Shown in pieces: positions 1 through 64,000 of a stretch of 64,000 nt of DNA. Every line of letters starts with the position of its first letter. Within the stretch, counting starts at the first letter, position 1. A model generated the notes under the pieces. The model saw nothing but the letters and a program-made list of their open reading frames with translations. It ran no database searches and was not told the DNA's origin. This stretch comes from Larkinella humicola (GTDB taxonomy: Bacteria; Bacteroidota; Bacteroidia; Cytophagales; Spirosomataceae): the NCBI RefSeq assembly GCF_008727875.1, contig NZ_VTWS01000008.1, forward strand, positions 124,001-188,000. Direction: 5' to 3'. The translations under genes were made by a program, and so were the position numbers.

Positions 1-478
1 CGGTAATGATCGGGGCGGCACCCCAGGTCCGGGCGATGTAGAAATACAGCGTTCCACGAATAAAATGGCATTCGGCAATCGCCGGATCGAGGTAGGAAGC
101 ACCACCCCCGGCGGCTTTTTTCTCCTCGAACGTCTTGATCATCACGTTGGAATACCCGATGATTTTGTAAAACGCACCCCAGGCGGCACCAATCCGCTCG
201 GAGGCTGAGGAAACCGTAAAGTTCAGGTACTCGACGTCGGTGTAGGTAAACATATTGCCGGACATCACATCGCCGATGGCATCCTGCGCCCGGCTTTCGT
301 AATTCCGCCAGGGCAAACCGCTGTAGAGCGTGCTGGTTGCAGCCCGAACCTCTTCCGCGTTATTGTAATAATTTCCGGTGGTCGTCCCCGAGAGCGAAGG
401 CCGCTCGATAAAGTCTTCCTTGCAGGAAGCCAGCAGCATCGCCGAAATGGCCAGGGCGTATATGGATTTTCGTTTCAT
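1..478 (-). CDS. SusD/RagB-like outer-membrane lipoprotein, partial
   Basis: Surface-exposed glycan- or nutrient-binding partner of the SusC-type channel encoded just upstream on the same strand. Only the first 159 codons are inside the window; the C-terminal part lies beyond position 1. The ATG at 478-476 opens a lipoprotein signal peptide with the lipobox LLASC (Cys19), followed by Lys-Glu-Asp, which fits the Bacteroidota lipoprotein export signal for the cell surface. The visible part has the SusD pattern, with a helix near residues 135-155 resembling the SusD TPR region (AECHFIRGTLYFYIARTWG). SusC stops at 604, so the two genes form the usual susC-susD operon with a 125 bp gap holding an inverted repeat. 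The substrate cannot be told from sequence. Family assignment is firm. Confidence 0.9.
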   Translation of the reverse strand, partial: MKRKSIYALAISAMLLASCKEDFIERPSLSGTTTGNYYNNAEEVRAATSTLYSGLPWRNYESRAQDAIGDVMSGNMFTYTDVEYLNFTVSSASERIGAAWGAFYKIIGYSNVMIKTFEEKKAAGGGASYLDPAIAECHFIRGTLYFYIARTWGAAPIIT

Positions 479-489
479 GACTTTTCCTA

Positions 490-600
490 TTGAGTGATTG
501 GGCGATTGAGTGGTTGAGTGAAGGAGCTCATGAAGATAATTTACCAGGAGCAAGTCCTGTTTTGTATCGCTCAATCGCTCAATTACTCATTCACTCAATC
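490..600. repeat. Intergenic inverted repeat made of GAGTGATT/GAGTGAAT words
   Basis: The arms 490-522 and 567-600 are reverse complements built of iterated 8-mers of the type ATTGAGTG. The repeat sits between the stop of susC and the start of susD. It could act as a transcript-stabilising or attenuating hairpin that sets the susC to susD ratio. The same word family recurs at 54665-54752. Confidence 0.8.
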
Positions 601-603
601 ATT

Positions 604-3600
604 TTAAAATTGTACATTCGCACCGATGGTAAACGTCCGGGGGTTCGGGTAGTGACCCATGTCTACGTTCATCAGCTTGATGCTGTTGTTGAACGAGCCG
701 ATTTCGGGGTCGTAACCGGAGTAATTCGTGAACGTTTTGAGGTTCTGAATCGACCCGTAAATCCGCAGGTTCGTCATTTTCACCTTGCTCAACAGCGTTC
801 TCGGAAGCCGGTAGCCCAGTGTGATGTTCTGAATCCGCCAGTACGATGCATCCTCCACGTAGCGATCCGACATAGCCGTGTTGTTCTTGTTGGTGGTCGT
901 AAACCGGGGCAGTGCGCCGTCCGTGTTGGTTTCGGTATACCGATCCGTTACGGTTCGCATCTGGTTCGACCAGGCATTGTTCAGCCCTTCCAATTGCCAG
1001 CGGAGGAAGTTGAAAGCTTTGGCGCCCTGGCTCCCCTGAAGGAACAGCGAGAAGTCGAAATCCCCGTAGTTGAGTGAGTTGGTCAAACCCCAGGTGAATT
1101 TCGGGAGCGGACTGCCGATAAAGGTGTAATCCTGCGCGTCGATTTTGCCATCGCCGTTGATGTCCTTGTAGCGAATGTCGCCCAGCCAGGTTTCGTTCTG
1201 GTTCACCTTGTAGCCAAACTGCGGCAAGCTCTTGTCCAGATCTTCCTGCGTGCGGAACAACCCGTCTGTCACCAGCCCCCAGAACGAACCCACCGGATTG
1301 CCGGGCGTCGTGTGCGTAATCAGGTAGTTGTTGTAATACACTTTCCCATCCAGCGCCGAAGCCGCACTGGCCGCCCGGTCGTAGGTATTTTTGAATTGCG
1401 TGAACACCAGGTTGGTTTTCCAGGTAAAGTCGCCTTTCTTGATGTTCGTGGTCGTAATTCCGATGTCGATCCCGGTGTTCGTCATCTGTCCCGCATTGCC
1501 CAAGGGCGCTTTCAGGTCGTCCCACTGGTCGCCCACGCCAATCAGGTTGGGGCCGGTCAGGAAGATGATCATGTCGGACGTCACTTTTTTGTAGACGTCG
1601 ATGGTCGCATCGATCCGGCCGTTCAGGAAACCGAGGTCAACCCCAACGTTGGTGGTTTTGACGGATTCCCACTTGAGGTTCGGATTCGGAATCCCGTTGA
1701 TCATGTTCGAGGAACCGAAGCCCACCGGACCGGAGAAGAACTGCACCGCTCCCACATACGCCGGATTGGGCGCACCGCTCGGGAAGTTCTGGTTCCCGAC
1801 GGTTCCGTAACCAGCGCGCACTTTCATGAAATTCAGCACGTTAGCCACATTGCCTTTCATAAATTTTTCGTTCGAAACCGTCCAGCCAGCCGACACGCCC
1901 GGGAAATTCCCCCAGCGGTTATTCGGACCAAAGTTGGACGAACCGTCGGCGCGGAAACTGGCCGAAAGCGAGTAGCGGTCGTCGTAGGTGTAATTAGCCC
2001 GGGCAAACCAGGATTCCATCGCCCAGTGGCCTTTGCCACCGCTCAGGCCCCAGGTCGTCTGGTCGGCACTGCCGGTGTTGAGGTCAAAAATGTTGGCCTG
2101 CAAATCCACTTTCGTGCCCGACATCGACTGGTAATACGACGATTGCGCCTGATGCCCCACTGTAGCCTGAATACCGTGCTTGCCGATGTACTTGTTGTAA
2201 TTCAGGTAGTTGGTGATCGAATAGTAGTAGCTATCCGAGCGCGAGTCGATCAGTTTGCTCCGAAACGATGTGCCGCCCACATTCCCGGCTTTCTGGAAAG
2301 CAACGTTGTTGTCCTGGCCCAGTGAATACGATAGCTCGTTCCGTAAGGTCAGGTCTTTCATCAGTTGCAGTTCGGCATACAGACTCCCGAACACGTTGTT
2401 CGAGGTCTTGGTATTGCCCCGGTACTGGCTGTTTCCGACCAGATTGGAGTTGCTGTACTGCACCCCGCCGACGGTTTGACCACCGCCCCACGAACCGTCG
2501 AGGTTTTTTACGGGAACCAGCGGACTGGTGACGGCTCCCCACCAGATCGTCCCTTCAGCCGCATCGGCCAGTGATACATTCTGAATGCTGCGGGACACGT
2601 TGGCGCTCAGGCCCACTTTGGCCCAGCTTTTCAACTGCGTGTCGAGGCTAAACCGGCTCGAATACCGTTTAAAATCCGAACCCAGCAGAATCCCCTTGTT
2701 GTCGAAATAGTTGAGTGACAGATAGTACGTCGTTTTCTCGCGTCCACCCGAAAAGCTCAACTGCTGGTTGTTGATTGTTCCGCGCTGAAACATGGCATCC
2801 TGCCAGTCGGTGCCTCTTCCCAGCAAATCCGGGTTTCTGAACTCGTCCGAAACCGGGTTTCCGATGATCGGCAGCACTTCATTCTGGTAGCGGGCAAAAT
2901 CCCGCAAATCCATCAGGTCCAGCCGCCGGGCCACTTCTGAAACGCCGGTGTACATCTCGTAATTGATCTTGCCTTCACCCGACTTGCCTTTTTTAGTCGT
3001 CACCAGAATCACGCCGTTGGCGGCCTGAGAACCGTAAATGGCCTGCGCCGACGCATCTTTCAGGACGTCGATGCTTTCGATGTCGTTGGGATTCAGCATC
3101 GCCATGACGCTGTTCCCGGTTTGTCCATCGCCCCCGCCCAAACCAGCGTAGCCCGTGCTGTTCGACGTGTTCCCCCCAACAAACGGTACGCCGTCGATCA
3201 CGAACAAGGGGTCGTTGCTGTTGATGGAGGTTACTCCGCGCACTTTCACCGAAACACCACCGCCCGGTTGGCCGCCGTTGCTGGTTACCGTTACCCCGGC
3301 CGCTTTGCCTTGTAGTAACTGGTCGATGCCGGCCGCCGGAATGTCTTTCAGCTCGGTGGCTTTGATGGTCGTAATGGACGAGGTAACGTCGGAGCGTTTG
3401 GCCGTTCCGTAGCCGATCACCACCACTTCATCCAGCGACTGGTCGTTGGCGAGCAGCGTAATGGTCAGGTTGGTCCGGTTGCCAATCGCGACTTCCTGCG
3501 TTTTCATCCCGATGAACGAGATCACGAGCACGTTGGCTCCCGCCGGGGTGTTGATCGTAAACCGCCCTTCGGCGTCCGTCGTGGTGCCCTGCGTAGTGCC

Positions 3601-3822
3601 TTTAACAGACACAGTTGCACCAGGAAGCGTGTTGCCTTTGTCGTCGGAAACCACCCCTTTGATGAGGGCGTTGACATCGGATTTTCCGACGGTTGCATTC
3701 TTCAGTGATGCCATCACCACCCGGTTTTTCGCCGGTTCGGCAACGGTATTGGTTCGGACCTGCGCGTGAACTGATGTCCAGTAGCCCAAGACCAAAACCC
3801 CCGAAAGCACATGTTTTATCAT
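604..3822 (-). CDS. SusC/RagA-family TonB-linked outer membrane protein
   Basis: TonB-dependent outer-membrane channel of about 1072 residues, the usual length for SusC proteins. I chose the ATG at 3822-3820 over the longer frame to 3894 because it directly opens a signal peptide (MIKHVLSGVLVLG, ending near VHAQ). Domains in order: carboxypeptidase-D-like regulatory domain (residues about 55-140, with the PGATVSVKGT motif), plug domain starting near the motif DEVVVIGYG, including the typical SINSNDPLFVIDGVPF stretch, then a 22-strand barrel ending in Phe (TFTIGANVQF). It imports an oligomeric substrate with the SusD-like partner downstream. A TPR histidine kinase and a NarL-type regulator lie upstream on the same strand and may control it; this is inference. 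Confidence 0.95.
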   Translation of the reverse strand: MIKHVLSGVLVLGYWTSVHAQVRTNTVAEPAKNRVVMASLKNATVGKSDVNALIKGVVSDDKGNTLPGATVSVKGTTQGTTTDAEGRFTINTPAGANVLVISFIGMKTQEVAIGNRTNLTITLLANDQSLDEVVVIGYGTAKRSDVTSSITTIKATELKDIPAAGIDQLLQGKAAGVTVTSNGGQPGGGVSVKVRGVTSINSNDPLFVIDGVPFVGGNTSNSTGYAGLGGGDGQTGNSVMAMLNPNDIESIDVLKDASAQAIYGSQAANGVILVTTKKGKSGEGKINYEMYTGVSEVARRLDLMDLRDFARYQNEVLPIIGNPVSDEFRNPDLLGRGTDWQDAMFQRGTINNQQLSFSGGREKTTYYLSLNYFDNKGILLGSDFKRYSSRFSLDTQLKSWAKVGLSANVSRSIQNVSLADAAEGTIWWGAVTSPLVPVKNLDGSWGGGQTVGGVQYSNSNLVGNSQYRGNTKTSNNVFGSLYAELQLMKDLTLRNELSYSLGQDNNVAFQKAGNVGGTSFRSKLIDSRSDSYYYSITNYLNYNKYIGKHGIQATVGHQAQSSYYQSMSGTKVDLQANIFDLNTGSADQTTWGLSGGKGHWAMESWFARANYTYDDRYSLSASFRADGSSNFGPNNRWGNFPGVSAGWTVSNEKFMKGNVANVLNFMKVRAGYGTVGNQNFPSGAPNPAYVGAVQFFSGPVGFGSSNMINGIPNPNLKWESVKTTNVGVDLGFLNGRIDATIDVYKKVTSDMIIFLTGPNLIGVGDQWDDLKAPLGNAGQMTNTGIDIGITTTNIKKGDFTWKTNLVFTQFKNTYDRAASAASALDGKVYYNNYLITHTTPGNPVGSFWGLVTDGLFRTQEDLDKSLPQFGYKVNQNETWLGDIRYKDINGDGKIDAQDYTFIGSPLPKFTWGLTNSLNYGDFDFSLFLQGSQGAKAFNFLRWQLEGLNNAWSNQMRTVTDRYTETNTDGALPRFTTTNKNNTAMSDRYVEDASYWRIQNITLGYRLPRTLLSKVKMTNLRIYGSIQNLKTFTNYSGYDPEIGSFNNSIKLMNVDMGHYPNPRTFTIGANVQF

Positions 3823-4011
3823 AGTAAGTAAAATAAAGGGACAAAAAAGCAGCACCTCTCCAAAAAGCTGAGCTTGAGAGTAGGGAGTATTCAATCGGAT
3901 AAAAGTGAAAATTCAGACCCTTGGCAGATCAGGTGCCCGGTCAGTCAAGTGGAGTTAGTTCGGCATGGCCTGCAAAATAAAAAGTATGGGTTTAGGTATA
4001 TTTGTCAGACT

Positions 4012-4081
4012 TACCCCCAACCCCCTGAAGGGGGCTAAAAAAATCCGGTTTTTCAAAGCCCCCTTCAGGGGGTTGGGGGTA
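4012..4081. repeat. Perfect G/C-rich inverted repeat (terminator-like)
   Basis: Arms 4012-4036 and 4057-4081 are exact reverse complements of 25 nt, separated by a 20 nt loop containing runs of A and T. The core word is CCCCCTGAAGGGGGC, itself a palindrome. It lies just 3' of the histidine kinase gene and upstream of susC, so it may end the kinase transcript. It belongs to the same repeat type as the element inside lanB at 10891-10965. Confidence 0.85.
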
Positions 4082-4084
4082 TAA

Positions 4085-5860
4085 TTATAAAACCGCCAGT
4101 GTGTTCCTCACCAGTTTCTGCATCGGCAGCGAAATCATGACCGAGGTGCCTTTTCCGGGTTCGCTCTGCCACATCACCTGACCGCCGAGGTAGGCAATCC
4201 GGGATTTGATATTTGCAATGCCATTGCCTTTCGACGGGTTGTTTTCAAAATCGCCACCCCGTCCGTCATCGTCCACACTGATGAGCACCGCTTCGTCATT
4301 GGTCATAATCTGTACGGTAATCGTCTCGGCTTCAGCATGTTTCAAGGCATTGTTCAGCAATTCCTGCACAACCCGGTAAATCATCACCGAAGCTTCGTCG
4401 CCCAGATCGGGTACTTCGCCGTAATGTTCCAGCGTCAGAGCGGTTTCATTGACCAGATTTAACTTCTGCACCAGGTCTTCGAGGGCTGGAATCAGTCCAA
4501 AATTCGAGAGTGCATAGGGTCTCAAATCGCTGGAAATCAGCCGGGTTTCCGTACAGGCTTCGTCCAGAAACTGGTTCAACGGTTCCTTCACCGACAGGGG
4601 CAACAGTTCCTGATGAGCCTCCACAAACAGTTTGATTCGCGAGAGCTGAATGCCCAGACCGTCGTGCAAATCCCGGGCAATCCGGCTCCGTTCGCCCTCC
4701 TGCCCCTCGATCATGGCCTGCAACGACTTCAGTTCCAGATCCCGAATCTGTTGCTGCGCAATAACCGTCTGCTGGTGCGAAATCAGTTTCTGCTGACGTC
4801 GCAGAAACACCAACGCCCCAACCCCCAACACACTGATGACCAATCCACCCGCCAACATAGAATTCAGAATATGCTGGTGTCGGCTTTGCTCCTCAACCAA
4901 TTGCTTTTCAACCGCCAGCGTCTTCACCTGACTGTCCAGTTCCTGCAACCGGATGCTTTTGGTCTGCTCGGAATAGTAAAACTGGTTCGTAAAATCCAGC
5001 GTCCTCAACGACGACCGATAGGCGTTTTTGAAGTCGCCTTGGTGCGAATAACTGTCGGCGGCATGCCGGGACAATTCCCGCAGCATGGATACGTTTTTCT
5101 CCGACTCGGCCAGCTTGTAACTTTTCTCATAGGCGGCAATGGCCGCTTCCGGGCGGTTTTTGAATTGCTCGACCAGCCCCAGATAAAAGTAGTTCAGGGC
5201 AATCATCCAGTTGGTCTTCAACTGCCGGGCCATATTCAGACTGCGGATGGCGAAGTACTGTGCCGAATCCGGTTGTTTATTCCGTAAATAGCTGTTGGCC
5301 AGCAGATTCATAGCAAAAGCCTGTGAGTACGCCTGCTTATAGTGGGCACTCATCCGCTCGGTTTCCCGCAATTCGGTGATCAACTTCTTCGGAATCAACT
5401 CGTTTTTCTGCGCCAGATTCGCAAACGCCAGGCGGCATTCGATGATCTTCGGGTGGTTATGTTTTCGCTTGAAATACTGCAGCGCTTTTCCCAGATACTG
5501 CTCCGCGTAGGGCTGCATAAACAGATCCTGCGAATAGTAATCGCCAATGGCAATGTGGACGTTGTAATACCCCAGCGAATCGCCTTGCAGGTGGTAGTAT
5601 TTCATCCCGTTGAAATTGGCATCGAGCGTATACTTGTTGTAACCGTATTGCTGGTGATAAAGCCATCCCAACTCTTCATAGGATTTGGCAGCTTTCCCAT
5701 ACTGCTTTTCCTGCACCCATTGCTGGATCTGGTTTTTCAGGCTGACAATGGCCGAAGAATCCGATTGTGCCAGCACGTTTTGTCCCATGCCCAGAAGCAA
5801 CAGGAGCAACACCGCACCCAGGCACTTTTGTCGGACTAGCTCGCGCACCCGTTCTGCCAT
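4085..5860 (-). CDS. TPR-containing sensor histidine kinase (HisKA_3 type)
   Basis: Membrane sensor kinase of 591 residues. A signal sequence with a strongly hydrophobic leucine-rich stretch (about residues 14-30) is followed by a periplasmic region of TPR-like helices (about 50-320), one transmembrane helix (about 332-352), a short coiled-coil linker, and a HisKA_3 dimerisation domain with the phospho-acceptor His399 in RIARDLHDG. The C-terminal HATPase_c domain has the N-box (ELLNNALKHA) and G-box (DDGRGGD, GNGIANI). The gene follows the NarL-type regulator at 5932-6579 on the same strand, so regulator and kinase form one unit. TPR kinases of this type commonly regulate neighbouring loci; both the SusC/D genes and the divergent lanthipeptide genes are candidate targets. 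Confidence 0.93.
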   Translation of the reverse strand: MAERVRELVRQKCLGAVLLLLLLGMGQNVLAQSDSSAIVSLKNQIQQWVQEKQYGKAAKSYEELGWLYHQQYGYNKYTLDANFNGMKYYHLQGDSLGYYNVHIAIGDYYSQDLFMQPYAEQYLGKALQYFKRKHNHPKIIECRLAFANLAQKNELIPKKLITELRETERMSAHYKQAYSQAFAMNLLANSYLRNKQPDSAQYFAIRSLNMARQLKTNWMIALNYFYLGLVEQFKNRPEAAIAAYEKSYKLAESEKNVSMLRELSRHAADSYSHQGDFKNAYRSSLRTLDFTNQFYYSEQTKSIRLQELDSQVKTLAVEKQLVEEQSRHQHILNSMLAGGLVISVLGVGALVFLRRQQKLISHQQTVIAQQQIRDLELKSLQAMIEGQEGERSRIARDLHDGLGIQLSRIKLFVEAHQELLPLSVKEPLNQFLDEACTETRLISSDLRPYALSNFGLIPALEDLVQKLNLVNETALTLEHYGEVPDLGDEASVMIYRVVQELLNNALKHAEAETITVQIMTNDEAVLISVDDDGRGGDFENNPSKGNGIANIKSRIAYLGGQVMWQSEPGKGTSVMISLPMQKLVRNTLAVL

Positions 5861-5931
5861 TTTGAGAGTCGTTAAATGCTATACAACTAATGAATCGCTT
5901 CCTTTATTGTCGATCAATCCTGAACCGTCTG

Positions 5932-6579
5932 TCAATCAATACACTGCATTTCCATGGCGGTTTTGATCAGCAGCGCAGTATTGGGAACGCTGAATTTCAT
6001 GAGCAAACTGCTGCGGTGAAATTCGATGGCTTTGACACTCACGAACAGTTGCGTGGCCATTTGCTGCGTCGTTAATCCCTGTGAAATGAGCGTCAGCACT
6101 TCCGATTCGCGGGGCGTCAGGTTGGGTTTCAGGCCCGTTCCGCTGCCCGATTTCCGGTTTCGGGGCTCGTCATGCAGCAGAATATTCGTAATGATTTCGT
6201 TGAAATACGGTTTTTCGCGGTGGACCGTCCGAATCGCCTGCAACAGCTCCACCTTGGTCGTGTTTTTCAGTAAATACCCTTTTGCCCCTTTTTTCACCAC
6301 CCGTTTGATCAGGCTGGCGTCGTCGTGCATCGTCAGGGCGATCACTTTGGTAGCCGGAAACGTACGCGTAATGTGTTCACAAAGCGCCAGCCCATCTTCC
6401 ACCTGCGGAAAGGAAATATCCAGCAAAACGACGTCGATCGGCGCATGGCCCAGGTGTTCAATAACCGATGACACATCAAAGCAGCGCGCCGTCACTTCAA
6501 TTTCCGAAGACCCCGAAATCAGCGACTCAATCCCCTCAACAAACACATTGTGGTCATCGGCAATCAACACTCGTATCAT
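5932..6579 (-). CDS. NarL/FixJ-type response regulator
   Basis: DNA-binding response regulator of 215 residues. The ATG at 6579-6577 is preferred because MIRVLIADDH begins the receiver fold directly; an upstream start at 6609 would add an unneeded ten residues. The receiver domain has the acidic pair at residues 8-9, the phospho-acceptor Asp54 in VVLLDISFP, and a conserved Lys near residue 104. The LuxR-type helix-turn-helix spans about 145-190 (LTPRESEVLTLISQG). It is partner of the TPR kinase 71 bp downstream. Its start faces the lanthipeptide genes across a 410 bp intergenic region that contains two short palindromes (6756-6796). Confidence 0.93.
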   Translation of the reverse strand: MIRVLIADDHNVFVEGIESLISGSSEIEVTARCFDVSSVIEHLGHAPIDVVLLDISFPQVEDGLALCEHITRTFPATKVIALTMHDDASLIKRVVKKGAKGYLLKNTTKVELLQAIRTVHREKPYFNEIITNILLHDEPRNRKSGSGTGLKPNLTPRESEVLTLISQGLTTQQMATQLFVSVKAIEFHRSSLLMKFSVPNTALLIKTAMEMQCID

Positions 6580-6755
6580 CAATTCGTATGCGTTAACTCG
6601 GATGGGCACTCGACGTCTCCGTTGGGGAGAAAACCGGTTTTCAGTTTAACAACGGAACCACCTTTTTAATTTAACCCTTTACTGTTTCGATTGTACGAAA
6701 CGGATAAATTGAATATTGTTTAGCAAAAATAGGACAAAGGAGGTAGGTTATAAAA

Positions 6756-6796
6756 TAGGGGAAACCCCCGTTTTTAGAAAATTAGGGAAAACCCTA
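6756..6796. promoter_or_regulatory. Two tandem GGG-AAA-CCC palindromes, candidate operator
   Basis: GGGGaaaCCCC at 6758-6768 and TAGGGaaaaCCCTA at 6783-6796 lie about 26 bp centre to centre in the AT-rich divergent region between the response regulator gene and the first lanthipeptide precursor. Paired short palindromes suit a dimeric NarL-type regulator. A related GGGAatatCCC-like site occurs at 53496-53506 upstream of the second locus that carries a NarL-type regulator. Binding is inferred only. Confidence 0.35.
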
Positions 6797-6842
6797 GTAA
6801 ATCACTTTGAACCCGCTTTCAAATTACGGCCTAATTTCAGCC

Positions 6843-6989
6843 TGTTATCAATAAATCGCAACTAGTTACAAGTTACGGTTTCACTATCCTTTCAAAACCC
6901 GCCAAGTTTGTATCGGCCAAACCAAAAAGCCGCCGGGGACGCTGAAAACCGAACAGAGTAGGCACACCATCACACCATATTTTACCATC
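6843..6989 (+). repeat. Upstream region of precursor 1, copy A of a duplicated promoter-leader
   Basis: This stretch is closely similar to 8216-8369, which precedes precursor 2. Shared blocks include TTATCAATAAATC at the start, CCGCCAAGTTTGTATCGGC, and GCCGCCGGGGACGCTGAAAA. The similarity continues into the leader-peptide coding region. It shows that promoter, leader RNA and precursor were duplicated together. Confidence 0.9.
6879..6910 (+). promoter_or_regulatory. Candidate promoter of precursor 1
   Basis: TTTC at 6879-6882 and CAAGTTTG at 6903-6910, spaced by 20 nt, approximate the Bacteroidota consensus (TTTG, then TAnnTTTG). The same boxes with the same spacing are kept in copy B (8252-8255 and 8276-8283). 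The predicted 5' leader would be about 70 nt. Confidence 0.45.
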
Positions 6990-7139
6990 ATGAAAAAGCA
7001 AATTGCCAAATTGACACTGAAAACCGATCAGATCATTGCCTTATCCAAAACGCAGGCTTCTAACGTCATGGGCGGCCGGCCGAAAGACAAAACGATTGGC
7101 GGATGCACCACGGCGGGGTATTGCCCAACGGAACTGTAA
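6990..7139 (+). CDS. lanA1: Class I lanthipeptide precursor peptide 1
   Basis: A 49-residue peptide that begins MKKQIAKLTLKTDQIIALSK and reaches a double-glycine site at Gly28-Gly29 (NVMGG). This leader fits the Bacteroidota class I lanthipeptide leader type. The core RPKDKTIGGCTTAGYCPTEL holds two Cys (39, 45) and four Thr. Thr35-Ile-Gly-Gly-Cys39 and Thr41-Ala-Gly-Tyr-Cys45 both fit Thr-x3-Cys methyllanthionine rings. The leader is nearly the same as that of precursor 2 (MKKQ-K-TLKTD-IIALSK-QA-NV-GGR). The C39 peptidase of the exporter encoded downstream would cut after Gly29. A second Gly-Gly (37-38) lies inside the predicted first ring and is unlikely to be the cut site. Modification has not been shown. 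Confidence 0.88.
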   Translation: MKKQIAKLTLKTDQIIALSKTQASNVMGGRPKDKTIGGCTTAGYCPTEL

Positions 7140-7284
7140 TCCGTCCGCACACGCTTCCAGGAAGCAAAAATACTACCTACCAATCTCCGGACTCAGCGGC
7201 CTTTCTAACCCAGGGCTGTTGAGTCTTCTTTTCTTTGATAAACCCGGCCTGCGGCATTCGCTTGTCTTTCAACTCCTTGTTATT

Positions 7285-8217
7285 ATGAAATTGGGTCTTC
7301 TTGAATTCGGAACCGGATGCGTCAGTCCGATGGATATGGTTGAAAATGTACTGGACTATGCGCAGCAGGCCGAGGAACTGGGCTATACCCGGTTTTGGCT
7401 AGGCGAGCATTACGGCACCCCGACGGCCTACCACAACCCCGAAGTGCTGCTGCCCATCATCGCCGGGATGACGGATCGCATCAAAGTCGGCGTGGCGGGG
7501 CTGCTGATGGCGTTCCACAATCCGTACCGGGTGGCGGCTTCGTTCAAGGTCCTCAACAACCTGTTTCCCAACCGCATCGATCTGGGTGTGGCTGGCGGAG
7601 GGGTTCCACCGGAAATCGGAATGCTTCTGGCTCCGGATCTCGATTTGTCCAGTTCTGCCCCTAAAGTGGAACGGTTTGCCGACAACTGCCGGGCCTTGTA
7701 CGACTATCTCTTTGCGGACGAAAACGCCAGCCTGATTGCGCCCGTCGGCGGGTATTTGCCCACCTACTGGTCGCTGAGCGCGGGCCTGAAAAACCCGGCG
7801 GTTCTGGCCAGTCGGCCGACGGCGCTCTGCAAGTCCCTGTTTCATACCGAAATTACGGATCACAAACGGGATGCGGAGAAAATTCAGGAATACCGGGCGG
7901 TTTTTTACGAAAAACACGGCCGGGAGCCGGAAATCAATCTCGCCGTGGCCGGTGTCTGCGCCGAAACGGGAGCGAAAGCCCGCCAGATCCGGGAAGCCCT
8001 GGAACGCCCGGTCAGCATTCATAATGAATTAATTGGCTCACCGGCTTACATCCTGGATGAAGTGGCAAGGTTGCAGGAAATCTACGGCGTGGCGGAATTC
8101 ATTTTCCTGAACATGGCGGAAGAAACCGATCATAAAAAGGACGGAATCGAAAGGCTGGCCCAAGCCCTGCCGCAGTATACAGACGCTGCCAGCAACGTTT
8201 TTGCCATTTCCTACTAG
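7285..8217 (+). CDS. Luciferase-like (LLM class) flavin-dependent oxidoreductase
   Basis: Predicted cytosolic TIM-barrel flavoenzyme of 310 residues. The ATG at 7285 opens MKLGLLEFGT, the normal first strand of the family; the open frame reaches further upstream (to 7036) only because it crosses the precursor region. Visible family marks are GYTRFWLGEHYG, a strand-turn near VGVAGLLMAFHNPYRVA and FPNRIDLGVAGGG, resembling the MsnO8-like subgroup of bacterial luciferase-family oxidoreductases. It lies between the two precursor genes and its stop codon touches the second leader copy, so it is most likely a tailoring enzyme of the lanthipeptide. Members of this superfamily can oxidise substrates or reduce dehydroamino acids; which applies here is not visible. 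The cofactor (FMN or F420) is also unknown. Confidence 0.85.
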   Translation: MKLGLLEFGTGCVSPMDMVENVLDYAQQAEELGYTRFWLGEHYGTPTAYHNPEVLLPIIAGMTDRIKVGVAGLLMAFHNPYRVAASFKVLNNLFPNRIDLGVAGGGVPPEIGMLLAPDLDLSSSAPKVERFADNCRALYDYLFADENASLIAPVGGYLPTYWSLSAGLKNPAVLASRPTALCKSLFHTEITDHKRDAEKIQEYRAVFYEKHGREPEINLAVAGVCAETGAKARQIREALERPVSIHNELIGSPAYILDEVARLQEIYGVAEFIFLNMAEETDHKKDGIERLAQALPQYTDAASNVFAISY

Positions 8218-8369
8218 TTATCAATAAATCCCGACCAGTTACAAGTTCCGATTTCACAATCGTTTCAAAACCCGCCAAGTTTGTATCGGCTAAACAGAAA
8301 AGCCGCCGGGGACGCTGAAAACCGCAACAGAGTAAGCACATCAATCACACCAGTTCAAAACAACAAATC
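8216..8369 (+). repeat. Upstream region of precursor 2, copy B of the duplicated promoter-leader
   Basis: This is the direct counterpart of 6843-6989, starting at the stop codon of the flavoenzyme gene. It carries the same putative promoter boxes (TTTC 8252-8255, CAAGTTTG 8276-8283, 20 nt apart). It should give precursor 2 and the downstream biosynthetic genes their own transcript. Confidence 0.9.
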
Positions 8370-8507
8370 ATGAAAAAGCAAGTTTCAAAAATCACGTTGA
8401 AAACCGACAAAATCATCGCTCTGTCGAAAAACCAGGCCCAGAATGTCATCGGTGGTCGCTCTCACCAAACCGCTTCGGCTTGTACCAGCAAAATTTGCGA
8501 ACCGTAA
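8370..8507 (+). CDS. lanA2: Class I lanthipeptide precursor peptide 2
   Basis: A 45-residue peptide with the leader MKKQVSKITLKTDKIIALSK and a double-glycine site at 28-29 (NVIGG). The core RSHQTASACTSKICEP carries two Cys (38, 43). Thr34-Ala-Ser-Ala-Cys38 and Thr39-Ser-Lys-Ile-Cys43 are again two Thr-x3-Cys patterns, so the ring layout of precursor 1 is kept although the other residues differ. Ser31, Ser36 and Ser40 would be left as free hydroxyl or dehydro residues. The peptide is encoded 153 bp upstream of lanB, with a stem-loop between them that may let the precursor be made in excess. Confidence 0.88.
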   Translation: MKKQVSKITLKTDKIIALSKNQAQNVIGGRSHQTASACTSKICEP

Positions 8508-8580
8508 GCAAAACCGGCTTGCGATACGCCTGATCGGAAAATAGATCCGATTCTTCTTTTACCAGTTGAATCGCGAAGCG

Positions 8581-8610
8581 GAACGAAGGGGTGTAAAAGC
8601 TCCTTCGTTC
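8581..8610 (+). terminator. Stem-loop between precursor 2 and lanB, possible attenuator
   Basis: GAACGAAGG at 8581-8589 pairs perfectly with CCTTCGTTC at 8602-8610 around a 12 nt loop. Only a weak pyrimidine tract follows (TTCCC), so it is more likely a partial terminator or an RNA-stabilising hairpin than a full stop. This is a usual arrangement between precursor and modification genes. Confidence 0.5.
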
Positions 8611-8660
8611 TTCCCGTATTACCAGTGCCACACCATACACACACGCTACACTTTCTGGTC

Positions 8661-11600
8661 ATGAAGACGACTGCTTTCGAAACCGCTTTTGTTCGGGTTC
8701 CCCTTGCCGGTTTTGCCGCGATCGACAATCCGGACTGGACCCAGCTTAGCCAGCAACTTCAACATCCGGCTTTCCTTGAAGCCCTCTACATTGCCTCACC
8801 CGCTTTGTACGAAGAAGCGATCCAGTTCGATTTCAGCCGTCAGCCCGACGAAAAATCCCGGCGGGTACTGTATTCATTGATCAAATATTTGTCCCGCTAC
8901 GCCACCCGCTGCACGCCTTTCGGTTTGTTCGGCGGTTTTGCCACCGCGCCCATCGAAACCATCAACTCGAATATCCGTATAGCGGATACCGTTAGCCTGA
9001 AACGGGTCGTTCGGCTCGACATGAATTACCTCTGCGCGCTGGCGCAGGATCTGGAAAAACACCCCGATGTAAAGCCGTATCTCCGTTTTTTTCCGAATTC
9101 GAGCCTGTACGAAATCAATGACCAATACCGCTACGTCACGTATCGGTATGACAAGGGCCAACGGGTTCACCACCTGAGCAGCGCCGAAAAAAGCCCGTAT
9201 CTCGATGCGGTTCTGGAGCATAGCCAACCGGGCGTTTGGGCCGAAAGCCTGTATACGGCTTTAATCAGCGACGAAATCAGTGAAGACGATGCCCGGGATT
9301 TCGTTGAATCGGTGATCGATGCCCAGTTGCTGGTGAGCGAACTGGAGCCGTCGCTGACGGGCGAAAATTTTTTAGTCCAAATTCTGACCATTCTGCAAAC
9401 GATTGGCAGCCAGCATCCTTCTGATGAAATCGCCCGGATTGTGGCGTTGTTGCAGGAGGTTACCGTTGATCTGAAAACCCTGGAAAGTGGGGAGCACGAG
9501 ACTTCAATCGAACTACTAAGCCAGGTAGAGCACAAACTGAGCCACCTGTCTACCCCGTTCGACCGCAAAGTTCTCTTCCAGATCGACACCTATTTACCCA
9601 CGCTCTCCGGCCAGTTGAACCGGGGACTTCTCAATAAATTAGTCGCCAAAATTCCAACGCTCCTCAAACTGACTACCACCAGTGAGGGAGCGTTGGATGA
9701 CTTCAGAAACCGCTTTACCGAAAAATACGAAGACGAAGAAATCCCGCTGGTCGTCGCGCTCGACCCCGAAATTGGAATTGGTTTCCCGGCCGATCAGGAG
9801 TCCTTCGACGATTCCCCGCTGGTGGACGGCGTGGCGGCTGGCTCACGGGCCAAAGCCAAAAAGACCTGGACGGTGGCTCCCGAACAGGCGTTTTTGTTCC
9901 AGAAAGTAGCGGAAGCCCAACTTCACCGCACCGCCCGGATTGCCATTACGGAAGAGGATCTGTTGGCCATTGAACCCGCCCGGCCCAACCTGCCGCCCAC
10001 GAATGCCGCCATGTTTTCAGTCATTCGCGAGAACGGGCGGGAAACGCTGGTGCTCGATAGTTTTGGCGGAACCACCGGCACGTCATTGCTGGGCCGTTTT
10101 GGTCATACCGATCCCTCCATTTTGAACCTGATTCAGCAGATCAGCGACGCCGAGGATGCGATCCGGCCCGATGTGATTTTTGCCGACATTATTCACCTGC
10201 CCGAAGCCCGAACCGGCAACATTATTATCCGACCGCAACTGAAAAACTACCAGATTCCGTACTTGGGCAAGGCGTCGGTTGACAGCGAACACCAGATTCC
10301 GGTGACGGATTTGGTGATTCGGGTGGTGGGAAACCGCGTGGTGTTGCGGTCGAAGTTGCTCAACAAAACCATCGTTCCCCAGCTTTCCAACGCCCATCAT
10401 TACGCCCAGACCAATTCGCTGGATGTCTATCATTTCCTGTGCGCCCTGCAAAATCAGGCCATTCGGCCGTGGTTGGGTTTGTCGCTGGGGCCGGTCAATT
10501 CGGTGTTTGTCTACGTTCCCCGCATAGTTCTCGACAACATCGTTCTGTCGGAAGCCCGCTGGAATTGCCGCGCGCAGCAGGTCAAACCACTGGTGACGGC
10601 GTTCAAAAAGGCAGACTGGCCGGGTCTGAAAACCGAGATTGACCGCTGGCGCGACCAGTACGGCATTCCCCGGCACATTTGCCTGCTGGACTACGACAAC
10701 GAATTGTACGTGGATCTGGAAAATCGGTGGCTGGCCGAAACGTTCGTTAACGAGATCAAATCGCAGGACCAGTTTCAAATCAAGGAGTTTCTGTTCCGGG
10801 CCGACAATGCCATTACACAGTCGCCAGCGGGCTGGCACACGAATCAGTTTGTGGTGGCTTTTAAAAACGAGCCGGATTTGCCAGCCTTTACCCCTAAATC
10901 CCCTAAAGGGGACTTTGCAAATCTGGATTTTGCCGCGTCCAAGTCCCCTTTAGGGGATTTAGGGGCAATGCCAGGGTCGCGCACGACTTTAGGGGCAACA
11001 GTAAACCGCAAATTCTTCGCCGGTTCCGAATGGCTCTATTACAAGATTTACACCGGGATCAAAACCGCCGATGCGATCCTGACGACGGTGTTGCATCCGC
11101 TGGCCGAACGGTTTGCCGAGCGCGGCTGGACCGACCGGTTTTTCTTTATCCGCTACGGTGATCCGCACTTCCACATCCGGTTCCGCTGCCACGTCATCGA
11201 CCCGGCTTTTCTGGGGACGATCATTCAGGAATTGCACGATGCGCTGGCCCCTTTTCTGGCCTCCAACGTGATCACCGCCATTAAGAACGACACCTACAAC
11301 CGCGAACTGGAACGCTACGGACGTAATTCCATCGACGCCGTGGAGAACTATTTTCACCGGGACAGTCAAACGATTCTGCACTTCCTGAGCCTGATCGAAG
11401 GGTCGGAAGGCGAAGAATGCCGGTGGCGGTTTGGCATGAAACTCATCGACACGCTGCTGGACGAGATCGGTTTTGACCTGAAACAGAAACTGGATTTTGC
11501 GGACGAAAAAGCCGCTCAATTCGGTCAGGAATTTGGCTACAACTCGGTATTGAAAAAGCAAATGGATACGCGGTACAAAGAAATTGAAACCGCCATCACA

Positions 11601-11903
11601 GAGCTGTGGGCTGAAACCAACGAGGATCACCAGTTTTTCTACGAACTGAACCAACAACATCGGGAAACATTACGGCCCTTTATCCAGACCATTCTTCAAC
11701 TGAAAGAACAGAATCAACTGGAAATTCCCCTGACATCGTTGTTGGGCAGTCTGATTCACATGACCACCAACCGGTTGTTCCGCACCCGGCAGCGGTTTGT
11801 CGAATATTCGCTCTACTACCACCTCCACAAGTACTACCGGACTACGTATGGCCGCACGGTTCTGGCGAAGAAAAACGCTCTACTCGAAGCCGTAACGTTT
11901 TAG
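8661..11903 (+). CDS. lanB: Full-length class I lanthipeptide dehydratase LanB
   Basis: Dehydrates Ser and Thr of the precursor core by tRNA-Glu-dependent glutamylation followed by glutamate elimination. The ATG at 8661 (MKTTAFETAF) is preferred over the upstream frame from 8625. The protein has 1080 residues, like NisB. The N-terminal glutamylation domain (about 1-740) shows ATRCTPFGLFGGFA at 81-94, GQLNRGLLNKLVAKIP and the later HICLLDYDNELYVDLENRW. The C-terminal SpaB_C elimination domain starts near SEWLYYKIYTG and has RYGDPHFHIRFR. Both are in one chain, unlike the split dehydratases of pinensin-type clusters. About 37 residues at the junction (about 742-779; KSPKGDF, SPLGDLGA) come from a palindromic repeat inserted in frame. 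Translation is probably coupled to the exporter gene 2 nt downstream. Confidence 0.95.
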   Translation: MKTTAFETAFVRVPLAGFAAIDNPDWTQLSQQLQHPAFLEALYIASPALYEEAIQFDFSRQPDEKSRRVLYSLIKYLSRYATRCTPFGLFGGFATAPIETINSNIRIADTVSLKRVVRLDMNYLCALAQDLEKHPDVKPYLRFFPNSSLYEINDQYRYVTYRYDKGQRVHHLSSAEKSPYLDAVLEHSQPGVWAESLYTALISDEISEDDARDFVESVIDAQLLVSELEPSLTGENFLVQILTILQTIGSQHPSDEIARIVALLQEVTVDLKTLESGEHETSIELLSQVEHKLSHLSTPFDRKVLFQIDTYLPTLSGQLNRGLLNKLVAKIPTLLKLTTTSEGALDDFRNRFTEKYEDEEIPLVVALDPEIGIGFPADQESFDDSPLVDGVAAGSRAKAKKTWTVAPEQAFLFQKVAEAQLHRTARIAITEEDLLAIEPARPNLPPTNAAMFSVIRENGRETLVLDSFGGTTGTSLLGRFGHTDPSILNLIQQISDAEDAIRPDVIFADIIHLPEARTGNIIIRPQLKNYQIPYLGKASVDSEHQIPVTDLVIRVVGNRVVLRSKLLNKTIVPQLSNAHHYAQTNSLDVYHFLCALQNQAIRPWLGLSLGPVNSVFVYVPRIVLDNIVLSEARWNCRAQQVKPLVTAFKKADWPGLKTEIDRWRDQYGIPRHICLLDYDNELYVDLENRWLAETFVNEIKSQDQFQIKEFLFRADNAITQSPAGWHTNQFVVAFKNEPDLPAFTPKSPKGDFANLDFAASKSPLGDLGAMPGSRTTLGATVNRKFFAGSEWLYYKIYTGIKTADAILTTVLHPLAERFAERGWTDRFFFIRYGDPHFHIRFRCHVIDPAFLGTIIQELHDALAPFLASNVITAIKNDTYNRELERYGRNSIDAVENYFHRDSQTILHFLSLIEGSEGEECRWRFGMKLIDTLLDEIGFDLKQKLDFADEKAAQFGQEFGYNSVLKKQMDTRYKEIETAITELWAETNEDHQFFYELNQQHRETLRPFIQTILQLKEQNQLEIPLTSLLGSLIHMTTNRLFRTRQRFVEYSLYYHLHKYYRTTYGRTVLAKKNALLEAVTF
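10891..10965. repeat. Perfect palindromic repeat element inserted in lanB
   Basis: Arms 10891-10915 and 10941-10965 are exact 25 nt reverse complements around a 25 nt loop. The core word CCCCTAAAGGGG is a palindrome like that of the intergenic element at 4012-4081. A further partial copy of the end (TTTAGGGGCAA at 10958-10968) recurs at 10988-10998. The reading frame stays open through the element, which encodes low-complexity PKSPKGDF and KSPLGDLGA. It sits exactly between the two catalytic domains of LanB. Confidence 0.92.
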
Positions 11904-11905
11904 CC

Positions 11906-14149
11906 ATGAAACCAATGAAAAACGTTTTGAGAACCATTCTGGGTGGAAAAATGAGCCCTTATGCGCTGGTAGACCGGTTTCCGCACCTCGATCAGAGCGC
12001 CGGGATGGATTGCGGCCCCACCTGTCTGGCGATGGTTTTCAAGCATTACGGCGCGCAGGACGTTCGGCACCAACTGACCAAACTGGCCGAAATCAACACC
12101 GAAGGAAGCAGTTTGTATGACCTGATGGAGATTTCGGAAAGCTTCGGTTTCAAGGCGGAAGGTTACGAACTGGATTATCCCTATTTACAGAAGATTCAAC
12201 TGCCGTGCATCGCCCATTACGAGGGCCAGCATTTCGTGGTGGTGTACGAAGCCACGGATGCTTACGTGCGCGTGGCCGATCCGGCTTTTGGCAAGGCCCG
12301 GTACGAAAAAGACGAATTCTGCAATAAATTCAGCGGTATTGTTCTGGAGTTAAAACCGACCTCAACGTTTTTCGAAAACACGGAACTGGAGGAAGTTGCC
12401 AACGAACACAAGGCGAAAAAGGCGTCGGTTTTCCGGCAATTGTATTTCCCGATTCTGAAGGAAGGCAAGCGCGTGCTGGCCGAAATTTTCCTGTTTTCGC
12501 TGGTGCTCGAACTCGTCGGGCTGGTGTTGCCGCTGTTTACGCAAACGATGCTCGACAACGTGTTGATCAACCAGAACAAAAAGCTGCTGGTCGGGATTCT
12601 GGCGGGTTTGATGCTGGTTTTTGTCGTGCAGGTCGTGCTGACCTACGGGCGCAGTATGCTGATGATGCACTACCGGTTCCGCTTCGAAACCGAGTTCATG
12701 GGCAAGTTTTTCGAACGGCTGATTTCGCTGAAACAGAAGTATTACGACAGCCGCAAGCGCGAAGAATTCATGTCGCGGTTTCAGGAAGGCATCGGTATCC
12801 GGGCGCTGACCAATCCAATCATCATCCAGCAGTTTCTGGATGTGTTTTTCATGCTGATCTACTTCCCGATTCTCTTCGGTTTCAACACGCAACTGGCGAC
12901 CATCGCGCTGGTGTGTTTCGTGGCCTATGGGTTGACGACGGTTTATTTTATCCCGATCATTAAAAACCTGCGGTCGAAAGTATACCACAAAAATCAGGCG
13001 TCACTGGGCGGTTTTCTGGATACGGTTCTGGGCATCAAAACCGTCAAACTGCTATCGCTCGAAAAATACAAACTCGTTCGCTGGAAACAGCTTCACCGCG
13101 AATCGATCAATTCGGTGATGGCCGACGAGGAAAAGCAGATTTTGATCAACTCCATGCAGCGGCTGATTTTCATTTTCAGCCAGATTGCGGTGTATTGGGT
13201 CGGTGCGTACCAGATTTTTACGGGTGAACTCACGATTGGTCAATACATGGCGTTTACGGCCATTTTCATGATTCTGATGAACTCGATCAACAGCGTCAGT
13301 ATGCTCTGGATGATGGTGACGCAACTCAGTGTCAGCTTCGGAAAAGTCAACGAGATTTTTCTGGAAGACGAAGAATCCGCGAATGTTCAGGAGCAGGTTT
13401 CCCGGTTTTCAGGGAAGTCCATCCGCTTCAACAACGTTTCGTTTCGCTACCAGCAGAAAGACGCGAAGTACGTGTTGAAGAACCTGAACTGCGAAATCCG
13501 GCAGGGCGAACGCATCGGAATTGTCGGACGAAACGGCACCGGAAAATCCACCTTCGTCAAACTGCTGATGAACCTCTATCCCGACTACGAAGGCCAAATC
13601 TTTTGCGACGACACCGAACTGCGGAACATTCACCCGAAAACACTCCGGAAACACGTTCACCTGTTTCCGCAGGACACCTACGTTTTCAACGATACCATCA
13701 AGGAAAACATCCGCTGCGCCAACCTGTCGGCTTCGATGGAGCAAATCGCGGAAGCCGCCCAACTGGCGGATTTGCACCCGTTTGTCAAAGCGAATCATTT
13801 GGGCTATAACCACATGATCGGCAGCTTTGGCAGCAACCTGTCGGGCGGACAGGTTTTGAAGATCGGTTTTGCCCGGCTTTTCGTGGCCGACCAACCCGAC
13901 ATCATCATTCTCGACGAAGCCAGCAGCGCGCTGGATGTGGAAACGGAACGCCAGATTCTGGACAACATTTACGAGCGGTTTAAAGGCAAGACCATCATTT
14001 CCATTGCGCACCGGCTGCACACGCTCAAAAACGTGGACCGGATTCTGGTTTTCGACGGCGGCACCATCGCCGAACAAGGCAACCACAGCGAACTAATTGA
14101 TAAACAAGGCATTTACTACGATTTCATCAAAACGTACATCGACTATTAA
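11906..14149 (+). CDS. lanT: ABC exporter with C39 leader peptidase domain
   Basis: Inner-membrane peptidase-ABC exporter of 747 residues that should remove the double-glycine leaders of both precursors and export the modified peptides. The N-terminal C39 domain has Gln30, catalytic Cys36 (MDCGPTC), His109 and Asp125. About six membrane helices follow (roughly 185-480). The nucleotide-binding domain has Walker A GRNGTGKS (541-548), the signature LSGGQ (645-649), Walker B with Asp670-Glu671 in ILDEASSALD, and the H-loop His702. The stop is followed after 3 nt by the HlyD-like gene. All catalytic residues are intact. No separate leader protease or dedicated immunity transporter is encoded nearby, so the exporter may also give self-protection (inference). 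Confidence 0.95.
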   Translation: MKPMKNVLRTILGGKMSPYALVDRFPHLDQSAGMDCGPTCLAMVFKHYGAQDVRHQLTKLAEINTEGSSLYDLMEISESFGFKAEGYELDYPYLQKIQLPCIAHYEGQHFVVVYEATDAYVRVADPAFGKARYEKDEFCNKFSGIVLELKPTSTFFENTELEEVANEHKAKKASVFRQLYFPILKEGKRVLAEIFLFSLVLELVGLVLPLFTQTMLDNVLINQNKKLLVGILAGLMLVFVVQVVLTYGRSMLMMHYRFRFETEFMGKFFERLISLKQKYYDSRKREEFMSRFQEGIGIRALTNPIIIQQFLDVFFMLIYFPILFGFNTQLATIALVCFVAYGLTTVYFIPIIKNLRSKVYHKNQASLGGFLDTVLGIKTVKLLSLEKYKLVRWKQLHRESINSVMADEEKQILINSMQRLIFIFSQIAVYWVGAYQIFTGELTIGQYMAFTAIFMILMNSINSVSMLWMMVTQLSVSFGKVNEIFLEDEESANVQEQVSRFSGKSIRFNNVSFRYQQKDAKYVLKNLNCEIRQGERIGIVGRNGTGKSTFVKLLMNLYPDYEGQIFCDDTELRNIHPKTLRKHVHLFPQDTYVFNDTIKENIRCANLSASMEQIAEAAQLADLHPFVKANHLGYNHMIGSFGSNLSGGQVLKIGFARLFVADQPDIIILDEASSALDVETERQILDNIYERFKGKTIISIAHRLHTLKNVDRILVFDGGTIAEQGNHSELIDKQGIYYDFIKTYIDY

Positions 14150-14152
14150 ATC

Positions 14153-15424
14153 ATGAACCCGTTGTTAGCTGATCTGGAAATCACCCAGTTCGAGAATTTA
14201 TACCACGTCGATGATGCGCCCATTGCCGACGTTCGCCAGCGGATTTTGAGTCGTCTGGGCTGGTTTGCGGTTTTGTTGACGGTGGTCGGTGGCGCGATGG
14301 GTTTTGTCATTGAATTTCCGGACATGATTGCCGTGCCGTTCGTGGTCAAATCCGAAGTGGCCGAAGCAATGTACCGGTTTCCTTCGACGATTTACGTGGA
14401 AAAAACCTTCGTCAAACCGGGTCAAACCGTGGCCGCCGGAGCGCCTTTGCTGGAAGTAAGTGCCCCGGATGTGGCCGCGCTGGTGGCCGATTTCTCCGCA
14501 GCCAACACGGCGGTCGGTCAATACGAAAAATACCGGACGGTTTCGGCCAGCAAAGAACAGCAGATCATTGAGTTGACAATGGCGCAGATTCGGGAAGACA
14601 TCCGGCTGAAAGAAACGCAGATCGACGTTCAAAGGAACAAATGGGCGTCGGAACTGGTGAAGCTGAAGTTTGAGCAGGAAGACGCGCAGCGGATTTTCAA
14701 AATCAACCAGGATTTATACCGCACTGGCGACATCAGCAAAAACGACCTGAATGCTTACGAGGCCACTTGGTTGCGGGCGCAATCCGCCTACCAGTCGGGG
14801 ACGCAGAATTTCGGGCAGGAAGAACGAACGTTGCGCCAGCAAATCGAGACCAAACGGCTGGAAATGGTAAGCCTGGAAAAGCAGCTAACCAAAAAAGATA
14901 CCGACTTCCGGGGCGAGGGCGCGCAGCTCCGCAGCTCGCTGGATGCGATGCACAAACGCATTGAAGGGCGGTTTGGGAAGTATGAAATTACGGCCAACAA
15001 CCATTTGATTCTGAAAGCCGAGCGAGCCGGTACGGTTTCGTTTGTCTTCGACGGCGAGAAGGAAGCCGCAGCCAGTTCGATTGTCCTCAAACTGATTTAC
15101 AAGGAAGCGCCCCTGTACGCCTACACGCAGGTGAATTCGTCGCGCATCGGGCAGGTGCAAGTCGGGCAGCCGGTAATTCTGAAACTGGATGCCTTCCCGG
15201 TGTACGAATGGGGAACCGTGCGCGGCCGGGTGAGCCAGGTTTCGATTACGCCCGACGAGAAGGGCCTCTTCAACGTTCAGGTGCAACTCACCGATTATCA
15301 ACGACTTGATAAGCGCATCCAAATTGGTATGCAGGGAAATTGCAACATCATTTTCGACGAACGAACGCTGTATGAGTACACGTTCCGAAACTTCAAAAAA
15401 GTAGCCACCGAACTCACGGAGTAA
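14153..15424 (+). CDS. HlyD-family membrane fusion protein
   Basis: Periplasmic adaptor of 423 residues that links the C39 exporter to an outer-membrane channel. A short cytosolic N-terminus and one membrane helix (about 38-60) precede a biotinyl-lipoyl-like half domain (VEKTFVKPGQTVAAGAPLLEV), a long coiled-coil hairpin (about 115-265), the second lipoyl half and a beta-barrel domain (IGQVQVGQPVILKLDAFP). It starts 3 nt after the exporter gene, so both are translated together. Its presence implies that the product leaves the cell through both membranes; the outer-membrane TolC-type component is not encoded in the window. Confidence 0.93.
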   Translation: MNPLLADLEITQFENLYHVDDAPIADVRQRILSRLGWFAVLLTVVGGAMGFVIEFPDMIAVPFVVKSEVAEAMYRFPSTIYVEKTFVKPGQTVAAGAPLLEVSAPDVAALVADFSAANTAVGQYEKYRTVSASKEQQIIELTMAQIREDIRLKETQIDVQRNKWASELVKLKFEQEDAQRIFKINQDLYRTGDISKNDLNAYEATWLRAQSAYQSGTQNFGQEERTLRQQIETKRLEMVSLEKQLTKKDTDFRGEGAQLRSSLDAMHKRIEGRFGKYEITANNHLILKAERAGTVSFVFDGEKEAAASSIVLKLIYKEAPLYAYTQVNSSRIGQVQVGQPVILKLDAFPVYEWGTVRGRVSQVSITPDEKGLFNVQVQLTDYQRLDKRIQIGMQGNCNIIFDERTLYEYTFRNFKKVATELTE

Positions 15425-15433
15425 TTACCAGCC

Positions 15434-16639
15434 ATGAACGCACTGTTGACCGATACCCAAACCCGGATTGAAACGGAACTCCACCGACTATACGATACTG
15501 TGGCGGCCGAACCGGTGGCCGAAAACCCGTCGCTGTTATCGGGGCAGGTCGGCTACGCGATTTTTGAAGCGTATTACCAGCGTCAGTTCGGATTAACCGA
15601 CAACAGTCGGGTCTGGGAACGACTCAGTGCGGGCATCGACGCCATTCAATCGGGGGCCGTCGATCACACCTTCGCGGGCGGCATTTCGGGCATTGCCTGG
15701 GGTTTTCTGCACCTTCACAACCACGGTTTTCTGGCCGACAGTCAGGATGATCCGCAGGAAATTGTGGCCGCGCTCGACGAACCGCTCTTTCTGCTTTCGA
15801 TGGACGACCTGAGCAAAGGCCGTTTCGATTATTTACACGCCGGTTTAGGAGCTTGTCTGTATTTCCTGGAACGCCCTCGTACGCCCGAAATCGTCTATTA
15901 TTTGACGGAAATCGTCGCCCAGCTGGATAGAATAGCCATCAAAAAAACCGACGGATCGATCACCTGGCACTTTCGAAATTTTAACAACCCCGCCGATGAG
16001 TCGGTTTCCTACAACCCGGGCTTGTCGCACGGCACGGCCAGCATCGTCGCTCTCCTGAGTCTGCTGTACCAGAATGGCTACGCCTGGCCGCAATGCGCCC
16101 GATTGGTTGAAGGCGGTTTGCAGTGGTTGTGGAGCGTCCGCAACACCGACCATCCGGCGGTATTTCCCAGACAACTTCTGGATGATCAAACCCGGGATGA
16201 CTTCAGTCGGCTGGCGTGGTGTTACGGCGATCCGGGCATCGCGCACACGTTTCAACTGGCGGGTGAAATCGTTGGGAATATCCGCTGGAAACAGATCGCA
16301 GAACACACGATGCTGAAAGCCGCTATCCGTCGCAGCCGGAAAGAAACGCTGGTGTCCGACACGGGTTTTTGCCACGGCTCAAGTGGACTCGGCCACCTGT
16401 TTTCCAAATTTGCCAAATGGTACCCGAACCCGGTTTTCGACGAAACCGCCCGGTACTGGCTGGATGCCACCTTGAACCAGGCCCTGCCCTCCCCGGAAAT
16501 CGACGGGGTGTCGTCCGTTACGCCCCTTCCCAATCGCGGAGAACGCTGTTTGCTGGAAGGTGACGCCAGCGTAGGGATGGTTTTGCTGTCACAACTCGGC
16601 GCGAATCCGGCCTGGGAGCGGTTTTTACTGATGCGGTGA
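15434..16639 (+). CDS. lanC: Lanthipeptide cyclase LanC
   Basis: Zinc-dependent cyclase of 401 residues that adds Cys thiols to dehydro residues to close the (methyl)lanthionine rings. The LanC-type alpha/alpha barrel is indicated by repeated GLSHGTAS-like turns: His199 in LSHGTA, the zinc ligand Cys263 in WCYGDPG, and the zinc ligands Cys313-His314 in CHGSSGLGH. All three zinc ligands are intact. It is the last gene of the tight series lanB, exporter, HlyD, lanC, with 9 nt between HlyD and lanC. The following gene starts 106 bp later and appears unrelated. Confidence 0.94.
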   Translation: MNALLTDTQTRIETELHRLYDTVAAEPVAENPSLLSGQVGYAIFEAYYQRQFGLTDNSRVWERLSAGIDAIQSGAVDHTFAGGISGIAWGFLHLHNHGFLADSQDDPQEIVAALDEPLFLLSMDDLSKGRFDYLHAGLGACLYFLERPRTPEIVYYLTEIVAQLDRIAIKKTDGSITWHFRNFNNPADESVSYNPGLSHGTASIVALLSLLYQNGYAWPQCARLVEGGLQWLWSVRNTDHPAVFPRQLLDDQTRDDFSRLAWCYGDPGIAHTFQLAGEIVGNIRWKQIAEHTMLKAAIRRSRKETLVSDTGFCHGSSGLGHLFSKFAKWYPNPVFDETARYWLDATLNQALPSPEIDGVSSVTPLPNRGERCLLEGDASVGMVLLSQLGANPAWERFLLMR

Positions 16640-16745
16640 CTTCTATAGGGCTAAGCTGGTAACTGAAAAATAGAAAAACCGGCTACATCATTGATCTTAT
16701 CCTTTATCTTCGTGGATGAAAACCAGATGAAGGGACAACTACTCA

Positions 16746-19700
16746 ATGATTCAACCCAACCGCTTTCGAACACCGCTGCTCATTTCGGGGCTTTTCGCCG
16801 TCGCAGTCGTGTCCTGCATGAAAATGAGCCCAACCGGCTCGTCCAAAACCGCCAGCACACCGCTGGTCGTTCAGGAAGATCCGGCGACCGCCCGCACCCG
16901 GGCGAAAGAAATCCGGGACAACACCGCCATCAAGCTGGCCGATGGACTCAAAGTCGACCTCTGGGCGTCGGATTCGCTGGCGCCCGATCCGGTTTCCATG
17001 TCCATCGACGACCAGGGGCGGGTGTATCTGACCCGAACCAACCGGCAGAAAAACTCCGAGTTCGACATCCGGGGCCACCGCGACTGGATGACGCCGTCCA
17101 TCGCCCTGCAATCCGTTGAGGAACGTCGGGCGTTTCTGCGCAGCACCTTCGCACCTGAGAAAAGCAAGGAAAACGAATGGCTGAAAGACCTCAACGGCGA
17201 CGGCAGCCACGACTGGAAAGACCTTGCCGTTGAAAAAGACGAAGTCTGGCGGCTGGAAGACACCACCGGCGACGGAATTGCCGACAAAGCAACCCGGATT
17301 CTGAACGACTTCTTCGAAGAAGTTTCCGACGTAGCGGGTGGTTTGCTAATCCGGGCCGAAGACGCGTTTGTGGCCATTGCTCCGGATTTGTGGCGGCTGA
17401 AAGACACCAACGGCGACGGTATGCTGGATCAGAAAACATCGATCAGCCACGGCTACGGCGTTCACATCGGTTTCGGTGGCCACGGCATGTCGAATCCGAT
17501 TGAAGGACCGGATGGCAAGATTTACTGGAACATCGGCGACATCGGTGCCAACATCACCACCGCCGAAGGCGTCAACCACAAACGCCCTAACGAGGGAATC
17601 ATCGCCCGGTCTAACCCGGACGGCACTGATTTCGAAGTATTTGCGGGCGGTTTGCGCAACACCCACGAATTTGTATTTGACGACTACGGCAACCTGATCA
17701 GTTCCGACAACGACGGCGATCACCCCGGCGAAAGCGAACGACTGGTTCACGTTGTCGAAGGCTCGGATGCGGGCTGGCGGTCCAACTGGCAGTATGGCAA
17801 ATACACCGATCCGAAGAACAACAGTTATAAGGTCTGGATGGACGAGAAACTGTATACGCCCCGCTGGGAAGGTCAGGCGGCTTACATCATTCCACCGATT
17901 CAGAACTTCCACAACGGCCCGACCGGCATGGTCTACAACCCCGGCACGGCCCTGGGTTCGGAATGGAAAAACAAATTTTTCCTGGTCGAATTCGTGGGGA
18001 ATCCGGCCCGCTCGCCCATCTGGTCGTTTGGCCTGAAACCGAAAGGCGCATCGTTCGTGCTCGATGGCGAGAAGAATATTCTGAACGGGATTTTGCCCAC
18101 CGGTATCCGGTTTGGCCCCGATGGGGCTTTGTACATCGCCGACTGGATCAACGGCTGGGACGCCAAAAATTACGGACGGGTCTGGAAACTGGATGTAACC
18201 GACGACAAAAACGACCTGAAAGCATTGCGGGCCGAAACGAAACGCCTGATGGTGTTGAACTACGGGACGCAAACGGACGACCTGCTGTTGTCGCTGCTGT
18301 CGAACCCGGACATGCGCATTCGCCAGAAATCGCAGTTTGAACTCGTCAAACGCGGGGCCAAAGGAGCGGTTGTGTTGCAGAAAGCCGTGTCACAAACCGG
18401 CAACCAACTGGCCCGGATTCACGGCATCTGGGGCTTGGGGCAACTGGAACGGCAGGACAAATCCTACACGGCTTCCCTCCTTCCCTTGCTGAAAGATGCG
18501 GATCTCGAAATCGTGGCCCAAACCGCCAAAGTCCTCGGCGACGCGGCTGCTTCGGAAGCCGGGCCGCTGCTGATTCCTTTGCTGACGAGCCAAAACCCGC
18601 GCGTAAAATTCTTTGGCGCTCAGGCATTGGGCCGCATCAAATACCAGCCCGCCATCGAACCGCTGCTGGACCTGATCAAGGCCAACAACGACGAGGATGT
18701 GTATCTGCGTCACGCTGCGGTTTTGGCCCTGTCGCGCATCGGGCAGGTTGAACCACTGGTGGCACTGGCCAACAATCCCAACAAATCCCTGCGCCTGGCT
18801 GCGGTTTTGGTTTTGCGCCGGTTGAGTAGCGAAAAAGTTGCGCTGTTTTTGCAGGACAAAGACGAATACATCGCGACGGAAGCGGCTCGCGCCATTAACG
18901 ACGATTTGTCCATCGAAAAGGCATTACCGGCCCTGGCGGCTACGCTGAAAGATACCCGGTTTACGTCCGAACCGCTCCTGCGCCGGGCCATCAACGCGGC
19001 CCTGCGGGTGGGTACCGACGAGCAACTGAACACGCTGATTGCCTTTGCCAAACGCAAAGACGTGGACAAGGAACTGCGGGCCGAAGCCCTGGCGACCCTC
19101 GGAACCTGGGCCAAACCGTCCCCGCTGGACCGCGTCGACGGACGCTACCGGGGTGTTGTTGAACGAAATCCGGCGATGGTGAAAGCCAAAATTCAGGAGC
19201 AGGCCGATGTCTTTTTGCAGGAAACCGACCCCACGGTTTTGGTGGCAATTTCGCAGATGGTGAGCAATTTAGGCATAACCGACAAAGCCGCCAGCCTCGC
19301 CAAAATTATGGACGAAAGCCAATCCGCCGAAGTTCGGTCGGCCATGCTGACGGCTTTGCATCAGTTGAAATACCCGGCGATTGAGACGGTGATCAGAAAG
19401 GGCATGAACGACGCCGATCCCGATGTTCGCACCACGGCCCTGGGTCTGGTCAGTGGTCTGAATCTGTCGACGGAAGCGTTGGCAGACGTTTCAAAAGCAA
19501 TTTTTGAAAAGGGAACCGTGAAAGAACAACAGCAACTGCTGCGCGTTCTGGGGAGCATGCCCGCGGCAAAAACCGAACCGATTCTGGCTGGTGTCATCGA
19601 TAAAATGATCAGCAAGCAACTACCGGCCAGCCTGGCGCTGGAACTCGGTGAAGCCGTGGATTCCACCAAATCAGCGGCTCTGATTGCCAAACTGGCTCCG

Positions 19701-20168
19701 CTTCGCGGAACCGGCACCGGCGTCGCAGAATACCAGGATGCGCTGTTTGGCGGAAATGCGCAGGCGGGTCGCCGGATTTTCAATACCAACTCCACGGCAC
19801 AATGCGTTCGCTGTCACGCCATTGGTGGACAAGGCGGAGCCGTTGGGCCGTCGCTGACAGGCATCGGCGATGTGCTGACCCGGGAGCAGATTCTGCAAGC
19901 GCTCATTGAGCCGAGTGCGCGACTGGCACCCGGTTTTGGCATGGTTTCGCTAACGCTAAAGGATGGACAAACCGTCAGTGGTGTTCTCAACGCCGAAAAC
20001 GCGCACGAGCTGGTTCTGAAAACGTCTGAAGCCGAACCCCTGAAAGTGCCGGTCGCCCGAATCGACAAACGCGAAAACCTCCCCTCCAGCATGCCGCCGA
20101 TGGGCTACATTCTGTCCAAACGGGAAATCCGCGATGTGGTCGAGTTTCTGGCGACCCTGAAAAAATAA
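16746..20168 (+). CDS. PVC-type heme c lipoprotein with beta-propeller and HEAT repeats
   Basis: Secreted or outer-membrane-anchored protein of 1140 residues. The lipobox VVSC (Cys20) follows a signal peptide. The N-terminal half is a membrane-bound dehydrogenase-like beta-propeller (about 50-480; e.g. GFGGHGMSNPIEGPDGKIY and the FAGGLRNTHEFVFD turn). The middle is a run of HEAT repeats (about 500-960). The C-terminal domain is a single cytochrome c of the Planctomycetes/PVC type, with CVRCH as heme site and a Met ligand expected in the last 60 residues (PPMGYIL). Such proteins are thought to oxidise sugars or alcohols, but no substrate is known. It is followed by a strong terminator. Confidence 0.9.
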   Translation: MIQPNRFRTPLLISGLFAVAVVSCMKMSPTGSSKTASTPLVVQEDPATARTRAKEIRDNTAIKLADGLKVDLWASDSLAPDPVSMSIDDQGRVYLTRTNRQKNSEFDIRGHRDWMTPSIALQSVEERRAFLRSTFAPEKSKENEWLKDLNGDGSHDWKDLAVEKDEVWRLEDTTGDGIADKATRILNDFFEEVSDVAGGLLIRAEDAFVAIAPDLWRLKDTNGDGMLDQKTSISHGYGVHIGFGGHGMSNPIEGPDGKIYWNIGDIGANITTAEGVNHKRPNEGIIARSNPDGTDFEVFAGGLRNTHEFVFDDYGNLISSDNDGDHPGESERLVHVVEGSDAGWRSNWQYGKYTDPKNNSYKVWMDEKLYTPRWEGQAAYIIPPIQNFHNGPTGMVYNPGTALGSEWKNKFFLVEFVGNPARSPIWSFGLKPKGASFVLDGEKNILNGILPTGIRFGPDGALYIADWINGWDAKNYGRVWKLDVTDDKNDLKALRAETKRLMVLNYGTQTDDLLLSLLSNPDMRIRQKSQFELVKRGAKGAVVLQKAVSQTGNQLARIHGIWGLGQLERQDKSYTASLLPLLKDADLEIVAQTAKVLGDAAASEAGPLLIPLLTSQNPRVKFFGAQALGRIKYQPAIEPLLDLIKANNDEDVYLRHAAVLALSRIGQVEPLVALANNPNKSLRLAAVLVLRRLSSEKVALFLQDKDEYIATEAARAINDDLSIEKALPALAATLKDTRFTSEPLLRRAINAALRVGTDEQLNTLIAFAKRKDVDKELRAEALATLGTWAKPSPLDRVDGRYRGVVERNPAMVKAKIQEQADVFLQETDPTVLVAISQMVSNLGITDKAASLAKIMDESQSAEVRSAMLTALHQLKYPAIETVIRKGMNDADPDVRTTALGLVSGLNLSTEALADVSKAIFEKGTVKEQQQLLRVLGSMPAAKTEPILAGVIDKMISKQLPASLALELGEAVDSTKSAALIAKLAPLRGTGTGVAEYQDALFGGNAQAGRRIFNTNSTAQCVRCHAIGGQGGAVGPSLTGIGDVLTREQILQALIEPSARLAPGFGMVSLTLKDGQTVSGVLNAENAHELVLKTSEAEPLKVPVARIDKRENLPSSMPPMGYILSKREIRDVVEFLATLKK

Positions 20169-20200
20169 CGGAGCGGTTCCACACCGCTTCCAGACCAGCT

Positions 20201-20236
20201 CCCCCGATGAAACCGCTTCGTCGGGGGACTTTTTTT
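20201..20236 (+). terminator. Rho-independent terminator
   Basis: CCCCCGATGAA (20201-20211) pairs with TTCGTCGGGGG (20217-20227) with one G-U pair, loop of 5 nt, followed shortly by seven T (20230-20236). It ends the heme protein transcript. Confidence 0.9.
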
Positions 20237-20320
20237 AAGGTTGAGCCTCTTTTCTTCCGGTTGCATCCGTATTTTTACCCCCTGGCCGTTTGCTACGGCC
20301 CCGTTCATACAACCCGTTAC

Positions 20321-20884
20321 ATGGATATTTTCAACCACATTTTTGACCCGACTACGGGAGCCCCGGCCCAGTGGGCTTACCAGGATTTTGAGGAATGTAC
20401 GTTCCAGAATCTTACGCTTTCCAAAGCCATCCTTTCACATGCGAACCTGGTCAACTGCCGGTTTGAAAACTGCACGCTGGATGCGGCCCTACTGAAAGAT
20501 ACCAGGCTCAATGAGGTTCAATTTCTGCAATGCAAACTGCTTGGCGTTAACTTTGAGCATTGTAACCCGTTTGCCTTCGCGGTTGGTTTTCAGGCCTGCA
20601 ACCTCGATCAGACCTACTTTTTCAACCGAAACCTGAAAAAAACGAAGTTTGAAAGTTGCGGGCTGAAAGGGGCCAGTTTTATCAATTGCGAATTGAACGG
20701 GGCGGTTTTCAAAGACTGTAACCTGGAATCGGCGGTGTTTATCAACAACACCCTGACGCAGGCCGACTTTTCAACTTCCTACAACCTGGTTCTGGACCCG
20801 GAGCAGAACAAGCTGAAAAAGACCAGGTTTTCGCTCCACAGTCTGCCCGGTTTACTAACCAAATACGATCTGGTCATTACGTAG
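20321..20884 (+). CDS. Pentapeptide-repeat protein
   Basis: Protein of 187 residues forming a right-handed quadrilateral beta-helix. Repeats of the A(D/N)LxN type run through most of the chain, for example LSHANLVNCRFENCTLDAA, LKGASFINC and LNGAVFKDCNLESAVF. I chose the ATG at 20321 (MDIFNHIFD), because the longer frame from 20207 would begin inside the terminator hairpin. It resembles Qnr/McbG-type proteins that protect DNA gyrase, but many relatives have no known role, so gyrase protection is only a possibility. It stands alone, with 173 bp of featureless sequence downstream. Confidence 0.85.
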   Translation: MDIFNHIFDPTTGAPAQWAYQDFEECTFQNLTLSKAILSHANLVNCRFENCTLDAALLKDTRLNEVQFLQCKLLGVNFEHCNPFAFAVGFQACNLDQTYFFNRNLKKTKFESCGLKGASFINCELNGAVFKDCNLESAVFINNTLTQADFSTSYNLVLDPEQNKLKKTRFSLHSLPGLLTKYDLVIT

Positions 20885-21057
20885 ACAGCCGCAGCCGGGA
20901 TTGTGCAGTCCTGCGGGCTTTCATCACGTAGTAAAATCTGGAAGCGGGCTGAAACCGTTTTTTTGCAGGCAATTTACCCCGGTTGGCAGAACTATTTTTG
21001 AGTCGGCGCGGAGTTCTTCCAATTTTGATGCAAGTTTAAAACCAGACTGTTCGCATC

Positions 21058-22158
21058 ATGAAAAAGCTTCTCTTCCTCATTTCCCTGCTTTCCCTCCACC
21101 CGGTTTTGGGACAGCCCAAAGGCCCCATCAAAGACAAGGCCTACCGGCAGGCCATCCAGCGGGCCGAACACTTTGTCGATTCCCTGCGAAACCGGCAGGA
21201 CATCCCGGGACTCTCGGTGGCGGTTGGCACGAGCGACAAAATTCTCTGGGCGGAAGGCTTCGGCTTCGCCGATCTGGAAGCGCGGTTGCCCGTGACGATC
21301 GACACGAAATTCCGCATGGGTTCGGTCTCCAAATCTATGACATCACTGGCCATCGGAAAACTGGTGGAGGATGGAAAGCTGGATCTCGACGCGCCGGTTC
21401 AGCAGTATGTGCCGACGTTCCCGGCCAAAAAATACCCGTTCACCAGCCGGCAGTTGGCAACGCACACCGCCGGCATCCGGCATTATCGGAACAGCGACCC
21501 GCTGGCTTGCCCCAAACGGTATGCCACGGTGCAGGAAGGTCTGGCGATCTTCAGCCAGGACAGCCTGCTGTTCAAGCCGGGTACGGCCTATACTTACTCG
21601 ACCTATGGGTATTCGCTGCTGAGTGCGGTGATCGAAGGTGCGAGCCAGACGGAGTATTTGTCGTACATGCAGACGGCGGTTTTCACTCCCCTGGCGATGA
21701 CCAACACCGGCGCCGACTACAGCGACAGCATCGTGACCAACCGGGTGCGGTTTTACGAACACCGCAACAAGAAACTGGTTCATGCTGCGGCCGTCGACAA
21801 CAGTTATAAATGGGCCGGTGGCGGGCTTTTGTCAACGCCCGTCGATCTGGTGAAACTGGGCGGAGGGTTGATCCGGAACACCTCGCTTCGGAAAGAAACG
21901 GTAGCCTTGCTCTTTGCCCCCCAACACCTGCTGGATGGCAAAAACACGCAGTATGGTCTGGGCTGGCGCAACGGCACCGACCGGCAGAACCGGAAGCTCA
22001 TTCACCACGGCGGACTGATCGACGGGGGCCGGACGTTTCTGCTGCTGTATCCGGAAAATGATCTGGTTGTGGCCATTACCGCGAATATGAGTGGTGTCAG
22101 CATCAATCTAGCCGAAGCGGAAGCCATTGCGGGGTATTTCTTCGCCACGAAACGATGA
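21058..22158 (+). CDS. Beta-lactamase-fold serine hydrolase (class C / PBP4*-like)
   Basis: Exported hydrolase of 366 residues with a signal peptide (about 1-19, ending PVLGQ). Catalytic Ser and Lys are in the SxxK motif SVSKSM (Ser near 91). A Tyr-Ser motif (TYSTYGYSLL) takes the YxN position and HHGG (KLIHHGG) takes the place of KTG, as in peptidase S12-type esterases and peptidases rather than true beta-lactamases. It overlaps the following histidine kinase gene by 4 nt (ATGA), so the enzyme and the two-component system are one operon; the enzyme may act on cell-wall peptides. Confidence 0.9.
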   Translation: MKKLLFLISLLSLHPVLGQPKGPIKDKAYRQAIQRAEHFVDSLRNRQDIPGLSVAVGTSDKILWAEGFGFADLEARLPVTIDTKFRMGSVSKSMTSLAIGKLVEDGKLDLDAPVQQYVPTFPAKKYPFTSRQLATHTAGIRHYRNSDPLACPKRYATVQEGLAIFSQDSLLFKPGTAYTYSTYGYSLLSAVIEGASQTEYLSYMQTAVFTPLAMTNTGADYSDSIVTNRVRFYEHRNKKLVHAAAVDNSYKWAGGGLLSTPVDLVKLGGGLIRNTSLRKETVALLFAPQHLLDGKNTQYGLGWRNGTDRQNRKLIHHGGLIDGGRTFLLLYPENDLVVAITANMSGVSINLAEAEAIAGYFFATKR

Positions 22159-23237
22159 GAAAGTCAACGGTTATTCTCCTGCACGTGGGCTACTGGCTCC
22201 TCTATGCGGTGGTAGTTTCGTTGCTTTTTGCCCTATCCAACGAAACGCCTGAATTGGCATTCAGGGATTGGGAGGACTGGCTGACCATCCTGGCGATTTC
22301 GCTGCTAACCGGATTGATTAGTTTCTACGCCTTTTATTCGTGGCTGGTTCCTGCCTACCTGCCAACCCAAAAGATACAGAAATTCGTCCGATGGGGACTG
22401 GTGGTTACGATTGCTGTCACCGGGGGAATTATAGCGTTGATTGCGGTGGCCCTTTCGGTCCTGCTTTCGGTGGTCTTTGAAAATTTTTTCCTCATCAGGC
22501 TCTCCGTAAATGATCTGCAAATCCTGTTTATCATCCTCTCGCTAATTGCTCTGGTCAACGGCATTTTGGGTACATCCATCCGGGGCTTCATTGCCTGGTA
22601 TGCGGATATTCACGTCAAAGAAACCCTGGCGAACAAGACGCTGCGGACCGAACTGGCTTTACTGAAAGCACAGATCAATCCCCATTTTCTGTTCAATACC
22701 CTGAATAACATCGACATTCTGATCGAACACGATGCACCAAGAGCGTCGTTGTATCTCAACAAACTCTCTGATCTGCTCCGGTTTGTGTTGTATGAAACCC
22801 AGGCCGACCTGATTCCGTTGACGCAGGAACTGGACTACATCCGAAAGTACATCGACTTGCAGAAAATCCGAACCACCAATGAACGCTTTGTGAAACTGCA
22901 AATCGACGGCCCAACCGATGATGTGCTCATTGCACCGATGCTTTTTGTGCCGTATCTTGAAAATGCGTTCAAGTATGCGACCAACAAGAAGGTCAGCGAC
23001 GCGATCCGCATTCAGATTTCGATCGACGAAAGGCAGATCCGGTTCCAGTGCGTCAACGTCGTCGACCCCGGCAAAACCGGGTTGGGTACGCCCGGCGGTT
23101 TGGGCAATGACCTGATCCGGCAGCGGTTAACCCTTTTATACCAGGATCGGTATACATTAACAATTCAGGCGACGGAAGATGAATACCGCGTTACCCTGTT
23201 GCTACCCGTAAAAGCGCATGAACTGTCTGCTTATTGA
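22155..23237 (+). CDS. LytS-type sensor histidine kinase
   Basis: Membrane kinase of 360 residues. About four membrane helices occupy residues 8-150 and no extracytoplasmic sensor domain is visible. The His_kinase domain (PF06580 type) has its phospho-acceptor His177 in AQINPHFLFNTLNNID, and the ATPase domain has YLENAFKYA as N-box. Its stop overlaps the start of the LytTR regulator by 20 nt and its start overlaps the serine hydrolase by 4 nt, so all three are co-translated. Confidence 0.92.
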   Translation: MRKSTVILLHVGYWLLYAVVVSLLFALSNETPELAFRDWEDWLTILAISLLTGLISFYAFYSWLVPAYLPTQKIQKFVRWGLVVTIAVTGGIIALIAVALSVLLSVVFENFFLIRLSVNDLQILFIILSLIALVNGILGTSIRGFIAWYADIHVKETLANKTLRTELALLKAQINPHFLFNTLNNIDILIEHDAPRASLYLNKLSDLLRFVLYETQADLIPLTQELDYIRKYIDLQKIRTTNERFVKLQIDGPTDDVLIAPMLFVPYLENAFKYATNKKVSDAIRIQISIDERQIRFQCVNVVDPGKTGLGTPGGLGNDLIRQRLTLLYQDRYTLTIQATEDEYRVTLLLPVKAHELSAY

Positions 23238-23904
23238 AGATGAACCCCTGGCGATGCTGCGGCTCAAAGCGTACGTGCAACGAGTGCCGTTTCTAACCCT
23301 GAGCCATGCCATCGACAATGGGCTGGAGGCCATTCCGATCCTGCAACGGGAGCCCATCGATCTGGTCTTTCTGGATATTGAAATGGACGGTTTTTCGGGA
23401 ATCCAGTTGCTGGAAGCCCTTCCCAAACGCCCCGCCGTGATCCTGACCACGGCTTTCGATCAGTACGCACTCAAGGCCTTTGACTTGCAAGTCGTTGATT
23501 ACCTGTTAAAACCGTATACGTTTGACCGGTTTTTACAGGCCGTGACCCGCGCGCAGGAAGGCGTGAAAACCGCCCCGATCGAAAACCACCCTCCGTTTCT
23601 GTTTGTCAAAACCGAATACCGGCTCCAGAAAGTCGCTTTTGATGACATTCTGTACATTGAAGGCATGCGCGACTACCGGCGCATTCACCTGCGCACCGAA
23701 AAAATCATGACGCTGGAAACCTTCGGCGATCTGGAGCGATGCCTGCCGCGACACCGGTTTTGCCGGGTGCACAAGTCCTGGCTCGTGGCTCTCGACAAAA
23801 TCGAATCCATCGAACGTGACCGCATCACCATTCAGCAGGCCCTCATTCCGGTTTCGGACACCTACCGCGCCCGGTTTTACCAACTCATTGGGCGCGCCAG
23901 CTAG
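23218..23904 (+). CDS. LytTR-type response regulator
   Basis: DNA-binding regulator of 228 residues. The receiver has acidic residues at 7-8 and the phospho-acceptor Asp53 (LVFLDIEMDG), with Lys near 100 (YLLKPYTFDRF). The C-terminal LytTR domain (about 125-225) shows the family pattern ILYIEGMRDYRRIHL and RFCRVHKSWLVALDKI. It pairs with the overlapping LytS-type kinase. Binding targets cannot be told from the window. Confidence 0.93.
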   Translation: MNCLLIEDEPLAMLRLKAYVQRVPFLTLSHAIDNGLEAIPILQREPIDLVFLDIEMDGFSGIQLLEALPKRPAVILTTAFDQYALKAFDLQVVDYLLKPYTFDRFLQAVTRAQEGVKTAPIENHPPFLFVKTEYRLQKVAFDDILYIEGMRDYRRIHLRTEKIMTLETFGDLERCLPRHRFCRVHKSWLVALDKIESIERDRITIQQALIPVSDTYRARFYQLIGRAS

Positions 23905-24040
23905 CCATTACGACAATTCTGCCCGGTACCGAACTCACCCAAAATCTGGGATAAAATCACATAATTCAGGTTTATTTAGTATTTTCCGACGGTTTTCGCC
24001 TTTTCTGAAAAAAGCACGAAGCGCAATACTTTCTCGATTT

Positions 24041-26842
24041 ATGAAACCACTCTTCCGACTAAGTCTTGCCCTCGTTGTTCTGCTCACCCTGTCCTCCGTG
24101 GTCTGGCTGACCGTCCGGGAAGATCGTGTCGATTTTAACACGCAAATCAAACCGCTGCTCAACAAAAATTGCATTGCCTGCCACGGTGGCGTCAAGAAAG
24201 CATCGAATTTTAGTCTCCTCTTCGAACACGAAGCCCTCGCGGCCGCCAAATCCGGCAAACACGCCATTGTTCCCGGCAATGCCGACGCCAGCGAGCTGAT
24301 TCGCCGGCTCACGCTCACCGACCCGGACGAACGCATGCCGTTGGAGGCTCCCCCACTGAAAAAGGAAGAAATTGAGTTGCTCCGCGACTGGATCGATCAG
24401 GGCGCCGAATGGGGCAACCACTGGGCCTATCAACCCGTTGACAAACCGGAAGTACCCCAAATCGGAACGTTCTGGTCACGGCTTGGAATCGTTGAAAGCG
24501 ACGAATTAAACTGGGCAAAAAACGAGATCGATCACTTCGTGCTGAATAAGGTTTCGCAGGATAAAGAATTTGCTCCGGTGCTAAAACCGTCTCCCGAAGC
24601 CGACCGCGCCACGCTCATCCGCCGGGTGTCGCTCGATCTGACCGGCTTGCCACCGACGGAACAGGAAGTAACTGATTTTCTGAAGGATACTTCACCGGAT
24701 GCCTACGAAAAAATGGTGGATCGCACGCTGAAATCTCCGGCTTACGGCGAACGCTGGACCGGCATGTGGCTCGATCTGGCCCGCTATGCCGACACCAAAG
24801 GTTACGAGGCCGATCTGGCGCGGCCCATGTGGCGGTATCGCGACTGGCTTATCAAAGCTTTCAACGAAGACAAACCGTTCGACCAGTTTACCATCGAACA
24901 ACTGGCGGGCGATTTGTTAACAGACCCCAACGGAAAAACCGATAATAACGAATCGTTAATTGATAATCCGTTGATTGCGACCGCCTTTCACCGCAACACG
25001 ATGACCAACGACGAAGGCGGAACGCAGGATGAAGAGTTTCGCGTGGCTGCGGTTCTGGACCGGGTCAACACGACCTGGGACGTCTGGCAGGGCACTACCT
25101 TTGGCTGCGTGCAGTGCCACAGCCACCCCTACGATCCGTTTACGCACGAGGAGTATTACAAATACCTGGCGTTCTTCAACAACACCCGCGACGAAGACGT
25201 GCCCAGCGACACGCCGACTTTGCGGTTTTACAAGGAAGCCGATTCCGTCAAAGTGCAGGAATTAAACGCCTGGGTCAGTCAACACGCAACGAATCCGCAG
25301 CAGGTGAAAACCGCCAATCGGTTCACACGACTCACCGAACCCAAAGTCAATTCGCACAGTTTCGATCAGTACGTGAAGGCGTCGCTGATGGGTGCGATGT
25401 ATACCGCCATTCAGGACGGCGGGTCGGCGCGGATCAAAAACATGGACCTCAATGGAAAAAACCGCCTGATTCTGGCGTGGGGTACCAAGGCCGAAGATGC
25501 CGTGATGACCATTCGTCAGGACAGCGTAAACGGGCCGGTTTTGACCCAACAGCCGGTTCCGAAAACCGGGAGTCCGTGGAGAGACACCACGCTGGTCTTC
25601 GCGCTTCCCAAAGTGTCGGGGCGGCATCACCTGTTCCTGACGCTCAGCAGTCCGAAAAACCCGAAAGAATGGGTGATGGTCAAGTGGGTTTCGGTGCAGC
25701 CCGCCTTGCCGGGCCAGCCGGAAACCGCCCTGGGTGAGATGGATCACAAACTGACCGAAATTCTGAATGCCAAAGCCGAACTGGTTCCGGTGATGCAGGA
25801 GGGCGTTGGCGATCAGGTGCGGGAAACCTTCGTCTTTGAGCGCGGAAACTGGCTGGTGAAGGGCAAGAAAGTCCGTGCCGACGTTCCCAAATCACTGCCG
25901 CCGATGCCGGCCGATCTGCCCCGAAACCGCCTGGGTCTGGCCCGCTGGATGGTGAGTCGTCAGCATCCGCTGACGGCGCGGGTGGCCGTCAACCGCTTCT
26001 GGGAGCAGTTGTTCGGAACCGGTATTGTCGAAACCGTCGAGGATGTGGGCACGCAGGGCATCCCGCCAACGCACCGCGAGTTGCTGGACTGGCTGGCGGT
26101 GGAGTTCATGGAGACCGATCACTGGAGCGTCAAGAAACTGCTCCGGCGTATGGTTCTTTCCGCTACCTATCGCCAACGTTCCAATGTTTCGCCCGAAGCG
26201 TTGGCTCTGGACCCCTGGAACAAAATGCTGATGCGGGGACCCCGCGTTCGGCTGACGGCGGAGCAGGTGCGCGATCAGGCGCTGGCAACCACCGGGTTAC
26301 TGAGCAAGAAACAGTTTGGCCCCAGCGTCATGCCCATCCAGCCCGACGGCATCTGGCAATCGCCCTACAGCCCGGAAAGCTGGAAGCTGAGTCAGGGCGA
26401 AGACCGCTACCGCCGGGCCTTGTATACGTACTGGAAACGGACGGCCCCGTATCCGTCGATGATCACGTTTGACAGTCCCAGCCGGGAATTCTGCCAGTTG
26501 CGCCGGTTGCGAACCAACACGCCCCTGCAGGCGCTGGTGACGCTCAACGACCCGGTGTACGTGGAAGCCGCCCAGCACTTGGCCGACTGGATGCGGTATC
26601 AGGGAAAAACACCGGAACAGCAGATTCAGGCCGGTTTTCAGCGCATCATGCTCCGACCGCTTTCCCCTGCCAAGCTGGCCGTGCTCACCCAGTTATACCG
26701 CACGACAAAAACGCATTACCAGCAACAGCCCGAAGAAGCCCGGAAGCTGCTGGCCTGCACCGACGGCACGCCCGAACTGGCGGCTTTGGCAGTTACGGCC
26801 AACACGATGCTGAATCTGGATGAGGTGGTGACGAAAGAGTGA
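24041..26842 (+). CDS. PSCyt1/DUF1549/DUF1553 heme c protein
   Basis: Exported protein of 933 residues. The ATG at 24041 ([15 protein letters not shown]) opens a signal peptide; the open frame from 23816 overlaps the previous gene and is rejected. The order is Planctomycetes-type cytochrome domain with CIACH (about residue 45), DUF1549 with [13 protein letters not shown] and [19 protein letters not shown], a second CxxCH ([12 protein letters not shown]), a beta-sandwich middle section, and DUF1553 near the C-terminus ([14 protein letters not shown]). Such proteins usually come with a DUF1501 protein and are linked to breakdown of complex polysaccharides in Planctomycetes. No DUF1501 partner is present here: the next gene converges and is a regulator. 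The function is unknown. Confidence 0.9.
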
Positions 26843-26929
26843 GAATAGACGTGAGAGCAAAGACAAGAGAGTAGAGACCGGAAATTAGTGATGTTTCGAT
26901 GGTTTCTATTCTCTTGTCTCCACTCTTTC
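26833..26929. terminator. Inverted repeat between convergent genes
   Basis: AAGACAAGAGAGTAGAGACC-like arm at 26860-26879 matches the reverse complement of 26901-26920 with three mismatches. The outer words GAAAGAGTG (26833-26841) and CACTCTTTC (26921-26929) extend the stem into both coding ends. It probably works as a two-way terminator. Confidence 0.65.
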
Positions 26930-27662
26930 ATCTTTTTCGATTCAACAACACCTGCTCCACTTCGTCCTTGTAATTTCGCCCGACGGGAATCTGATTACCG
27001 TTCACCACCAGCCGGTTCCGCTCGATCCGGGTGATTCTCGAAACGGCCACGATGAACGATTTGTGAACCCGCAGAAACCGGTTTTTCGGAAAAATGTCGT
27101 GCATGAATTTGATGGAGCCTTTCAGGACGATTTTGCCGGTGTTGGTGTAAATAATGGCGTAATCTTTCAAGCCTTGAATGTGGGTCACCTCGTCAAAGTT
27201 CAGCTTGATCCGCTGCACCCCGCTTTTCACAAAAACCGACCCCAGCGGGGCTTCCTGCGCGTTTTCTTCAATATTAGCGTTTTGGTCTTTCAGGGCCAAA
27301 AAGTCCCGGATCTTTTCCATGGCGAGCAAAAACCGGGGGTACGAAATGGGTTTCAACAGAAAATCAATGACACCCAGCTCAAAGCCTTCAAACGCATAGT
27401 CGCGGTAGGCCGTCGTAAAAACCGTGATGGGCGGGTGGGGCAAGGCCGCACCGGCGATCCGGTTCAGAAACTCGATGCCGTTCATTTCGGGCATTTCAAT
27501 ATCCAGAAACAGCACATCGGCTTCGTGGTTTTTACAGTACGCCAGCGCAGCCCGGGCCGTTTCGAAGGGGTGGATCGATCCAACGAAAGGCAACCGGCGA
27601 AGGTAATCTTCCAGAATGCCACGCGCCAGCGGCTCATCATCGATCACTATGCAGTTCAGCAT
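26928..27662 (-). CDS. LytTR-type response regulator
   Basis: Regulator of 244 residues with receiver acidic pair at 8-9, phospho-acceptor Asp54 (VLFLDIEMPEMNG), Lys in FLLKPISYPRFL, and C-terminal LytTR domain (VTHIQGLKDYAIIYTNTGKI, RFLRVHKSFIVAV). It is the last gene of the minus-strand series kinase, NlpE-like, NlpE-like, regulator. It stops inside the inverted repeat that faces the convergent heme protein gene. Confidence 0.93.
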   Translation of the reverse strand: MLNCIVIDDEPLARGILEDYLRRLPFVGSIHPFETARAALAYCKNHEADVLFLDIEMPEMNGIEFLNRIAGAALPHPPITVFTTAYRDYAFEGFELGVIDFLLKPISYPRFLLAMEKIRDFLALKDQNANIEENAQEAPLGSVFVKSGVQRIKLNFDEVTHIQGLKDYAIIYTNTGKIVLKGSIKFMHDIFPKNRFLRVHKSFIVAVSRITRIERNRLVVNGNQIPVGRNYKDEVEQVLLNRKR

Positions 27663-27675
27663 AAGATATTGCCAA

Positions 27676-28200
27676 TCAATTAACGATCCGGTTTAGGGTA
27701 TAGCTCAAATACGAATCCCCAACCCTGAAATTTCGTTCCTGATCCAGCACGAACAACACATGTTCATCGCCTTTCAACAGATAAACAGACACCTCCGGTT
27801 TATCCGAATCCAGTTGGTACACAACCGCTTCCGGGTCGGTTTTCGTGCCGTGCACCAGCGCCCATTTTCCCTCCCGAGCCGCCGACCGGTCTAAGGTTCC
27901 GCGGAGTTTGTAGGTGGTTGGCTGGCCGGTTTTCGGGTCTTGAAACAAGGTGAGACTCCATTTTACTTTCGTACATTCCGGGCCGACGGTCACCTTCCAG
28001 TCTTTCGCAATTTCGGCGCAGGGAAACCGCCCGTCAAACCGTCCGTATACCGCCGGTCCGCTGTCCACCGGGTTACGAACACTCGCTTTGGTCGGAACGT
28101 TGGTGGCCCGAGTTTCCTGAGCAATGACGCGGTTTGGCTGGCCTGCAAATCCAAGCAGAAACAACAATAACACTTTAACTTTCATACCTACAATGATCAT
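27676..28200 (-). CDS. NlpE-like secreted protein, copy 2
   Basis: Exported protein of 174 residues with a signal peptide (VKVLLLFLLGFAG, ending near VIAQ). The mature part resembles the NlpE N-terminal beta-barrel: RFPCAEIAKDW, a TYKLRGTL-like strand, EGKWAL, and a C-terminal FVLDQERNFRV followed by YTLNR. It is paralogous to the upstream gene 28197-28682, with which it shares an ATGA overlap. An alternative start is the ATG at 28185. NlpE senses envelope stress in Enterobacteria; here only one Cys pair is visible (PCAE and PECTK), so metal binding is uncertain. Confidence 0.72.
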   Translation of the reverse strand: MIIVGMKVKVLLLFLLGFAGQPNRVIAQETRATNVPTKASVRNPVDSGPAVYGRFDGRFPCAEIAKDWKVTVGPECTKVKWSLTLFQDPKTGQPTTYKLRGTLDRSAAREGKWALVHGTKTDPEAVVYQLDSDKPEVSVYLLKGDEHVLFVLDQERNFRVGDSYLSYTLNRIVN

Positions 28201-28682
28201 TTTCTGTTTAGTGTATAGCTCCAGCCCGCGTGTCCGATCATCAGATTCCCTTCCTGATCCAGCAAGTGAAGCAGCCTGTCATCCAGCTTTACCAGAGAAA
28301 TGGGGGCATCGGGTGCCGTTGGCGTCAACCGGTACAGGTCCCGGTTTTTGCGATCCTTTACCAGGCTCCATTGGCCCTCTTTCACGCCCCGTGTTCCGTT
28401 ATTCATCAGGGTCTGTGTCGAGGGCTTCGAAATGCCATATGCGTAGCTGAGTTTGTAAAACGTGGGTGCCTGATTGCGCGGATCCCGCTGGAGCGCCAGG
28501 TTCCATTGGATCATTTCACAGTCGGCCGTGGCCGGAATCGACAACCACATTCGGGGAATGCCGTCGCAGGGGGTGGTGGCGAAATAAACCGCCGGTTCCG
28601 GTGAAGTCGCCTGCATAAACCCGGCTGCCAGAACGATCAGAATGCTCTTTTTTAGCAGTTTCAAATGAAGCCGTGTTTTCAT
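28197..28682 (-). CDS. NlpE-like secreted protein, copy 1
   Basis: Exported protein of 161 residues starting at the ATG 28682 (MKTRLHLKLLKKS); the longer frame begins with TTG. After a signal peptide the mature chain has FATTPCDGIPRMWLSIPATADC, a beta-rich middle with FYKLSYAYG, then EGQWSLV, LLDQEGNLM and YTLNRK, matching copy 2 and the NlpE N-terminal pattern. The gene lies between the LytS-type kinase upstream and its NlpE-like paralogue and regulator downstream, so it may be a sensor or a target of that system. Confidence 0.72.
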   Translation of the reverse strand: MKTRLHLKLLKKSILIVLAAGFMQATSPEPAVYFATTPCDGIPRMWLSIPATADCEMIQWNLALQRDPRNQAPTFYKLSYAYGISKPSTQTLMNNGTRGVKEGQWSLVKDRKNRDLYRLTPTAPDAPISLVKLDDRLLHLLDQEGNLMIGHAGWSYTLNRK

Positions 28683-28704
28683 GGTTTTCAAGTTTTAATA
28701 GATT

Positions 28705-28737
28705 ACACCTGTAAGGTCTTGAAGACCTTGCAGGTGT
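28705..28737. repeat. Palindromic REP-like hairpin
   Basis: CACCTGTAAGGTCTT (28706-28720) and AAGACCTTGCAGGTG (28722-28736) form an almost loopless 15 bp palindrome with one G-U pair. It lies in the 62 bp gap between the LytS-type kinase stop and the first NlpE-like gene, and may adjust expression of the genes downstream of the kinase. Confidence 0.8.
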
Positions 28738-28744
28738 GGCCAGC

Positions 28745-29818
28745 TCAATTTATCGCAGAAAATACAATACGCAGTGACGCCTTGTAGCTCTCCGGTCGGT
28801 CTTCAGTCTGAAACGTATACCGACCGGGGTACAGCAGTTCCAGTCGTTTGCGAAGGTTGTCCAGACCAATACCGCCTTTTTCGGCTTTGGGACTGGCCGC
28901 CGGTTTGCTGTTCTCCACCGTAAATTGCACTTCGGACGGGTTGACGTACAGCGTGCTGTGTAACCGGGCGTTTGCAGCCTGTTTGCCCACACCGTGTTTG
29001 ATGGCATTCTCGACCAGGGGCAACAGCAACAGCGGGGCGATTTCCTGGCCGTTGGTGTTGCCGTCGATTTTCAGGCTGATGTCCGAATACTCGCGGTACC
29101 GGATGCGCTCCAGGTCGATGTAATTCTGCAAATAGCTAATTTCCTTTTCCAGCGGCACGTAGGCATTGTCGCTGTCATAAAGCATGTATTCCATCATTTC
29201 CGACAATTTCAGCACCATTTCCGGGGCCAGCTCGGATTTCTTGAGCGTCAGGGCGTACAGATTATTCAGGATATTGAACAGAAAATGGGGATTCACCTGC
29301 GACCGCAGAAAGTTGACTTCGGCCTGTAGTTTCTCGACCACGATCCGCTGCAACATCCGCTGCTGTTCATACCAGTCGATGCTCAGTTTCAGGGCCACCA
29401 TGAGACCCAGATACCAGAGTGTACTGAAAAAATTGTAGGAAAGCGTTTCGGCCCAGTTGCTGTTGCGCATCGGTCCGAGGACGTAGCCGTAGAGGTAATA
29501 GTCAAAAAGCCCCTGAAAAATCAGGTAGCCGAGGATGGAAAGCAGCACCATCGAAAAATACCGGGCATACCGTTTTTTCAGCAAATAGCGGGGCAGGAAA
29601 TAGTGCAGGTTCAGATACGCGATTCCAATCAGCATCCCGATGCGGACCACAACGCAAAGGGCAAAATACGACAGACTGGCTTTGTAGATCAGGTACCTTT
29701 TTTCGTAGAGAAAAAAACCGGTAATCAGGATCCAGTAGCCCGCATGAACCAGCGCATATTTGACCGGAACAGTTCGGTTGGAAAGCGGCAGTTTGATGGA
29801 TCGGTCCAGAAAGTCCAT
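28745..29818 (-). CDS. LytS-type sensor histidine kinase
   Basis: Membrane kinase of 357 residues with four predicted helices in residues 20-145 and no large sensor domain. The His_kinase domain has His178 in SQVNPHFLFNILNN; the ATPase domain has LVENAIKHGVGK and the G-box GGIGLDNLRKRL. The matching LytTR regulator is 1.1 kb downstream beyond two NlpE-like genes, all on the same strand. A 226 bp divergent region separates it from the dioxygenase-like gene and contains an imperfect inverted repeat around 29908-29970. Confidence 0.92.
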   Translation of the reverse strand: MDFLDRSIKLPLSNRTVPVKYALVHAGYWILITGFFLYEKRYLIYKASLSYFALCVVVRIGMLIGIAYLNLHYFLPRYLLKKRYARYFSMVLLSILGYLIFQGLFDYYLYGYVLGPMRNSNWAETLSYNFFSTLWYLGLMVALKLSIDWYEQQRMLQRIVVEKLQAEVNFLRSQVNPHFLFNILNNLYALTLKKSELAPEMVLKLSEMMEYMLYDSDNAYVPLEKEISYLQNYIDLERIRYREYSDISLKIDGNTNGQEIAPLLLLPLVENAIKHGVGKQAANARLHSTLYVNPSEVQFTVENSKPAASPKAEKGGIGLDNLRKRLELLYPGRYTFQTEDRPESYKASLRIVFSAIN

Positions 29819-30044
29819 GCTGAAAACGGGTCTTGACGTGAGACCGCCGGGTGGTAGTCGACTGTAAATGAATACAAAAGGCGAGTGGATTAAAAATTAT
29901 ATCGACCAACGACCCAAAAAGTAGAGGAAAGGATTGGGGCCTGCGGTTTATCTACTTTCCCGGTCGTTGCTCTACTAATTTTTAGAATGACGGATTTATC
30001 GGGTTGGTTTGTGTCAGAACCCGTTACCATTCCGCCAAACGACC

Positions 30045-30677
30045 ATGAAAAAGCATCCTTTTCCAGTATTCATCACCCTCCTTTTCAGCGTTCTGAACGC
30101 ATTCAGCCAAACGGCCAAAGTGGGCGGCCCCTGCGAAGGCTGCGAAGCGATTTTTGAAAATACCATCCCGGTCGAAAAACTGAAAAGCTTCATCCAACTC
30201 CCGGGTGTTACCTGGGACGGCAAAAAACCGTTGGGTATCAACGGGACCGTCTACAAAGCCGATGGAACCCCCGCAGCCGGTGTTATCCTGTACATCTACC
30301 ACACCGACGAAACCGGGCATTATACCGCCAAAGCCGATGCCAAAGGCTGGGAAAAACGCCACGGTTCCATCCGGGGCTGGATGCGAACCGACGGGAACGG
30401 TTTTTATAAATTCGGCACGCTCCGACCAGCTCCTTATCCCGGTCGCAACGAACCAGCCCACATCCACATTACCATCAAAGAACCAGGGCTTAATGAATAT
30501 TACATCGATGAGTTTCTGTTTGACGACGATCCGCTGCTGACGGCCGAAAAACGCCAAAAGCTCGAAAACCGGGGCGGCAGCGGTATAGTGAAACTGGTTG
30601 ATGTCGGCAACATGTACAAAGGCGAACGTAACATCTACCTCGGCAGGAACATTCCGAACTATCCGGTGACTCCCTAA
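30045..30677 (+). CDS. Intradiol ring-cleavage dioxygenase-like secreted protein
   Basis: Protein of 210 residues with signal peptide (MKKHPFPVFITLLFSVLNAFSQ), start at the ATG 30045. It has the fold of the protocatechuate 3,4-dioxygenase beta family: a beta-sandwich with NGTVYKADGTPAAGVILYIYHTD, RGWMRTDGNGFYKFGTLRPAPYPG and the HIHI motif. Tyr in PYPG and the two His in HIH are in place as iron ligands; the second Tyr ligand is likely in TGHYT. Most family members are cytosolic; the signal peptide indicates an exported form found in many Bacteroidota whose substrate is unknown. The gene stands alone. Confidence 0.85.
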   Translation: MKKHPFPVFITLLFSVLNAFSQTAKVGGPCEGCEAIFENTIPVEKLKSFIQLPGVTWDGKKPLGINGTVYKADGTPAAGVILYIYHTDETGHYTAKADAKGWEKRHGSIRGWMRTDGNGFYKFGTLRPAPYPGRNEPAHIHITIKEPGLNEYYIDEFLFDDDPLLTAEKRQKLENRGGSGIVKLVDVGNMYKGERNIYLGRNIPNYPVTP

Positions 30678-30703
30678 ATTCTGCCAAATGGACCTCCTTG
30701 TTT

Positions 30704-30745
30704 CCCGGCTATGGGCCGGGCGGGATAACGATTGCCCGGTTTTTT
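30704..30745 (+). terminator. Two overlapping hairpins, the second a terminator
   Basis: CCCGGC (30704-30709) can pair with GCCGGG (30715-30720). The shifted word CCGGGC (30716-30721) can instead pair with GCCCGG (30734-30739), followed by six T (30740-30745). The second hairpin is a good Rho-independent terminator and the two cannot form together. Confidence 0.75.
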
Positions 30746-30767
30746 CCCTCATCACACCCCTTTTCTC

Positions 30768-33146
30768 ATGAAATCACGGGTTCTCCTGCTACTTCTTGCC
30801 GTGATCGGTTCACTGCATTTGCAGGCACAAACCGCTGATCGTCGGGGCGTTCTAACCGGCTTTTTCCGGGATTCCACCACCGGAAAACCGGTATCACTGG
30901 CGACGGTTTCGCTGTTCCGGAAGAATCAGCGGGTCGATGGAACGCTGACGGACAGTCTGGGGTATTTTGAACTGAAAAACCTGGTCTATGGCACCTACCA
31001 TCTGGCGTTCAGTGCCGTGGGCTACCGGCCATTTCAAACGGCAAGCTGGGTAATCGACGCCCGGACACCGTCGCGGAATGCCGGGATTCTGACGGTAAGC
31101 CTGGATGTAAAAACCTTGCAAACAGTCACGGTACGCGGGCAAAAACCGCTGGTAGAAACGCGGGCGGATGGCATCACGTTTAATGTGGAAAGTTTACCGC
31201 CCATTGCCGGGAGTAGCGCTGCGGATATTTTGCAGAAGGTTCCGCTCCTGTCCGTCGATCCGGGCGGTTCGCTTTCGATGCGTGGCAGTTCACGAATCCG
31301 GGTCTTCATCGACGGAAAACCGTCCGAAATGTACGGCTCGTCGGTGGCCGATGCGCTGAAATCCCTGAGCGGAGAAAGTATTGTCAAGGTGGAGGTCATC
31401 ACCCATCCGTCCGCCCGCTACGAGGCCGAAGGAACCGACGGCGTTGTGAACATCATTACCCGCAAAAACCAGTCGAATGCCACCAATGGCAACCTGAGTG
31501 GCGTTTTGGGCAACCGAAGCGCAAACCTGATGGCTGATTTTCAGCACAAACGCGGCAAATGGCTCCTGAAAGCAGACGGTTTTCACCAGCTTTACCAGAA
31601 CCGGAATGGCGCGGTGCTGGAACGGGAAACCGGCGGATTCAGCCTCGTCCAGAAAAGCGAATCCCGGCAAACGGGTGACTATTTCTTCGGTGGGGCGAAT
31701 GTGCTTTACAGTCTGGACTCAAACAACACCCTCAACGTGGGGTACCGGCTCCGGTGGTCAGGCATCGAAACGCACACGGTTTCGGATCATTTTTACGCAG
31801 AAAACGGTGTGCTCATTCCCACCTTCCGGCGCAACCTCAACACCCCGATCGGGAATGAAGGCGGAACGCTCAATGTGGGGTATACCGGCACGTCAAAAGA
31901 TAAAAAGAAGGAGTTTTCATTTTTGGGCATCTTTTTCCGGTTTACAGGCACCAGCCGCTATGACCTGGAACAACCCGGCGTCGGCAGCCCCGATTACCGG
32001 GAGAATTTCGACAGTAAAACCGCCAACCGCGACCTGGCTCTCCAGGCGGATTATTCGCAAACGGTCAATGATCACCTGAAGTGGGAAACCGGAGGCAAAT
32101 TCACCCGGAAGAATCTCAATAGCGATAGTCAGTTCGGGATTTATAACATTGACAATCAATCCTATACCAACGACCCGGTTCGATCGAATGCGTTCTCCTA
32201 CCAGAGTTCCGTGTATGCCTTCTACACCAGTTTCCAGTTTAAAATTGAAAAATGGCAGCTTGTAGCCGGGATGCGTTACGAAAAAACCGATCTGACAGCC
32301 GCCTTCAAAGACACGGCGCTCCGGATTCCTTCGTTCGACAACCTGGTTCCCAACCTGTTGATCAGCCGAAACCTCAGCAAGGAAAGTACGTTGAAGCTGG
32401 GCTATACGCTCAAACTGGTGCGGCCCTATTTTTCCTACCTGAACCCAACCGTAAACAACAGCGATTCACTCACCATTCAATTTGGAAATCCCTACCTGCG
32501 TCCGGAAATTACCCGCCGGTATCAATTGAACTATTCCCGAAACACAGCCCGGTTATTCACGGATGTGGCCCTGTTTTACAACCACAACCGCAACAGCATT
32601 GAGGGCATCCGAACGGCCCGGCCCGACGGTGTTTTTGAAAATACCTGGCAGAACATCGGCCGGAATCGACGGCTGGGGCTGTCGACCAACCTGACCTGGA
32701 AACCGTCGCCGAAACTGTCGCTGGGGGCAACGCTCACGCTCCAGTATGTCTGGCTGGAAAGCCGGGTGCTGGCGCTATCCAATCGCGGCTTGACGCGGGA
32801 GCTGGTGGTAAACGGGACGTATAAATTTCCCAAAGGATTCAGCGTCTATGTCTACGGTTTTTTCGATGCGAACAACCTCCGGTTGCAGGGCTACCGGTCG
32901 GGCTGGACGTATTACAGTTTGACGGTCAGTAAAAAATCAGCCAATGAGCGGTTTAATCTGAGCCTGCGACTGGATACCATCCTGACACCGTTTACGTTTA
33001 TTCGGGAAGAGACAACAGCCGAATCCTTCCATCAGCTCCAGACTTACCGTTTGCAAAACCAGCACATCCGGCTCACGTTTTCATATAAACTGGGGAAAAA
33101 GGAGATTAAAAGTCCGCACATCCGGCAGGCAGAAAGCACCGATTGA
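30768..33146 (+). CDS. Outer-membrane beta-barrel receptor (OMP_b-brl_3 type)
   Basis: TonB-receptor-like outer-membrane protein of 792 residues. Start at the ATG 30768 (signal peptide MKSRVLLLLLAVIG, ending HLQAQ). Order: carboxypeptidase-like domain (about 25-115; GKPVSLATVSLFRKN), plug domain (about 125-225; ADILQKVPLLSVDPGG, RGSSRIRVFIDGKPSEM), and a barrel (PF14905-type). The SusD partner of classic SusC proteins is lacking. The ligand is unknown; relatives include siderophore and peptide receptors. Confidence 0.9.
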   Translation: MKSRVLLLLLAVIGSLHLQAQTADRRGVLTGFFRDSTTGKPVSLATVSLFRKNQRVDGTLTDSLGYFELKNLVYGTYHLAFSAVGYRPFQTASWVIDARTPSRNAGILTVSLDVKTLQTVTVRGQKPLVETRADGITFNVESLPPIAGSSAADILQKVPLLSVDPGGSLSMRGSSRIRVFIDGKPSEMYGSSVADALKSLSGESIVKVEVITHPSARYEAEGTDGVVNIITRKNQSNATNGNLSGVLGNRSANLMADFQHKRGKWLLKADGFHQLYQNRNGAVLERETGGFSLVQKSESRQTGDYFFGGANVLYSLDSNNTLNVGYRLRWSGIETHTVSDHFYAENGVLIPTFRRNLNTPIGNEGGTLNVGYTGTSKDKKKEFSFLGIFFRFTGTSRYDLEQPGVGSPDYRENFDSKTANRDLALQADYSQTVNDHLKWETGGKFTRKNLNSDSQFGIYNIDNQSYTNDPVRSNAFSYQSSVYAFYTSFQFKIEKWQLVAGMRYEKTDLTAAFKDTALRIPSFDNLVPNLLISRNLSKESTLKLGYTLKLVRPYFSYLNPTVNNSDSLTIQFGNPYLRPEITRRYQLNYSRNTARLFTDVALFYNHNRNSIEGIRTARPDGVFENTWQNIGRNRRLGLSTNLTWKPSPKLSLGATLTLQYVWLESRVLALSNRGLTRELVVNGTYKFPKGFSVYVYGFFDANNLRLQGYRSGWTYYSLTVSKKSANERFNLSLRLDTILTPFTFIREETTAESFHQLQTYRLQNQHIRLTFSYKLGKKEIKSPHIRQAESTD

Positions 33147-33150
33147 GACC

Positions 33151-33216
33151 CCCGGATTGCATCCGGGGTTATCCACAGGTAAGCCTGTTAGGCTTCGTCG
33201 GATGAACGTTTATCGT
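33151..33216. terminator. Cluster of three small hairpins between convergent genes
   Basis: CCCCGGAT/ATCCGGGG around 33152-33170, AAGCC/GGCTT at 33181-33195, and GAACG/CGTTC at 33204-33218 follow one another in the 70 bp between the receptor stop and the SGNH esterase stop. They probably end both transcripts. Confidence 0.7.
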
Positions 33217-35034
33217 TCAGCGACTGGCTTTCTTCGTTTTCAAAACCGGTTCCGGAGCTTTCAGCAAAGGCTGGAGTTTGGCCGCAAATTGCCGGTAGCC
33301 TTCCGCGTTGGGATGCAACCCGTCACTGAAAAGTGCTTCGTCAATTTTGCCGTCCGGTTTCAGGAAAACCAAACCGGGCTGGGCAAAGTGAATGTTGGCT
33401 TCCCCGGCCATCTGCGCCAGGTCTTCGTTGAGAACCGTGAGTCGTTTTTCCTCATTTCGGCGCGGCAAAATCCCGATCAGCAGAATGTCGGCCGTGGGTT
33501 GCCGTACTTTGATGGCCTGCACCAGAAACTTCAGTCCGGCGGTGATCTCCGCATCCGAGTTGTGCTGCAGGTTATTCGTTCCGATCATCAGCACCACCTG
33601 GGAGGCAGAATAGCCATCCAGTTCGCCGTGGTATACCCGCCAGAGCACATTTTCAATGCGATCCCAGCCATAGCCCATGTTCTGAACCCCCAGCGGTTCC
33701 AACCCGGTTTTCCAGGAATCGGCGCCAGCCGCACGGGGCGCAATGGGTTCACCACCCCAGTAGTGTGTGATGGAGTTCCCCAGATAAACGATTCGGGGCG
33801 GGTGGGTTTTCAGTCGGGCCAGAATTTCGTGGTGGCGGGTCTGCCAGTCGTAAATCCGGGAATCGCGGGATTGGGTGCGCGGTTTTGTGGTCGAAACCGT
33901 TCCGGACGGTTCGTTGAGAATACTGCGCAGACTCCGTTCGTAGGCTTCCGCGTATTGCTGCATGCCCAGATCAGACGGGTGTGTGCCGTCCACCATCGCG
34001 TCCGAATCCAGGTTGATTTGTGATTTGGGCAACAGATACAATTGCCCGAAGCCTTCCCCTTTCAACTGCGTGAAGGCCTTTCGCATCACCTCATTGACAT
34101 CCGTGTAATATTTCCGCCGGAGCGGACTGACGCCCCCGTCGGTGTAGCCCGCGTGTTCGACCAGTAAAATGGGCGTCGTCGGCTGTTTGCTCCGCAGGTT
34201 TTTAACGGCTTCCACAATGAGGGTATAGACGTCTTCCAGCTTGCGGTCGGCGTTGGCAACCAGGTTGGGCAGGCAATCCAGGACGTAGATTTTGGCCTCG
34301 ATCTGCGCCACCCGATCCACCACTTCTTTTTCCAGCCGACCGTTGCCGGAAAACGCCAGATTGATCAGGGGCCGGTCCATTTTGCGCCCCAAAATAGACG
34401 TCCAGGCCATACCAGCCCGCGAGGCACAACCACCCTGTGCAATGGAGGTTCCGTAAACGACGATGGGTTTATCGACCCGTACGGGCAGGGGCGTGAGCGT
34501 GACGCCTTTCGGAACCCCGATTTCGAGCCACTGAACGGAGTTGTAAAGCGGCAGATACAGGCGGTATTCGCGGCCTTTCTGGTGGTAGGCATCATTCGGT
34601 TCCAGGTTGGCAAACTGATACTGGATCGTGTCGCCAAACGCATATTTTCCGTTGCACCACAGCCAGTCGCCGTCGCTGTTACCGGCGTAGAGATCAACAC
34701 CACTGACGCCGGTTGCGGGCATGTGCGGCATGCTCTGTTTCCCGCTTACGACGTAGCGAACCGTGATCCGGTCGGTGCTGGCCCGGAAGCGGATCATCAG
34801 TCCGGCGGCATTGCGCGACAAATCCCAGACGGCTTTCCGAACACTTTTTTCGGCTTCAGCGGGCAACCGGTCGTAGGGACTCAGGATGTCTTTTCCACGC
34901 CAGGCTTGTCCTTCGATCACCGGAAAGTCGGATTGGGCGGGGTTCCACCAGACGTAGTCGACCGGCGTTTGGGCCAACACCGCAACGCCAGGCAGGGAAA
35001 CGAACAAGCAAACGAACAGAAGCCATTTTTTCAT
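33217..35034 (-). CDS. Two-domain SGNH/GDSL esterase
   Basis: Exported protein of 605 residues with signal peptide (MKKWLLFVCLFVSLPGVAVLAQ; ATG 35034). A beta-sandwich N-terminal part has the motif GVDLYAG of the GxDLY family that precedes Lipase_GDSL_3 domains. Two SGNH hydrolase domains follow: the first has block I near VYGTSIAQGGCASR, the second near YLGNSITHYWGGEP with GTNNL as block III and DGLHP as block V. It probably removes acyl groups from polysaccharides. It lies next to the polysaccharide-binding lipoprotein gene. Confidence 0.88.
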   Translation of the reverse strand: MKKWLLFVCLFVSLPGVAVLAQTPVDYVWWNPAQSDFPVIEGQAWRGKDILSPYDRLPAEAEKSVRKAVWDLSRNAAGLMIRFRASTDRITVRYVVSGKQSMPHMPATGVSGVDLYAGNSDGDWLWCNGKYAFGDTIQYQFANLEPNDAYHQKGREYRLYLPLYNSVQWLEIGVPKGVTLTPLPVRVDKPIVVYGTSIAQGGCASRAGMAWTSILGRKMDRPLINLAFSGNGRLEKEVVDRVAQIEAKIYVLDCLPNLVANADRKLEDVYTLIVEAVKNLRSKQPTTPILLVEHAGYTDGGVSPLRRKYYTDVNEVMRKAFTQLKGEGFGQLYLLPKSQINLDSDAMVDGTHPSDLGMQQYAEAYERSLRSILNEPSGTVSTTKPRTQSRDSRIYDWQTRHHEILARLKTHPPRIVYLGNSITHYWGGEPIAPRAAGADSWKTGLEPLGVQNMGYGWDRIENVLWRVYHGELDGYSASQVVLMIGTNNLQHNSDAEITAGLKFLVQAIKVRQPTADILLIGILPRRNEEKRLTVLNEDLAQMAGEANIHFAQPGLVFLKPDGKIDEALFSDGLHPNAEGYRQFAAKLQPLLKAPEPVLKTKKASR

Positions 35035-35141
35035 AAAGGGTCGGGGTGTGCACGAGGGCAACGGAAGGGTGAATTCTTCCAAAAATACGCAGGAAGTTGA
35101 CAAAATAAACACCCCGACCCCAGTTATGACGCAGTGACCGG

Positions 35142-36731
35142 CTACGGTCCGACGCTTCCGCCAACCTTCGTCACCATACTGCTCGTGGTGAACGTGGTGG
35201 ATTGCGTTCCCAACGTGTAGGTTCCGCTCGTATACAACCCGTTTAGGTTGGTACCCCCGGTTACGCTCCCGCCCGAATACACCTTGTACGACTGACCGGT
35301 TTTCAGTTTCGGACTCGAAAACAGCATCGTCGTGTAGGTTTTCGGAATCAGGAAGGTCAACACTTCGGCGCCCTCGCCCGACTGAATGTGCATCAACTGG
35401 TTGGCAGATCCTCCGCCGAGCAGGACCGAAGGCTGGGTGCTGACACTCGCCGTTGGCGTACTGGTTGCACCGGCCACACCGACCGCAATGCCGCCGGTTA
35501 TTTTGAACGTATTCCGGTCGCAGTCAAACCCTTCTTCGGGAGCAGAAGCACCCACAGAGACGGTTTTCCCTCCGGTGATGGTGATCTTTCCGTTCGAGTC
35601 AATGCCGTCATTGGAGGTGCTGTAGGCATATACCGTACCGCCGTTGATGTAGATGAACGTTCCGGCATTGATGCCATCGTCTTTCGTTTTGGCAATGATG
35701 TTTCCGTTATTGATCGTCAGAACACTCTTGCTCTCAATGCCCTCTCCGGCCGACGAGTTGATCGTAATGGTGCCGCCATTGATGGTGAGATACGGGTCGA
35801 TCGTCGTGTCGGTGTCGTACGAAGCTGCGATGCCTTTATCCACCACATTGATCGTGAACGTGCCGCCGTTGATGACGATGTAGCCTTCTTCGCACTGTAT
35901 TCCATCGCCCAGCGTGGTCATCGTAACCGTGCCGCCGTCGGCAATAAAGGCGTCATTGGTATGAATTCCGTCGGATGCGGCACTGGTGATGGTAATGGTT
36001 CCGCTGATCAGCCGGATGTAATCGTCGCTGGCAATCGCGTGTTTGTAATTTCCTTTCAGGCTCAGGCTTCCGTTGCCGCTGAAGATCATCTGCCCTTCAC
36101 TGAACAGCGTCGCTTTCATGTCTTCCGTACTGCTGTCGGTATACGTCGCGCCGTCCGTCAGCGAGTTGGTGGTGTTGTCGGCCAGCACAATGAAGGCTCT
36201 TTTCTCCGACTGGATGTTGATGGCGGGGCCGTCGGCATTCGTCATGTTGACCCCGTTCAGCGTCAGTTTGAATTTCTTATCGGAGTAAATTTTGACCGAA
36301 CCGTTCGTCGTGGTTCCGGCCAGCACAAAGTCGACGCCCGTTGCAGTGGAAGTAATGACGACATCGCCGTTGGTCTGAGCAATCGATACGCCATTGCCCG
36401 CCAGGGGATTGGAAATGCTGACCGTCGTGCCAAACGTAATGCTAACGGTGGACGAAAACGTCGAGTTCGCCAGCAAATCATCCGCATTGGCCGCCTTGTC
36501 GGTATTGCCTTCCGGCGTTGCGGAGGAGGTGGTCGTGCTGTCGATGGCAACGGAGCTGCCGGTGGTGGTGCCGGTTCCGGTGGTGCCCGTTCCGGTTGGC
36601 GTTAGGTCCTCGCTTTCTTTGGAGCAGGCAAACAACAGGGCCATCAATAAAAGTTTGGGACCCAGGCCAACGACGCGTTTTACAGACGGTTTCTCTAAAA
36701 CTCTCTTTAAAATTAGTTGGTGTCTCATCAT
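35142..36731 (-). CDS. Polysaccharide-binding lipoprotein (Cthe_2159-like)
   Basis: Lipoprotein of 529 residues. The lipobox FAC lies at about residues 34-36 and is followed by SKESED. The mature part has a low-complexity Thr/Gly linker (about 45-75) and then a right-handed beta-helix with many repeats of the type DDGINAGTFIYINGGTVY and SNDGIDSNGKITITGG, typical of PF14262. The family binds polysaccharide, often with Ca2+ bound by Asp-rich turns. Two start codons lie side by side (36731 and 36728). It is transcribed before the SGNH esterase gene with 107 bp between. Confidence 0.85.
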   Translation of the reverse strand: MMRHQLILKRVLEKPSVKRVVGLGPKLLLMALLFACSKESEDLTPTGTGTTGTGTTTGSSVAIDSTTTSSATPEGNTDKAANADDLLANSTFSSTVSITFGTTVSISNPLAGNGVSIAQTNGDVVITSTATGVDFVLAGTTTNGSVKIYSDKKFKLTLNGVNMTNADGPAINIQSEKRAFIVLADNTTNSLTDGATYTDSSTEDMKATLFSEGQMIFSGNGSLSLKGNYKHAIASDDYIRLISGTITITSAASDGIHTNDAFIADGGTVTMTTLGDGIQCEEGYIVINGGTFTINVVDKGIAASYDTDTTIDPYLTINGGTITINSSAGEGIESKSVLTINNGNIIAKTKDDGINAGTFIYINGGTVYAYSTSNDGIDSNGKITITGGKTVSVGASAPEEGFDCDRNTFKITGGIAVGVAGATSTPTASVSTQPSVLLGGGSANQLMHIQSGEGAEVLTFLIPKTYTTMLFSSPKLKTGQSYKVYSGGSVTGGTNLNGLYTSGTYTLGTQSTTFTTSSMVTKVGGSVGP

Positions 36732-36976
36732 TGTGATTATGGATTGGAAGACTCACTGCTAAACCGATACGCGCATCGCCCCCCAAACGTTGCCGTAACC
36801 AACACATTTGAGGTGAACAGGTCGAATGTGTCGGTTTTGATCGACCCAGCGGTGTTTATACCAGAAATGAAAATTAGACTCAACTCATAAAATTTTGAAT
36901 TATATTACCGAAACAAGTTTAAAACCGCGCCCTAAACCCACTCTTTTACGGTGAGCTTCCTGGCTCACAGGACTGC
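36732..36976. other. Divergent intergenic region
   Basis: 245 bp between the polysaccharide-binding lipoprotein and the glycosidase-like gene, with AT-rich stretches near 36860-36930 that likely hold promoters. No clear TAnnTTTG box, riboswitch or RNA gene was seen. Confidence 0.5.
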
Positions 36977-39151
36977 ATGGAAAGACGAGATTTTATAAAA
37001 ACCGCCGGTCTCCTCGGTAGTACCTATGCCCTTTCCGGGTCTTTCACGCTGGCAAAACCGGCTAACCCGGTGCCGCCCGCCAACGCATTCTGGCTCGACG
37101 GGCCGATGCGGTGGGCGCAACTGGCTTTTGTGGAACGCGATCCGGGGCATTACGACCCCGATTTTTGGCTCCGGTACTTCAAGCGGATTCATGCCGATGG
37201 TGCCCTATTGAGTGCTGGTGGCGTCGTGGCCTTTTACCCAACCCAGGTTCCGCTGCACCACCGAAGCGATTTTCTGGGCAATTCCGACACCCTCGGTTTT
37301 TTGGTGGAAGGCTGCAAAAAACAGGGCATGAAAATCATGCTCCGCACCGATCCCCACGCGGCCCGGCAGAATGTCTACGACGCCCACCCCGACTGGATCG
37401 CGGTCAACGCAGACGGGGCAAAACGCCGTCACTGGGCCAATCCGGATTTGTGGGTAACCTGCTCCTTAGGGCCCTACAACTTCGAGTTTATGCCACAGGT
37501 GAACCGGGAAATCATGGAACGGTTTCAGCCGGAAGGCATTTTCTCCAACCGCTGGGCGGGCCACGACATTTGTTACTGCGAACATTGCCAGCGTAATTTC
37601 AAAGCGGCATCCGGCCTGACATTGCCCCAAAAAGTAGAAAAACTGGATCTGACGTACCGGAAATGGGCGGATTGGCGGATGAAACGACTGCGGGAATTGT
37701 GGGCGCTCTGGGATGCCGGCATCCGCAAACAGAAGGCGACATCCCGGTTTATTCCCAACGGTTTTCCCGACAAAATCGTGACCGGCAAAGAAGCCGACCT
37801 CTTTTTTGCCGATCAACAGGCCCGGCGCGGACTGATGGCGCCCTGGTCGAATGGAAAAGGCGCGAAAGAGCTGCGTTCAACGCTGGGATTAAAACCGCTG
37901 ATCGGCATTTTCAGTGTGGGCATCGAGGAAGAATTTCGCTGGAAAGACTCGGTGCAGAACGACGCCGAAATCCGGATCTGGGTGGCCGAAGGAACCGCCA
38001 ACGGCATGCGTCCGTGTTTCGTCAAGTTTGGGGGCGACATCTACGACAAACGTTGGATGGAAGCCGTTGCGAAGTTGTATGAAGGCTACCACAAAAATGA
38101 AGCGTATCTGCGCAACACGGCCCCGATGGCGCGGGTCGGCCTGGTGTATTCCGAGCAAACCGACCGCAATTATGGCGGGAAACCCTGGCAACAGAAGAGT
38201 GGCGACCACCTCGACGGCCTGTACCACGCGCTGGTGGAAAGTCGGATTCCGTTCGATATGGTGAACGACCGGCTGCTGACACCCGACGATCTGAAGCGGT
38301 TTAAACTCCTGGTTTTACCCAATATTGCGGCCCTTTCCGATAGGCAATGCCAGCAATTGCAGGCCTTTGTAGACCAGGGAGGCAGTCTGGTCGCGACCTT
38401 TGAAACCTCCTTGTATGACGAAGAAGGCCAGCCGCGGCCCGACTTCGGACTGGCCGGTTTGTTCGGAGTTTCATACGCTCAGAAAGTGGAAGGCCCCATG
38501 CGGAACAGCTACCTGCAACTGCGGCACGACACCCAAAACAGTCAGACGCAACGGATTCTAAAGGGACTGGATGATACGCCCCGAATTATCAACGCGATTT
38601 ATAAAGTCGATGTAAAGCCCACGGTTTCGTTTCCCAGCCCGGTTACGCTCATTCCGACGTATCCGGATTTGCCGATGGAAGACGTCTATCCACGGATTGC
38701 CGAAACCGATACGCGGGAGTTGTATTTGCGGCAGGTCGGTAAAGGCCGGGTTGCCTACATTCCCGGCGACCTGGACCGCTCGTTCTGGCAACTCATGGCT
38801 ACCGATCACGGTCAACTCCTGAGCAACGTTCTGCACTGGGCACTCGACGAGGAACCGGTTGCCACCGTAACGGGTCCAGGAGTGCTGGATGTGACGGTAT
38901 GGCGGCAGGCCAACTCCCTAACGGTTCATCTGGTCAATCTGACGAATCCGATGATGATGAAGGGGCCTTTCCGGGAACTGATCCCGGTCGAAGCGCAGGT
39001 GAGCGTGCCGGTTCCGGCAGGGGCAAAAGTGACGGGCGTGAAACTGCTGATGAGCGATCAGAAACCGAAATTTGAGTTAAAGAATGGTAAAGTGTCGGTG
39101 AGCGTGCCGCGGATTCTCGATCACGAAATCGTCGCGCTGGACTTGGTTTGA
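36977..39151 (+). CDS. Tat-exported glycoside-hydrolase-like protein with beta-galactosidase trimerisation domain
   Basis: Protein of 724 residues. The N-terminus MERRDFIKTAGLLGS has a Tat-type signal (RRDF). An (alpha/beta)8-barrel domain (about 45-395) resembles hypothetical glycosyl hydrolase family 6 (GHL6), with EGIFSNRWAGHDICYCEHCQ; acidic residues in this region could be catalytic. A trimerisation-like Rossmann domain follows (about 400-620; PNIAALSDRQCQQLQAFVDQ) and a C-terminal beta domain. The substrate is not known. It converges on the M28 peptidase gene across a long inverted repeat. Confidence 0.8.
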   Translation: MERRDFIKTAGLLGSTYALSGSFTLAKPANPVPPANAFWLDGPMRWAQLAFVERDPGHYDPDFWLRYFKRIHADGALLSAGGVVAFYPTQVPLHHRSDFLGNSDTLGFLVEGCKKQGMKIMLRTDPHAARQNVYDAHPDWIAVNADGAKRRHWANPDLWVTCSLGPYNFEFMPQVNREIMERFQPEGIFSNRWAGHDICYCEHCQRNFKAASGLTLPQKVEKLDLTYRKWADWRMKRLRELWALWDAGIRKQKATSRFIPNGFPDKIVTGKEADLFFADQQARRGLMAPWSNGKGAKELRSTLGLKPLIGIFSVGIEEEFRWKDSVQNDAEIRIWVAEGTANGMRPCFVKFGGDIYDKRWMEAVAKLYEGYHKNEAYLRNTAPMARVGLVYSEQTDRNYGGKPWQQKSGDHLDGLYHALVESRIPFDMVNDRLLTPDDLKRFKLLVLPNIAALSDRQCQQLQAFVDQGGSLVATFETSLYDEEGQPRPDFGLAGLFGVSYAQKVEGPMRNSYLQLRHDTQNSQTQRILKGLDDTPRIINAIYKVDVKPTVSFPSPVTLIPTYPDLPMEDVYPRIAETDTRELYLRQVGKGRVAYIPGDLDRSFWQLMATDHGQLLSNVLHWALDEEPVATVTGPGVLDVTVWRQANSLTVHLVNLTNPMMMKGPFRELIPVEAQVSVPVPAGAKVTGVKLLMSDQKPKFELKNGKVSVSVPRILDHEIVALDLV

Positions 39152-39152
39152 A

Positions 39153-39263
39153 AGAGTTGTTTCGCGGAGTTGAGCGGAGAAGAAAGAAGTTTAGCAGAGT
39201 TTAAATTTATTTTTTCTCTGCTAAACTCTCTTTTTCTCCGCTCAACTCCGCGAAACAACTCTC
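39153..39263. terminator. Long inverted repeat between convergent genes
   Basis: The arm 39153-39199 is nearly the reverse complement of 39217-39263 (about 46 bp, few mismatches). Words such as TTTCGCGGAGTTGAGCGGAG and TTTAGCAGAG are mirrored. The loop is AT-rich. The repeat likely terminates both converging transcripts. Confidence 0.85.
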
Positions 39264-39267
39264 AAAC

Positions 39268-40629
39268 TCACAATCCGTATTGATCCAGCAAATACACCAA
39301 CGCCGTCATCGAAGCCGCACCCAGTTCCAGTTCCCGCTTGTTGATCGCTTCGAAATTGTCGATTCCCGTGTGGTGAAAATCGAAATACCGCTGGGAATCC
39401 GGCTTGAAACCGAACAAAACCGTCCCCAGTTGCGCCAGAGGGCCAATGTCTGCCCCGCCCGAACCCGCACCGATTTCGTGCAGTCCGTAGGGCGCAAATA
39501 GCGGTTTCCACGGCATCACGTTGGCCCGTTGCTGCGCCGTTCCGACGATGCCGAAGCCCCGGGGTGTAAAACCGCCGTTGTCGGACTCGACGGCGGCAAT
39601 GTGTTTCTCGTTGTTCTTTTTGGCGTAATCTGCATAGCCGACTCCGCCCCGCAACCCGTTTTCCTCGTTCATGAACATCACCGCCCGAAGCGTGCGTTTG
39701 GGTTTGATTCCCAAGGCCTTGAAAGTTCGCAACACATCGATGGACTGCACGCAGCCGGAGCCGTCGTCGTGTGCGCCCTGGGCCAGATCCCAGGAATCCA
39801 GGTGGCCGCCCACGACGATGATTTCATCCGGTTTTTCCGAGCCTTTGATTTCCCCCACCACGTTGTAGGATTTGGCGTCGGGCAGGGTTTCACAATTCTG
39901 TTTGAAGTAAAACGTCAGGTTTGCATTCTCTTTCAGCGACTTACTGAGCAACTCGGCTCCGTTGGTGCTGATGGCCGCCGTCGGAATCAGCGGTACCCCC
40001 GTCGCGTAGCGCATTCCGCCCGTGTGCGGATTGTCGTCCAGCACGGTGGTCATCGAACGAACAATAGCCCCCACTGCGCCGAGTTTGCCGGCTTCGTTCG
40101 CACCATTGGCCCGTTGTTCAACCGCCCCGGCGTAGGCTTCAAAGGTGTTCAGTTTGGTCGGGTCCATCGGGCGGTTGTAAAACACGATCTTGCCTTTTAC
40201 CTTTTCCGGCCCCAAATCCCGCAATTCCTGAAAGCTCTTTACCTCAATCACCTGGGCTTCAACGCCTTTTGGAGCCGTGGCTACCGAACCGCCCAGAGCC
40301 GCAATCGGTACGGTTATTTTTTGTTTCCCGTTCCGGATATACGCTACTTCTTTGGCACCGCGAACCCAGTGCGGCACCATCACTTCCTGCAAAAACACCC
40401 GGTCGAACCCCTCCTTTTCCATCAGCTGCTTCGACCAGTCGACGGCTTTCTGCGCGCCTTCCGAACCGCTCAGGCGTGGACCAATCTTCTGGGTCAACTC
40501 ACGCAGCCATTCGTACGACGGACTGTTGGTCAGGATTTCGTTGTAGATTTTGCGAATCGTAACGGAGTCGGTCGACTGCGCATGGACACCGGTTGCAAAC
40601 AGACAGAAAGCAAGAAGTAGTTTTTTCAT
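39268..40629 (-). CDS. Exported M28-family metallopeptidase
   Basis: Zinc peptidase of 453 residues with signal peptide (MKKLLLAFCLFATGVHAQ). A protease-associated-type insert is likely at about 100-250. The di-zinc site is visible: His in VVGGHLDSWD, bridging Asp in GAHDDGSG, catalytic Glu pair in FMNEENG, Asp in ESDNGG, and His in HHTGIDNF. It probably acts as a periplasmic aminopeptidase or carboxypeptidase in peptide use. The gene has its own start region and ends at the long inverted repeat. Confidence 0.92.
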   Translation of the reverse strand: MKKLLLAFCLFATGVHAQSTDSVTIRKIYNEILTNSPSYEWLRELTQKIGPRLSGSEGAQKAVDWSKQLMEKEGFDRVFLQEVMVPHWVRGAKEVAYIRNGKQKITVPIAALGGSVATAPKGVEAQVIEVKSFQELRDLGPEKVKGKIVFYNRPMDPTKLNTFEAYAGAVEQRANGANEAGKLGAVGAIVRSMTTVLDDNPHTGGMRYATGVPLIPTAAISTNGAELLSKSLKENANLTFYFKQNCETLPDAKSYNVVGEIKGSEKPDEIIVVGGHLDSWDLAQGAHDDGSGCVQSIDVLRTFKALGIKPKRTLRAVMFMNEENGLRGGVGYADYAKKNNEKHIAAVESDNGGFTPRGFGIVGTAQQRANVMPWKPLFAPYGLHEIGAGSGGADIGPLAQLGTVLFGFKPDSQRYFDFHHTGIDNFEAINKRELELGAASMTALVYLLDQYGL

Positions 40630-40649
40630 CTCGGGACGGGGTATCTCCT

Positions 40650-40687
40650 AAAAAAAGAAAACCCGGCCTGATTTCCAAAGCCGGGTT
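40650..40687 (-). terminator. Rho-independent terminator of the DUF4932 gene
   Basis: On the minus strand AACCCGGC pairs with GCCGGGTT (40687-40680 with 40667-40660), then a T-rich tract follows (TTTCTTTTTTT). It ends the transcript that runs leftward from 41897. Confidence 0.88.
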
Positions 40688-40727
40688 GAAAGTTATGCAA
40701 TTCGTCCAATTGGTTATCCGGGAATTG

Positions 40728-41897
40728 CTATTCGGTTGACTTTTCAGAAACGGTTTTCACTAACTTCTTCATCGCGGTTTCTACTACCTGCTGGTAAGAG
40801 CGCGTTCGGATCTTGTTGTATACTTCCAATTCCTCCACGATCGCAGGCAGGTAAATAAATTTTCGATCTTCGATGTAATGGGTTTTTAACCGTTGCGCAT
40901 CGGCATGATTACCAAGATTTTGAGCGATTATGATCTCCCCGGCCCGTACAAAGTGTTCGTATAAACAGGCCTTCCAACGGGTATAGCCCTGATTGGCCAT
41001 GTCACTCTTAATGGGTATGAAAAGCGTTTCCGTTCCGGTAATGAGTTCCGGGGGGAGCTGGTCGATAGCGGGGTTGACAAACGAATGGCCAAACTCATGC
41101 GTACTAAGTTCCAATAGGTGTTTTCTGTCGTCAAAGCCCATATCTACATTGGATTCATTGCTAAAGTTTTGAAGTCCGAAAGGACCAAAGACGTGAAAAA
41201 TTAGGGTTTTATCCTGTAACGTATGGCTGACTCCAAATCCCATACCCGTAGGGATGGTAAGGCTCGGTACCAAGGTGTACCGGTCAAAACGTTGCCCATA
41301 GAAATCTTCCAGGGCGGGAATGAACCGTTTATCCGGCAGGCCCTTTTTCACCTGAGCCAAAGCGTTAGCATACTTGCTTTGATTCTGCCGGAAGTAGGTA
41401 TCAAAATCGACTTCCCGATAGAGTTGGTTCATCGCTTCAATAAAAAGAGCAACGTTCTTTCTGGCTTCTTCCGGGTCTCTTTTTGCGGAAAACCGGAGGT
41501 AAGCGCTTTCTCTTATCTCATCTTTCAGTTTGGCATGGGGGAAATCGTCCAGTTGGATCAACAGATGAATCAAATAATCCAGCCAAATGTTCTCGGCAAA
41601 AGCCACCACAACAGCCAGGTGTTTGCTGTGCTCGTAGGTTTTGTAGTGTCGGTATAGGCTAAGCCCGTAGCCATACCAGTCCCTTTTTCGGATCGCGCGT
41701 CCTCGCAAATAGGTATCGTTATTTTCCAACTGACGGCCTTCATAGCCCAGGAAATACGCAAAACCCAACAGCTCTACATTCCGATTGGTTTGTATTTGAA
41801 TGGTGGGAACGGTGCGGTCAGGGAAACCGTTGGACTGCTGACCGAAAATAAAGGGCGACCAGACGAAGGCCGCCAGAACGAACACTAGCTTTTGCAT
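40728..41897 (-). CDS. DUF4932-type zinc metalloprotease-like protein
   Basis: Exported protein of 389 residues. The ATG at 41897 opens a signal peptide (MQKLVFVLAAFVWSPFIFGQ); a longer frame starts ten codons upstream. The motif STHEFGHSFVNPAID is a HExxH zinc site, with Glu of GTETLF as a possible third ligand. The chain otherwise matches DUF4932 (PTIQIQTNRNVELLGFAYFL near the N-terminus). Its natural substrate is unknown. It follows the AraC-type regulator with an inverted repeat between. Confidence 0.85.
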   Translation of the reverse strand: MQKLVFVLAAFVWSPFIFGQQSNGFPDRTVPTIQIQTNRNVELLGFAYFLGYEGRQLENNDTYLRGRAIRKRDWYGYGLSLYRHYKTYEHSKHLAVVVAFAENIWLDYLIHLLIQLDDFPHAKLKDEIRESAYLRFSAKRDPEEARKNVALFIEAMNQLYREVDFDTYFRQNQSKYANALAQVKKGLPDKRFIPALEDFYGQRFDRYTLVPSLTIPTGMGFGVSHTLQDKTLIFHVFGPFGLQNFSNESNVDMGFDDRKHLLELSTHEFGHSFVNPAIDQLPPELITGTETLFIPIKSDMANQGYTRWKACLYEHFVRAGEIIIAQNLGNHADAQRLKTHYIEDRKFIYLPAIVEELEVYNKIRTRSYQQVVETAMKKLVKTVSEKSTE

Positions 41898-41948
41898 GAC
41901 TGAAGATTGAACCGTTGATGGAAACACAAATCAACTCATTCCAGCGTC

Positions 41949-42007
41949 GTCATGCGCTCGGAAACGGTTTTCCGGACGTCCGGAATCGTGTTTCCGGACG
42001 TTATGAC
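41949..42007. repeat. Inverted repeat with CCGGACGTCCGG core
   Basis: The perfect palindrome TCCGGACGTCCGGA lies in the middle, and GTCAT...GGAAAC (41949-41965) is mirrored by GTTTCC...ATGAC (41990-42007). It lies between the AraC-type regulator stop and the DUF4932 gene. Confidence 0.7.
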
Positions 42008-42041
42008 CCCTGATAGGAGCCCGTAAGGTTGTTGACTATCC

Positions 42042-43130
42042 TTATTTTTTAACCAGCAGGAAGTGTGATGGCGCTTGTCCGGTGTGGTGTTTAAATACCT
42101 GATTGAACGTTGATTTCGAATTAAATCCCGCTTCAAGGGCCAGGGCCAGTAAGGTTTTGTGGTGTTCTGCCGGATCGTTCAGTTTTCGAATGACGGCCTC
42201 CACCCGAAAGCCATTGACAAAATGAGTAAAGTTTGCAGCACACCGGGTGTTGATCAGATACGACACATACCGGGGCGGTAGCTGGAGCCGTTTGGCCACG
42301 TCCTCCACCGTCAATTTCGATTGCGTATAGAGGGCGTCCTGCCGGAAGAGCGTCTGCAACCGTTCCAGTTGTTTCGTATCATCATAGTGATGGAATTCAA
42401 CCTTTTCCGACGATTTTACATCAGGAAGAACAGGCAGGGTAAAAAAGACGGGATTGGCATACCCGATATAGCCGAAGGCAAACAAAAACAGGGTCAGCAC
42501 GATTTCCAGACCCGCAAAAACCGGCCATTCCAATAGGACGCCAGCGGCCCAGATAACCGTCGTAAGCAGCAGAAAACAAAACAGGCTATACAGCCGCACA
42601 AACAAACTGAATGACAACCGGAATGCGTGCTCTTTCAACGATCGGTGAAAAAAGACCAGTTTCCGTCCATAAAACCAAAGGGCGATGGCGGTGCCAAAAA
42701 TCGGCAGGAGTTCCGTAACCAGAAACCAGCCTGAATTATCGAGCAGCGAAGGCAATGGTGCTCCGGTAGACCGGCGGTAGAAACTCCAGCCAGACCGCAC
42801 GAGCACTTCCACAACCGCAGGCAGGTAAAAGAGCCAGTCTTTTTGCCGAAAGGCATAACCAGGCGTCGTCGTTAATTGGGCCAAGAACCAGACCGACGGA
42901 GGCAATAACAGGTACGATTGCAGATTCCAAAACGGAATAGAAGCAGGCGAGCTATGATACCGCACCTGCATACCCCAGGCGTTGAGCAGTTCGAGCGCGA
43001 GGACATAAAGAATAAGGCCCAGGAACAGGTTCGACCGTTCCTGGCGCAATCCTTTCACGACCAATGCCAAACTGAGCAGTAACCCTTGCCCGGAGGCCAA
43101 AAGAAAGGCAATCGCTTTCCCGGTTTCCAT
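42042..43130 (-). CDS. AraC-family regulator with seven-helix membrane domain
   Basis: Membrane-bound regulator of 362 residues. The first ~230 residues hold about seven hydrophobic helices and the C-terminal ~100 residues are an AraC helix-turn-helix domain (LTVEDVAKRLQLPPRYVSYLI, ALEAGFNSKSTFNQVFKHHTGQAPSHF). The ATG 43130-43128 overlaps the TGA of the dihydrolipoyl dehydrogenase gene (TGATG), so translation is coupled; a GTG one codon earlier is possible. Such regulators sense an unknown signal through the membrane part. Confidence 0.88.
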   Translation of the reverse strand: METGKAIAFLLASGQGLLLSLALVVKGLRQERSNLFLGLILYVLALELLNAWGMQVRYHSSPASIPFWNLQSYLLLPPSVWFLAQLTTTPGYAFRQKDWLFYLPAVVEVLVRSGWSFYRRSTGAPLPSLLDNSGWFLVTELLPIFGTAIALWFYGRKLVFFHRSLKEHAFRLSFSLFVRLYSLFCFLLLTTVIWAAGVLLEWPVFAGLEIVLTLFLFAFGYIGYANPVFFTLPVLPDVKSSEKVEFHHYDDTKQLERLQTLFRQDALYTQSKLTVEDVAKRLQLPPRYVSYLINTRCAANFTHFVNGFRVEAVIRKLNDPAEHHKTLLALALEAGFNSKSTFNQVFKHHTGQAPSHFLLVKK

Positions 43131-44530
43131 CACATATGAATCGCCCGGTTATCCGTCGCTGCCAGACACGCTTCCTTGATGGCTTCCGTGTAGGTCGGGT
43201 GGGCGTGTGAAATCCGGGCGATGTCCTCTGCCGAGGCCCGGTATTCCATTGCCACAACGCATTCGGCAATCATGTCGGCCGCGCGGGCACCGATGATGTG
43301 CATGCCCAGAATTTCGTCGGTCTGTTTATCGGCCAGCACCTTCACCAAACCGTCGACATCCATCGAAGCGCGGGCACGACCCAGGGCTTTATACGGAAAC
43401 GAACCGACTTTATAGGCCTTGCCTTCCTGCTTCAGTTCCTCTTCGGTGAAGCCCACACTGGCGACTTCCGGCCAGGTGTAGACCACGCCCGGAATTAGGC
43501 GATAATTGATGTGCGGTTTCTGTCCGGCCAGAGTTTCGGCTACGAACACACCTTCCTCTTCGGCCTTGTGCGCCAGCATCGCCCCACGGATGACGTCACC
43601 GATGGCGTAGATGTTCGGGACTTTGGTTTGCAAATGATCGTTTACGTCGATGCGCCCCCGGTTGTCGGCGGCCAGTCCGGCGGCTTCGAGGTTCAGGCCG
43701 TCGGTGTAGGGACGGCGACCGACCGATACCAGGCAGTAATCACCTTCGAGCGTAATCTGTTCCCCTTTGGGCGTATCGGCTTTCACGATCACACCTTCGC
43801 CGGTATTTTCAACGCTGGTAACTTTGTGGCTGAAGTAGAAATCAGCACCCAGCTTTTTGACGGCTTTTTGCAGTTCTTTGCCCATCGTTTTGTCCATCGT
43901 CGGAATCATCGAATCGGCAAATTCCACGAACGACACTTTCGAACCGATGCGGGCATAGACCGAGCCCAGTTCGGCCCCAATCACCCCCGCCCCGATCACG
44001 ATGAGGTGTTTCGGCACTTCCTGCAACGTCAGGGCTTCGGTCGAACTGATGATGCGTTTTTTGTCGATCTGCATCGACGGAAACGAGGTTGGTTTGGAAC
44101 CGGTCGCAATGATGAAATTTTTCGCCGTAATCTGCTCTTCGCTGCCATCATCTTTCTTGACGTTCAGCGTATTGGCATCGACAAACGACCCGAATCCCTG
44201 GTGAACCGTGATTTTGTTTTTCTTCATCAGAAACGAAATCCCGGTCACATTGGCTTCCACGACACCTTCTTTCCGCCTGATCATCTGGGGCAGATCGACC
44301 TGCAAATCCGCCAGTTTAATCCCGTGTTCGGCGAAGGTATGGGCGGCATTGTAGAAATGCTCCGAAGAGTCGAGCAGGGCTTTCGACGGAATACAGCCGA
44401 CGTTAAGGCAGGTGCCGCCCAGCGTCTTGTATTTTTCCACAATGGCCGTTTTCATACCCAACTGGGCGCAGCGAATTGCGGCCACATAGCCGCCCGGCCC
44501 GGAGCCGATGACGATGACGTCGTATTGCAT
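43130..44530 (-). CDS. lpdA: Dihydrolipoyl dehydrogenase (E3)
   Basis: FAD flavoprotein of 466 residues that reoxidises lipoyl groups of 2-oxo acid dehydrogenases with NAD+. N-terminal FAD site VIGSGPGGYVAAIR, redox-active disulfide in GGTCLNVGCIPSK (Cys41 and Cys46), NAD-binding segment VIGAGVIGAELGSV, and the C-terminal His-Glu pair in SHAHPTYTEAIKEA. It follows sucA and sucB on the same strand, giving all three parts of 2-oxoglutarate dehydrogenase together, and its stop is coupled to the AraC-type gene. Confidence 0.97.
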   Translation of the reverse strand: MQYDVIVIGSGPGGYVAAIRCAQLGMKTAIVEKYKTLGGTCLNVGCIPSKALLDSSEHFYNAAHTFAEHGIKLADLQVDLPQMIRRKEGVVEANVTGISFLMKKNKITVHQGFGSFVDANTLNVKKDDGSEEQITAKNFIIATGSKPTSFPSMQIDKKRIISSTEALTLQEVPKHLIVIGAGVIGAELGSVYARIGSKVSFVEFADSMIPTMDKTMGKELQKAVKKLGADFYFSHKVTSVENTGEGVIVKADTPKGEQITLEGDYCLVSVGRRPYTDGLNLEAAGLAADNRGRIDVNDHLQTKVPNIYAIGDVIRGAMLAHKAEEEGVFVAETLAGQKPHINYRLIPGVVYTWPEVASVGFTEEELKQEGKAYKVGSFPYKALGRARASMDVDGLVKVLADKQTDEILGMHIIGARAADMIAECVVAMEYRASAEDIARISHAHPTYTEAIKEACLAATDNRAIHM

Positions 44531-44573
44531 AAATTTACAGATCTATTTGCAGGTAAATGGTCTCTATACAAAT

Positions 44574-44646
44574 GTAGGACGGAGTATAAACCGCTCTGCC
44601 AACGAGCATTTTCTGGCTCGAAAGGCGGTTTTACAATCCGTCCTAC
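44574..44646. repeat. Inverted repeat between sucB and lpdA
   Basis: GTAGGACGGA...ACCGC (44574-44594) mirrors 44625-44646 imperfectly, with an inner CGAGC/GCTCG stem (44603-44607 and 44616-44620). It may partly terminate the sucAB message upstream of lpdA. Confidence 0.7.
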
Positions 44647-44655
44647 TACTTATTC

Positions 44656-46281
44656 TTATACGCCCAATAAAATCCGCGCCGGATCTTCCAGCAACTGCTT
44701 TACGCGAACCAGGAAGCTCACGGAGTCTTTGCCATCGATGATGCGGTGATCGTACGAGAGGGCCACGTACATGATCGGGCGTACCACGATCTCGCCGTTG
44801 ACCACCACCGCCCGTTCCACGATGTTGTGCATCCCCAGAATCGCCGACTGCGGGGCGTTGATGATCGGCGTCGACAACATCGAGCCGAAAATACCGCCAT
44901 TGGTGATCGTGAACGTACCACCGGTCATCTGCTCGATCGTCAGTTTGTTATCCCGTGCCAGAACCGCCAGCCGGATAATTTCCTTTTCGATTCCGGCAAA
45001 GTCCATGCTCTCGGCGTTCCGGATTACCGGCACCACCAGACCACGCTCCGTTGATACGGCGATGGAAATGTCACAGTAATCGTTGTAGACAATCGAATCG
45101 CCGTCGATGGTGGCATTCACATTCGGGAAGTCCTGCAAGGCAATGCAAATCGCTTTGGTGAAGAACGACATGAAGCCCAAACCAACCGCATTTTTGTCCT
45201 TGAACTTATCTTTGTATTTGGCCCGCAAATCCATGATCGGTTTCATGTCGACCTCGTTGAAGGTTGTCAGCATGGCCGTTTCATTTTTTACGGCTACCAA
45301 CCGGCGGGCGATGGTTTTCCGCAACGAACTCATGCGTTCGCGCCGTTGTCCCCGGTTTCCACCAGCGGGGGCCGGGGCCGAAGCGACCGGGGCCGGTTTG
45401 GGGGCCGGAGCAGCAGCCGGTTGCGGAGCAGGTGCTGGTGCCGCCGGTTTTTCGGCTTTCACGGCATCTTCCTTCATGATGCGGCCACCAATGCCGGTGC
45501 CGTTGACTTCTTTCGGATCGATGCCTTTTTCGGCCAGTATTTTAGCGGCCACCGGCGATGGGTGATTGGCCGCATAGCCATCCGCCTGGGCCGCGACGGG
45601 CTCAGCAGCAGGCTGTGGTGCCGGAGCAGACGGTTGCGCAGCGGGTTGAGCCACGGCAGCTCCCACTTCAATCCGGCAAATTACGGCACCAATGGCCAGG
45701 GTGGCACCGGCTTCGGCCACAATCCGGAGGGTTCCGGCGGCTTCAGACGGCAACTCAAACGTGGCTTTATCAGATTCGAGTTCACAAAGAACCTCGTCCA
45801 AAGCCACCTGATCGCCATCCTTTTTATTCCAGGAAGCAATCGTCACTTCCGTGATCGACTCGCCAACCGGGGGCACTTTCATTTCAATGCTTTTCGAGGC
45901 TGCGGCAGCAGCGGGTTCAGCAGCCGGTTGGGAGGCAGGTTCCGGTTTGGGCGCTTCGGGCTGTGGAGCCGGAGCCGCTTGTTCAGCCGGTTTGGGGGCC
46001 GGTGCTTCCGCTTTGGGAGCCGCCGGAGCCGCGCCATTGGACGCACCAGCAGCCTCGATGGTACACAAAACCGCACCAATAGGCAACACATCGCCTTCCT
46101 GGGCCATGATGTGTAACACGCCGTCGGCTTCGGCCGGAAATTCAAACGATGCCTTATCCGACTCCAGTTCGCACAACACCTCGTCTCTCTTCACCGAATC
46201 GCCCTCCTTTTTATGCCATGCCCCAACGGTTACTTCCGTAATGGACTCCCCAACCGGGGGTACTTTCATTTCTATTGCCAT
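44656..46281 (-). CDS. sucB: 2-oxoglutarate dehydrogenase E2 (dihydrolipoyl succinyltransferase)
   Basis: E2 core subunit of 541 residues with two lipoyl domains, more than the single domain of E. coli SucB: lipoyl Lys in ELESDKASF (domain 1, about 1-75) and ELESDKATF (domain 2, about 130-210). Between and after them are Ala/Pro-rich linkers. The E3/E1-binding domain lies at about 245-285, with [18 protein letters not shown], and the catalytic domain runs to the C-terminus with [13 protein letters not shown] (active-site His). It could also be read as a pyruvate dehydrogenase E2, but the adjacent E1 of 2-oxoglutarate type settles it. Confidence 0.95.
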
Positions 46282-46332
46282 TTTCTCTTAGTTTTCAGTT
46301 GTCAGCTACCTGCGATTGGTAACCGTAAACTC

Positions 46333-49092
46333 TTATTCAAACGCCCGGCGGATGATGTCGGCCTGCTCCTGAGCGTGGACTTTGGAATACCCGGTTGCGG
46401 GTGACGCGCTGTTTTTTCGCGTAATGCCGCGCAGTTTCAACTCCGGTGCCGAACGCAGCAGGAAGGTCCAAGCCCCCATGTTCGACGGTTCTTCCTGTAC
46501 CCAAATCAGTTCAGCGGTTTTGCTATACCCGGCCAGAATCGCATCCAGTTGCTTCTGCGGGAACGGATGCAGTTGTTCCACCCGAACAATGGCCACGTCT
46601 TCCCGCTTGTCCGCCTGCTGTTTCTCGAGCAGTTCGTAGTAAATTTTACCGGTACAGAGCAGAATCCGTTTCACTTTCTTGCCCGTGGCAAAACCGTCGG
46701 GAAGCACTTCTTTGAAACTCCCCTTGGTAAGATCTTCGAGGGGCGAAACTACTTGCGGATGGCGCAATAATGATTTGGGCGACATCACTATCAGCGGTTT
46801 GCGGAACGGCCAGGTCAATTGCCGGCGCATCAGGTGGAAGAAGTTGGCCGGCGTGGTCACATTGGCCACTACCATGTTGTATTCTGCAGAAAGCTGCAGA
46901 TAGCGTTCCGGACGGGCGTTGGAGTGTTCCGGTCCCTGGCCTTCGTAGCCGTGCGGCAACAACATGACCAGGCCGTTCATCAAGCCCCATTTTGATTCGC
47001 CGGACGATATAAACTGGTCGATAATCACCTGAGCCCCGTTGGAAAAATCACCAAACTGAGCCTCCCAGATCACCAGCGCATGGGGAGCGGCCATTGAATA
47101 GCCAAACTCGAAGCCCAAAACACCGTATTCCGACAGCAAGGAGTTATAAATCTGCATTTTCTGCTGACCATCCTGAATGTGATCCAGCGAGCTGTACGAC
47201 AGGTTGGTTTCGGAATCGTGCAGAACGGCATGGCGGTGGGAAAACGTGCCGCGCTGCACATCCTGACCACTCAACCGAACCACCTTATTCTCAAGCAGAA
47301 TGGAACCGTAGGCCAACAACTCAGCAGTGCCCCAGTTAACCTGCTTGCTCTCAAAAACCATCTGCCGACGGTCTTTCAGCAATTTATCAATTTGCTTGAG
47401 CGGTTTGAAACCGTTCGGAATCGTGACGAGGGCATTTCCGATTTTTTCGAGGGTTTCCATCGGCACCCCGGTTTCGGGCGACCGTTCGAAATCTTCCGGC
47501 GTACTCACCCGCAACTCGGCCCACTCCCGGTCCAACCGCAGCGGTTTGTACGGAATTTCGGCCTTTTGCTTCACCATGTCGAGCCGATCCTGCAATTCTT
47601 TTTTGAATTCAGCATCCATAGTCGACGCCAGTTGGGCGTCAACCTCACCCCGGTCGATCAGGCTTTTGTTATAAATTTCGCGGGGGTTGGCGTGTTTTTC
47701 GATGATGTTGTACATCGTCGGCTGCGTAAACTTGGGCTCATCCGACTCGTTGTGTCCATACCGACGATAGCACACCATGTCGATAAACACGTCCCGGTTG
47801 AATTTTTCCCGGAATTCGACCGCCAGTTTGGCACAGAAAACCACCGCTTCCGGATCGTCGCCATTGACGTGGAAAATCGGAGCATCGATGATCTTGGCGA
47901 CATCCGAACAGTAGATCGACGAACGGGCATCTTCAAAATCCGTCGTAAAACCGACCTGGTTGTTGATCACGAAATGGAGCGTTCCACCGGTTTGGTAACC
48001 GGCCAGTTTCGCCATTTGGGTCACTTCATACACAATGCCCTGACCGGCCACAGCCGCATCACCGTGGATCAGGATCGGCATGATCTTGTCGAAGTTGCCC
48101 GCGTATTCTTCATCGGCCTGCGCCCGTACGAACCCTTCGATAATTGGATTAACCGCTTCCAGGTGCGACGGATTCGGAGCCAGTTTCAAGCTGATTTGCT
48201 TGCCCGTCGACGACTCGATCAGACTCGAATAGCCCAGGTGGTATTTCACGTCACCATCGCCAAACACCTGATCGGGAACGTTGCCTTCAAAACCGCTGAA
48301 AACGCTTTCGTAGGATTTGCCCAGGATGTTGACCAGCACGTTGAGACGGCCCCGGTGTGCCATCCCGATCATGACTTCTTCAACGCCCAGTTCCGACGCG
48401 TAGTTGATAATGGCGTCCAAGGCTGGAATGGTGGTTTCTCCCCCTTCGAGCGAGAACCGTTTCTGGCCTAAATATTTGGTATGCAGGAAGTTCTCAAAAA
48501 CCGTTGCTTCGTTCAGTTTTTCCAGAATCCGTTTTTTCTCTTCAATTGTTGGATCAAAAACCAACGCTTCTTTCTCAATTTTGTTCCGAAGCCAGTTCTT
48601 AACGTCAATCTCGCGGATGTACATATACTCGAACCCGATGGTTCCGGCATAGATTTTCTCCAGCGATTCCATGATTTTCCGCAGCGAACTTGGCCCGATT
48701 CCGAGCAGACTCCCGGCTTCAAAAACCGTGTCGAGGTCGGCTTCGGTCAGGGCATAATCTTCCAGACCAATCCGCGGATTGCGGTCTTTGCGGTTTCGGA
48801 TGGGGTTGGTTTTGGCCAACAGGTGACCCCGCGAACGATAGGCTTTTATCAGACTGGCTACCGATACTTCCTTTTCAGCGTGTTTGGTGTCAATAACCGG
48901 TTTTGCGGTCGTTTGGTCGGTGCTGCTGTGGCCGTTGCCATTCCCGTTTTCGCCATACGATTGGGAAAATTCAAAACCTTCAAAAAATTTTTGCCAGCTT
49001 CCATCCACTGAGCCGGGGTCTTGTTTATAAGCCCGGTATAAATCGTCGATGTAGGCTGCTTCTGAGTTAGCTATATACGAGAATCTGTCCAT
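46333..49092 (-). CDS. sucA: 2-oxoglutarate dehydrogenase E1 component
   Basis: Thiamine-diphosphate decarboxylase subunit of 919 residues. N-terminal peptide FSYIANSEAAYIDDLYRAYK matches the usual E1 start for E2 contact. The ThDP/Mg site shows GMAHRGRLNVLVN, HGDAAVAGQGIVYEV and the VCYRRYGHNESDEP turn; the C-terminal part has FEFGYSMA and the HSNARPERYLQL stretch. It is the first gene of sucA-sucB-lpdA. A TAACTTTG box on the minus strand at 49127-49120 is a likely promoter element 28 nt upstream of the ATG. Confidence 0.97.
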   Translation of the reverse strand: MDRFSYIANSEAAYIDDLYRAYKQDPGSVDGSWQKFFEGFEFSQSYGENGNGNGHSSTDQTTAKPVIDTKHAEKEVSVASLIKAYRSRGHLLAKTNPIRNRKDRNPRIGLEDYALTEADLDTVFEAGSLLGIGPSSLRKIMESLEKIYAGTIGFEYMYIREIDVKNWLRNKIEKEALVFDPTIEEKKRILEKLNEATVFENFLHTKYLGQKRFSLEGGETTIPALDAIINYASELGVEEVMIGMAHRGRLNVLVNILGKSYESVFSGFEGNVPDQVFGDGDVKYHLGYSSLIESSTGKQISLKLAPNPSHLEAVNPIIEGFVRAQADEEYAGNFDKIMPILIHGDAAVAGQGIVYEVTQMAKLAGYQTGGTLHFVINNQVGFTTDFEDARSSIYCSDVAKIIDAPIFHVNGDDPEAVVFCAKLAVEFREKFNRDVFIDMVCYRRYGHNESDEPKFTQPTMYNIIEKHANPREIYNKSLIDRGEVDAQLASTMDAEFKKELQDRLDMVKQKAEIPYKPLRLDREWAELRVSTPEDFERSPETGVPMETLEKIGNALVTIPNGFKPLKQIDKLLKDRRQMVFESKQVNWGTAELLAYGSILLENKVVRLSGQDVQRGTFSHRHAVLHDSETNLSYSSLDHIQDGQQKMQIYNSLLSEYGVLGFEFGYSMAAPHALVIWEAQFGDFSNGAQVIIDQFISSGESKWGLMNGLVMLLPHGYEGQGPEHSNARPERYLQLSAEYNMVVANVTTPANFFHLMRRQLTWPFRKPLIVMSPKSLLRHPQVVSPLEDLTKGSFKEVLPDGFATGKKVKRILLCTGKIYYELLEKQQADKREDVAIVRVEQLHPFPQKQLDAILAGYSKTAELIWVQEEPSNMGAWTFLLRSAPELKLRGITRKNSASPATGYSKVHAQEQADIIRRAFE

Positions 49093-49119
49093 AATTCGGG
49101 ATCACCCATGTTCGAATGG

Positions 49120-49127
49120 CAAAGTTA
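49120..49127 (-). promoter_or_regulatory. Candidate -7 box of sucA promoter
   Basis: TAACTTTG on the minus strand fits TAnnTTTG exactly and lies about 28 nt before the sucA start codon. No clear -33 box at the usual distance was found. Confidence 0.45.
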
Positions 49128-49222
49128 AACGATCAAATAGAAAGATGTCTTCTATTTATTCAATTCTTTATAAATACACCTACCAGTTTTGCTTTGGTAA
49201 CAAGAGCCGCTCGAAATAAGTT

Positions 49223-49314
49223 AAAAAAAAGGAAGAAAGCAGGAAACGAAGGCCGGATAAAAGGGCCTCCCGGCCGCCTGATCCACGCTTCGTTTCCTGC
49301 TTTCTTCCTTTTTT
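49223..49314 (-). terminator. Long inverted repeat, terminator-like
   Basis: GGAAGAAAGCAGGAAACGAAG with its A-rich flank (49223-49251) is mirrored exactly at 49288-49314. The inner loop holds a second GGCC-rich stem (49251-49275). It lies 3' of the NarL-type regulator gene and before the sucA promoter; the A-tract of the left arm gives a T-run on the minus strand. Confidence 0.8.
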
Positions 49315-49325
49315 CTTTTTCCTGC

Positions 49326-49994
49326 TTATACCAGATTATTCTTGAAAGCGTAGGCCACCATCCCCGCTGTGTTTTTTGTGCCGGTTTTTTCCAGAATCCG
49401 CAGGCGGTGGCCTTCGACCGTGCGCGGACTGAGGAAGATTTTCTCACTGATTTCGGCCGTCGATAGCCCTTCGCAAATCAGTTTAAGCACTTCTTTTTCA
49501 CGCTCCGACAGCAGCACCTTGCTATTATAGAGTGTTGAGGTGGAGGTTTGCTTGATGACGGTGGTGGGTTTGTTCACCATTTTCCGGTGCATGACCTTGG
49601 AAACGAAGTCGTTCAGGTATACGCCGTCATCCATCACCCGGTGAACGGCCTTTTCCACTTCGTCCAGATCCGCATCTTTGAGGACGTACCCGCTCACGCC
49701 TTTTTCGAGCAGGTGAAGCACAAACCGGTCTTCATCGTGCATGGTGAGCATGATGATTTTGACATCGGGGTGGTTTTCCCGGATGTATTCCGTGGTCGCA
49801 ATCCCGTCCATCACCGGCATTTCCAGATCCAGCAGCACTACATCGGGCATTCGCCGGGTGAGCTTGTCGATGAGTTCCTGCCCGTTGCTGGCTTCGAGCA
49901 CCAGTTCAAAATCAGGCACCTGGCTCAACACGGAAGCCATTCCTTTCCGGAATAAATTATGATCGTCAGCTAACGCAATCTTGATCTTTTTCAT
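49326..49994 (-). CDS. NarL/FixJ-type response regulator
   Basis: Regulator of 222 residues with receiver acidic pair (residues 10-11), phospho-acceptor Asp56 in VVLLDLEMP, and LuxR-type HTH (LSEREKEVLKLICEGLSTAEI). It is the partner of the kinase 110 bp upstream on the same strand, separated by the inverted repeat 50014-50100. It ends the operon that starts with the CPxxC and seven-helix genes at 53400. Confidence 0.94.
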   Translation of the reverse strand: MKKIKIALADDHNLFRKGMASVLSQVPDFELVLEASNGQELIDKLTRRMPDVVLLDLEMPVMDGIATTEYIRENHPDVKIIMLTMHDEDRFVLHLLEKGVSGYVLKDADLDEVEKAVHRVMDDGVYLNDFVSKVMHRKMVNKPTTVIKQTSTSTLYNSKVLLSEREKEVLKLICEGLSTAEISEKIFLSPRTVEGHRLRILEKTGTKNTAGMVAYAFKNNLV

Positions 49995-50013
49995 GGTTAG
50001 GGTTATGGTTAAA

Positions 50014-50100
50014 GATGGTTAAAATGGCTGGATGGTTAAAAATGGTTAATTGGCAAGCCATGCTTTTAACCATTTTAACCATCCAGCCATTTTAACCATC
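50014..50100. repeat. Inverted repeat of ATGGTTAAAA words
   Basis: GATGGTTAAAATGGCTGGATGGTTAAAAATGG (50014-50045) is mirrored at 50064-50100 with one inserted base. It is built of iterated GGTTAAAATGG units. It lies between the kinase stop and the regulator start, so it may tune the ratio of the two. Confidence 0.85.
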
Positions 50101-50104
50101 TATT

Positions 50105-50914
50105 CTATACCGCTTCCACTTCAACCTCTACTTCCGGTTTCAAATTTTTAACCTGGATGTGTATCCGGGAACCGCGGCCTTCTTCCACGTCGAACGTAAC
50201 ATGTCCATCGATGACGTTCAGGCGGCTTTCGATATTTCGCAGACCCAACCCGCGCTTTTTGTCTTTCAGAATTTCGTCCAGATCAAACCCGCGCCCGTCG
50301 TCGATCACCGACAGCAAAATTCCGGTGGGCTGGCAGTGCAAATCGATGATGATGTTTTCGGCATTGGCGTGTTTGATGGCATTGTTGATCAATTCCTGCG
50401 CAATGCGAAACAGCGTCAGATCCAGTTGCGGAAGCAAGGTCGGCATTTTATCCGAACACGACAACTCGACGTGGACTTCGCCGTTGCTGGCTTTTTCGGC
50501 CAGTTCTTCGAGGGCCGAAACGAGGCCGAAGCGTTCGAGGGTGGTGGGCACCAGATCGCGGCTGATGCGCCGGACGTTGGCAATGGTTTCGTCGAGAAGC
50601 GAGCGGGTTTTCTGCACCAGCACCGTCGAACCGGGGTCATTGTGTTCAACGGTTCGGCCCAACTGATTCAGACTCAACTTGGTGACCGACAACATCGTAC
50701 CGATCTCGTCGTGCAAATCCTGCGCAATCCGCCGGCGTTCGTGTTCCTGCGCCTGAAGGGTGGCAGCCAGGAGACCTTTGCGGTATTTCTCCTGCCACTC
50801 CTTCAGAATCAGTTGCTGACGGATTTGTTTTTGTTGGTAATAGGCGACAAATACGATGATGAAAATCGCCATCACCAGCAAAACGGCCGTTCCTACGGCA
50901 ATATATAATTTCAT
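50105..50914 (-). CDS. Sensor histidine kinase with minimal sensor region
   Basis: HisKA_3 kinase of 269 residues from the ATG at 50914 (MKLYIAVGTAVLL). It has only one N-terminal membrane helix (about 4-27) and no visible sensor domain. The phospho-acceptor His68 is in RIAQDLHDEIGTM, and the ATPase domain has ELINNAIKHA and DDGRGFD. A GTG at 51001 would add 29 residues and bring the spacing to the upstream gene to 21 nt, similar to the spacing within the pairs. I prefer the ATG because it opens the usual start of this kinase type. Signal input probably comes from another protein, likely the upstream membrane proteins. Confidence 0.9.
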   Translation of the reverse strand: MKLYIAVGTAVLLVMAIFIIVFVAYYQQKQIRQQLILKEWQEKYRKGLLAATLQAQEHERRRIAQDLHDEIGTMLSVTKLSLNQLGRTVEHNDPGSTVLVQKTRSLLDETIANVRRISRDLVPTTLERFGLVSALEELAEKASNGEVHVELSCSDKMPTLLPQLDLTLFRIAQELINNAIKHANAENIIIDLHCQPTGILLSVIDDGRGFDLDEILKDKKRGLGLRNIESRLNVIDGHVTFDVEEGRGSRIHIQVKNLKPEVEVEVEAV

Positions 50915-51022
50915 GTCCTCGTTCACAGCGAGCCCGAAGCGAAGTGCGTTCCCATACACGGGGATAATTAAACCAATTTGCGAAATATAAAACTCTGGCA
51001 CCAGAACCGCAAGAACGATGTA

Positions 51023-51709
51023 TTAAACGGTCAGCCGGTCCGTTACCCGAAATTCCCGCCGGCGGAGCCAGAAACTGACGAGAAGGACCAGGTAGAAAAA
51101 AGCCGAGAACGTTCGGACAATGGTAATGTATAAATAGTAACTGCCATTTGAACTCAGGTCTCCCAACGTCACCTTGACGAACAGAAAAACAAACAGCGTG
51201 CCAGCCGCGTGGACAATGGCCCCGGCGCTCACCCAGAACATGGAATGAATCAATAAATTCTGGATCTGCATCTTCGTCAGGATGTAATGAAAATACAGCA
51301 GTGCATACAAAATCATGATGATTCGTTGAACACCGAGGGCAACACCGGCAATATTGGTCCAGCTAAAGTCGTACAGAAATACCATTACATACACGACAAA
51401 ACCGCTTAGAATCAGCATCCGGTTTCGCCGGGATTTTAGCTCGATCCAGTACGCTGCGGCAAAGCCGCTCATTTCAACGAGCGAATTTAAATTGTATAAA
51501 TAGGTATTATTATGGCGATAGGCCGCATCGTGAATTTGGATCAAACTAATTACGAATGAAAAAATTAGCATTCGTAATAGCCACCGATTTGACTTGTCCA
51601 GAAAAAAATAATTCACCAGACCTGTTCCAATGGCTAGCAACAGGAACAGATCTGGTAAAAATGAATCCGGATACTTGAATATTAACTTGACGTAAGGATG
51701 ATCAATCAT
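51023..51709 (-). CDS. Seven-helix membrane protein of unknown function, copy 2
   Basis: Integral membrane protein of 228 residues with about seven hydrophobic helices and a short positively charged tail (LRRREFRVTDRLTV). It is paralogous to the gene at 52302-52973; they share a conserved segment IHSMFWVSAGAIVHAAGTLFV against KHSLFWISSGLIIQFTGTFFV, plus NTYLYN against NLFLYN. I do not recognise the family. It starts 23 nt after the CPxxC gene 51733-52119, and the histidine kinase follows. A role as sensor for that kinase is inferred from context only. Confidence 0.75.
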   Translation of the reverse strand: MIDHPYVKLIFKYPDSFLPDLFLLLAIGTGLVNYFFLDKSNRWLLRMLIFSFVISLIQIHDAAYRHNNTYLYNLNSLVEMSGFAAAYWIELKSRRNRMLILSGFVVYVMVFLYDFSWTNIAGVALGVQRIIMILYALLYFHYILTKMQIQNLLIHSMFWVSAGAIVHAAGTLFVFLFVKVTLGDLSSNGSYYLYITIVRTFSAFFYLVLLVSFWLRRREFRVTDRLTV

Positions 51710-51732
51710 CGTTTCAACAGACTTCTATTTCC

Positions 51733-52119
51733 TTACGGATTACACTCCGGCGGACATATCGGCCCGTCGGCTAACTGCCCTTCCCGACCAGACGGCATAT
51801 CTTTCATTCCGGCTTCTGCAGGATCGGTCAATTCCAGAATTTCCCGGCCACTTTTGTCGATCCCTACCAACACAACGCGCGGCACCAGGTGCTCATTTCC
51901 GTTGACGGTTTCCCGGCGTTTGGCGTGATAAACCCGGATGCCGATGCAGCCCGGCTGATCCAGGATTTGCTGTAAATTATCGCTGCCAAAAAACTCGGAG
52001 CGAACCGTGTCGGCCTGCGGAATCTGTTGTAGTTTTTTGCGTTCCTGGTAAGCACCTTTGAACTGATCGGCTTCGTCTTTGGAAATAAAGCGTCCCGCAC
52101 CGGGGTTAATATTACTCAT
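51733..52119 (-). CDS. Small soluble protein ending in a CPxxC motif, copy 2
   Basis: Protein of 128 residues without signal peptide or membrane helix. It shares with the gene 52996-53400 the pattern SEFFG, CIGIRVYHAKR, PRVVLVGID, then a gap and LADGPICPPECNP. One Cys lies in the beta-strand motif GCIGIRVY and two in the C-terminal CPPEC. The Cys triplet could bind a metal or form a redox pair. I do not recognise a named family. It is encoded 23 nt before its membrane partner. Confidence 0.75.
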   Translation of the reverse strand: MSNINPGAGRFISKDEADQFKGAYQERKKLQQIPQADTVRSEFFGSDNLQQILDQPGCIGIRVYHAKRRETVNGNEHLVPRVVLVGIDKSGREILELTDPAEAGMKDMPSGREGQLADGPICPPECNP

Positions 52120-52301
52120 GATAAAAAGAGGTTTTAATGGACTTGTGAGGTTTCAAATCGTTTCCCAAAGTTGCACAGGCTTGTGGTGGAAAGCAATTCG
52201 GCACGGCCCACCTTTGAGCGAACGGAAACGGAGGGACCTGCCATTCCAGCCGGTTTATAGCCGCCGTATTCTGTCTCTTAATGGGTTATGATCTAAACCA
52301 A

Positions 52302-52973
52302 TCACGTATAATTTTCTTTATCGTATTTGCTGACCCAAAAACCAATTGTTGAGAAAAGACAAAAAACCATATACATAAACTGGTTTACATTCCAGTATAA
52401 ATTAAAAAGATCAGATTCAGTATTACTGGAGAGTGCATAATTGGCGAAAAGATACACAAAAAAAGTACCGGTAAATTGAATAATTAATCCGCTACTGATC
52501 CAAAAAAGAGAATGTTTTAAAATATTCTTAACATTCATATCCTGAATTAATTGGTTAAAATATACGAGAACTACTAACAATGCATAAGCCCTGGATAACG
52601 TAAGTATTCCGGCAGAAAGTTCGGTATTTTCCCAGAAGAACAGACTAAGAAAGAGTGTTATTGCAGCTCCAATAGTAACAATTCGTTTGACAACAGGTTT
52701 ATGTATTTCAAAAGAGAAAAGTAAAGCAACGAATACGATTTCAGCAAACGCTGATGAATTATACAGAAATAGGTTATTTATTTTTTTGATGGCATAAATA
52801 TTAGAAGTAAAGTCTCGCCCAATAATAATAAAAAAATACAAAGGCAAAAACCTCGCCCCTTTTTTCAAAAATTTTAAACGAGAAACACCAAAAGTAAAAG
52901 GAAGAAAGCTGATTAGCTCGGCAATTAAGTCTATAGGGTGATTGACAAAAATTTCGTATAGCCTTTGGAGCAT
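52302..52973 (-). CDS. Seven-helix membrane protein of unknown function, copy 1
   Basis: Membrane protein of 223 residues, about seven helices, paralogous to 51023-51709 (shared HSxFWxSxG and GTxFVxLF). Its DNA is clearly richer in A+T than the neighbouring genes, which suggests relaxed codon use or a different origin. It follows the CPxxC gene 52996-53400 after 22 nt, the same arrangement as in copy 2. A 182 bp gap separates it from the second pair. Confidence 0.72.
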   Translation of the reverse strand: MLQRLYEIFVNHPIDLIAELISFLPFTFGVSRLKFLKKGARFLPLYFFIIIGRDFTSNIYAIKKINNLFLYNSSAFAEIVFVALLFSFEIHKPVVKRIVTIGAAITLFLSLFFWENTELSAGILTLSRAYALLVVLVYFNQLIQDMNVKNILKHSLFWISSGLIIQFTGTFFVYLFANYALSSNTESDLFNLYWNVNQFMYMVFCLFSTIGFWVSKYDKENYT

Positions 52974-52995
52974 TTGCTCTTTAAATGTTTAATAC

Positions 52996-53400
52996 TTAGC
53001 AATGTTGTGGACACGGTACACCATCCGCCAGCGCATCACCATCTCCCCGGTCTTTCAATCCTTCGGTATCTTCGAAGATATCGGAACCGTCGGCGCGGAC
53101 ACCCACCAACACCAGCCGGGGTTTGAGTTCGCCTTGGTCTTTGGTGGTGGGGTCGCCATCGGCGTCTTCGTAGCGTTTGCCGTAATACACCCGGATGCCG
53201 ACACAATCCTTGCGACCCATCAGCTTACTGATGCGGTTGATGCCGAAAAACTCCGCTTTCGTAACTTCTTCGGGCTTGAGACCCAGCTTTTCTTCTTCGT
53301 AAACGCGGTGCAGGCGGGTACGGCTTTTGGCGTCAGCAGCCGTAATGAAGGAGCCAACATCGCCGTGAAATTTGTCGGAGGGTTTACGCGGTTCTTGCAT
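52996..53400 (-). CDS. Small soluble protein ending in a CPxxC motif, copy 1
   Basis: Protein of 134 residues, no signal peptide. It aligns with the protein of 51733-52119: GSFITAADAK, AEFFG, CVGIRVYYGKR, PRLVLVGV, and the C-terminal LADGVPCPQHC. The Asp/Gly-rich stretch between (DADGDPTTKD) is variable. The three Cys occur at the same places as in copy 2. It is the first gene of a six-gene minus-strand series ending with a two-component pair. Function is unknown. Confidence 0.74.
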   Translation of the reverse strand: MQEPRKPSDKFHGDVGSFITAADAKSRTRLHRVYEEEKLGLKPEEVTKAEFFGINRISKLMGRKDCVGIRVYYGKRYEDADGDPTTKDQGELKPRLVLVGVRADGSDIFEDTEGLKDRGDGDALADGVPCPQHC

Positions 53401-53616
53401 GGTAGAGCAGATTAATTTGCTTTACCAAGTTAAAGTGAATTCGATTGGGATGGGTGGAGGGCCGGGAAAATCAGGTAGAAATACGTAACCATTCAGGGAA
53501 TATCCCGTACTTTTCCGGGTTTTGTCACCATCCGGTAAAAAAAAGTATTTCTTCTTTCCCGTTCCTGTATTTCTTCTCTGCCATTCTTATTATCTTCCCT
53601 GCACATTTGCAGAGAG

Positions 53617-53709
53617 TTGGTGCGTCCTGTCTCCGATAGGATGAGCTGATTTTCTCATCTCATAGGTTAGGTTTGGAAAAGGCCAGGACGTTGTCCAGGC
53701 TTTTTTTTT
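53617..53709 (+). ncRNA. Candidate small RNA ending in a strong terminator
   Basis: No gene is encoded on the plus strand for 3 kb beyond, yet the plus strand has a terminator: GCCAGGAC (53682-53689) pairs with GTCCAGGC (53693-53700; one A-A mismatch) and nine T follow (53701-53709). Upstream are TCCT/AGGA and GATGAG/CTCATC hairpins. CGTCCTG (53623-53629) can pair with CAGGACG (53684-53690), which would compete with the terminator. A weak TAnnTTTG-like box, CACATTTG (53602-53609), could be its promoter. The 5' end is a guess. Confidence 0.3.
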
Positions 53710-53718
53710 AGGAAAAAA

Positions 53719-53772
53719 GGGAGTGAAGACTTGACGAATGATTTAAAAATCATTCGTCAAGTCTTCACTCCC
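53719..53772 (-). terminator. Perfect 26 bp inverted repeat, rmlA terminator
   Basis: Arms 53719-53744 and 53747-53772 are exact reverse complements with a 2 nt loop, and on the minus strand a T6 run follows (53718-53713). It ends the galE-rmlB-rmlA transcript. Confidence 0.9.
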
Positions 53773-53795
53773 CTGGTCTCAACCAATCTTTTTGG

Positions 53796-54656
53796 TTACT
53801 TCAGCAAATTCAGTAAATACTGTCCGTAGCCGCTTTTCACCAGCGGCTGCGCAATGGTTTTCAGTTGCTCCGCGTCGATGTAGCCCATCCGGTAAGCTAC
53901 CTCCTCGATCGAGCCGATTTTCATCCCCTGACGTTCTTCGATCACCTGCACAAACTGACCCGCCTGCATCAGCGACACAAACGTGCCCGTGTCCAGCCAC
54001 GCCGTCCCCCGATCCAGAATCCCCACTTTCAGCTTCTGGCGCTCCAGATACACCTTGTTGACGTCCGTGATCTCGTATTCGCCCCGCGGACTGGGGGCCA
54101 GCTCTTTGGCAATCTTGACCACTTCGTTGTCGTAGAAATACAAGCCCGGCACGGCGTAGTTCGACTTCGGCTGCTCCGGTTTTTCTTCAATCGACAACGC
54201 TTTATTATCATCATCGAATTCCACCACCCCATACCGCTCCGGATCGTTCACCTTGTAGGCAAACACCACCCCACCGTCGGGATCGTTGTTAGCCTGCAGC
54301 AGTTTCGACAGCCCCGAACCGTAGAAGATGTTGTCGCCCAGAATCAGCGCCACCTTGTCATCGCCGATAAACTCTTCGCCGATCACGAAAGCCTGCGCCA
54401 GCCCGTTCGGCAGCGGTTGTTCGGCATAGGCGAACGAACAGCCCACCTGCGAGCCATCGCCCAGCAGTTTTTTGAAGTGCGGCAGATCGTGCGGAGTCGA
54501 AATGATCAGAATCTCGCGGATGCCTGCCAGCAGCAGAATCGACAACGGATAATAGATCATCGGTTTGTCGTAAACCGGCATGAGTTGCTTGCTGACGGCC
54601 AGCGTCAACGGGTGCAGTCGGGTACCGGAGCCCCCGGCCAGAATGATGCCTTTCAT
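53796..54656 (-). CDS. rmlA: Glucose-1-phosphate thymidylyltransferase
   Basis: Makes dTDP-glucose from glucose-1-phosphate and dTTP. The 286-residue length is normal. Nucleotide-binding motif [16 protein letters not shown] at the N-terminus, the metal-binding Asp in [10 protein letters not shown], and the EEKPEQPKS stretch are typical. It is transcribed after rmlB and galE and ends at a perfect hairpin. RmlC and RmlD are not in the window, so the final sugar may be another 6-deoxy or amino sugar. Confidence 0.96.
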
Positions 54657-54664
54657 AGTTTTTC

Positions 54665-54752
54665 AATGAGTGAATGAGCGAATGAGTGATTGAGTGAACA
54701 GGATCAAAGATCACGCTTTTCCATTCACTCAATCACTCATTCACTCATTCAC
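54665..54752. repeat. Inverted repeat of GAGTGAAT/GAGTGATT words between rmlB and rmlA
   Basis: The 29 nt 54670-54698 are mirrored at 54724-54752 with one mismatch. The units are iterated GAGTGAAT and GAGTGATT, the same as at 490-600, although the two loci are unrelated. Confidence 0.88.
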
Positions 54753-54758
54753 AATTAA

Positions 54759-55817
54759 TTATCGGTTTTCGTACATGGAATCGTAATACTTCTGGTAGGC
54801 CCCTGAGGTGACGTTTTCGAGCCAGTCCTGGTTGGCTAAAAACCAGTCGACGGTTTTTTCCAGGCCTTCTTCAAATTGCAGCGAAGGTTCCCAGCCCAGC
54901 TCGTTCATCAGCTTGTGGGCGTCGATGGCGTAGCGCAGGTCATGGCCGGCGCGGTCGGTCACGTAGGTGATCAACTGGGCGGAGGTGCCTTCAGTACGAC
55001 CCAGTTTCCGGTCCATGATGCCACACAGCAGATGCACCAGATCGATGTTTTTCCACTCGTTGAAACCGCCGATGTTGTAGGTCTCGCCGGTTTTGCCGTG
55101 GTGGTAAATCGTGTCGATGGCCCGCGCGTGGTCGATGACATACAACCAGTCCCGCACGTTCTCGCCTTTGCCATAGACCGGCAAGGGCTTGTTGGTCTGG
55201 ATGTTATGGATCATCAGCGGAATGAGCTTCTCGGGGAAGTGATTGGGGCCGTAGTTGTTGGAGCAGTTCGACAGCACGATGGGCAGGCCGTAGGTATTGC
55301 CGTAGGCGCGAACGAAGTGGTCCGAAGCGGCTTTGGAAGCCGAATAGGGCGACTGCGGATCGTAGGAGGTGGTTTCGGTGAAGAAATCTTCCGGATTGTG
55401 CAGTGACCCATAGACCTCGTCGGTCGAGACGTGGTAGAAGCGTTTGCCCGCGAAGTCGGCCTTCCAGCTATTTTTGGCCGCATTCAGCAGGTTGACGGTT
55501 CCTACGACATTGGTCAGCACGAAGGCCATCGGATCGGTGATGGAGCGGTCGACGTGCGATTCGGCCGCCAGGTGGATGACGCCATCGAAGGGATGATCCT
55601 GAAACAACTGCTCCAGAAACGACGCATCCGTAATATCTCCTTTGATGAAGGTATAGTTCGGCGCATTTTCAATGTCCGTGAGGTTGGCGAGATTCCCGGC
55701 ATAAGTTAGTTTATCCAGATTAACGATTTGATAATCCGGGTATTTCGTCACAAACAGCCGAACGACGTGTGAACCAATAAAGCCGGCTCCGCCGGTGATC
55801 AGAATCTTTTTAGACAT
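54759..55817 (-). CDS. rmlB: dTDP-glucose 4,6-dehydratase
   Basis: SDR-family enzyme of 352 residues that makes dTDP-4-keto-6-deoxyglucose. Start at the ATG 55817 (MSKKILITGGAGFIGSHVV). The NAD-binding glycine motif is GGAGFIGSH, the catalytic Asp-Glu pair is in VSTDEVYG, and YSASKAASDH carries the active-site Tyr and Lys. It lies 5 nt after galE and precedes rmlA. Confidence 0.96.
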   Translation of the reverse strand: MSKKILITGGAGFIGSHVVRLFVTKYPDYQIVNLDKLTYAGNLANLTDIENAPNYTFIKGDITDASFLEQLFQDHPFDGVIHLAAESHVDRSITDPMAFVLTNVVGTVNLLNAAKNSWKADFAGKRFYHVSTDEVYGSLHNPEDFFTETTSYDPQSPYSASKAASDHFVRAYGNTYGLPIVLSNCSNNYGPNHFPEKLIPLMIHNIQTNKPLPVYGKGENVRDWLYVIDHARAIDTIYHHGKTGETYNIGGFNEWKNIDLVHLLCGIMDRKLGRTEGTSAQLITYVTDRAGHDLRYAIDAHKLMNELGWEPSLQFEEGLEKTVDWFLANQDWLENVTSGAYQKYYDSMYENR

Positions 55818-55822
55818 AAGTT

Positions 55823-56857
55823 TTACCCCGAAACGATTGAGTTTTTCAATTGTAGATTTTGTTCCCAGCGCCACGCGTCCTGCAGCCCTTCGGCCAGGGT
55901 TTTTTCGGCGCGCCAGCCCATCACGTTATTGACTTTATCGACCTGTGCGTAGATTTTCTCCACGTCGCCCGGACGGCGCGGGCCAATCGAATAATTCAGT
56001 TTGATGTTGTTCACGTTTTCAAACGTCTGGATCAGTTCCAGAACGGTTTGCCCGTTGCCCGTGCCTACGTTAAAAACATCGTAGTAACTGGTCTCACCGC
56101 GCGAATCGAGTAACCGCAGCGCCTGAACGTGTGCCTTGGCCAGATCGACCACGTGGATGTAATCCCGGATGCAAGTCCCGTCGACCGTGTCATAATCTCC
56201 CCCGTGAACCGTCAGTTTCTCGCGAATACCGGCGGCTGTCTGGGTAATGAACGGCACCAGATTACCCGGAACGCCCAGCGGCAATTCGCCAATCAGCCCG
56301 GACGGATGCGCTCCCATGGGATTAAAATACCGCAGCGCAATCGATTTGACAGGGCCGCCCGCCTTGACGGTATCCCGAATGATGTCTTCGCAAATGGCCT
56401 TGGTATTGCCGTAGGGTGACTGCGCCGGCAGCCGGGGCGTTTCCTCCGTCACGGGCAGGTGTTCGGGTTGACCGTACACCGTACACGACGACGAAAAAAC
56501 CAGGTTCGGAACGCCATACCGCTGCATGGTTTCCAGTAATAACAAAGTTGAGTCGAGGTTGTTGCGGTAATACATCAGCGGTTTTGCCACCGATTCGCCC
56601 ACTGCCTTGTGAGCCGCGAAGTGAATCACCCCCCGAAAATTCTCTTTTTCAAAGATTGCGTTGAGCGCTTCGGCATCGTTGCAATCCGCTTCGTAGAACG
56701 GAACATCGTGGTTCAGAATCTGGCGCAGGCCCGCCAGTGCCGAGCGGTTCGAGTTGGAAAAGTTGTCGATAATAACGGGTTCGAAACCCGCGTTCAGCAG
56801 TTCGACGACCGTGTGCGAACCAATAAAACCGGCTCCGCCAGTGACTAAGATTTTCAT
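55823..56857 (-). CDS. galE: UDP-glucose 4-epimerase
   Basis: SDR enzyme of 344 residues interconverting UDP-glucose and UDP-galactose. Motif GGAGFIGSHTVVELL at the start, SSSCTVYG with the Ser/Thr of the triad, and YGNTKAICEDI with Tyr and Lys. RHxxxxPxD-like ends and the RRPGDVEKIYA segment are typical of GalE. It is the first gene of a three-gene nucleotide-sugar operon; a 276 bp AT-rich divergent region with no clear further feature separates it from the transglutaminase-like gene. Confidence 0.95.
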   Translation of the reverse strand: MKILVTGGAGFIGSHTVVELLNAGFEPVIIDNFSNSNRSALAGLRQILNHDVPFYEADCNDAEALNAIFEKENFRGVIHFAAHKAVGESVAKPLMYYRNNLDSTLLLLETMQRYGVPNLVFSSSCTVYGQPEHLPVTEETPRLPAQSPYGNTKAICEDIIRDTVKAGGPVKSIALRYFNPMGAHPSGLIGELPLGVPGNLVPFITQTAAGIREKLTVHGGDYDTVDGTCIRDYIHVVDLAKAHVQALRLLDSRGETSYYDVFNVGTGNGQTVLELIQTFENVNNIKLNYSIGPRRPGDVEKIYAQVDKVNNVMGWRAEKTLAEGLQDAWRWEQNLQLKNSIVSG

Positions 56858-57133
56858 GTGGGTAATTGCATTTAAGGCGTTATTTCAAACGTTGAGTATG
56901 GTATCGAATAAAGCAAAAAACTTGCCGGTATAGTTGATCGGTTCGGATTATCGCCCACGCCGGACAAGAAAATCATTTTTTGTAAAATCGTGTTAAGAAT
57001 TCGGATATAGCCCGTTTCTTGCGGGGCAAAAGTATAAAATTCAGTAGGTTTCTAAAAATAAGTTTTTATCTTCGGGTTATAGCGTTGCAGCACCGGCCCG
57101 GCAAAACCCCGGACCGCAACCCATTGGAGTGGC

Positions 57134-58009
57134 ATGATAAACGACAACGAAATAAAAGCCCTGATTTCTTTGCTGGACGATGAAGACCAGGAAATCACCG
57201 AACACGTTGAACAAAAAATCCGCGAATTGGGCGGCCAGTTGATCCCCTACCTGGAAAGTGAATGGGAAGATAGTTTTAGTCCTATTCACCAGAAGAAAAT
57301 TGAGGAGTTAATTCATGATTTGCAATACCAGTCCGTTCTGGATCGAATTAGACTCTGGAAAGAAACCGGTGGAATCGACCTGCTGGAGGGCTTGTGGATC
57401 GTGGCTACGTATCAATACCCGGATCTGTCGCTCGATAAAATTCGGCTGGAAATCAAGCAACTCTACCTGGATGTGTGGCTGGAAGGCAAGTCCGAAATGC
57501 ATCCCATCGATCAGATTAAAACCTTAAATACCGTCTTTTTTAACAAACTGAAATTTGCCGCCAACACCAAACATTTTCATTCGCCTTCCAATTCGATGAT
57601 CAATGTGGTGCTGGAAAGCCGGCGCGGCAACCCCATTTCGCTGTGTGTGATTTACATGCTGATCGCCCAGCAACTCGATTTGCCCGTCTACGGCGTGAAC
57701 CTGCCCAGTTTGTTTGTGCTGACCTATAAAAAGGACCATACCCAGTTTTACATCAATGTCTTCAACCGCGGCTTGGTGTTTTCGAAGTCGGACATCGATC
57801 ACTACATCGGGCAGTTGAACCTCAAACCGGCTGACACCTACTACCAGCCCTGCACCAACCTGGATATCATCCGGCGCGTGCTTCGGAATCTGATGCTGGC
57901 GTTCGAGAAAATCGGCGATACCGGTCGCGTGAAGGAAGTCGAGCAACTGCTGGATGCGGTTTACGATGAAGATGCCACCCCGCCCTTATCGGATTACACG
58001 AATAAGTGA
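57134..58009 (+). CDS. SirB1-type transglutaminase-like protein
   Basis: Cytosolic protein of 291 residues with a Transglut_core2 (SirB1) domain. Visible marks are TLNTVFFNKLKF, HSPSNSMINVVLESRRGNPISLCVIYMLIAQQLDLPVYGVNLP. The usual Cys is seen in LCVIYM; the catalytic set of true transglutaminases is not clearly complete. The N-terminal ~90 residues are helical and acidic. Function in this family is unclear. Confidence 0.85.
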   Translation: MINDNEIKALISLLDDEDQEITEHVEQKIRELGGQLIPYLESEWEDSFSPIHQKKIEELIHDLQYQSVLDRIRLWKETGGIDLLEGLWIVATYQYPDLSLDKIRLEIKQLYLDVWLEGKSEMHPIDQIKTLNTVFFNKLKFAANTKHFHSPSNSMINVVLESRRGNPISLCVIYMLIAQQLDLPVYGVNLPSLFVLTYKKDHTQFYINVFNRGLVFSKSDIDHYIGQLNLKPADTYYQPCTNLDIIRRVLRNLMLAFEKIGDTGRVKEVEQLLDAVYDEDATPPLSDYTNK

Positions 58010-58063
58010 CCCGTAGGTTTTCCTGACGTCTTACTTTGAGTAAAACTCATTTAAGATGTAACC

Positions 58064-58273
58064 ATGAAAAAGTTCGAATACCGAATTCTGGAAGTAAAAG
58101 CACACGGTTTTTGGGGAGGTGGCCAGATTGAAAGCGAGGCCCTGTTGCAAAAATTAAATGAACTTGGCAAAGAAGGCTGGGATATGGCCTCTTCTTTTTC
58201 AACCAATATGCATCAAGGCCAGTCGCGCGCTGCCATTCTAATTCTGAAACGCGAATTGGTTGAACCGGCCTAA
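58064..58273 (+). CDS. DUF4177 family small protein
   Basis: 69 residues, MKKFEYRILEV...GKEGWDMASS..., the typical DUF4177 pattern with the EGWxx core. It follows the transglutaminase-like gene by 54 bp and ends with a 4 nt overlap with the convergent phosphopantetheinyl transferase gene. No function is known for the family. Confidence 0.82.
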   Translation: MKKFEYRILEVKAHGFWGGGQIESEALLQKLNELGKEGWDMASSFSTNMHQGQSRAAILILKRELVEPA

Positions 58274-58899
58274 AACGCTACGGCCAGCATCCCCGGGCCG
58301 GTTTCGAAATAATGAATGGTTAACGCCCGCACATCGTCGGGCAGGCGCACGTGGCCCGTCAAAAGCCCCGAACCGTCGGCAAACGGGTCGATGTGCAGGT
58401 GTTCGCGGAAGGTAAGCTGGCGTTTGCCGTAGAGCTTGTAAAGGGCCTCCTTGGCACACCAGTACACCGCCAGCCGGTGCAAATTGCCGTTGGCGTGGCT
58501 GATTTCTGCGTCGGACAGCACGCGCGGCACCACCCGGATAAACTGCTCCCGAAAAGGCTCGATGTCAATGCCTACGGTTTTGGTATGGTGCAACACCGCA
58601 GCCGCCCAGCCGGAGGTATGCGAAATCGAAACATGCGCAGCCAGACCAATCAGATGCGGTTTTCCATATTCGTCCTTGTATAAACCCGAATAGGTCCAGT
58701 GTGCCTGAACCAGCGCCCGAACCGCAGCCCGACAGGCCAGCCACTCCACACGCTGCGCCGGGTGCGTAATCTCGACCAGCTCCAGTTGCTCGGGCATCGT
58801 CAGCGTTAGCAGCGCGCGCAGTTCGTCTTCACTTTCTTCAATTTTCCACAACACCGCCGTACAGTCGGCCCCCAGTCGATGGGTTTGATAAACGGACAT
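58270..58899 (-). CDS. 4'-phosphopantetheinyl transferase superfamily protein
   Basis: Sfp/Gsp-type enzyme of 209 residues that attaches the phosphopantetheine arm to carrier proteins. Visible are HVSISHTSGWAAAVL, the Mg-binding motif VGIDIEPF, and the WCAKEALYKLYGK motif near residue 145. Standalone Sfp types serve fatty-acid, polyketide or lysine-biosynthesis carriers; no carrier-protein gene is in the window. Confidence 0.92.
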   Translation of the reverse strand: MSVYQTHRLGADCTAVLWKIEESEDELRALLTLTMPEQLELVEITHPAQRVEWLACRAAVRALVQAHWTYSGLYKDEYGKPHLIGLAAHVSISHTSGWAAAVLHHTKTVGIDIEPFREQFIRVVPRVLSDAEISHANGNLHRLAVYWCAKEALYKLYGKRQLTFREHLHIDPFADGSGLLTGHVRLPDDVRALTIHYFETGPGMLAVAF

Positions 58900-58941
58900 A
58901 CCTCAAATTTAAAATGTAATAATAAATGTAAAATTTCAAAT

Positions 58942-58983
58942 GCTGAATGGAAAAGTGTTCGTTCGTTATTCACTTTTCCATTC
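58942..58983. repeat. Inverted repeat in a divergent promoter region
   Basis: GAATGGAAAAGTG is mirrored exactly by CACTTTTCCATTC (58971-58983), with imperfect extension of AAATG-rich words out to 58905 and 59033. It lies between two divergent genes, so it is not a simple terminator. Confidence 0.75.
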
Positions 58984-59046
58984 GACATTCATCATTTTGC
59001 ATTTATCATTCAATATTTTCCCTTTATCATTGCAGAAACTATAGCA

Positions 59047-59949
59047 ATGCAAGTCCATAAAATTGACACTTTTGCCGGCCACCGCGACTGCGTGTATACG
59101 CTGGATGCCGGGGCCTCGCCGACCGAGTTTTTTTCGGCCGGGGCCGATGGGCTGGTGGTTCGCTGGCAGTTGGACAAACCGGATCTGGGGTCGCTCCTGG
59201 CCCGCATTCCGGCTTCCGTCTATGCCCTGGCGTTCGATCCGGAACGGAAACAGCTCTGGGTGGGACAAAATTATGACGGTATTCACATCATCGATCCCAT
59301 TCAGAAACAGGAAGTTCGCTCGGCCCAGATCACCCCGGCGGCTATCTTCGACATCAAAATCAGCGAAGGAACGGCCTGGATTGCTTTGTCCGATGGCGTT
59401 CTGGTGGTGATGGACGTTGCGGAGTTTGTCGTTAAAAAACACCTCAAAGTAAGCGATAAAAGCGCGCGGGCCATTGCTATCAATCCGAAAACCCGGGAGG
59501 TCGCCGTGGGCTACAGCGACAACGGCATCCGAATTTTTGACCAGGATAGCCTGACGCTCAAATCCGTCATTCCGGCGCATACGAACTCCGTTTTCACCGT
59601 CCACTATTCGCCCGACGGGCGGTATTTGCTCTCGGCGGGGCGCGACGCCCACCTCAAAATCTGGGATGTCGCCGACCGATACAGCCTAAAAAGTGATATT
59701 GCGGCCCATTTATTCGCCATTAATCACATCTGCTACAGTCCGGATGGCGCGTTATTTGCTACAGCCAGCATGGATAAAGCCATCAAAGTGTGGGATGCGG
59801 AGACCTTCCGGCTGTTGAAAGTCATCGACCGGGCCCGGCACGCCGGACACGGGACGTCGGTCAACAAATTGCTCTGGAGTCCGTATCAGCACCAACTCAT
59901 TTCGGCCAGCGACGACCGGCTGATCTCCGTCTGGGAAATTACCCGCTAG
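59047..59949 (+). CDS. WD40-repeat protein
   Basis: 300-residue beta-propeller with about six or seven WD40 blades, for example HRDCVYTLDAG, SGADGLVVRWQ-like turn in SAGADGLVVRW, AGRDAHLKIWD, ASMDKAIKVWD and the final SASDDRLISVWE. The ATG at 59047 (MQVHKIDTF) is chosen because the longer frame from 58879 runs through the divergent repeat. It likely scaffolds a protein complex; its partner is unknown. Confidence 0.9.
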   Translation: MQVHKIDTFAGHRDCVYTLDAGASPTEFFSAGADGLVVRWQLDKPDLGSLLARIPASVYALAFDPERKQLWVGQNYDGIHIIDPIQKQEVRSAQITPAAIFDIKISEGTAWIALSDGVLVVMDVAEFVVKKHLKVSDKSARAIAINPKTREVAVGYSDNGIRIFDQDSLTLKSVIPAHTNSVFTVHYSPDGRYLLSAGRDAHLKIWDVADRYSLKSDIAAHLFAINHICYSPDGALFATASMDKAIKVWDAETFRLLKVIDRARHAGHGTSVNKLLWSPYQHQLISASDDRLISVWEITR

Positions 59950-60072
59950 GTAAATGATTTGGTTACTTTTCGGATTTTTGACAAATTTCAAACTAAAAAA
60001 TTGATATTTTCGGTCGGATAACTTTACTTTTAGCAGACAAGTGACCATTTGTCACCATTAACCCTTTCAGTT

Positions 60073-60966
60073 ATGAAAATTACGCCCATCGAGATACGGC
60101 AGCATACATTTGAAAAAAAGGGATTCGGCGGCTACCGCCCCGACGAAGTCGATGCCTTCCTGGCGTCACTTTCGCAGGAATGGGAACGCGTTACGAGTGA
60201 AGGAAAAATGCTGAAGATGCAGCTCGAACTGGCCGAAAAAGAACTCAGCAAGTTCAAGGACATCGAGATGACGTTGTTCAAAACGTTGAAAACCGCCGAC
60301 GACACCAGCACCCAGATTACCGATCAGGCCAACAAGGCCGCGGAAAAATACCTCGGCGAATCGAAGCAGAAAGCCGATGAAATCCTGGCCGATGCCCGCA
60401 AACGGTCGACGCTGATGGTGCAGGACGCTGAAAATCAAGCCCGGTTTATCAAAGAAAATATCCTAAACGACCTGAAGGCGATGGAACACGACTTCAAGGC
60501 GATGGAAAAATACAAGGAAGGACTCATCAAACAGATTCGCACGCTGGCGGGCAATGCCATCGAAAGCGTCGACCGGTTTGAAAAGAAGTTTGACCAGCAA
60601 TCCCTGCAGGCCAAAATCGATGAAGTGACGGCACAACATACCGAAACCGAGCCGGTTGCGACGACTGAATCCGAAACCCACTCCTCCGATACGGAACTGG
60701 TAGACCCGGAGACCCTGCATGTCGAAACCACAGACGACGCACTGGAACACGCGGCCGAAGTGGCTGAAACACCGGCCAGCGAAACCGTTGAAGATCCCGT
60801 TGCCGCTCAGGGCGACGAAGCGGCCGAAGCCGGATTGCCCGCTACGGAGCCCATTGCCGAACAGGAATCCGAAGACGAAGAGACCACCGAACCCCAGGCT
60901 GTTCACGAGGAATCGGATTCGGGCGAAAAGAAAAAAAGCTCCGGATCATTCTTTGATCAGATTTAA
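60073..60966 (+). CDS. DivIVA-domain protein with acidic tail
   Basis: Protein of 297 residues. The first ~60 residues match DivIVA (ITPIEIRQHTFEKKGFGGYRPDEVDAFL), followed by coiled coil to about 190, then an acidic, Glu/Thr/Ala-rich low-complexity tail. In Gram-positive bacteria DivIVA marks curved membranes; the role of Bacteroidota forms is little known. A good terminator follows. Confidence 0.88.
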   Translation: MKITPIEIRQHTFEKKGFGGYRPDEVDAFLASLSQEWERVTSEGKMLKMQLELAEKELSKFKDIEMTLFKTLKTADDTSTQITDQANKAAEKYLGESKQKADEILADARKRSTLMVQDAENQARFIKENILNDLKAMEHDFKAMEKYKEGLIKQIRTLAGNAIESVDRFEKKFDQQSLQAKIDEVTAQHTETEPVATTESETHSSDTELVDPETLHVETTDDALEHAAEVAETPASETVEDPVAAQGDEAAEAGLPATEPIAEQESEDEETTEPQAVHEESDSGEKKKSSGSFFDQI

Positions 60967-60971
60967 CACAA

Positions 60972-60995
60972 AGCGGACGTCGAGTCCGCTTTTTT
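60972..60995 (+). terminator. Rho-independent terminator
   Basis: AGCGGAC (60972-60978) pairs with GTCCGCT (60984-60990) with a 5 nt loop, then a T-run (60990-60995). It separates the DivIVA-like gene from folB. Confidence 0.92.
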
Positions 60996-61061
60996 GTTCT
61001 ACTTTTGGGCGAAAATCTAACCGGTTGGAAAGACGGCCCAAAAACCGTCTGGCCCCTCTTT

Positions 61062-61412
61062 ATGGGAACTATTGCGCTCGAAGGTCTCGAATTTTTCGCC
61101 TACCACGGCTTCTACGACGAAGAACAGAAGATTGGCAACAAATACTCAGTCGATATCACGGTTGTGGCCGATCTGTCCGAAGCCGCCCGCGTCGACAAGC
61201 TGAGCACCACCGTCAACTACGGCGAATTGTACCGCATTGCCCACGAAGCCATGCAGCGCCCCGCCCGGCTGCTGGAACACATCTCCCACAACATCATCAC
61301 CGAAATCCGCAAACGCTACCCCAACGTCGATTCGGTTGAGGTGAGTGTCTCCAAATTCAATCCACCCATCGGGGGCGTTTGCCACCGGGCGAAGATCACC
61401 CTGCGCGGCTGA
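61062..61412 (+). CDS. folB: Dihydroneopterin aldolase
   Basis: Folate pathway enzyme of 116 residues (start ATG 61062, MGTIALEGLEFFAYHGFY). Typical FolB pattern: GLEFFAYHGFYDEEQKIG, TVNYGELY, and the PARLLEHISHNI helix, with Lys in VSKFNPPIGGV. The upstream terminator shows that it has its own promoter. Confidence 0.92.
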   Translation: MGTIALEGLEFFAYHGFYDEEQKIGNKYSVDITVVADLSEAARVDKLSTTVNYGELYRIAHEAMQRPARLLEHISHNIITEIRKRYPNVDSVEVSVSKFNPPIGGVCHRAKITLRG

Positions 61413-61475
61413 ATCCCACCGCTACCATTCAGGTTGGATTCCTGCAATTTATTTAAAAAAAAGTACCACGGGGAC

Positions 61476-61534
61476 TTGATTTATTCCTTCCGTAGCTTCT
61501 ATCTTTGCAAGCATCAACTTAGTGCGTTAAGTTG
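61476..61534 (+). promoter_or_regulatory. Promoter and operator of the MFS transporter gene
   Basis: TTG (61476-61478) and TATCTTTG (61500-61507) with 21 nt between fit the Bacteroidota promoter consensus. Four bases after TTTGC comes ATCAACTTAGTGCGTTAA (61513-61530), which lies inside the perfect palindrome CAACTTA-N6-TAAGTTG (61515-61534). The same word at the same distance from TTTGC occurs upstream of the sugar isomerase gene. A repressor binding here would block transcription start. Confidence 0.65.
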
Positions 61535-61634
61535 TCGTAGATAAGAGATGAAAGACATGAGATTCTAGACCGATTTCTCAAATGATTATCAGGTTAGGTC
61601 TTTATTCTTACTTCTAACTTCTTTGCTCTAAAAA

Positions 61635-62894
61635 ATGAAAAACAACCTCCGCTGGCTGATTGTCTTTCTGCTTTTCACCGCAACCGGTCTGAGCTTTCTG
61701 GACCGGCAGGTGCTTTCCATCGCGATTCTGAAGATTCAGGAAGAATTCAAAATCACGGATGTGCAGTACGGCATGATCAATACCAGCTTCCTGATCAGTT
61801 ATGCGGTTATGTTTACGCTGGGTGGCTGGCTCATCGACCGGATTGGCGGAAAAATGGGATTGGCCCTTTCCGTCGGCCTGTGGTCGATTGCCAATAGCTT
61901 GCACGCGGTGATGACCAGTTTCACGCAGTTGCTGACGTTCCGGTTTTTGCTCGGTATGGGCGAAGGTGGCTGTTTTCCCGGCGCGGCCTGGACGGTTTAC
62001 CGCTGGTTCGACAAGAAAGAGCGCGCACTGGCCAACGGCATTGCCATTGGCGGTTCGGCCATCGGAGCTGTCGTAGCACCACCACTAACCATTTGGCTAT
62101 CATCTAATTATGGCTGGCGGGGCGGTTTTCTGATCCCCGGTTTGATCGGGATTGCCTGGGTCGTGATCTGGTTGCTGATCCCCTGGAAGAAAGAAAACCT
62201 GATTACCGAGTCGTCGGTTCTGCCTGAAAAAAAGGCAACCGTATCGTTTCTGGAATTGCTCAGAAACCGTCCAACCTGGGTGTTTATCCTGGTACGGTTT
62301 CTGCTCGACCCGGTTTTTTACTTCATGATGTTCTGGATTCCGAAATACCTGAGTTCGGTACGGAACGTCTCTTTTGAGCGAATTGGCAGCCTTTTCTGGA
62401 TTCCGTTTCTGGCCCTGGGCCTTTCCAACATCATCGGTGGCTGGCTTTCGGGGCAACTCATTGCCCGTGGCTACTCCGTAAACAAGGCCCGGAAAACCGT
62501 CATGGGCATTGCGGCCGGACTCACCCTGTTGACACCAGCCATCGAGTGGGTATCGACGGTGGAAGTGGCCATTGCGCTGATGGCGCTGTTCATGTTCGCC
62601 CACGGTTTCTGGATCACCAACTACATCACGTCGATTTCCGACATGTTTGGCCAGAAAGCGACCTCCACCGTGGTGGGTTTGTCGGGAACGGCGGGGGCGG
62701 TTTCGGGTCTGTTGCTCAATCCGCTGATGGGGGTGGTGATTCAGCAGTACTCCTACCGCCCGCTCTGGATTGCATCGGGATTGCTGTATCCCCTGGCATT
62801 CGTGCTGTTCATCTGGCTGATTCCCAGAATTAAACCGCTGTTTGGAGAGACTCATTCGGCTCCCGTTGTTCCGGAAGGCATTCGGGCGGATTGA
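61635..62894 (+). CDS. MFS transporter (ACS/hexuronate-type)
   Basis: Inner-membrane carrier of 419 residues with twelve predicted helices. The early motif FLDRQVLSIAILKIQEEF and the loop GGWLIDRIGGKMGLALS, with the GAAWTVYRWFDKKERALANGIAIGGSAIG segment, are typical of the anion:cation symporter family that carries hexuronates or similar sugar acids. Control through the shared operator with the isomerase supports a sugar or sugar-acid substrate. Confidence 0.88.
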   Translation: MKNNLRWLIVFLLFTATGLSFLDRQVLSIAILKIQEEFKITDVQYGMINTSFLISYAVMFTLGGWLIDRIGGKMGLALSVGLWSIANSLHAVMTSFTQLLTFRFLLGMGEGGCFPGAAWTVYRWFDKKERALANGIAIGGSAIGAVVAPPLTIWLSSNYGWRGGFLIPGLIGIAWVVIWLLIPWKKENLITESSVLPEKKATVSFLELLRNRPTWVFILVRFLLDPVFYFMMFWIPKYLSSVRNVSFERIGSLFWIPFLALGLSNIIGGWLSGQLIARGYSVNKARKTVMGIAAGLTLLTPAIEWVSTVEVAIALMALFMFAHGFWITNYITSISDMFGQKATSTVVGLSGTAGAVSGLLLNPLMGVVIQQYSYRPLWIASGLLYPLAFVLFIWLIPRIKPLFGETHSAPVVPEGIRAD

Positions 62895-62937
62895 CGAATA
62901 CAATAGCATGTCCGGTGGTTTTATAAACACCAGTCCT

Positions 62938-63166
62938 CGGTTTTAACCGTGGGAAACGAATGGCGATGGGGCGATTCAATAACCGTTTTAACGGTTTTGC
63001 CCAATCATCAGCAACCATCCAAAAACCGTTAAAACGGTTTGACGAATACCCATTTGATACCATTTGAACCCACGGTTAAAACCGTGGGCTGGTGCAAAAA
63101 CCGGCCCTGTTAACACAAACGCCTTTTGACGCTTATCCTACTTCGCAACGAAAACCGTGCGGTTTT
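62938..63166. repeat. Nest of five CGGTTTTAACCG-type palindromes
   Basis: Palindromes at 62938-62953 (CGGTTTTAACCGTGGG), 62981-62997 (AACCGTTTTAACGG), 63024-63041 (AAACCGTTAAAACGGTTT), 63069-63088 (CCCACGGTTAAAACCGTGGG) and 63151-63166 (AAAACCGTGCGGTTTT). The first and fourth, and the second and third, also pair with each other, so one nested hairpin can form. It fills the gap after the transporter gene. Confidence 0.82.
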
Positions 63167-63171
63167 AACAG

Positions 63172-63223
63172 TTTGCCAATATCAACTTAGTGCGTTAACT
63201 AAATAGAAAAAAGATACAACTTA
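63172..63223 (+). promoter_or_regulatory. Operator region of the sugar isomerase gene
   Basis: ATCAACTTAGTGCGTTAA at 63181-63198 copies the site of the MFS gene and keeps the 4 nt distance from an upstream TTTGC (63172-63176). The right palindrome half is degenerate (TAACTAA). Another half-site CAACTTA is at 63217-63223, next to the start codon. Confidence 0.6.
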
Positions 63224-63229
63224 GCAACT

Positions 63230-64000
63230 ATGGAAAACGAATCGCTCAATCACGTGGCTTCCGTACAGACGGGTTTTGAAAAACGAAAAAAAACGCGCCC
63301 GCGGATTGGCATCTTTGGCGTGGGCTACTTCAAATACTGGGGTCAGTTTGACGGCTTGCTGGATGATTTACTGAAAAAACAGGCGGTTTTCATCAAACGA
63401 ATCGAAGCCCTCGAGAGCGTGGATATTGTCGATTTTGGACTGGTCGATGACGTGACGAAAGCCTACGAAATCGTCCCGAAACTCCAGGCCGCCAACCTCG
63501 ATCTGATTTTCTGCGACATGCTGACCTACGCCACTTCCAGCACATTCGGCGTCATTATCAAAAGCATCGATACCCCGATCGTGCTCGTCGCCCTGCAACC
63601 CGATAAAGCGATGGATTACAGCCGGGCCTCCACTTATCTGCAACTCTACAATGACGACATCTGTGCCTTGCCGGAATTTGCCGGTGTGGCCGTTCGGATG
63701 GGTAAAAAAGTGCCGCAAATGGTGATCGGTACGCTGTATGACGATCCGGCTGCGGAAGCTGAAATCGAAGAATATTGCCGGATTGCCGCCGTTTTGCACG
63801 ATCTCAAAACCGCTAAAATCGGGCACATCGGCCACCCCATCGAGGCCATGCTCGACATGCATTCCGACTCGACGATGCTGACGGCGCACTTCGGTGCCCA
63901 CATTGTGCAGTGTGAAGCCCACGAAATCGTTACGCAGTATCAGCAAGCCACGGAAGAAGAGATTGAAGTTGTTCAGGATCGGATTCTGGCTTTTTTCGAC
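63230..64000 (+). CDS. L-fucose/L-arabinose isomerase-like protein, partial
   Basis: The first 257 residues of a cytosolic protein that runs beyond the window. Segments such as RIGIFGVGYFKYWGQFDGL, LDLIFCDMLTYATSSTFG, DTPIVLVALQPDKAMDY and HIGHPIEAMLDMHSDSTML match the N-terminal part of the L-fucose/L-arabinose isomerase fold group. The metal-binding residues of such enzymes lie in the missing part, so the exact sugar cannot be told. The shared operator links it to the transporter 2 kb upstream. Confidence 0.8.
   Translation, partial: MENESLNHVASVQTGFEKRKKTRPRIGIFGVGYFKYWGQFDGLLDDLLKKQAVFIKRIEALESVDIVDFGLVDDVTKAYEIVPKLQAANLDLIFCDMLTYATSSTFGVIIKSIDTPIVLVALQPDKAMDYSRASTYLQLYNDDICALPEFAGVAVRMGKKVPQMVIGTLYDDPAAEAEIEEYCRIAAVLHDLKTAKIGHIGHPIEAMLDMHSDSTMLTAHFGAHIVQCEAHEIVTQYQQATEEEIEVVQDRILAFFD

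Follow-up and report, generated by a model that had tools for sequence, protein, structure and literature searches.

A class I lanthipeptide gene cluster in Larkinella humicola with a short luciferase-like enzyme and DUF805b-like elements ahead of its precursors

Class I lanthipeptides with LxLxKx5L leaders have been described in Bacteroidetes, and GG-leader precursors together with C39 proteases are already among them (Walker et al. 2020, PMC7268733). The Larkinella cluster resembles those systems in its leader family (NF038158), LanB, LanC and C39 exporter, and adds a "lidless" luciferase-like enzyme (LLM) and a DUF805b-like leader RNA. Neither the lidless LLM nor the RNA link was found in the available part of that source, and a literature search returned no report of these links, one listing concerning a Bacillus. 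Two LLMs of lanthipeptide clusters, both from Streptomyces, are described as reducing Dha: LanJC of birimositide (PMC7268733) and LxmJ, which is F420-dependent (PMC8498797).

Pinensins, from Chitinophaga, are likewise class I lanthipeptides of Bacteroidota. In their clusters LanB is split into two proteins. Outside class I, GarO of actagardine is an LLM sulfoxidase.

Gene content and surroundings of the cluster

The window, a stretch of 64,000 nucleotides of the L. humicola genome, contains the features reported in Table 1. Since the LLM gene is located between both precursors, the order of the cluster is A1-LLM-A2-B-T-D-C, with all features on the + strand (6990-16639). The initial annotation had proposed here a class I lanthipeptide cluster of a Cytophagales genome with two precursors, LanB, a C39 exporter, HlyD and LanC; Pfam and NCBIfam matches and the genus, Larkinella, bear this out, with all six features in the place indicated. 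It had also called the cluster complete, which left out the LLM gene as well as the RNA elements.

Table 1. Features of the lanthipeptide cluster, with positions in the window. The NF038158 model (class I lanthipeptide leader L1b) has a cut-off of 27 bits; RF02914 E-values refer to a 2.1-kb search.
Feature	Position	Strand	Evidence
A1 5' leader region	6844..6951	+	91% identical over 108 nt to the copy before A2 (repeat search)
DUF805b-like RNA before A1, P1 stem and pseudoknot helix	6932..6964	+	RF02914 33.2 bits, E 5e-7
Precursor A1, 49 aa, leader ending MGG, core RPKDKTIGGCTTAGYCPTEL	6990..7139	+	NF038158 57.2 bits
LLM, a short flavin enzyme of the luciferase-like type, probably with a tailoring role	7285..8217	+	PF00296 E 1e-23
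Second copy of the leader region, before A2	8217..8324	+	repeat search
DUF805b-like RNA before A2	8305..8338	+	RF02914 21.7 bits, E 0.0038
Precursor A2, 45 aa, leader ending IGG, core RSHQTASACTSKICEP	8370..8507	+	NF038158 50.7 bits
LanB dehydratase	8661..11903	+	PF04738 E 5e-136, 454.9 bits; PF14028 E 2e-63, 215.7 bits
75-bp genomic palindrome, in frame, LanB inter-domain linker	10891..10965	+	repeat searches, linker alignment
C39 peptidase-ABC exporter	11906..14149	+	PF03412 (116.3 bits), PF00664, PF00005
HlyD-type membrane fusion protein	14153..15424	+	PF13437 E 3.5e-11
LanC cyclase	15434..16639	+	PF05147 E 2e-28, 99.5 bits

The following class I features are present: both LanB dehydratase domains, a LanC with zinc motifs, and precursors composed of a leader and a Ser/Thr/Cys core. 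LanC enzymes bind zinc through Cys and Cys-His ligands. In our LanC the WCYG and CHG motif columns align with those of NisC (2g02). Precursors, LanB, exporter, HlyD and LanC occur together in six of the eight other Larkinella genomes, so that the grouping of these genes is not due to chance, and across the family LanB is present in 117 of 222 genomes. The pathway type is therefore common within the family.

LanB, homologous to the solved NisB (4wd9/6m7y), combines the glutamylation domain and the elimination domain in a single chain of 1080 aa, unlike the split LanB of pinensins. The initial annotation was right about the single chain but not in considering it unusual, given that the family LanB open frames span 998-1131 aa among the matches listed, long enough for both domains, and that the two domains are adjacent at every family LanB locus examined that held LanB. 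Concerning the exporter, its peptidase domain was compared with PCAT-type peptidase structures, and it is predicted to cleave after the leader GG. With GG leaders and a C39 peptidase in the same cluster, which defines the GG-leader/C39 subtype, a separate leader protease is not expected; its absence had been regarded as an oddity, but this arrangement was already described (PMC7268733).

The palindrome in the LanB linker, also absent from the initial annotation, encodes ..PKSPKGD...KSPLGDLG.. and lies between the domains that in pinensins are separate proteins. We surveyed 49 copies in 52 stretches of this genome and rejected the palindrome as a general coding element, as only three copies, those in L201, L209 and L224 (the last being LanB), lie in a frame that runs on for more than 100 codons to either side. 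Rickettsia palindromic elements are similarly palindromic repeats in frame in a protein gene, whereas 46 of the 49 copies surveyed here lie outside such long frames; the likeness is one of arrangement (PMC3733652).

A two-component regulator (HK/RR, 4085-6609) was considered as regulator of the cluster and rejected: it flanks the cluster in L032 and L034, was not found in the examined stretches L035, L036 and L037, and in L033 the contig ends. HK and RR are treated as flanking genes. Sigma-70 promoters were no more frequent than expected (5 found vs 6.5). The promoter pattern of Bacteroidota is TTTG-TANNTTTG. It has one match in the window, away from the cluster, with 1.14 expected.

Precursor cores and the leader RNA

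The A1 and A2 cores contain two Cys and four or five Ser/Thr. Ten distinct cores, nine from Larkinella and one from the near relative L169, all match the pattern [ST]x3C[ST][ST]x2-3C. The two Cys would give two thioether rings through LanC, ring 1 probably being T-x3-C and ring 2 probably starting one or two residues past that Cys. For the cores cut after GG, the calculated mass of linear A1 is 2110.0187, falling to 2073.9976, 2055.9870 and 2037.9764 on loss of two, three and four H2O; that of linear A2 is 1717.7876, falling to 1681.7665, 1663.7559, 1645.7453 and 1627.7348 on loss of two to five H2O.

Each precursor is preceded by an element that has in common with DUF805b RNA (RF02914) the P1 stem, the GAAAA and AGAGUAGG blocks and the position just ahead of the start codon. 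The two elements of the window end 25 or 31 nt ahead of the ATG and score under the RF02914 gathering score (33.2 and 21.7 vs 35.6 bits), nine sister precursor elements reach 25.9-35.5 bits, and three precursor elements of L170 exceed that score (43.6, 42.8 and 37.6 bits). An alignment of 15 upstream regions placed the element upstream of all 15 Larkinella precursors.

To begin with the stem, 95.8% of P1 cells are paired in 24 precursor elements, and two-sided changes at its four pairs occur in 6, 29, 1 and 25 of 55 elements. The loop-tail pair 18-45 covaries as well (GC 35, CG 5, GU 5, UA 3, AU 2, other 5), and none of 500 shuffles reaches the covariation score of P1 plus pseudoknot. Pair 17-46 of the pseudoknot fails covariation, and in one of the five covariation measures, the count of pairs changed on both sides, the alignment is no better than shuffles (6 vs 5.7; 358/500). 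Overall, the covariation speaks for a stem together with a pseudoknot helix; the helix is missing from the RF02914 consensus line printed by cmscan, which may print no pseudoknots.

It could be argued that the conserved leader is instead a DNA site, a promoter or a regulator site, given how short the element is and how unremarkable the energy of its nested fold, the A1 and A2 leaders folding more weakly than shuffles (z +1.70 and +2.35). We consider this improbable, because P1 and pair 18-45 covary and because, of 105 elements followed by an ORF, 88 lie 15-35 nt from the ATG, nearer to the start codon than expected of a promoter. An RNA element is the preferred reading. In the family the same element is found upstream of many double-glycine peptides and signal-like proteins. 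The element was rejected as a general mark of these lanthipeptide precursors: model R1 found it at 10 of 11 precursors in L169, L170 and L172, and at none of 14 in L167, L168 and L171 (in L168 it lies ahead of LanB instead). In L143-L154, the clusters with an LLM from other genera, the highest R1 score (13.2 bits, E 0.14) stayed within noise.

The lidless luciferase-like enzyme

The LLM gene is kept in all six sister clusters and invariably precedes LanB. In five of them a precursor lies beyond the LLM gene; in the sixth (L033) the contig ends there. A profile search (E<=1e-40) matched 19 of 222 family genomes, in 18 of which LanB lies in the same genomic region as the LLM, and in the remaining one (L154) LanC and LanT flank it. 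The LLM clade comprises 23 members (support 100/100), all in regions with lanthipeptide genes. Their loop region measures 40-44 aa in 23/23 vs 63-77 aa in all 74 other LLMs aligned, the clade being without about 32 residues found in the others.

A more conservative reading would be an ordinary class I cluster in which the LLM is a bystander between duplicated precursors, and the likeness of the leaders mere duplication. The leader regions are indeed a duplication at 91% identity, and L169 (LanB 68-72% identical) has a close cluster whose core follows the shared motif and which contains no LLM, so this type of core does not require the enzyme. However, the gene persists even where LanC has been relocated directly behind it (L034, L037), the whole clade accompanies lanthipeptide genes, and the leaders covary and do not merely repeat, which makes a bystander improbable.

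Concerning the reaction, the nearest solved structure is MsnO8 (4US5), and both 4US5 and TIGR03558 (MsnO8 family) outrank F420 enzymes and families in fold and sequence, with the LLM under the curated TIGR03558 cut-off (138.7 vs 166.95 bits) and the LLMs of L143 and L145 at 166.5 and 133.8. In this genome cofH gave one weak match (26.1 bits vs a cut-off of 374.1), and no F420 ligase matched, although three archaeal controls did. Since the genome is without these two markers of F420 synthesis, FMN and oxidation are favoured over an F420-type reduction. The lidless LLM, most likely using FMN, would modify the peptide after ring formation, by oxygenation as first choice, for example to a thioether sulfoxide, and by reduction of a left-over dehydro residue as second. 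By its description, GarO offers a parallel for a proposed oxygenation by an LLM in a lanthipeptide cluster.

Reduction deserves attention, since two LLMs described in lanthipeptide clusters, LanJC and LxmJ, reduce Dha (PMC7268733 and PMC8498797); a LanJC-type reductase would convert a left-over Dha or Dhb to a D-amino acid. In the cores the first Cys is followed by a pair of adjacent Ser/Thr, and a single ring can take up no more than one of the two. KvPepI, a short solved F420 enzyme (276 residues in chain), is also a fold match. The F420 dependence of LxmJ, set beside the missing markers, and the higher rank of TIGR03558 and 4US5 speak against it, so that we regard a reductase as possible and an oxygenase as the preferred assignment.

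Proposed pathway and product

We consider it likely that the cluster is a working class I lanthipeptide pathway with RNA-led precursors and LLM tailoring. The DUF805b-like pseudoknot RNA, heading each precursor mRNA near the start codon, would set translation; Ser/Thr would be glutamylated and then eliminated by LanB, and ring closure and the LLM step would follow. The C39-ABC exporter would cut after GG and export the product with HlyD and an outer-membrane channel putatively encoded elsewhere.

The product is probably antibacterial. A signal or developmental peptide seems rather unlikely, even if domain annotation, as distinct from a dedicated immunity-gene search, gave no immunity gene among the genes identified (6990-16639), and four Larkinella genomes (this one, L032, L034 and L036) share one and the same A1 core, which is unexpected for a weapon. 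The lipid II motif of nisin and gallidermin, SxxxCTP(G/S)C, is absent from the cores, which have no Pro after CT, but their spacing resembles it (motif from PMC7268733), which argues for an antibiotic.

More tentatively, and with less confidence than in the pathway itself, the DUF805b-like RNA may be a pseudoknot switch jointly controlling exported peptides in Bacteroidia and the main control of Larkinella lanthipeptide precursors, whose products would be finished by a new class of lidless FMN-dependent LLMs with an open active site taking the peptide. Of 395 sampled Bacteroidia genomes 243 carry the RNA motif, which gains concrete target genes and a testable pseudoknot; as the two exact-pattern copies of this genome both precede lanthipeptide precursors, a single strain allows a clean test. 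For peptide-modifying chemistry that, within the literature found, was so far unassigned in Bacteroidota, the lidless LLM clade offers a defined candidate.

Cluster setting, precursor cores and the LanB palindrome

The window sits on contig 19 of a 7.86 Mb genome in 20 contigs (Cytophagales, Spirosomataceae), and its lanthipeptide genes follow one another on the + strand in the order precursor A1, luciferase-like enzyme (LLM), precursor A2, LanB, C39-ABC exporter, HlyD and LanC. Both precursors fit the class I lanthipeptide leader family NF038158, and this LanB is the only one in the genome (PF04738). The pathway type is already known, since 117 of the 222 family genomes possess PF04738, full-length LanB homologues (56-92% identical) were found by protein search in 6 of the 8 other genomes of the genus, and a survey of nearly 8500 precursors (PMC7268733) describes, for Bacteroidetes, class I leaders bearing LxLxKx5L and GG together with C39 proteases. 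At nine family LanB loci (L155, L156, L160-L162, L164, L165, L173 and L174) the Larkinella leader profile, at the score applied, picked up no precursor, and therefore other leader types may serve them.

The window and six sister Larkinella clusters gave 15 precursors in total; the contig of L033 (L. punicea) stops just past LLM, leaving any A1 there out of view. An identical A1 core is shared by the window, L032, L034 and L036, and the pattern [ST]x3C[ST][ST]x2-3C fits all ten distinct cores compared (nine from Larkinella, one from L169, a near relative without LLM). This pattern is similar to the lipid II motif of nisin and gallidermin, SxxxCTP(G/S)C, but does not reproduce it; the ring topology of these cores is one that we infer.

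In the protein search, the LanB segment at residues 735-785 picked up dozens of short matches across the genus, because a 75-bp genomic palindrome encodes part of the linker. With at most 2 mismatches, its arm matched the genome 70 times forward and 74 times in reverse (control 0). The linker of L. terrae holds a full copy and that of L. punicea a partial one, while none was seen by eye in four other aligned LanBs. Palindrome copies were also observed in frame within a few other long Larkinella frames, and such in-frame copies may be analogous to the Rickettsia palindromic elements.

Features located by coordinates
Feature	Stretch	Positions	Strand	Remarks
LanB palindrome	window	10891-10965		in frame, variable linker between two LanB domains
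Gene pair, two adjoining copies	window	51023-53400		~130-aa small protein and ~225-aa membrane protein (by eye); within or beside low-GC stretch
Low-GC stretch	window	52001-53000		GC 0.363
Phosphopantetheinyl transferase-like gene	window	58270-58899	-	resemblance by eye
Match to R1 (model of the leader element)	L166, outside the genus	16890-16955		30.1 bits, within LanB region

The luciferase-like enzyme

The closest relatives of LLM, 58-95% identical, belong to Larkinella sp. C7, punicea, knui, rosea, soli and terrae. LLM lies upstream of LanB in 6/6 sister clusters, and in 5/6 a precursor is found on its far side from LanB, the contig of L033 stopping there. L033 has a precursor between LLM and LanB; L034 has LLM followed by LanC, with two precursors ahead of LanB; L037 shows LLM, LanC and LanB in succession. 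A profile built from seven LLMs (cut-off E<=1e-40) matched 19 of the 222 family genomes. LanB accompanies LLM in 7/7 cases within the genus, and inspection of all 12 matched genomes outside it (regions of 17-19.5 kb) revealed LanB in the same region in 11 (L143-L153); in L154 LLM is flanked by LanC and LanT, and the contig stops. Among the best 80 of 371 LLM loci in genome_contigs, neither LanB nor LanC was seen at any of the 74 non-Larkinella loci, many of which lie on short contigs. Four clusters outside the genus (L147, L149, L150 and L153) carry a tandem LLM pair adjoining LanC, whose copies fall into separate subclades of the tree.

We aligned 97 distinct LLM matches of 230-420 aa, some clipped by contig ends: 23 lanthipeptide-linked and 74 others. 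The stretch aligned to residues 220-262 of the window LLM spans 40-44 aa in 23/23 lanthipeptide-linked sequences and 63-77 aa in 74/74 others. The tree, in which loop columns were kept and long branches meet, the two sides of the branch concerned among them, gathers the 23 to one side of a branch whose support is 100/100. In the predicted structure (pLDDT 88.3) the gap follows the seventh barrel strand, the position of the mobile lid in bacterial luciferase.

The closest solved structure, both by sequence and by fold, is MsnO8 (4US5), with F420 enzymes such as KvPepI ranking after it. For cofH, the profile search of the genome gave no match above the cut-off and one weak match, and F420 ligase had no match in the window genome, three archaeal controls being positive. 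Because of the first rank of MsnO8 and these two results, we slightly prefer, by judgement, FMN as cofactor and oxygenation rather than reduction as the predicted activity.

A putative DUF805b-like leader RNA

The alignment showed that a block running from GGGGACGCYGAAAACC to CAGAGTARGCAC is common, with little variation, to the regions upstream of all 15 precursors. Rfam assigns it to DUF805b RNA (RF02914) with 33.2 bits at A1 and 21.7 bits at A2, and since both scores fall below the gathering threshold of 35.6 we designate the putative element DUF805b-like. It ends 25 nt before the ATG at A1 and 31 nt at A2. In the sister clusters L032, L034 and L035, 9/9 precursors have the Rfam match (25.9-35.5 bits, E<=0.01), and no other Rfam match at E<=0.01 appears across their 52.5 kb. 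The exact pattern has two genome-wide copies, ahead of A1 and A2 (reversed control 0). Scores of R1 on the precursor elements are circular, the model being partly derived from the same sequences. Among the open-licence papers searched, none was found that ties DUF805b or Larkinella to lanthipeptides.

Covariation was evaluated on 55 of 65 pattern matches, omitting five that duplicate L170, the L032 A1 element, two L172 matches, a single L241 match and, in L034, an off-type match at 493; the pattern holds GAAAA and AGAGTA[AG]G constant. For the stem P1 plus the loop-tail pseudoknot, 82.7% of cells are paired vs 64.5% in shuffles (n=55 elements), and the covariation score is 0.457 vs 0.149 for shuffles, a value reached by 0/500; slid controls gave at most 0.107. 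Pseudoknot pair 18-45, free in the pattern, is GC in 35 elements, CG in 5, GU in 5, UA in 3, AU in 2 and other in 5. The outer pseudoknot pair 17-46 was not upheld (unpaired in 43/55), P1 pair 10-29 is unpaired in 16/55 and gapped in 13/55, and the count of pairs with two-sided changes is not above shuffles (358/500). In the 24 precursor elements alone (14 of the 15 from Larkinella, 1 from L169, 6 from L170 and 3 from L172) the three pseudoknot pairs are intact in every cell, with five two-sided changes; a loop U stands opposite A in the A2 element and opposite G in the A1 element.

The element in the family and the class

RF02914 is present in 155/222 family genomes and 243/395 class genomes (controls 0/14 in each case). 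Downstream frames, defined as the first frame past the element that opens with ATG and runs for 25 codons or more, were collected from 30 family loci, 40 family stretches (4/40 without a pattern match) and 29 class loci, all drawn from the best-scoring places and not at random; four more elements had no such frame. GG peptides (at most 100 aa, GG within residues 10-50) follow the element in 16/38, 10/41 and 4/26 cases, respectively, vs 43/555, 49/755 and 28/574 at randomly chosen positions within those loci. A signal-like start follows in 6/38, 13/41 and 12/26, vs 53/555, 68/755 and 30/574 in the random-place controls, and neither type in 16/38, 18/41 and 10/26; both rules are crude, and several related peptides can come from one locus. 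The element-to-ATG gap is 15-35 nt in 30/38, 38/41 and 20/26.

Across Bacteroidia (L230-L328), the DUF805b-like RNA was seen ahead of small GG-leader peptides and signal-like proteins at a near-constant ATG distance, with the element-led GG-leader peptides in tandem arrays in L240, L241 and L260. In L250 it precedes a protein that is DUF805-like by eye. In L256 (G214:C43), outside the genus, a DUF805b-type match lies ~1.3 kb from a LanB match.

By the downstream-frame counts, therefore, the DUF805b-like element is general and tends, in the family, toward GG peptides and proteins with signal-like starts. Within Larkinella it goes with lanthipeptides, though not solely, because genome G001 has one RF02914 match and no LanB match, and G008 has six RF02914 matches vs three known precursors.
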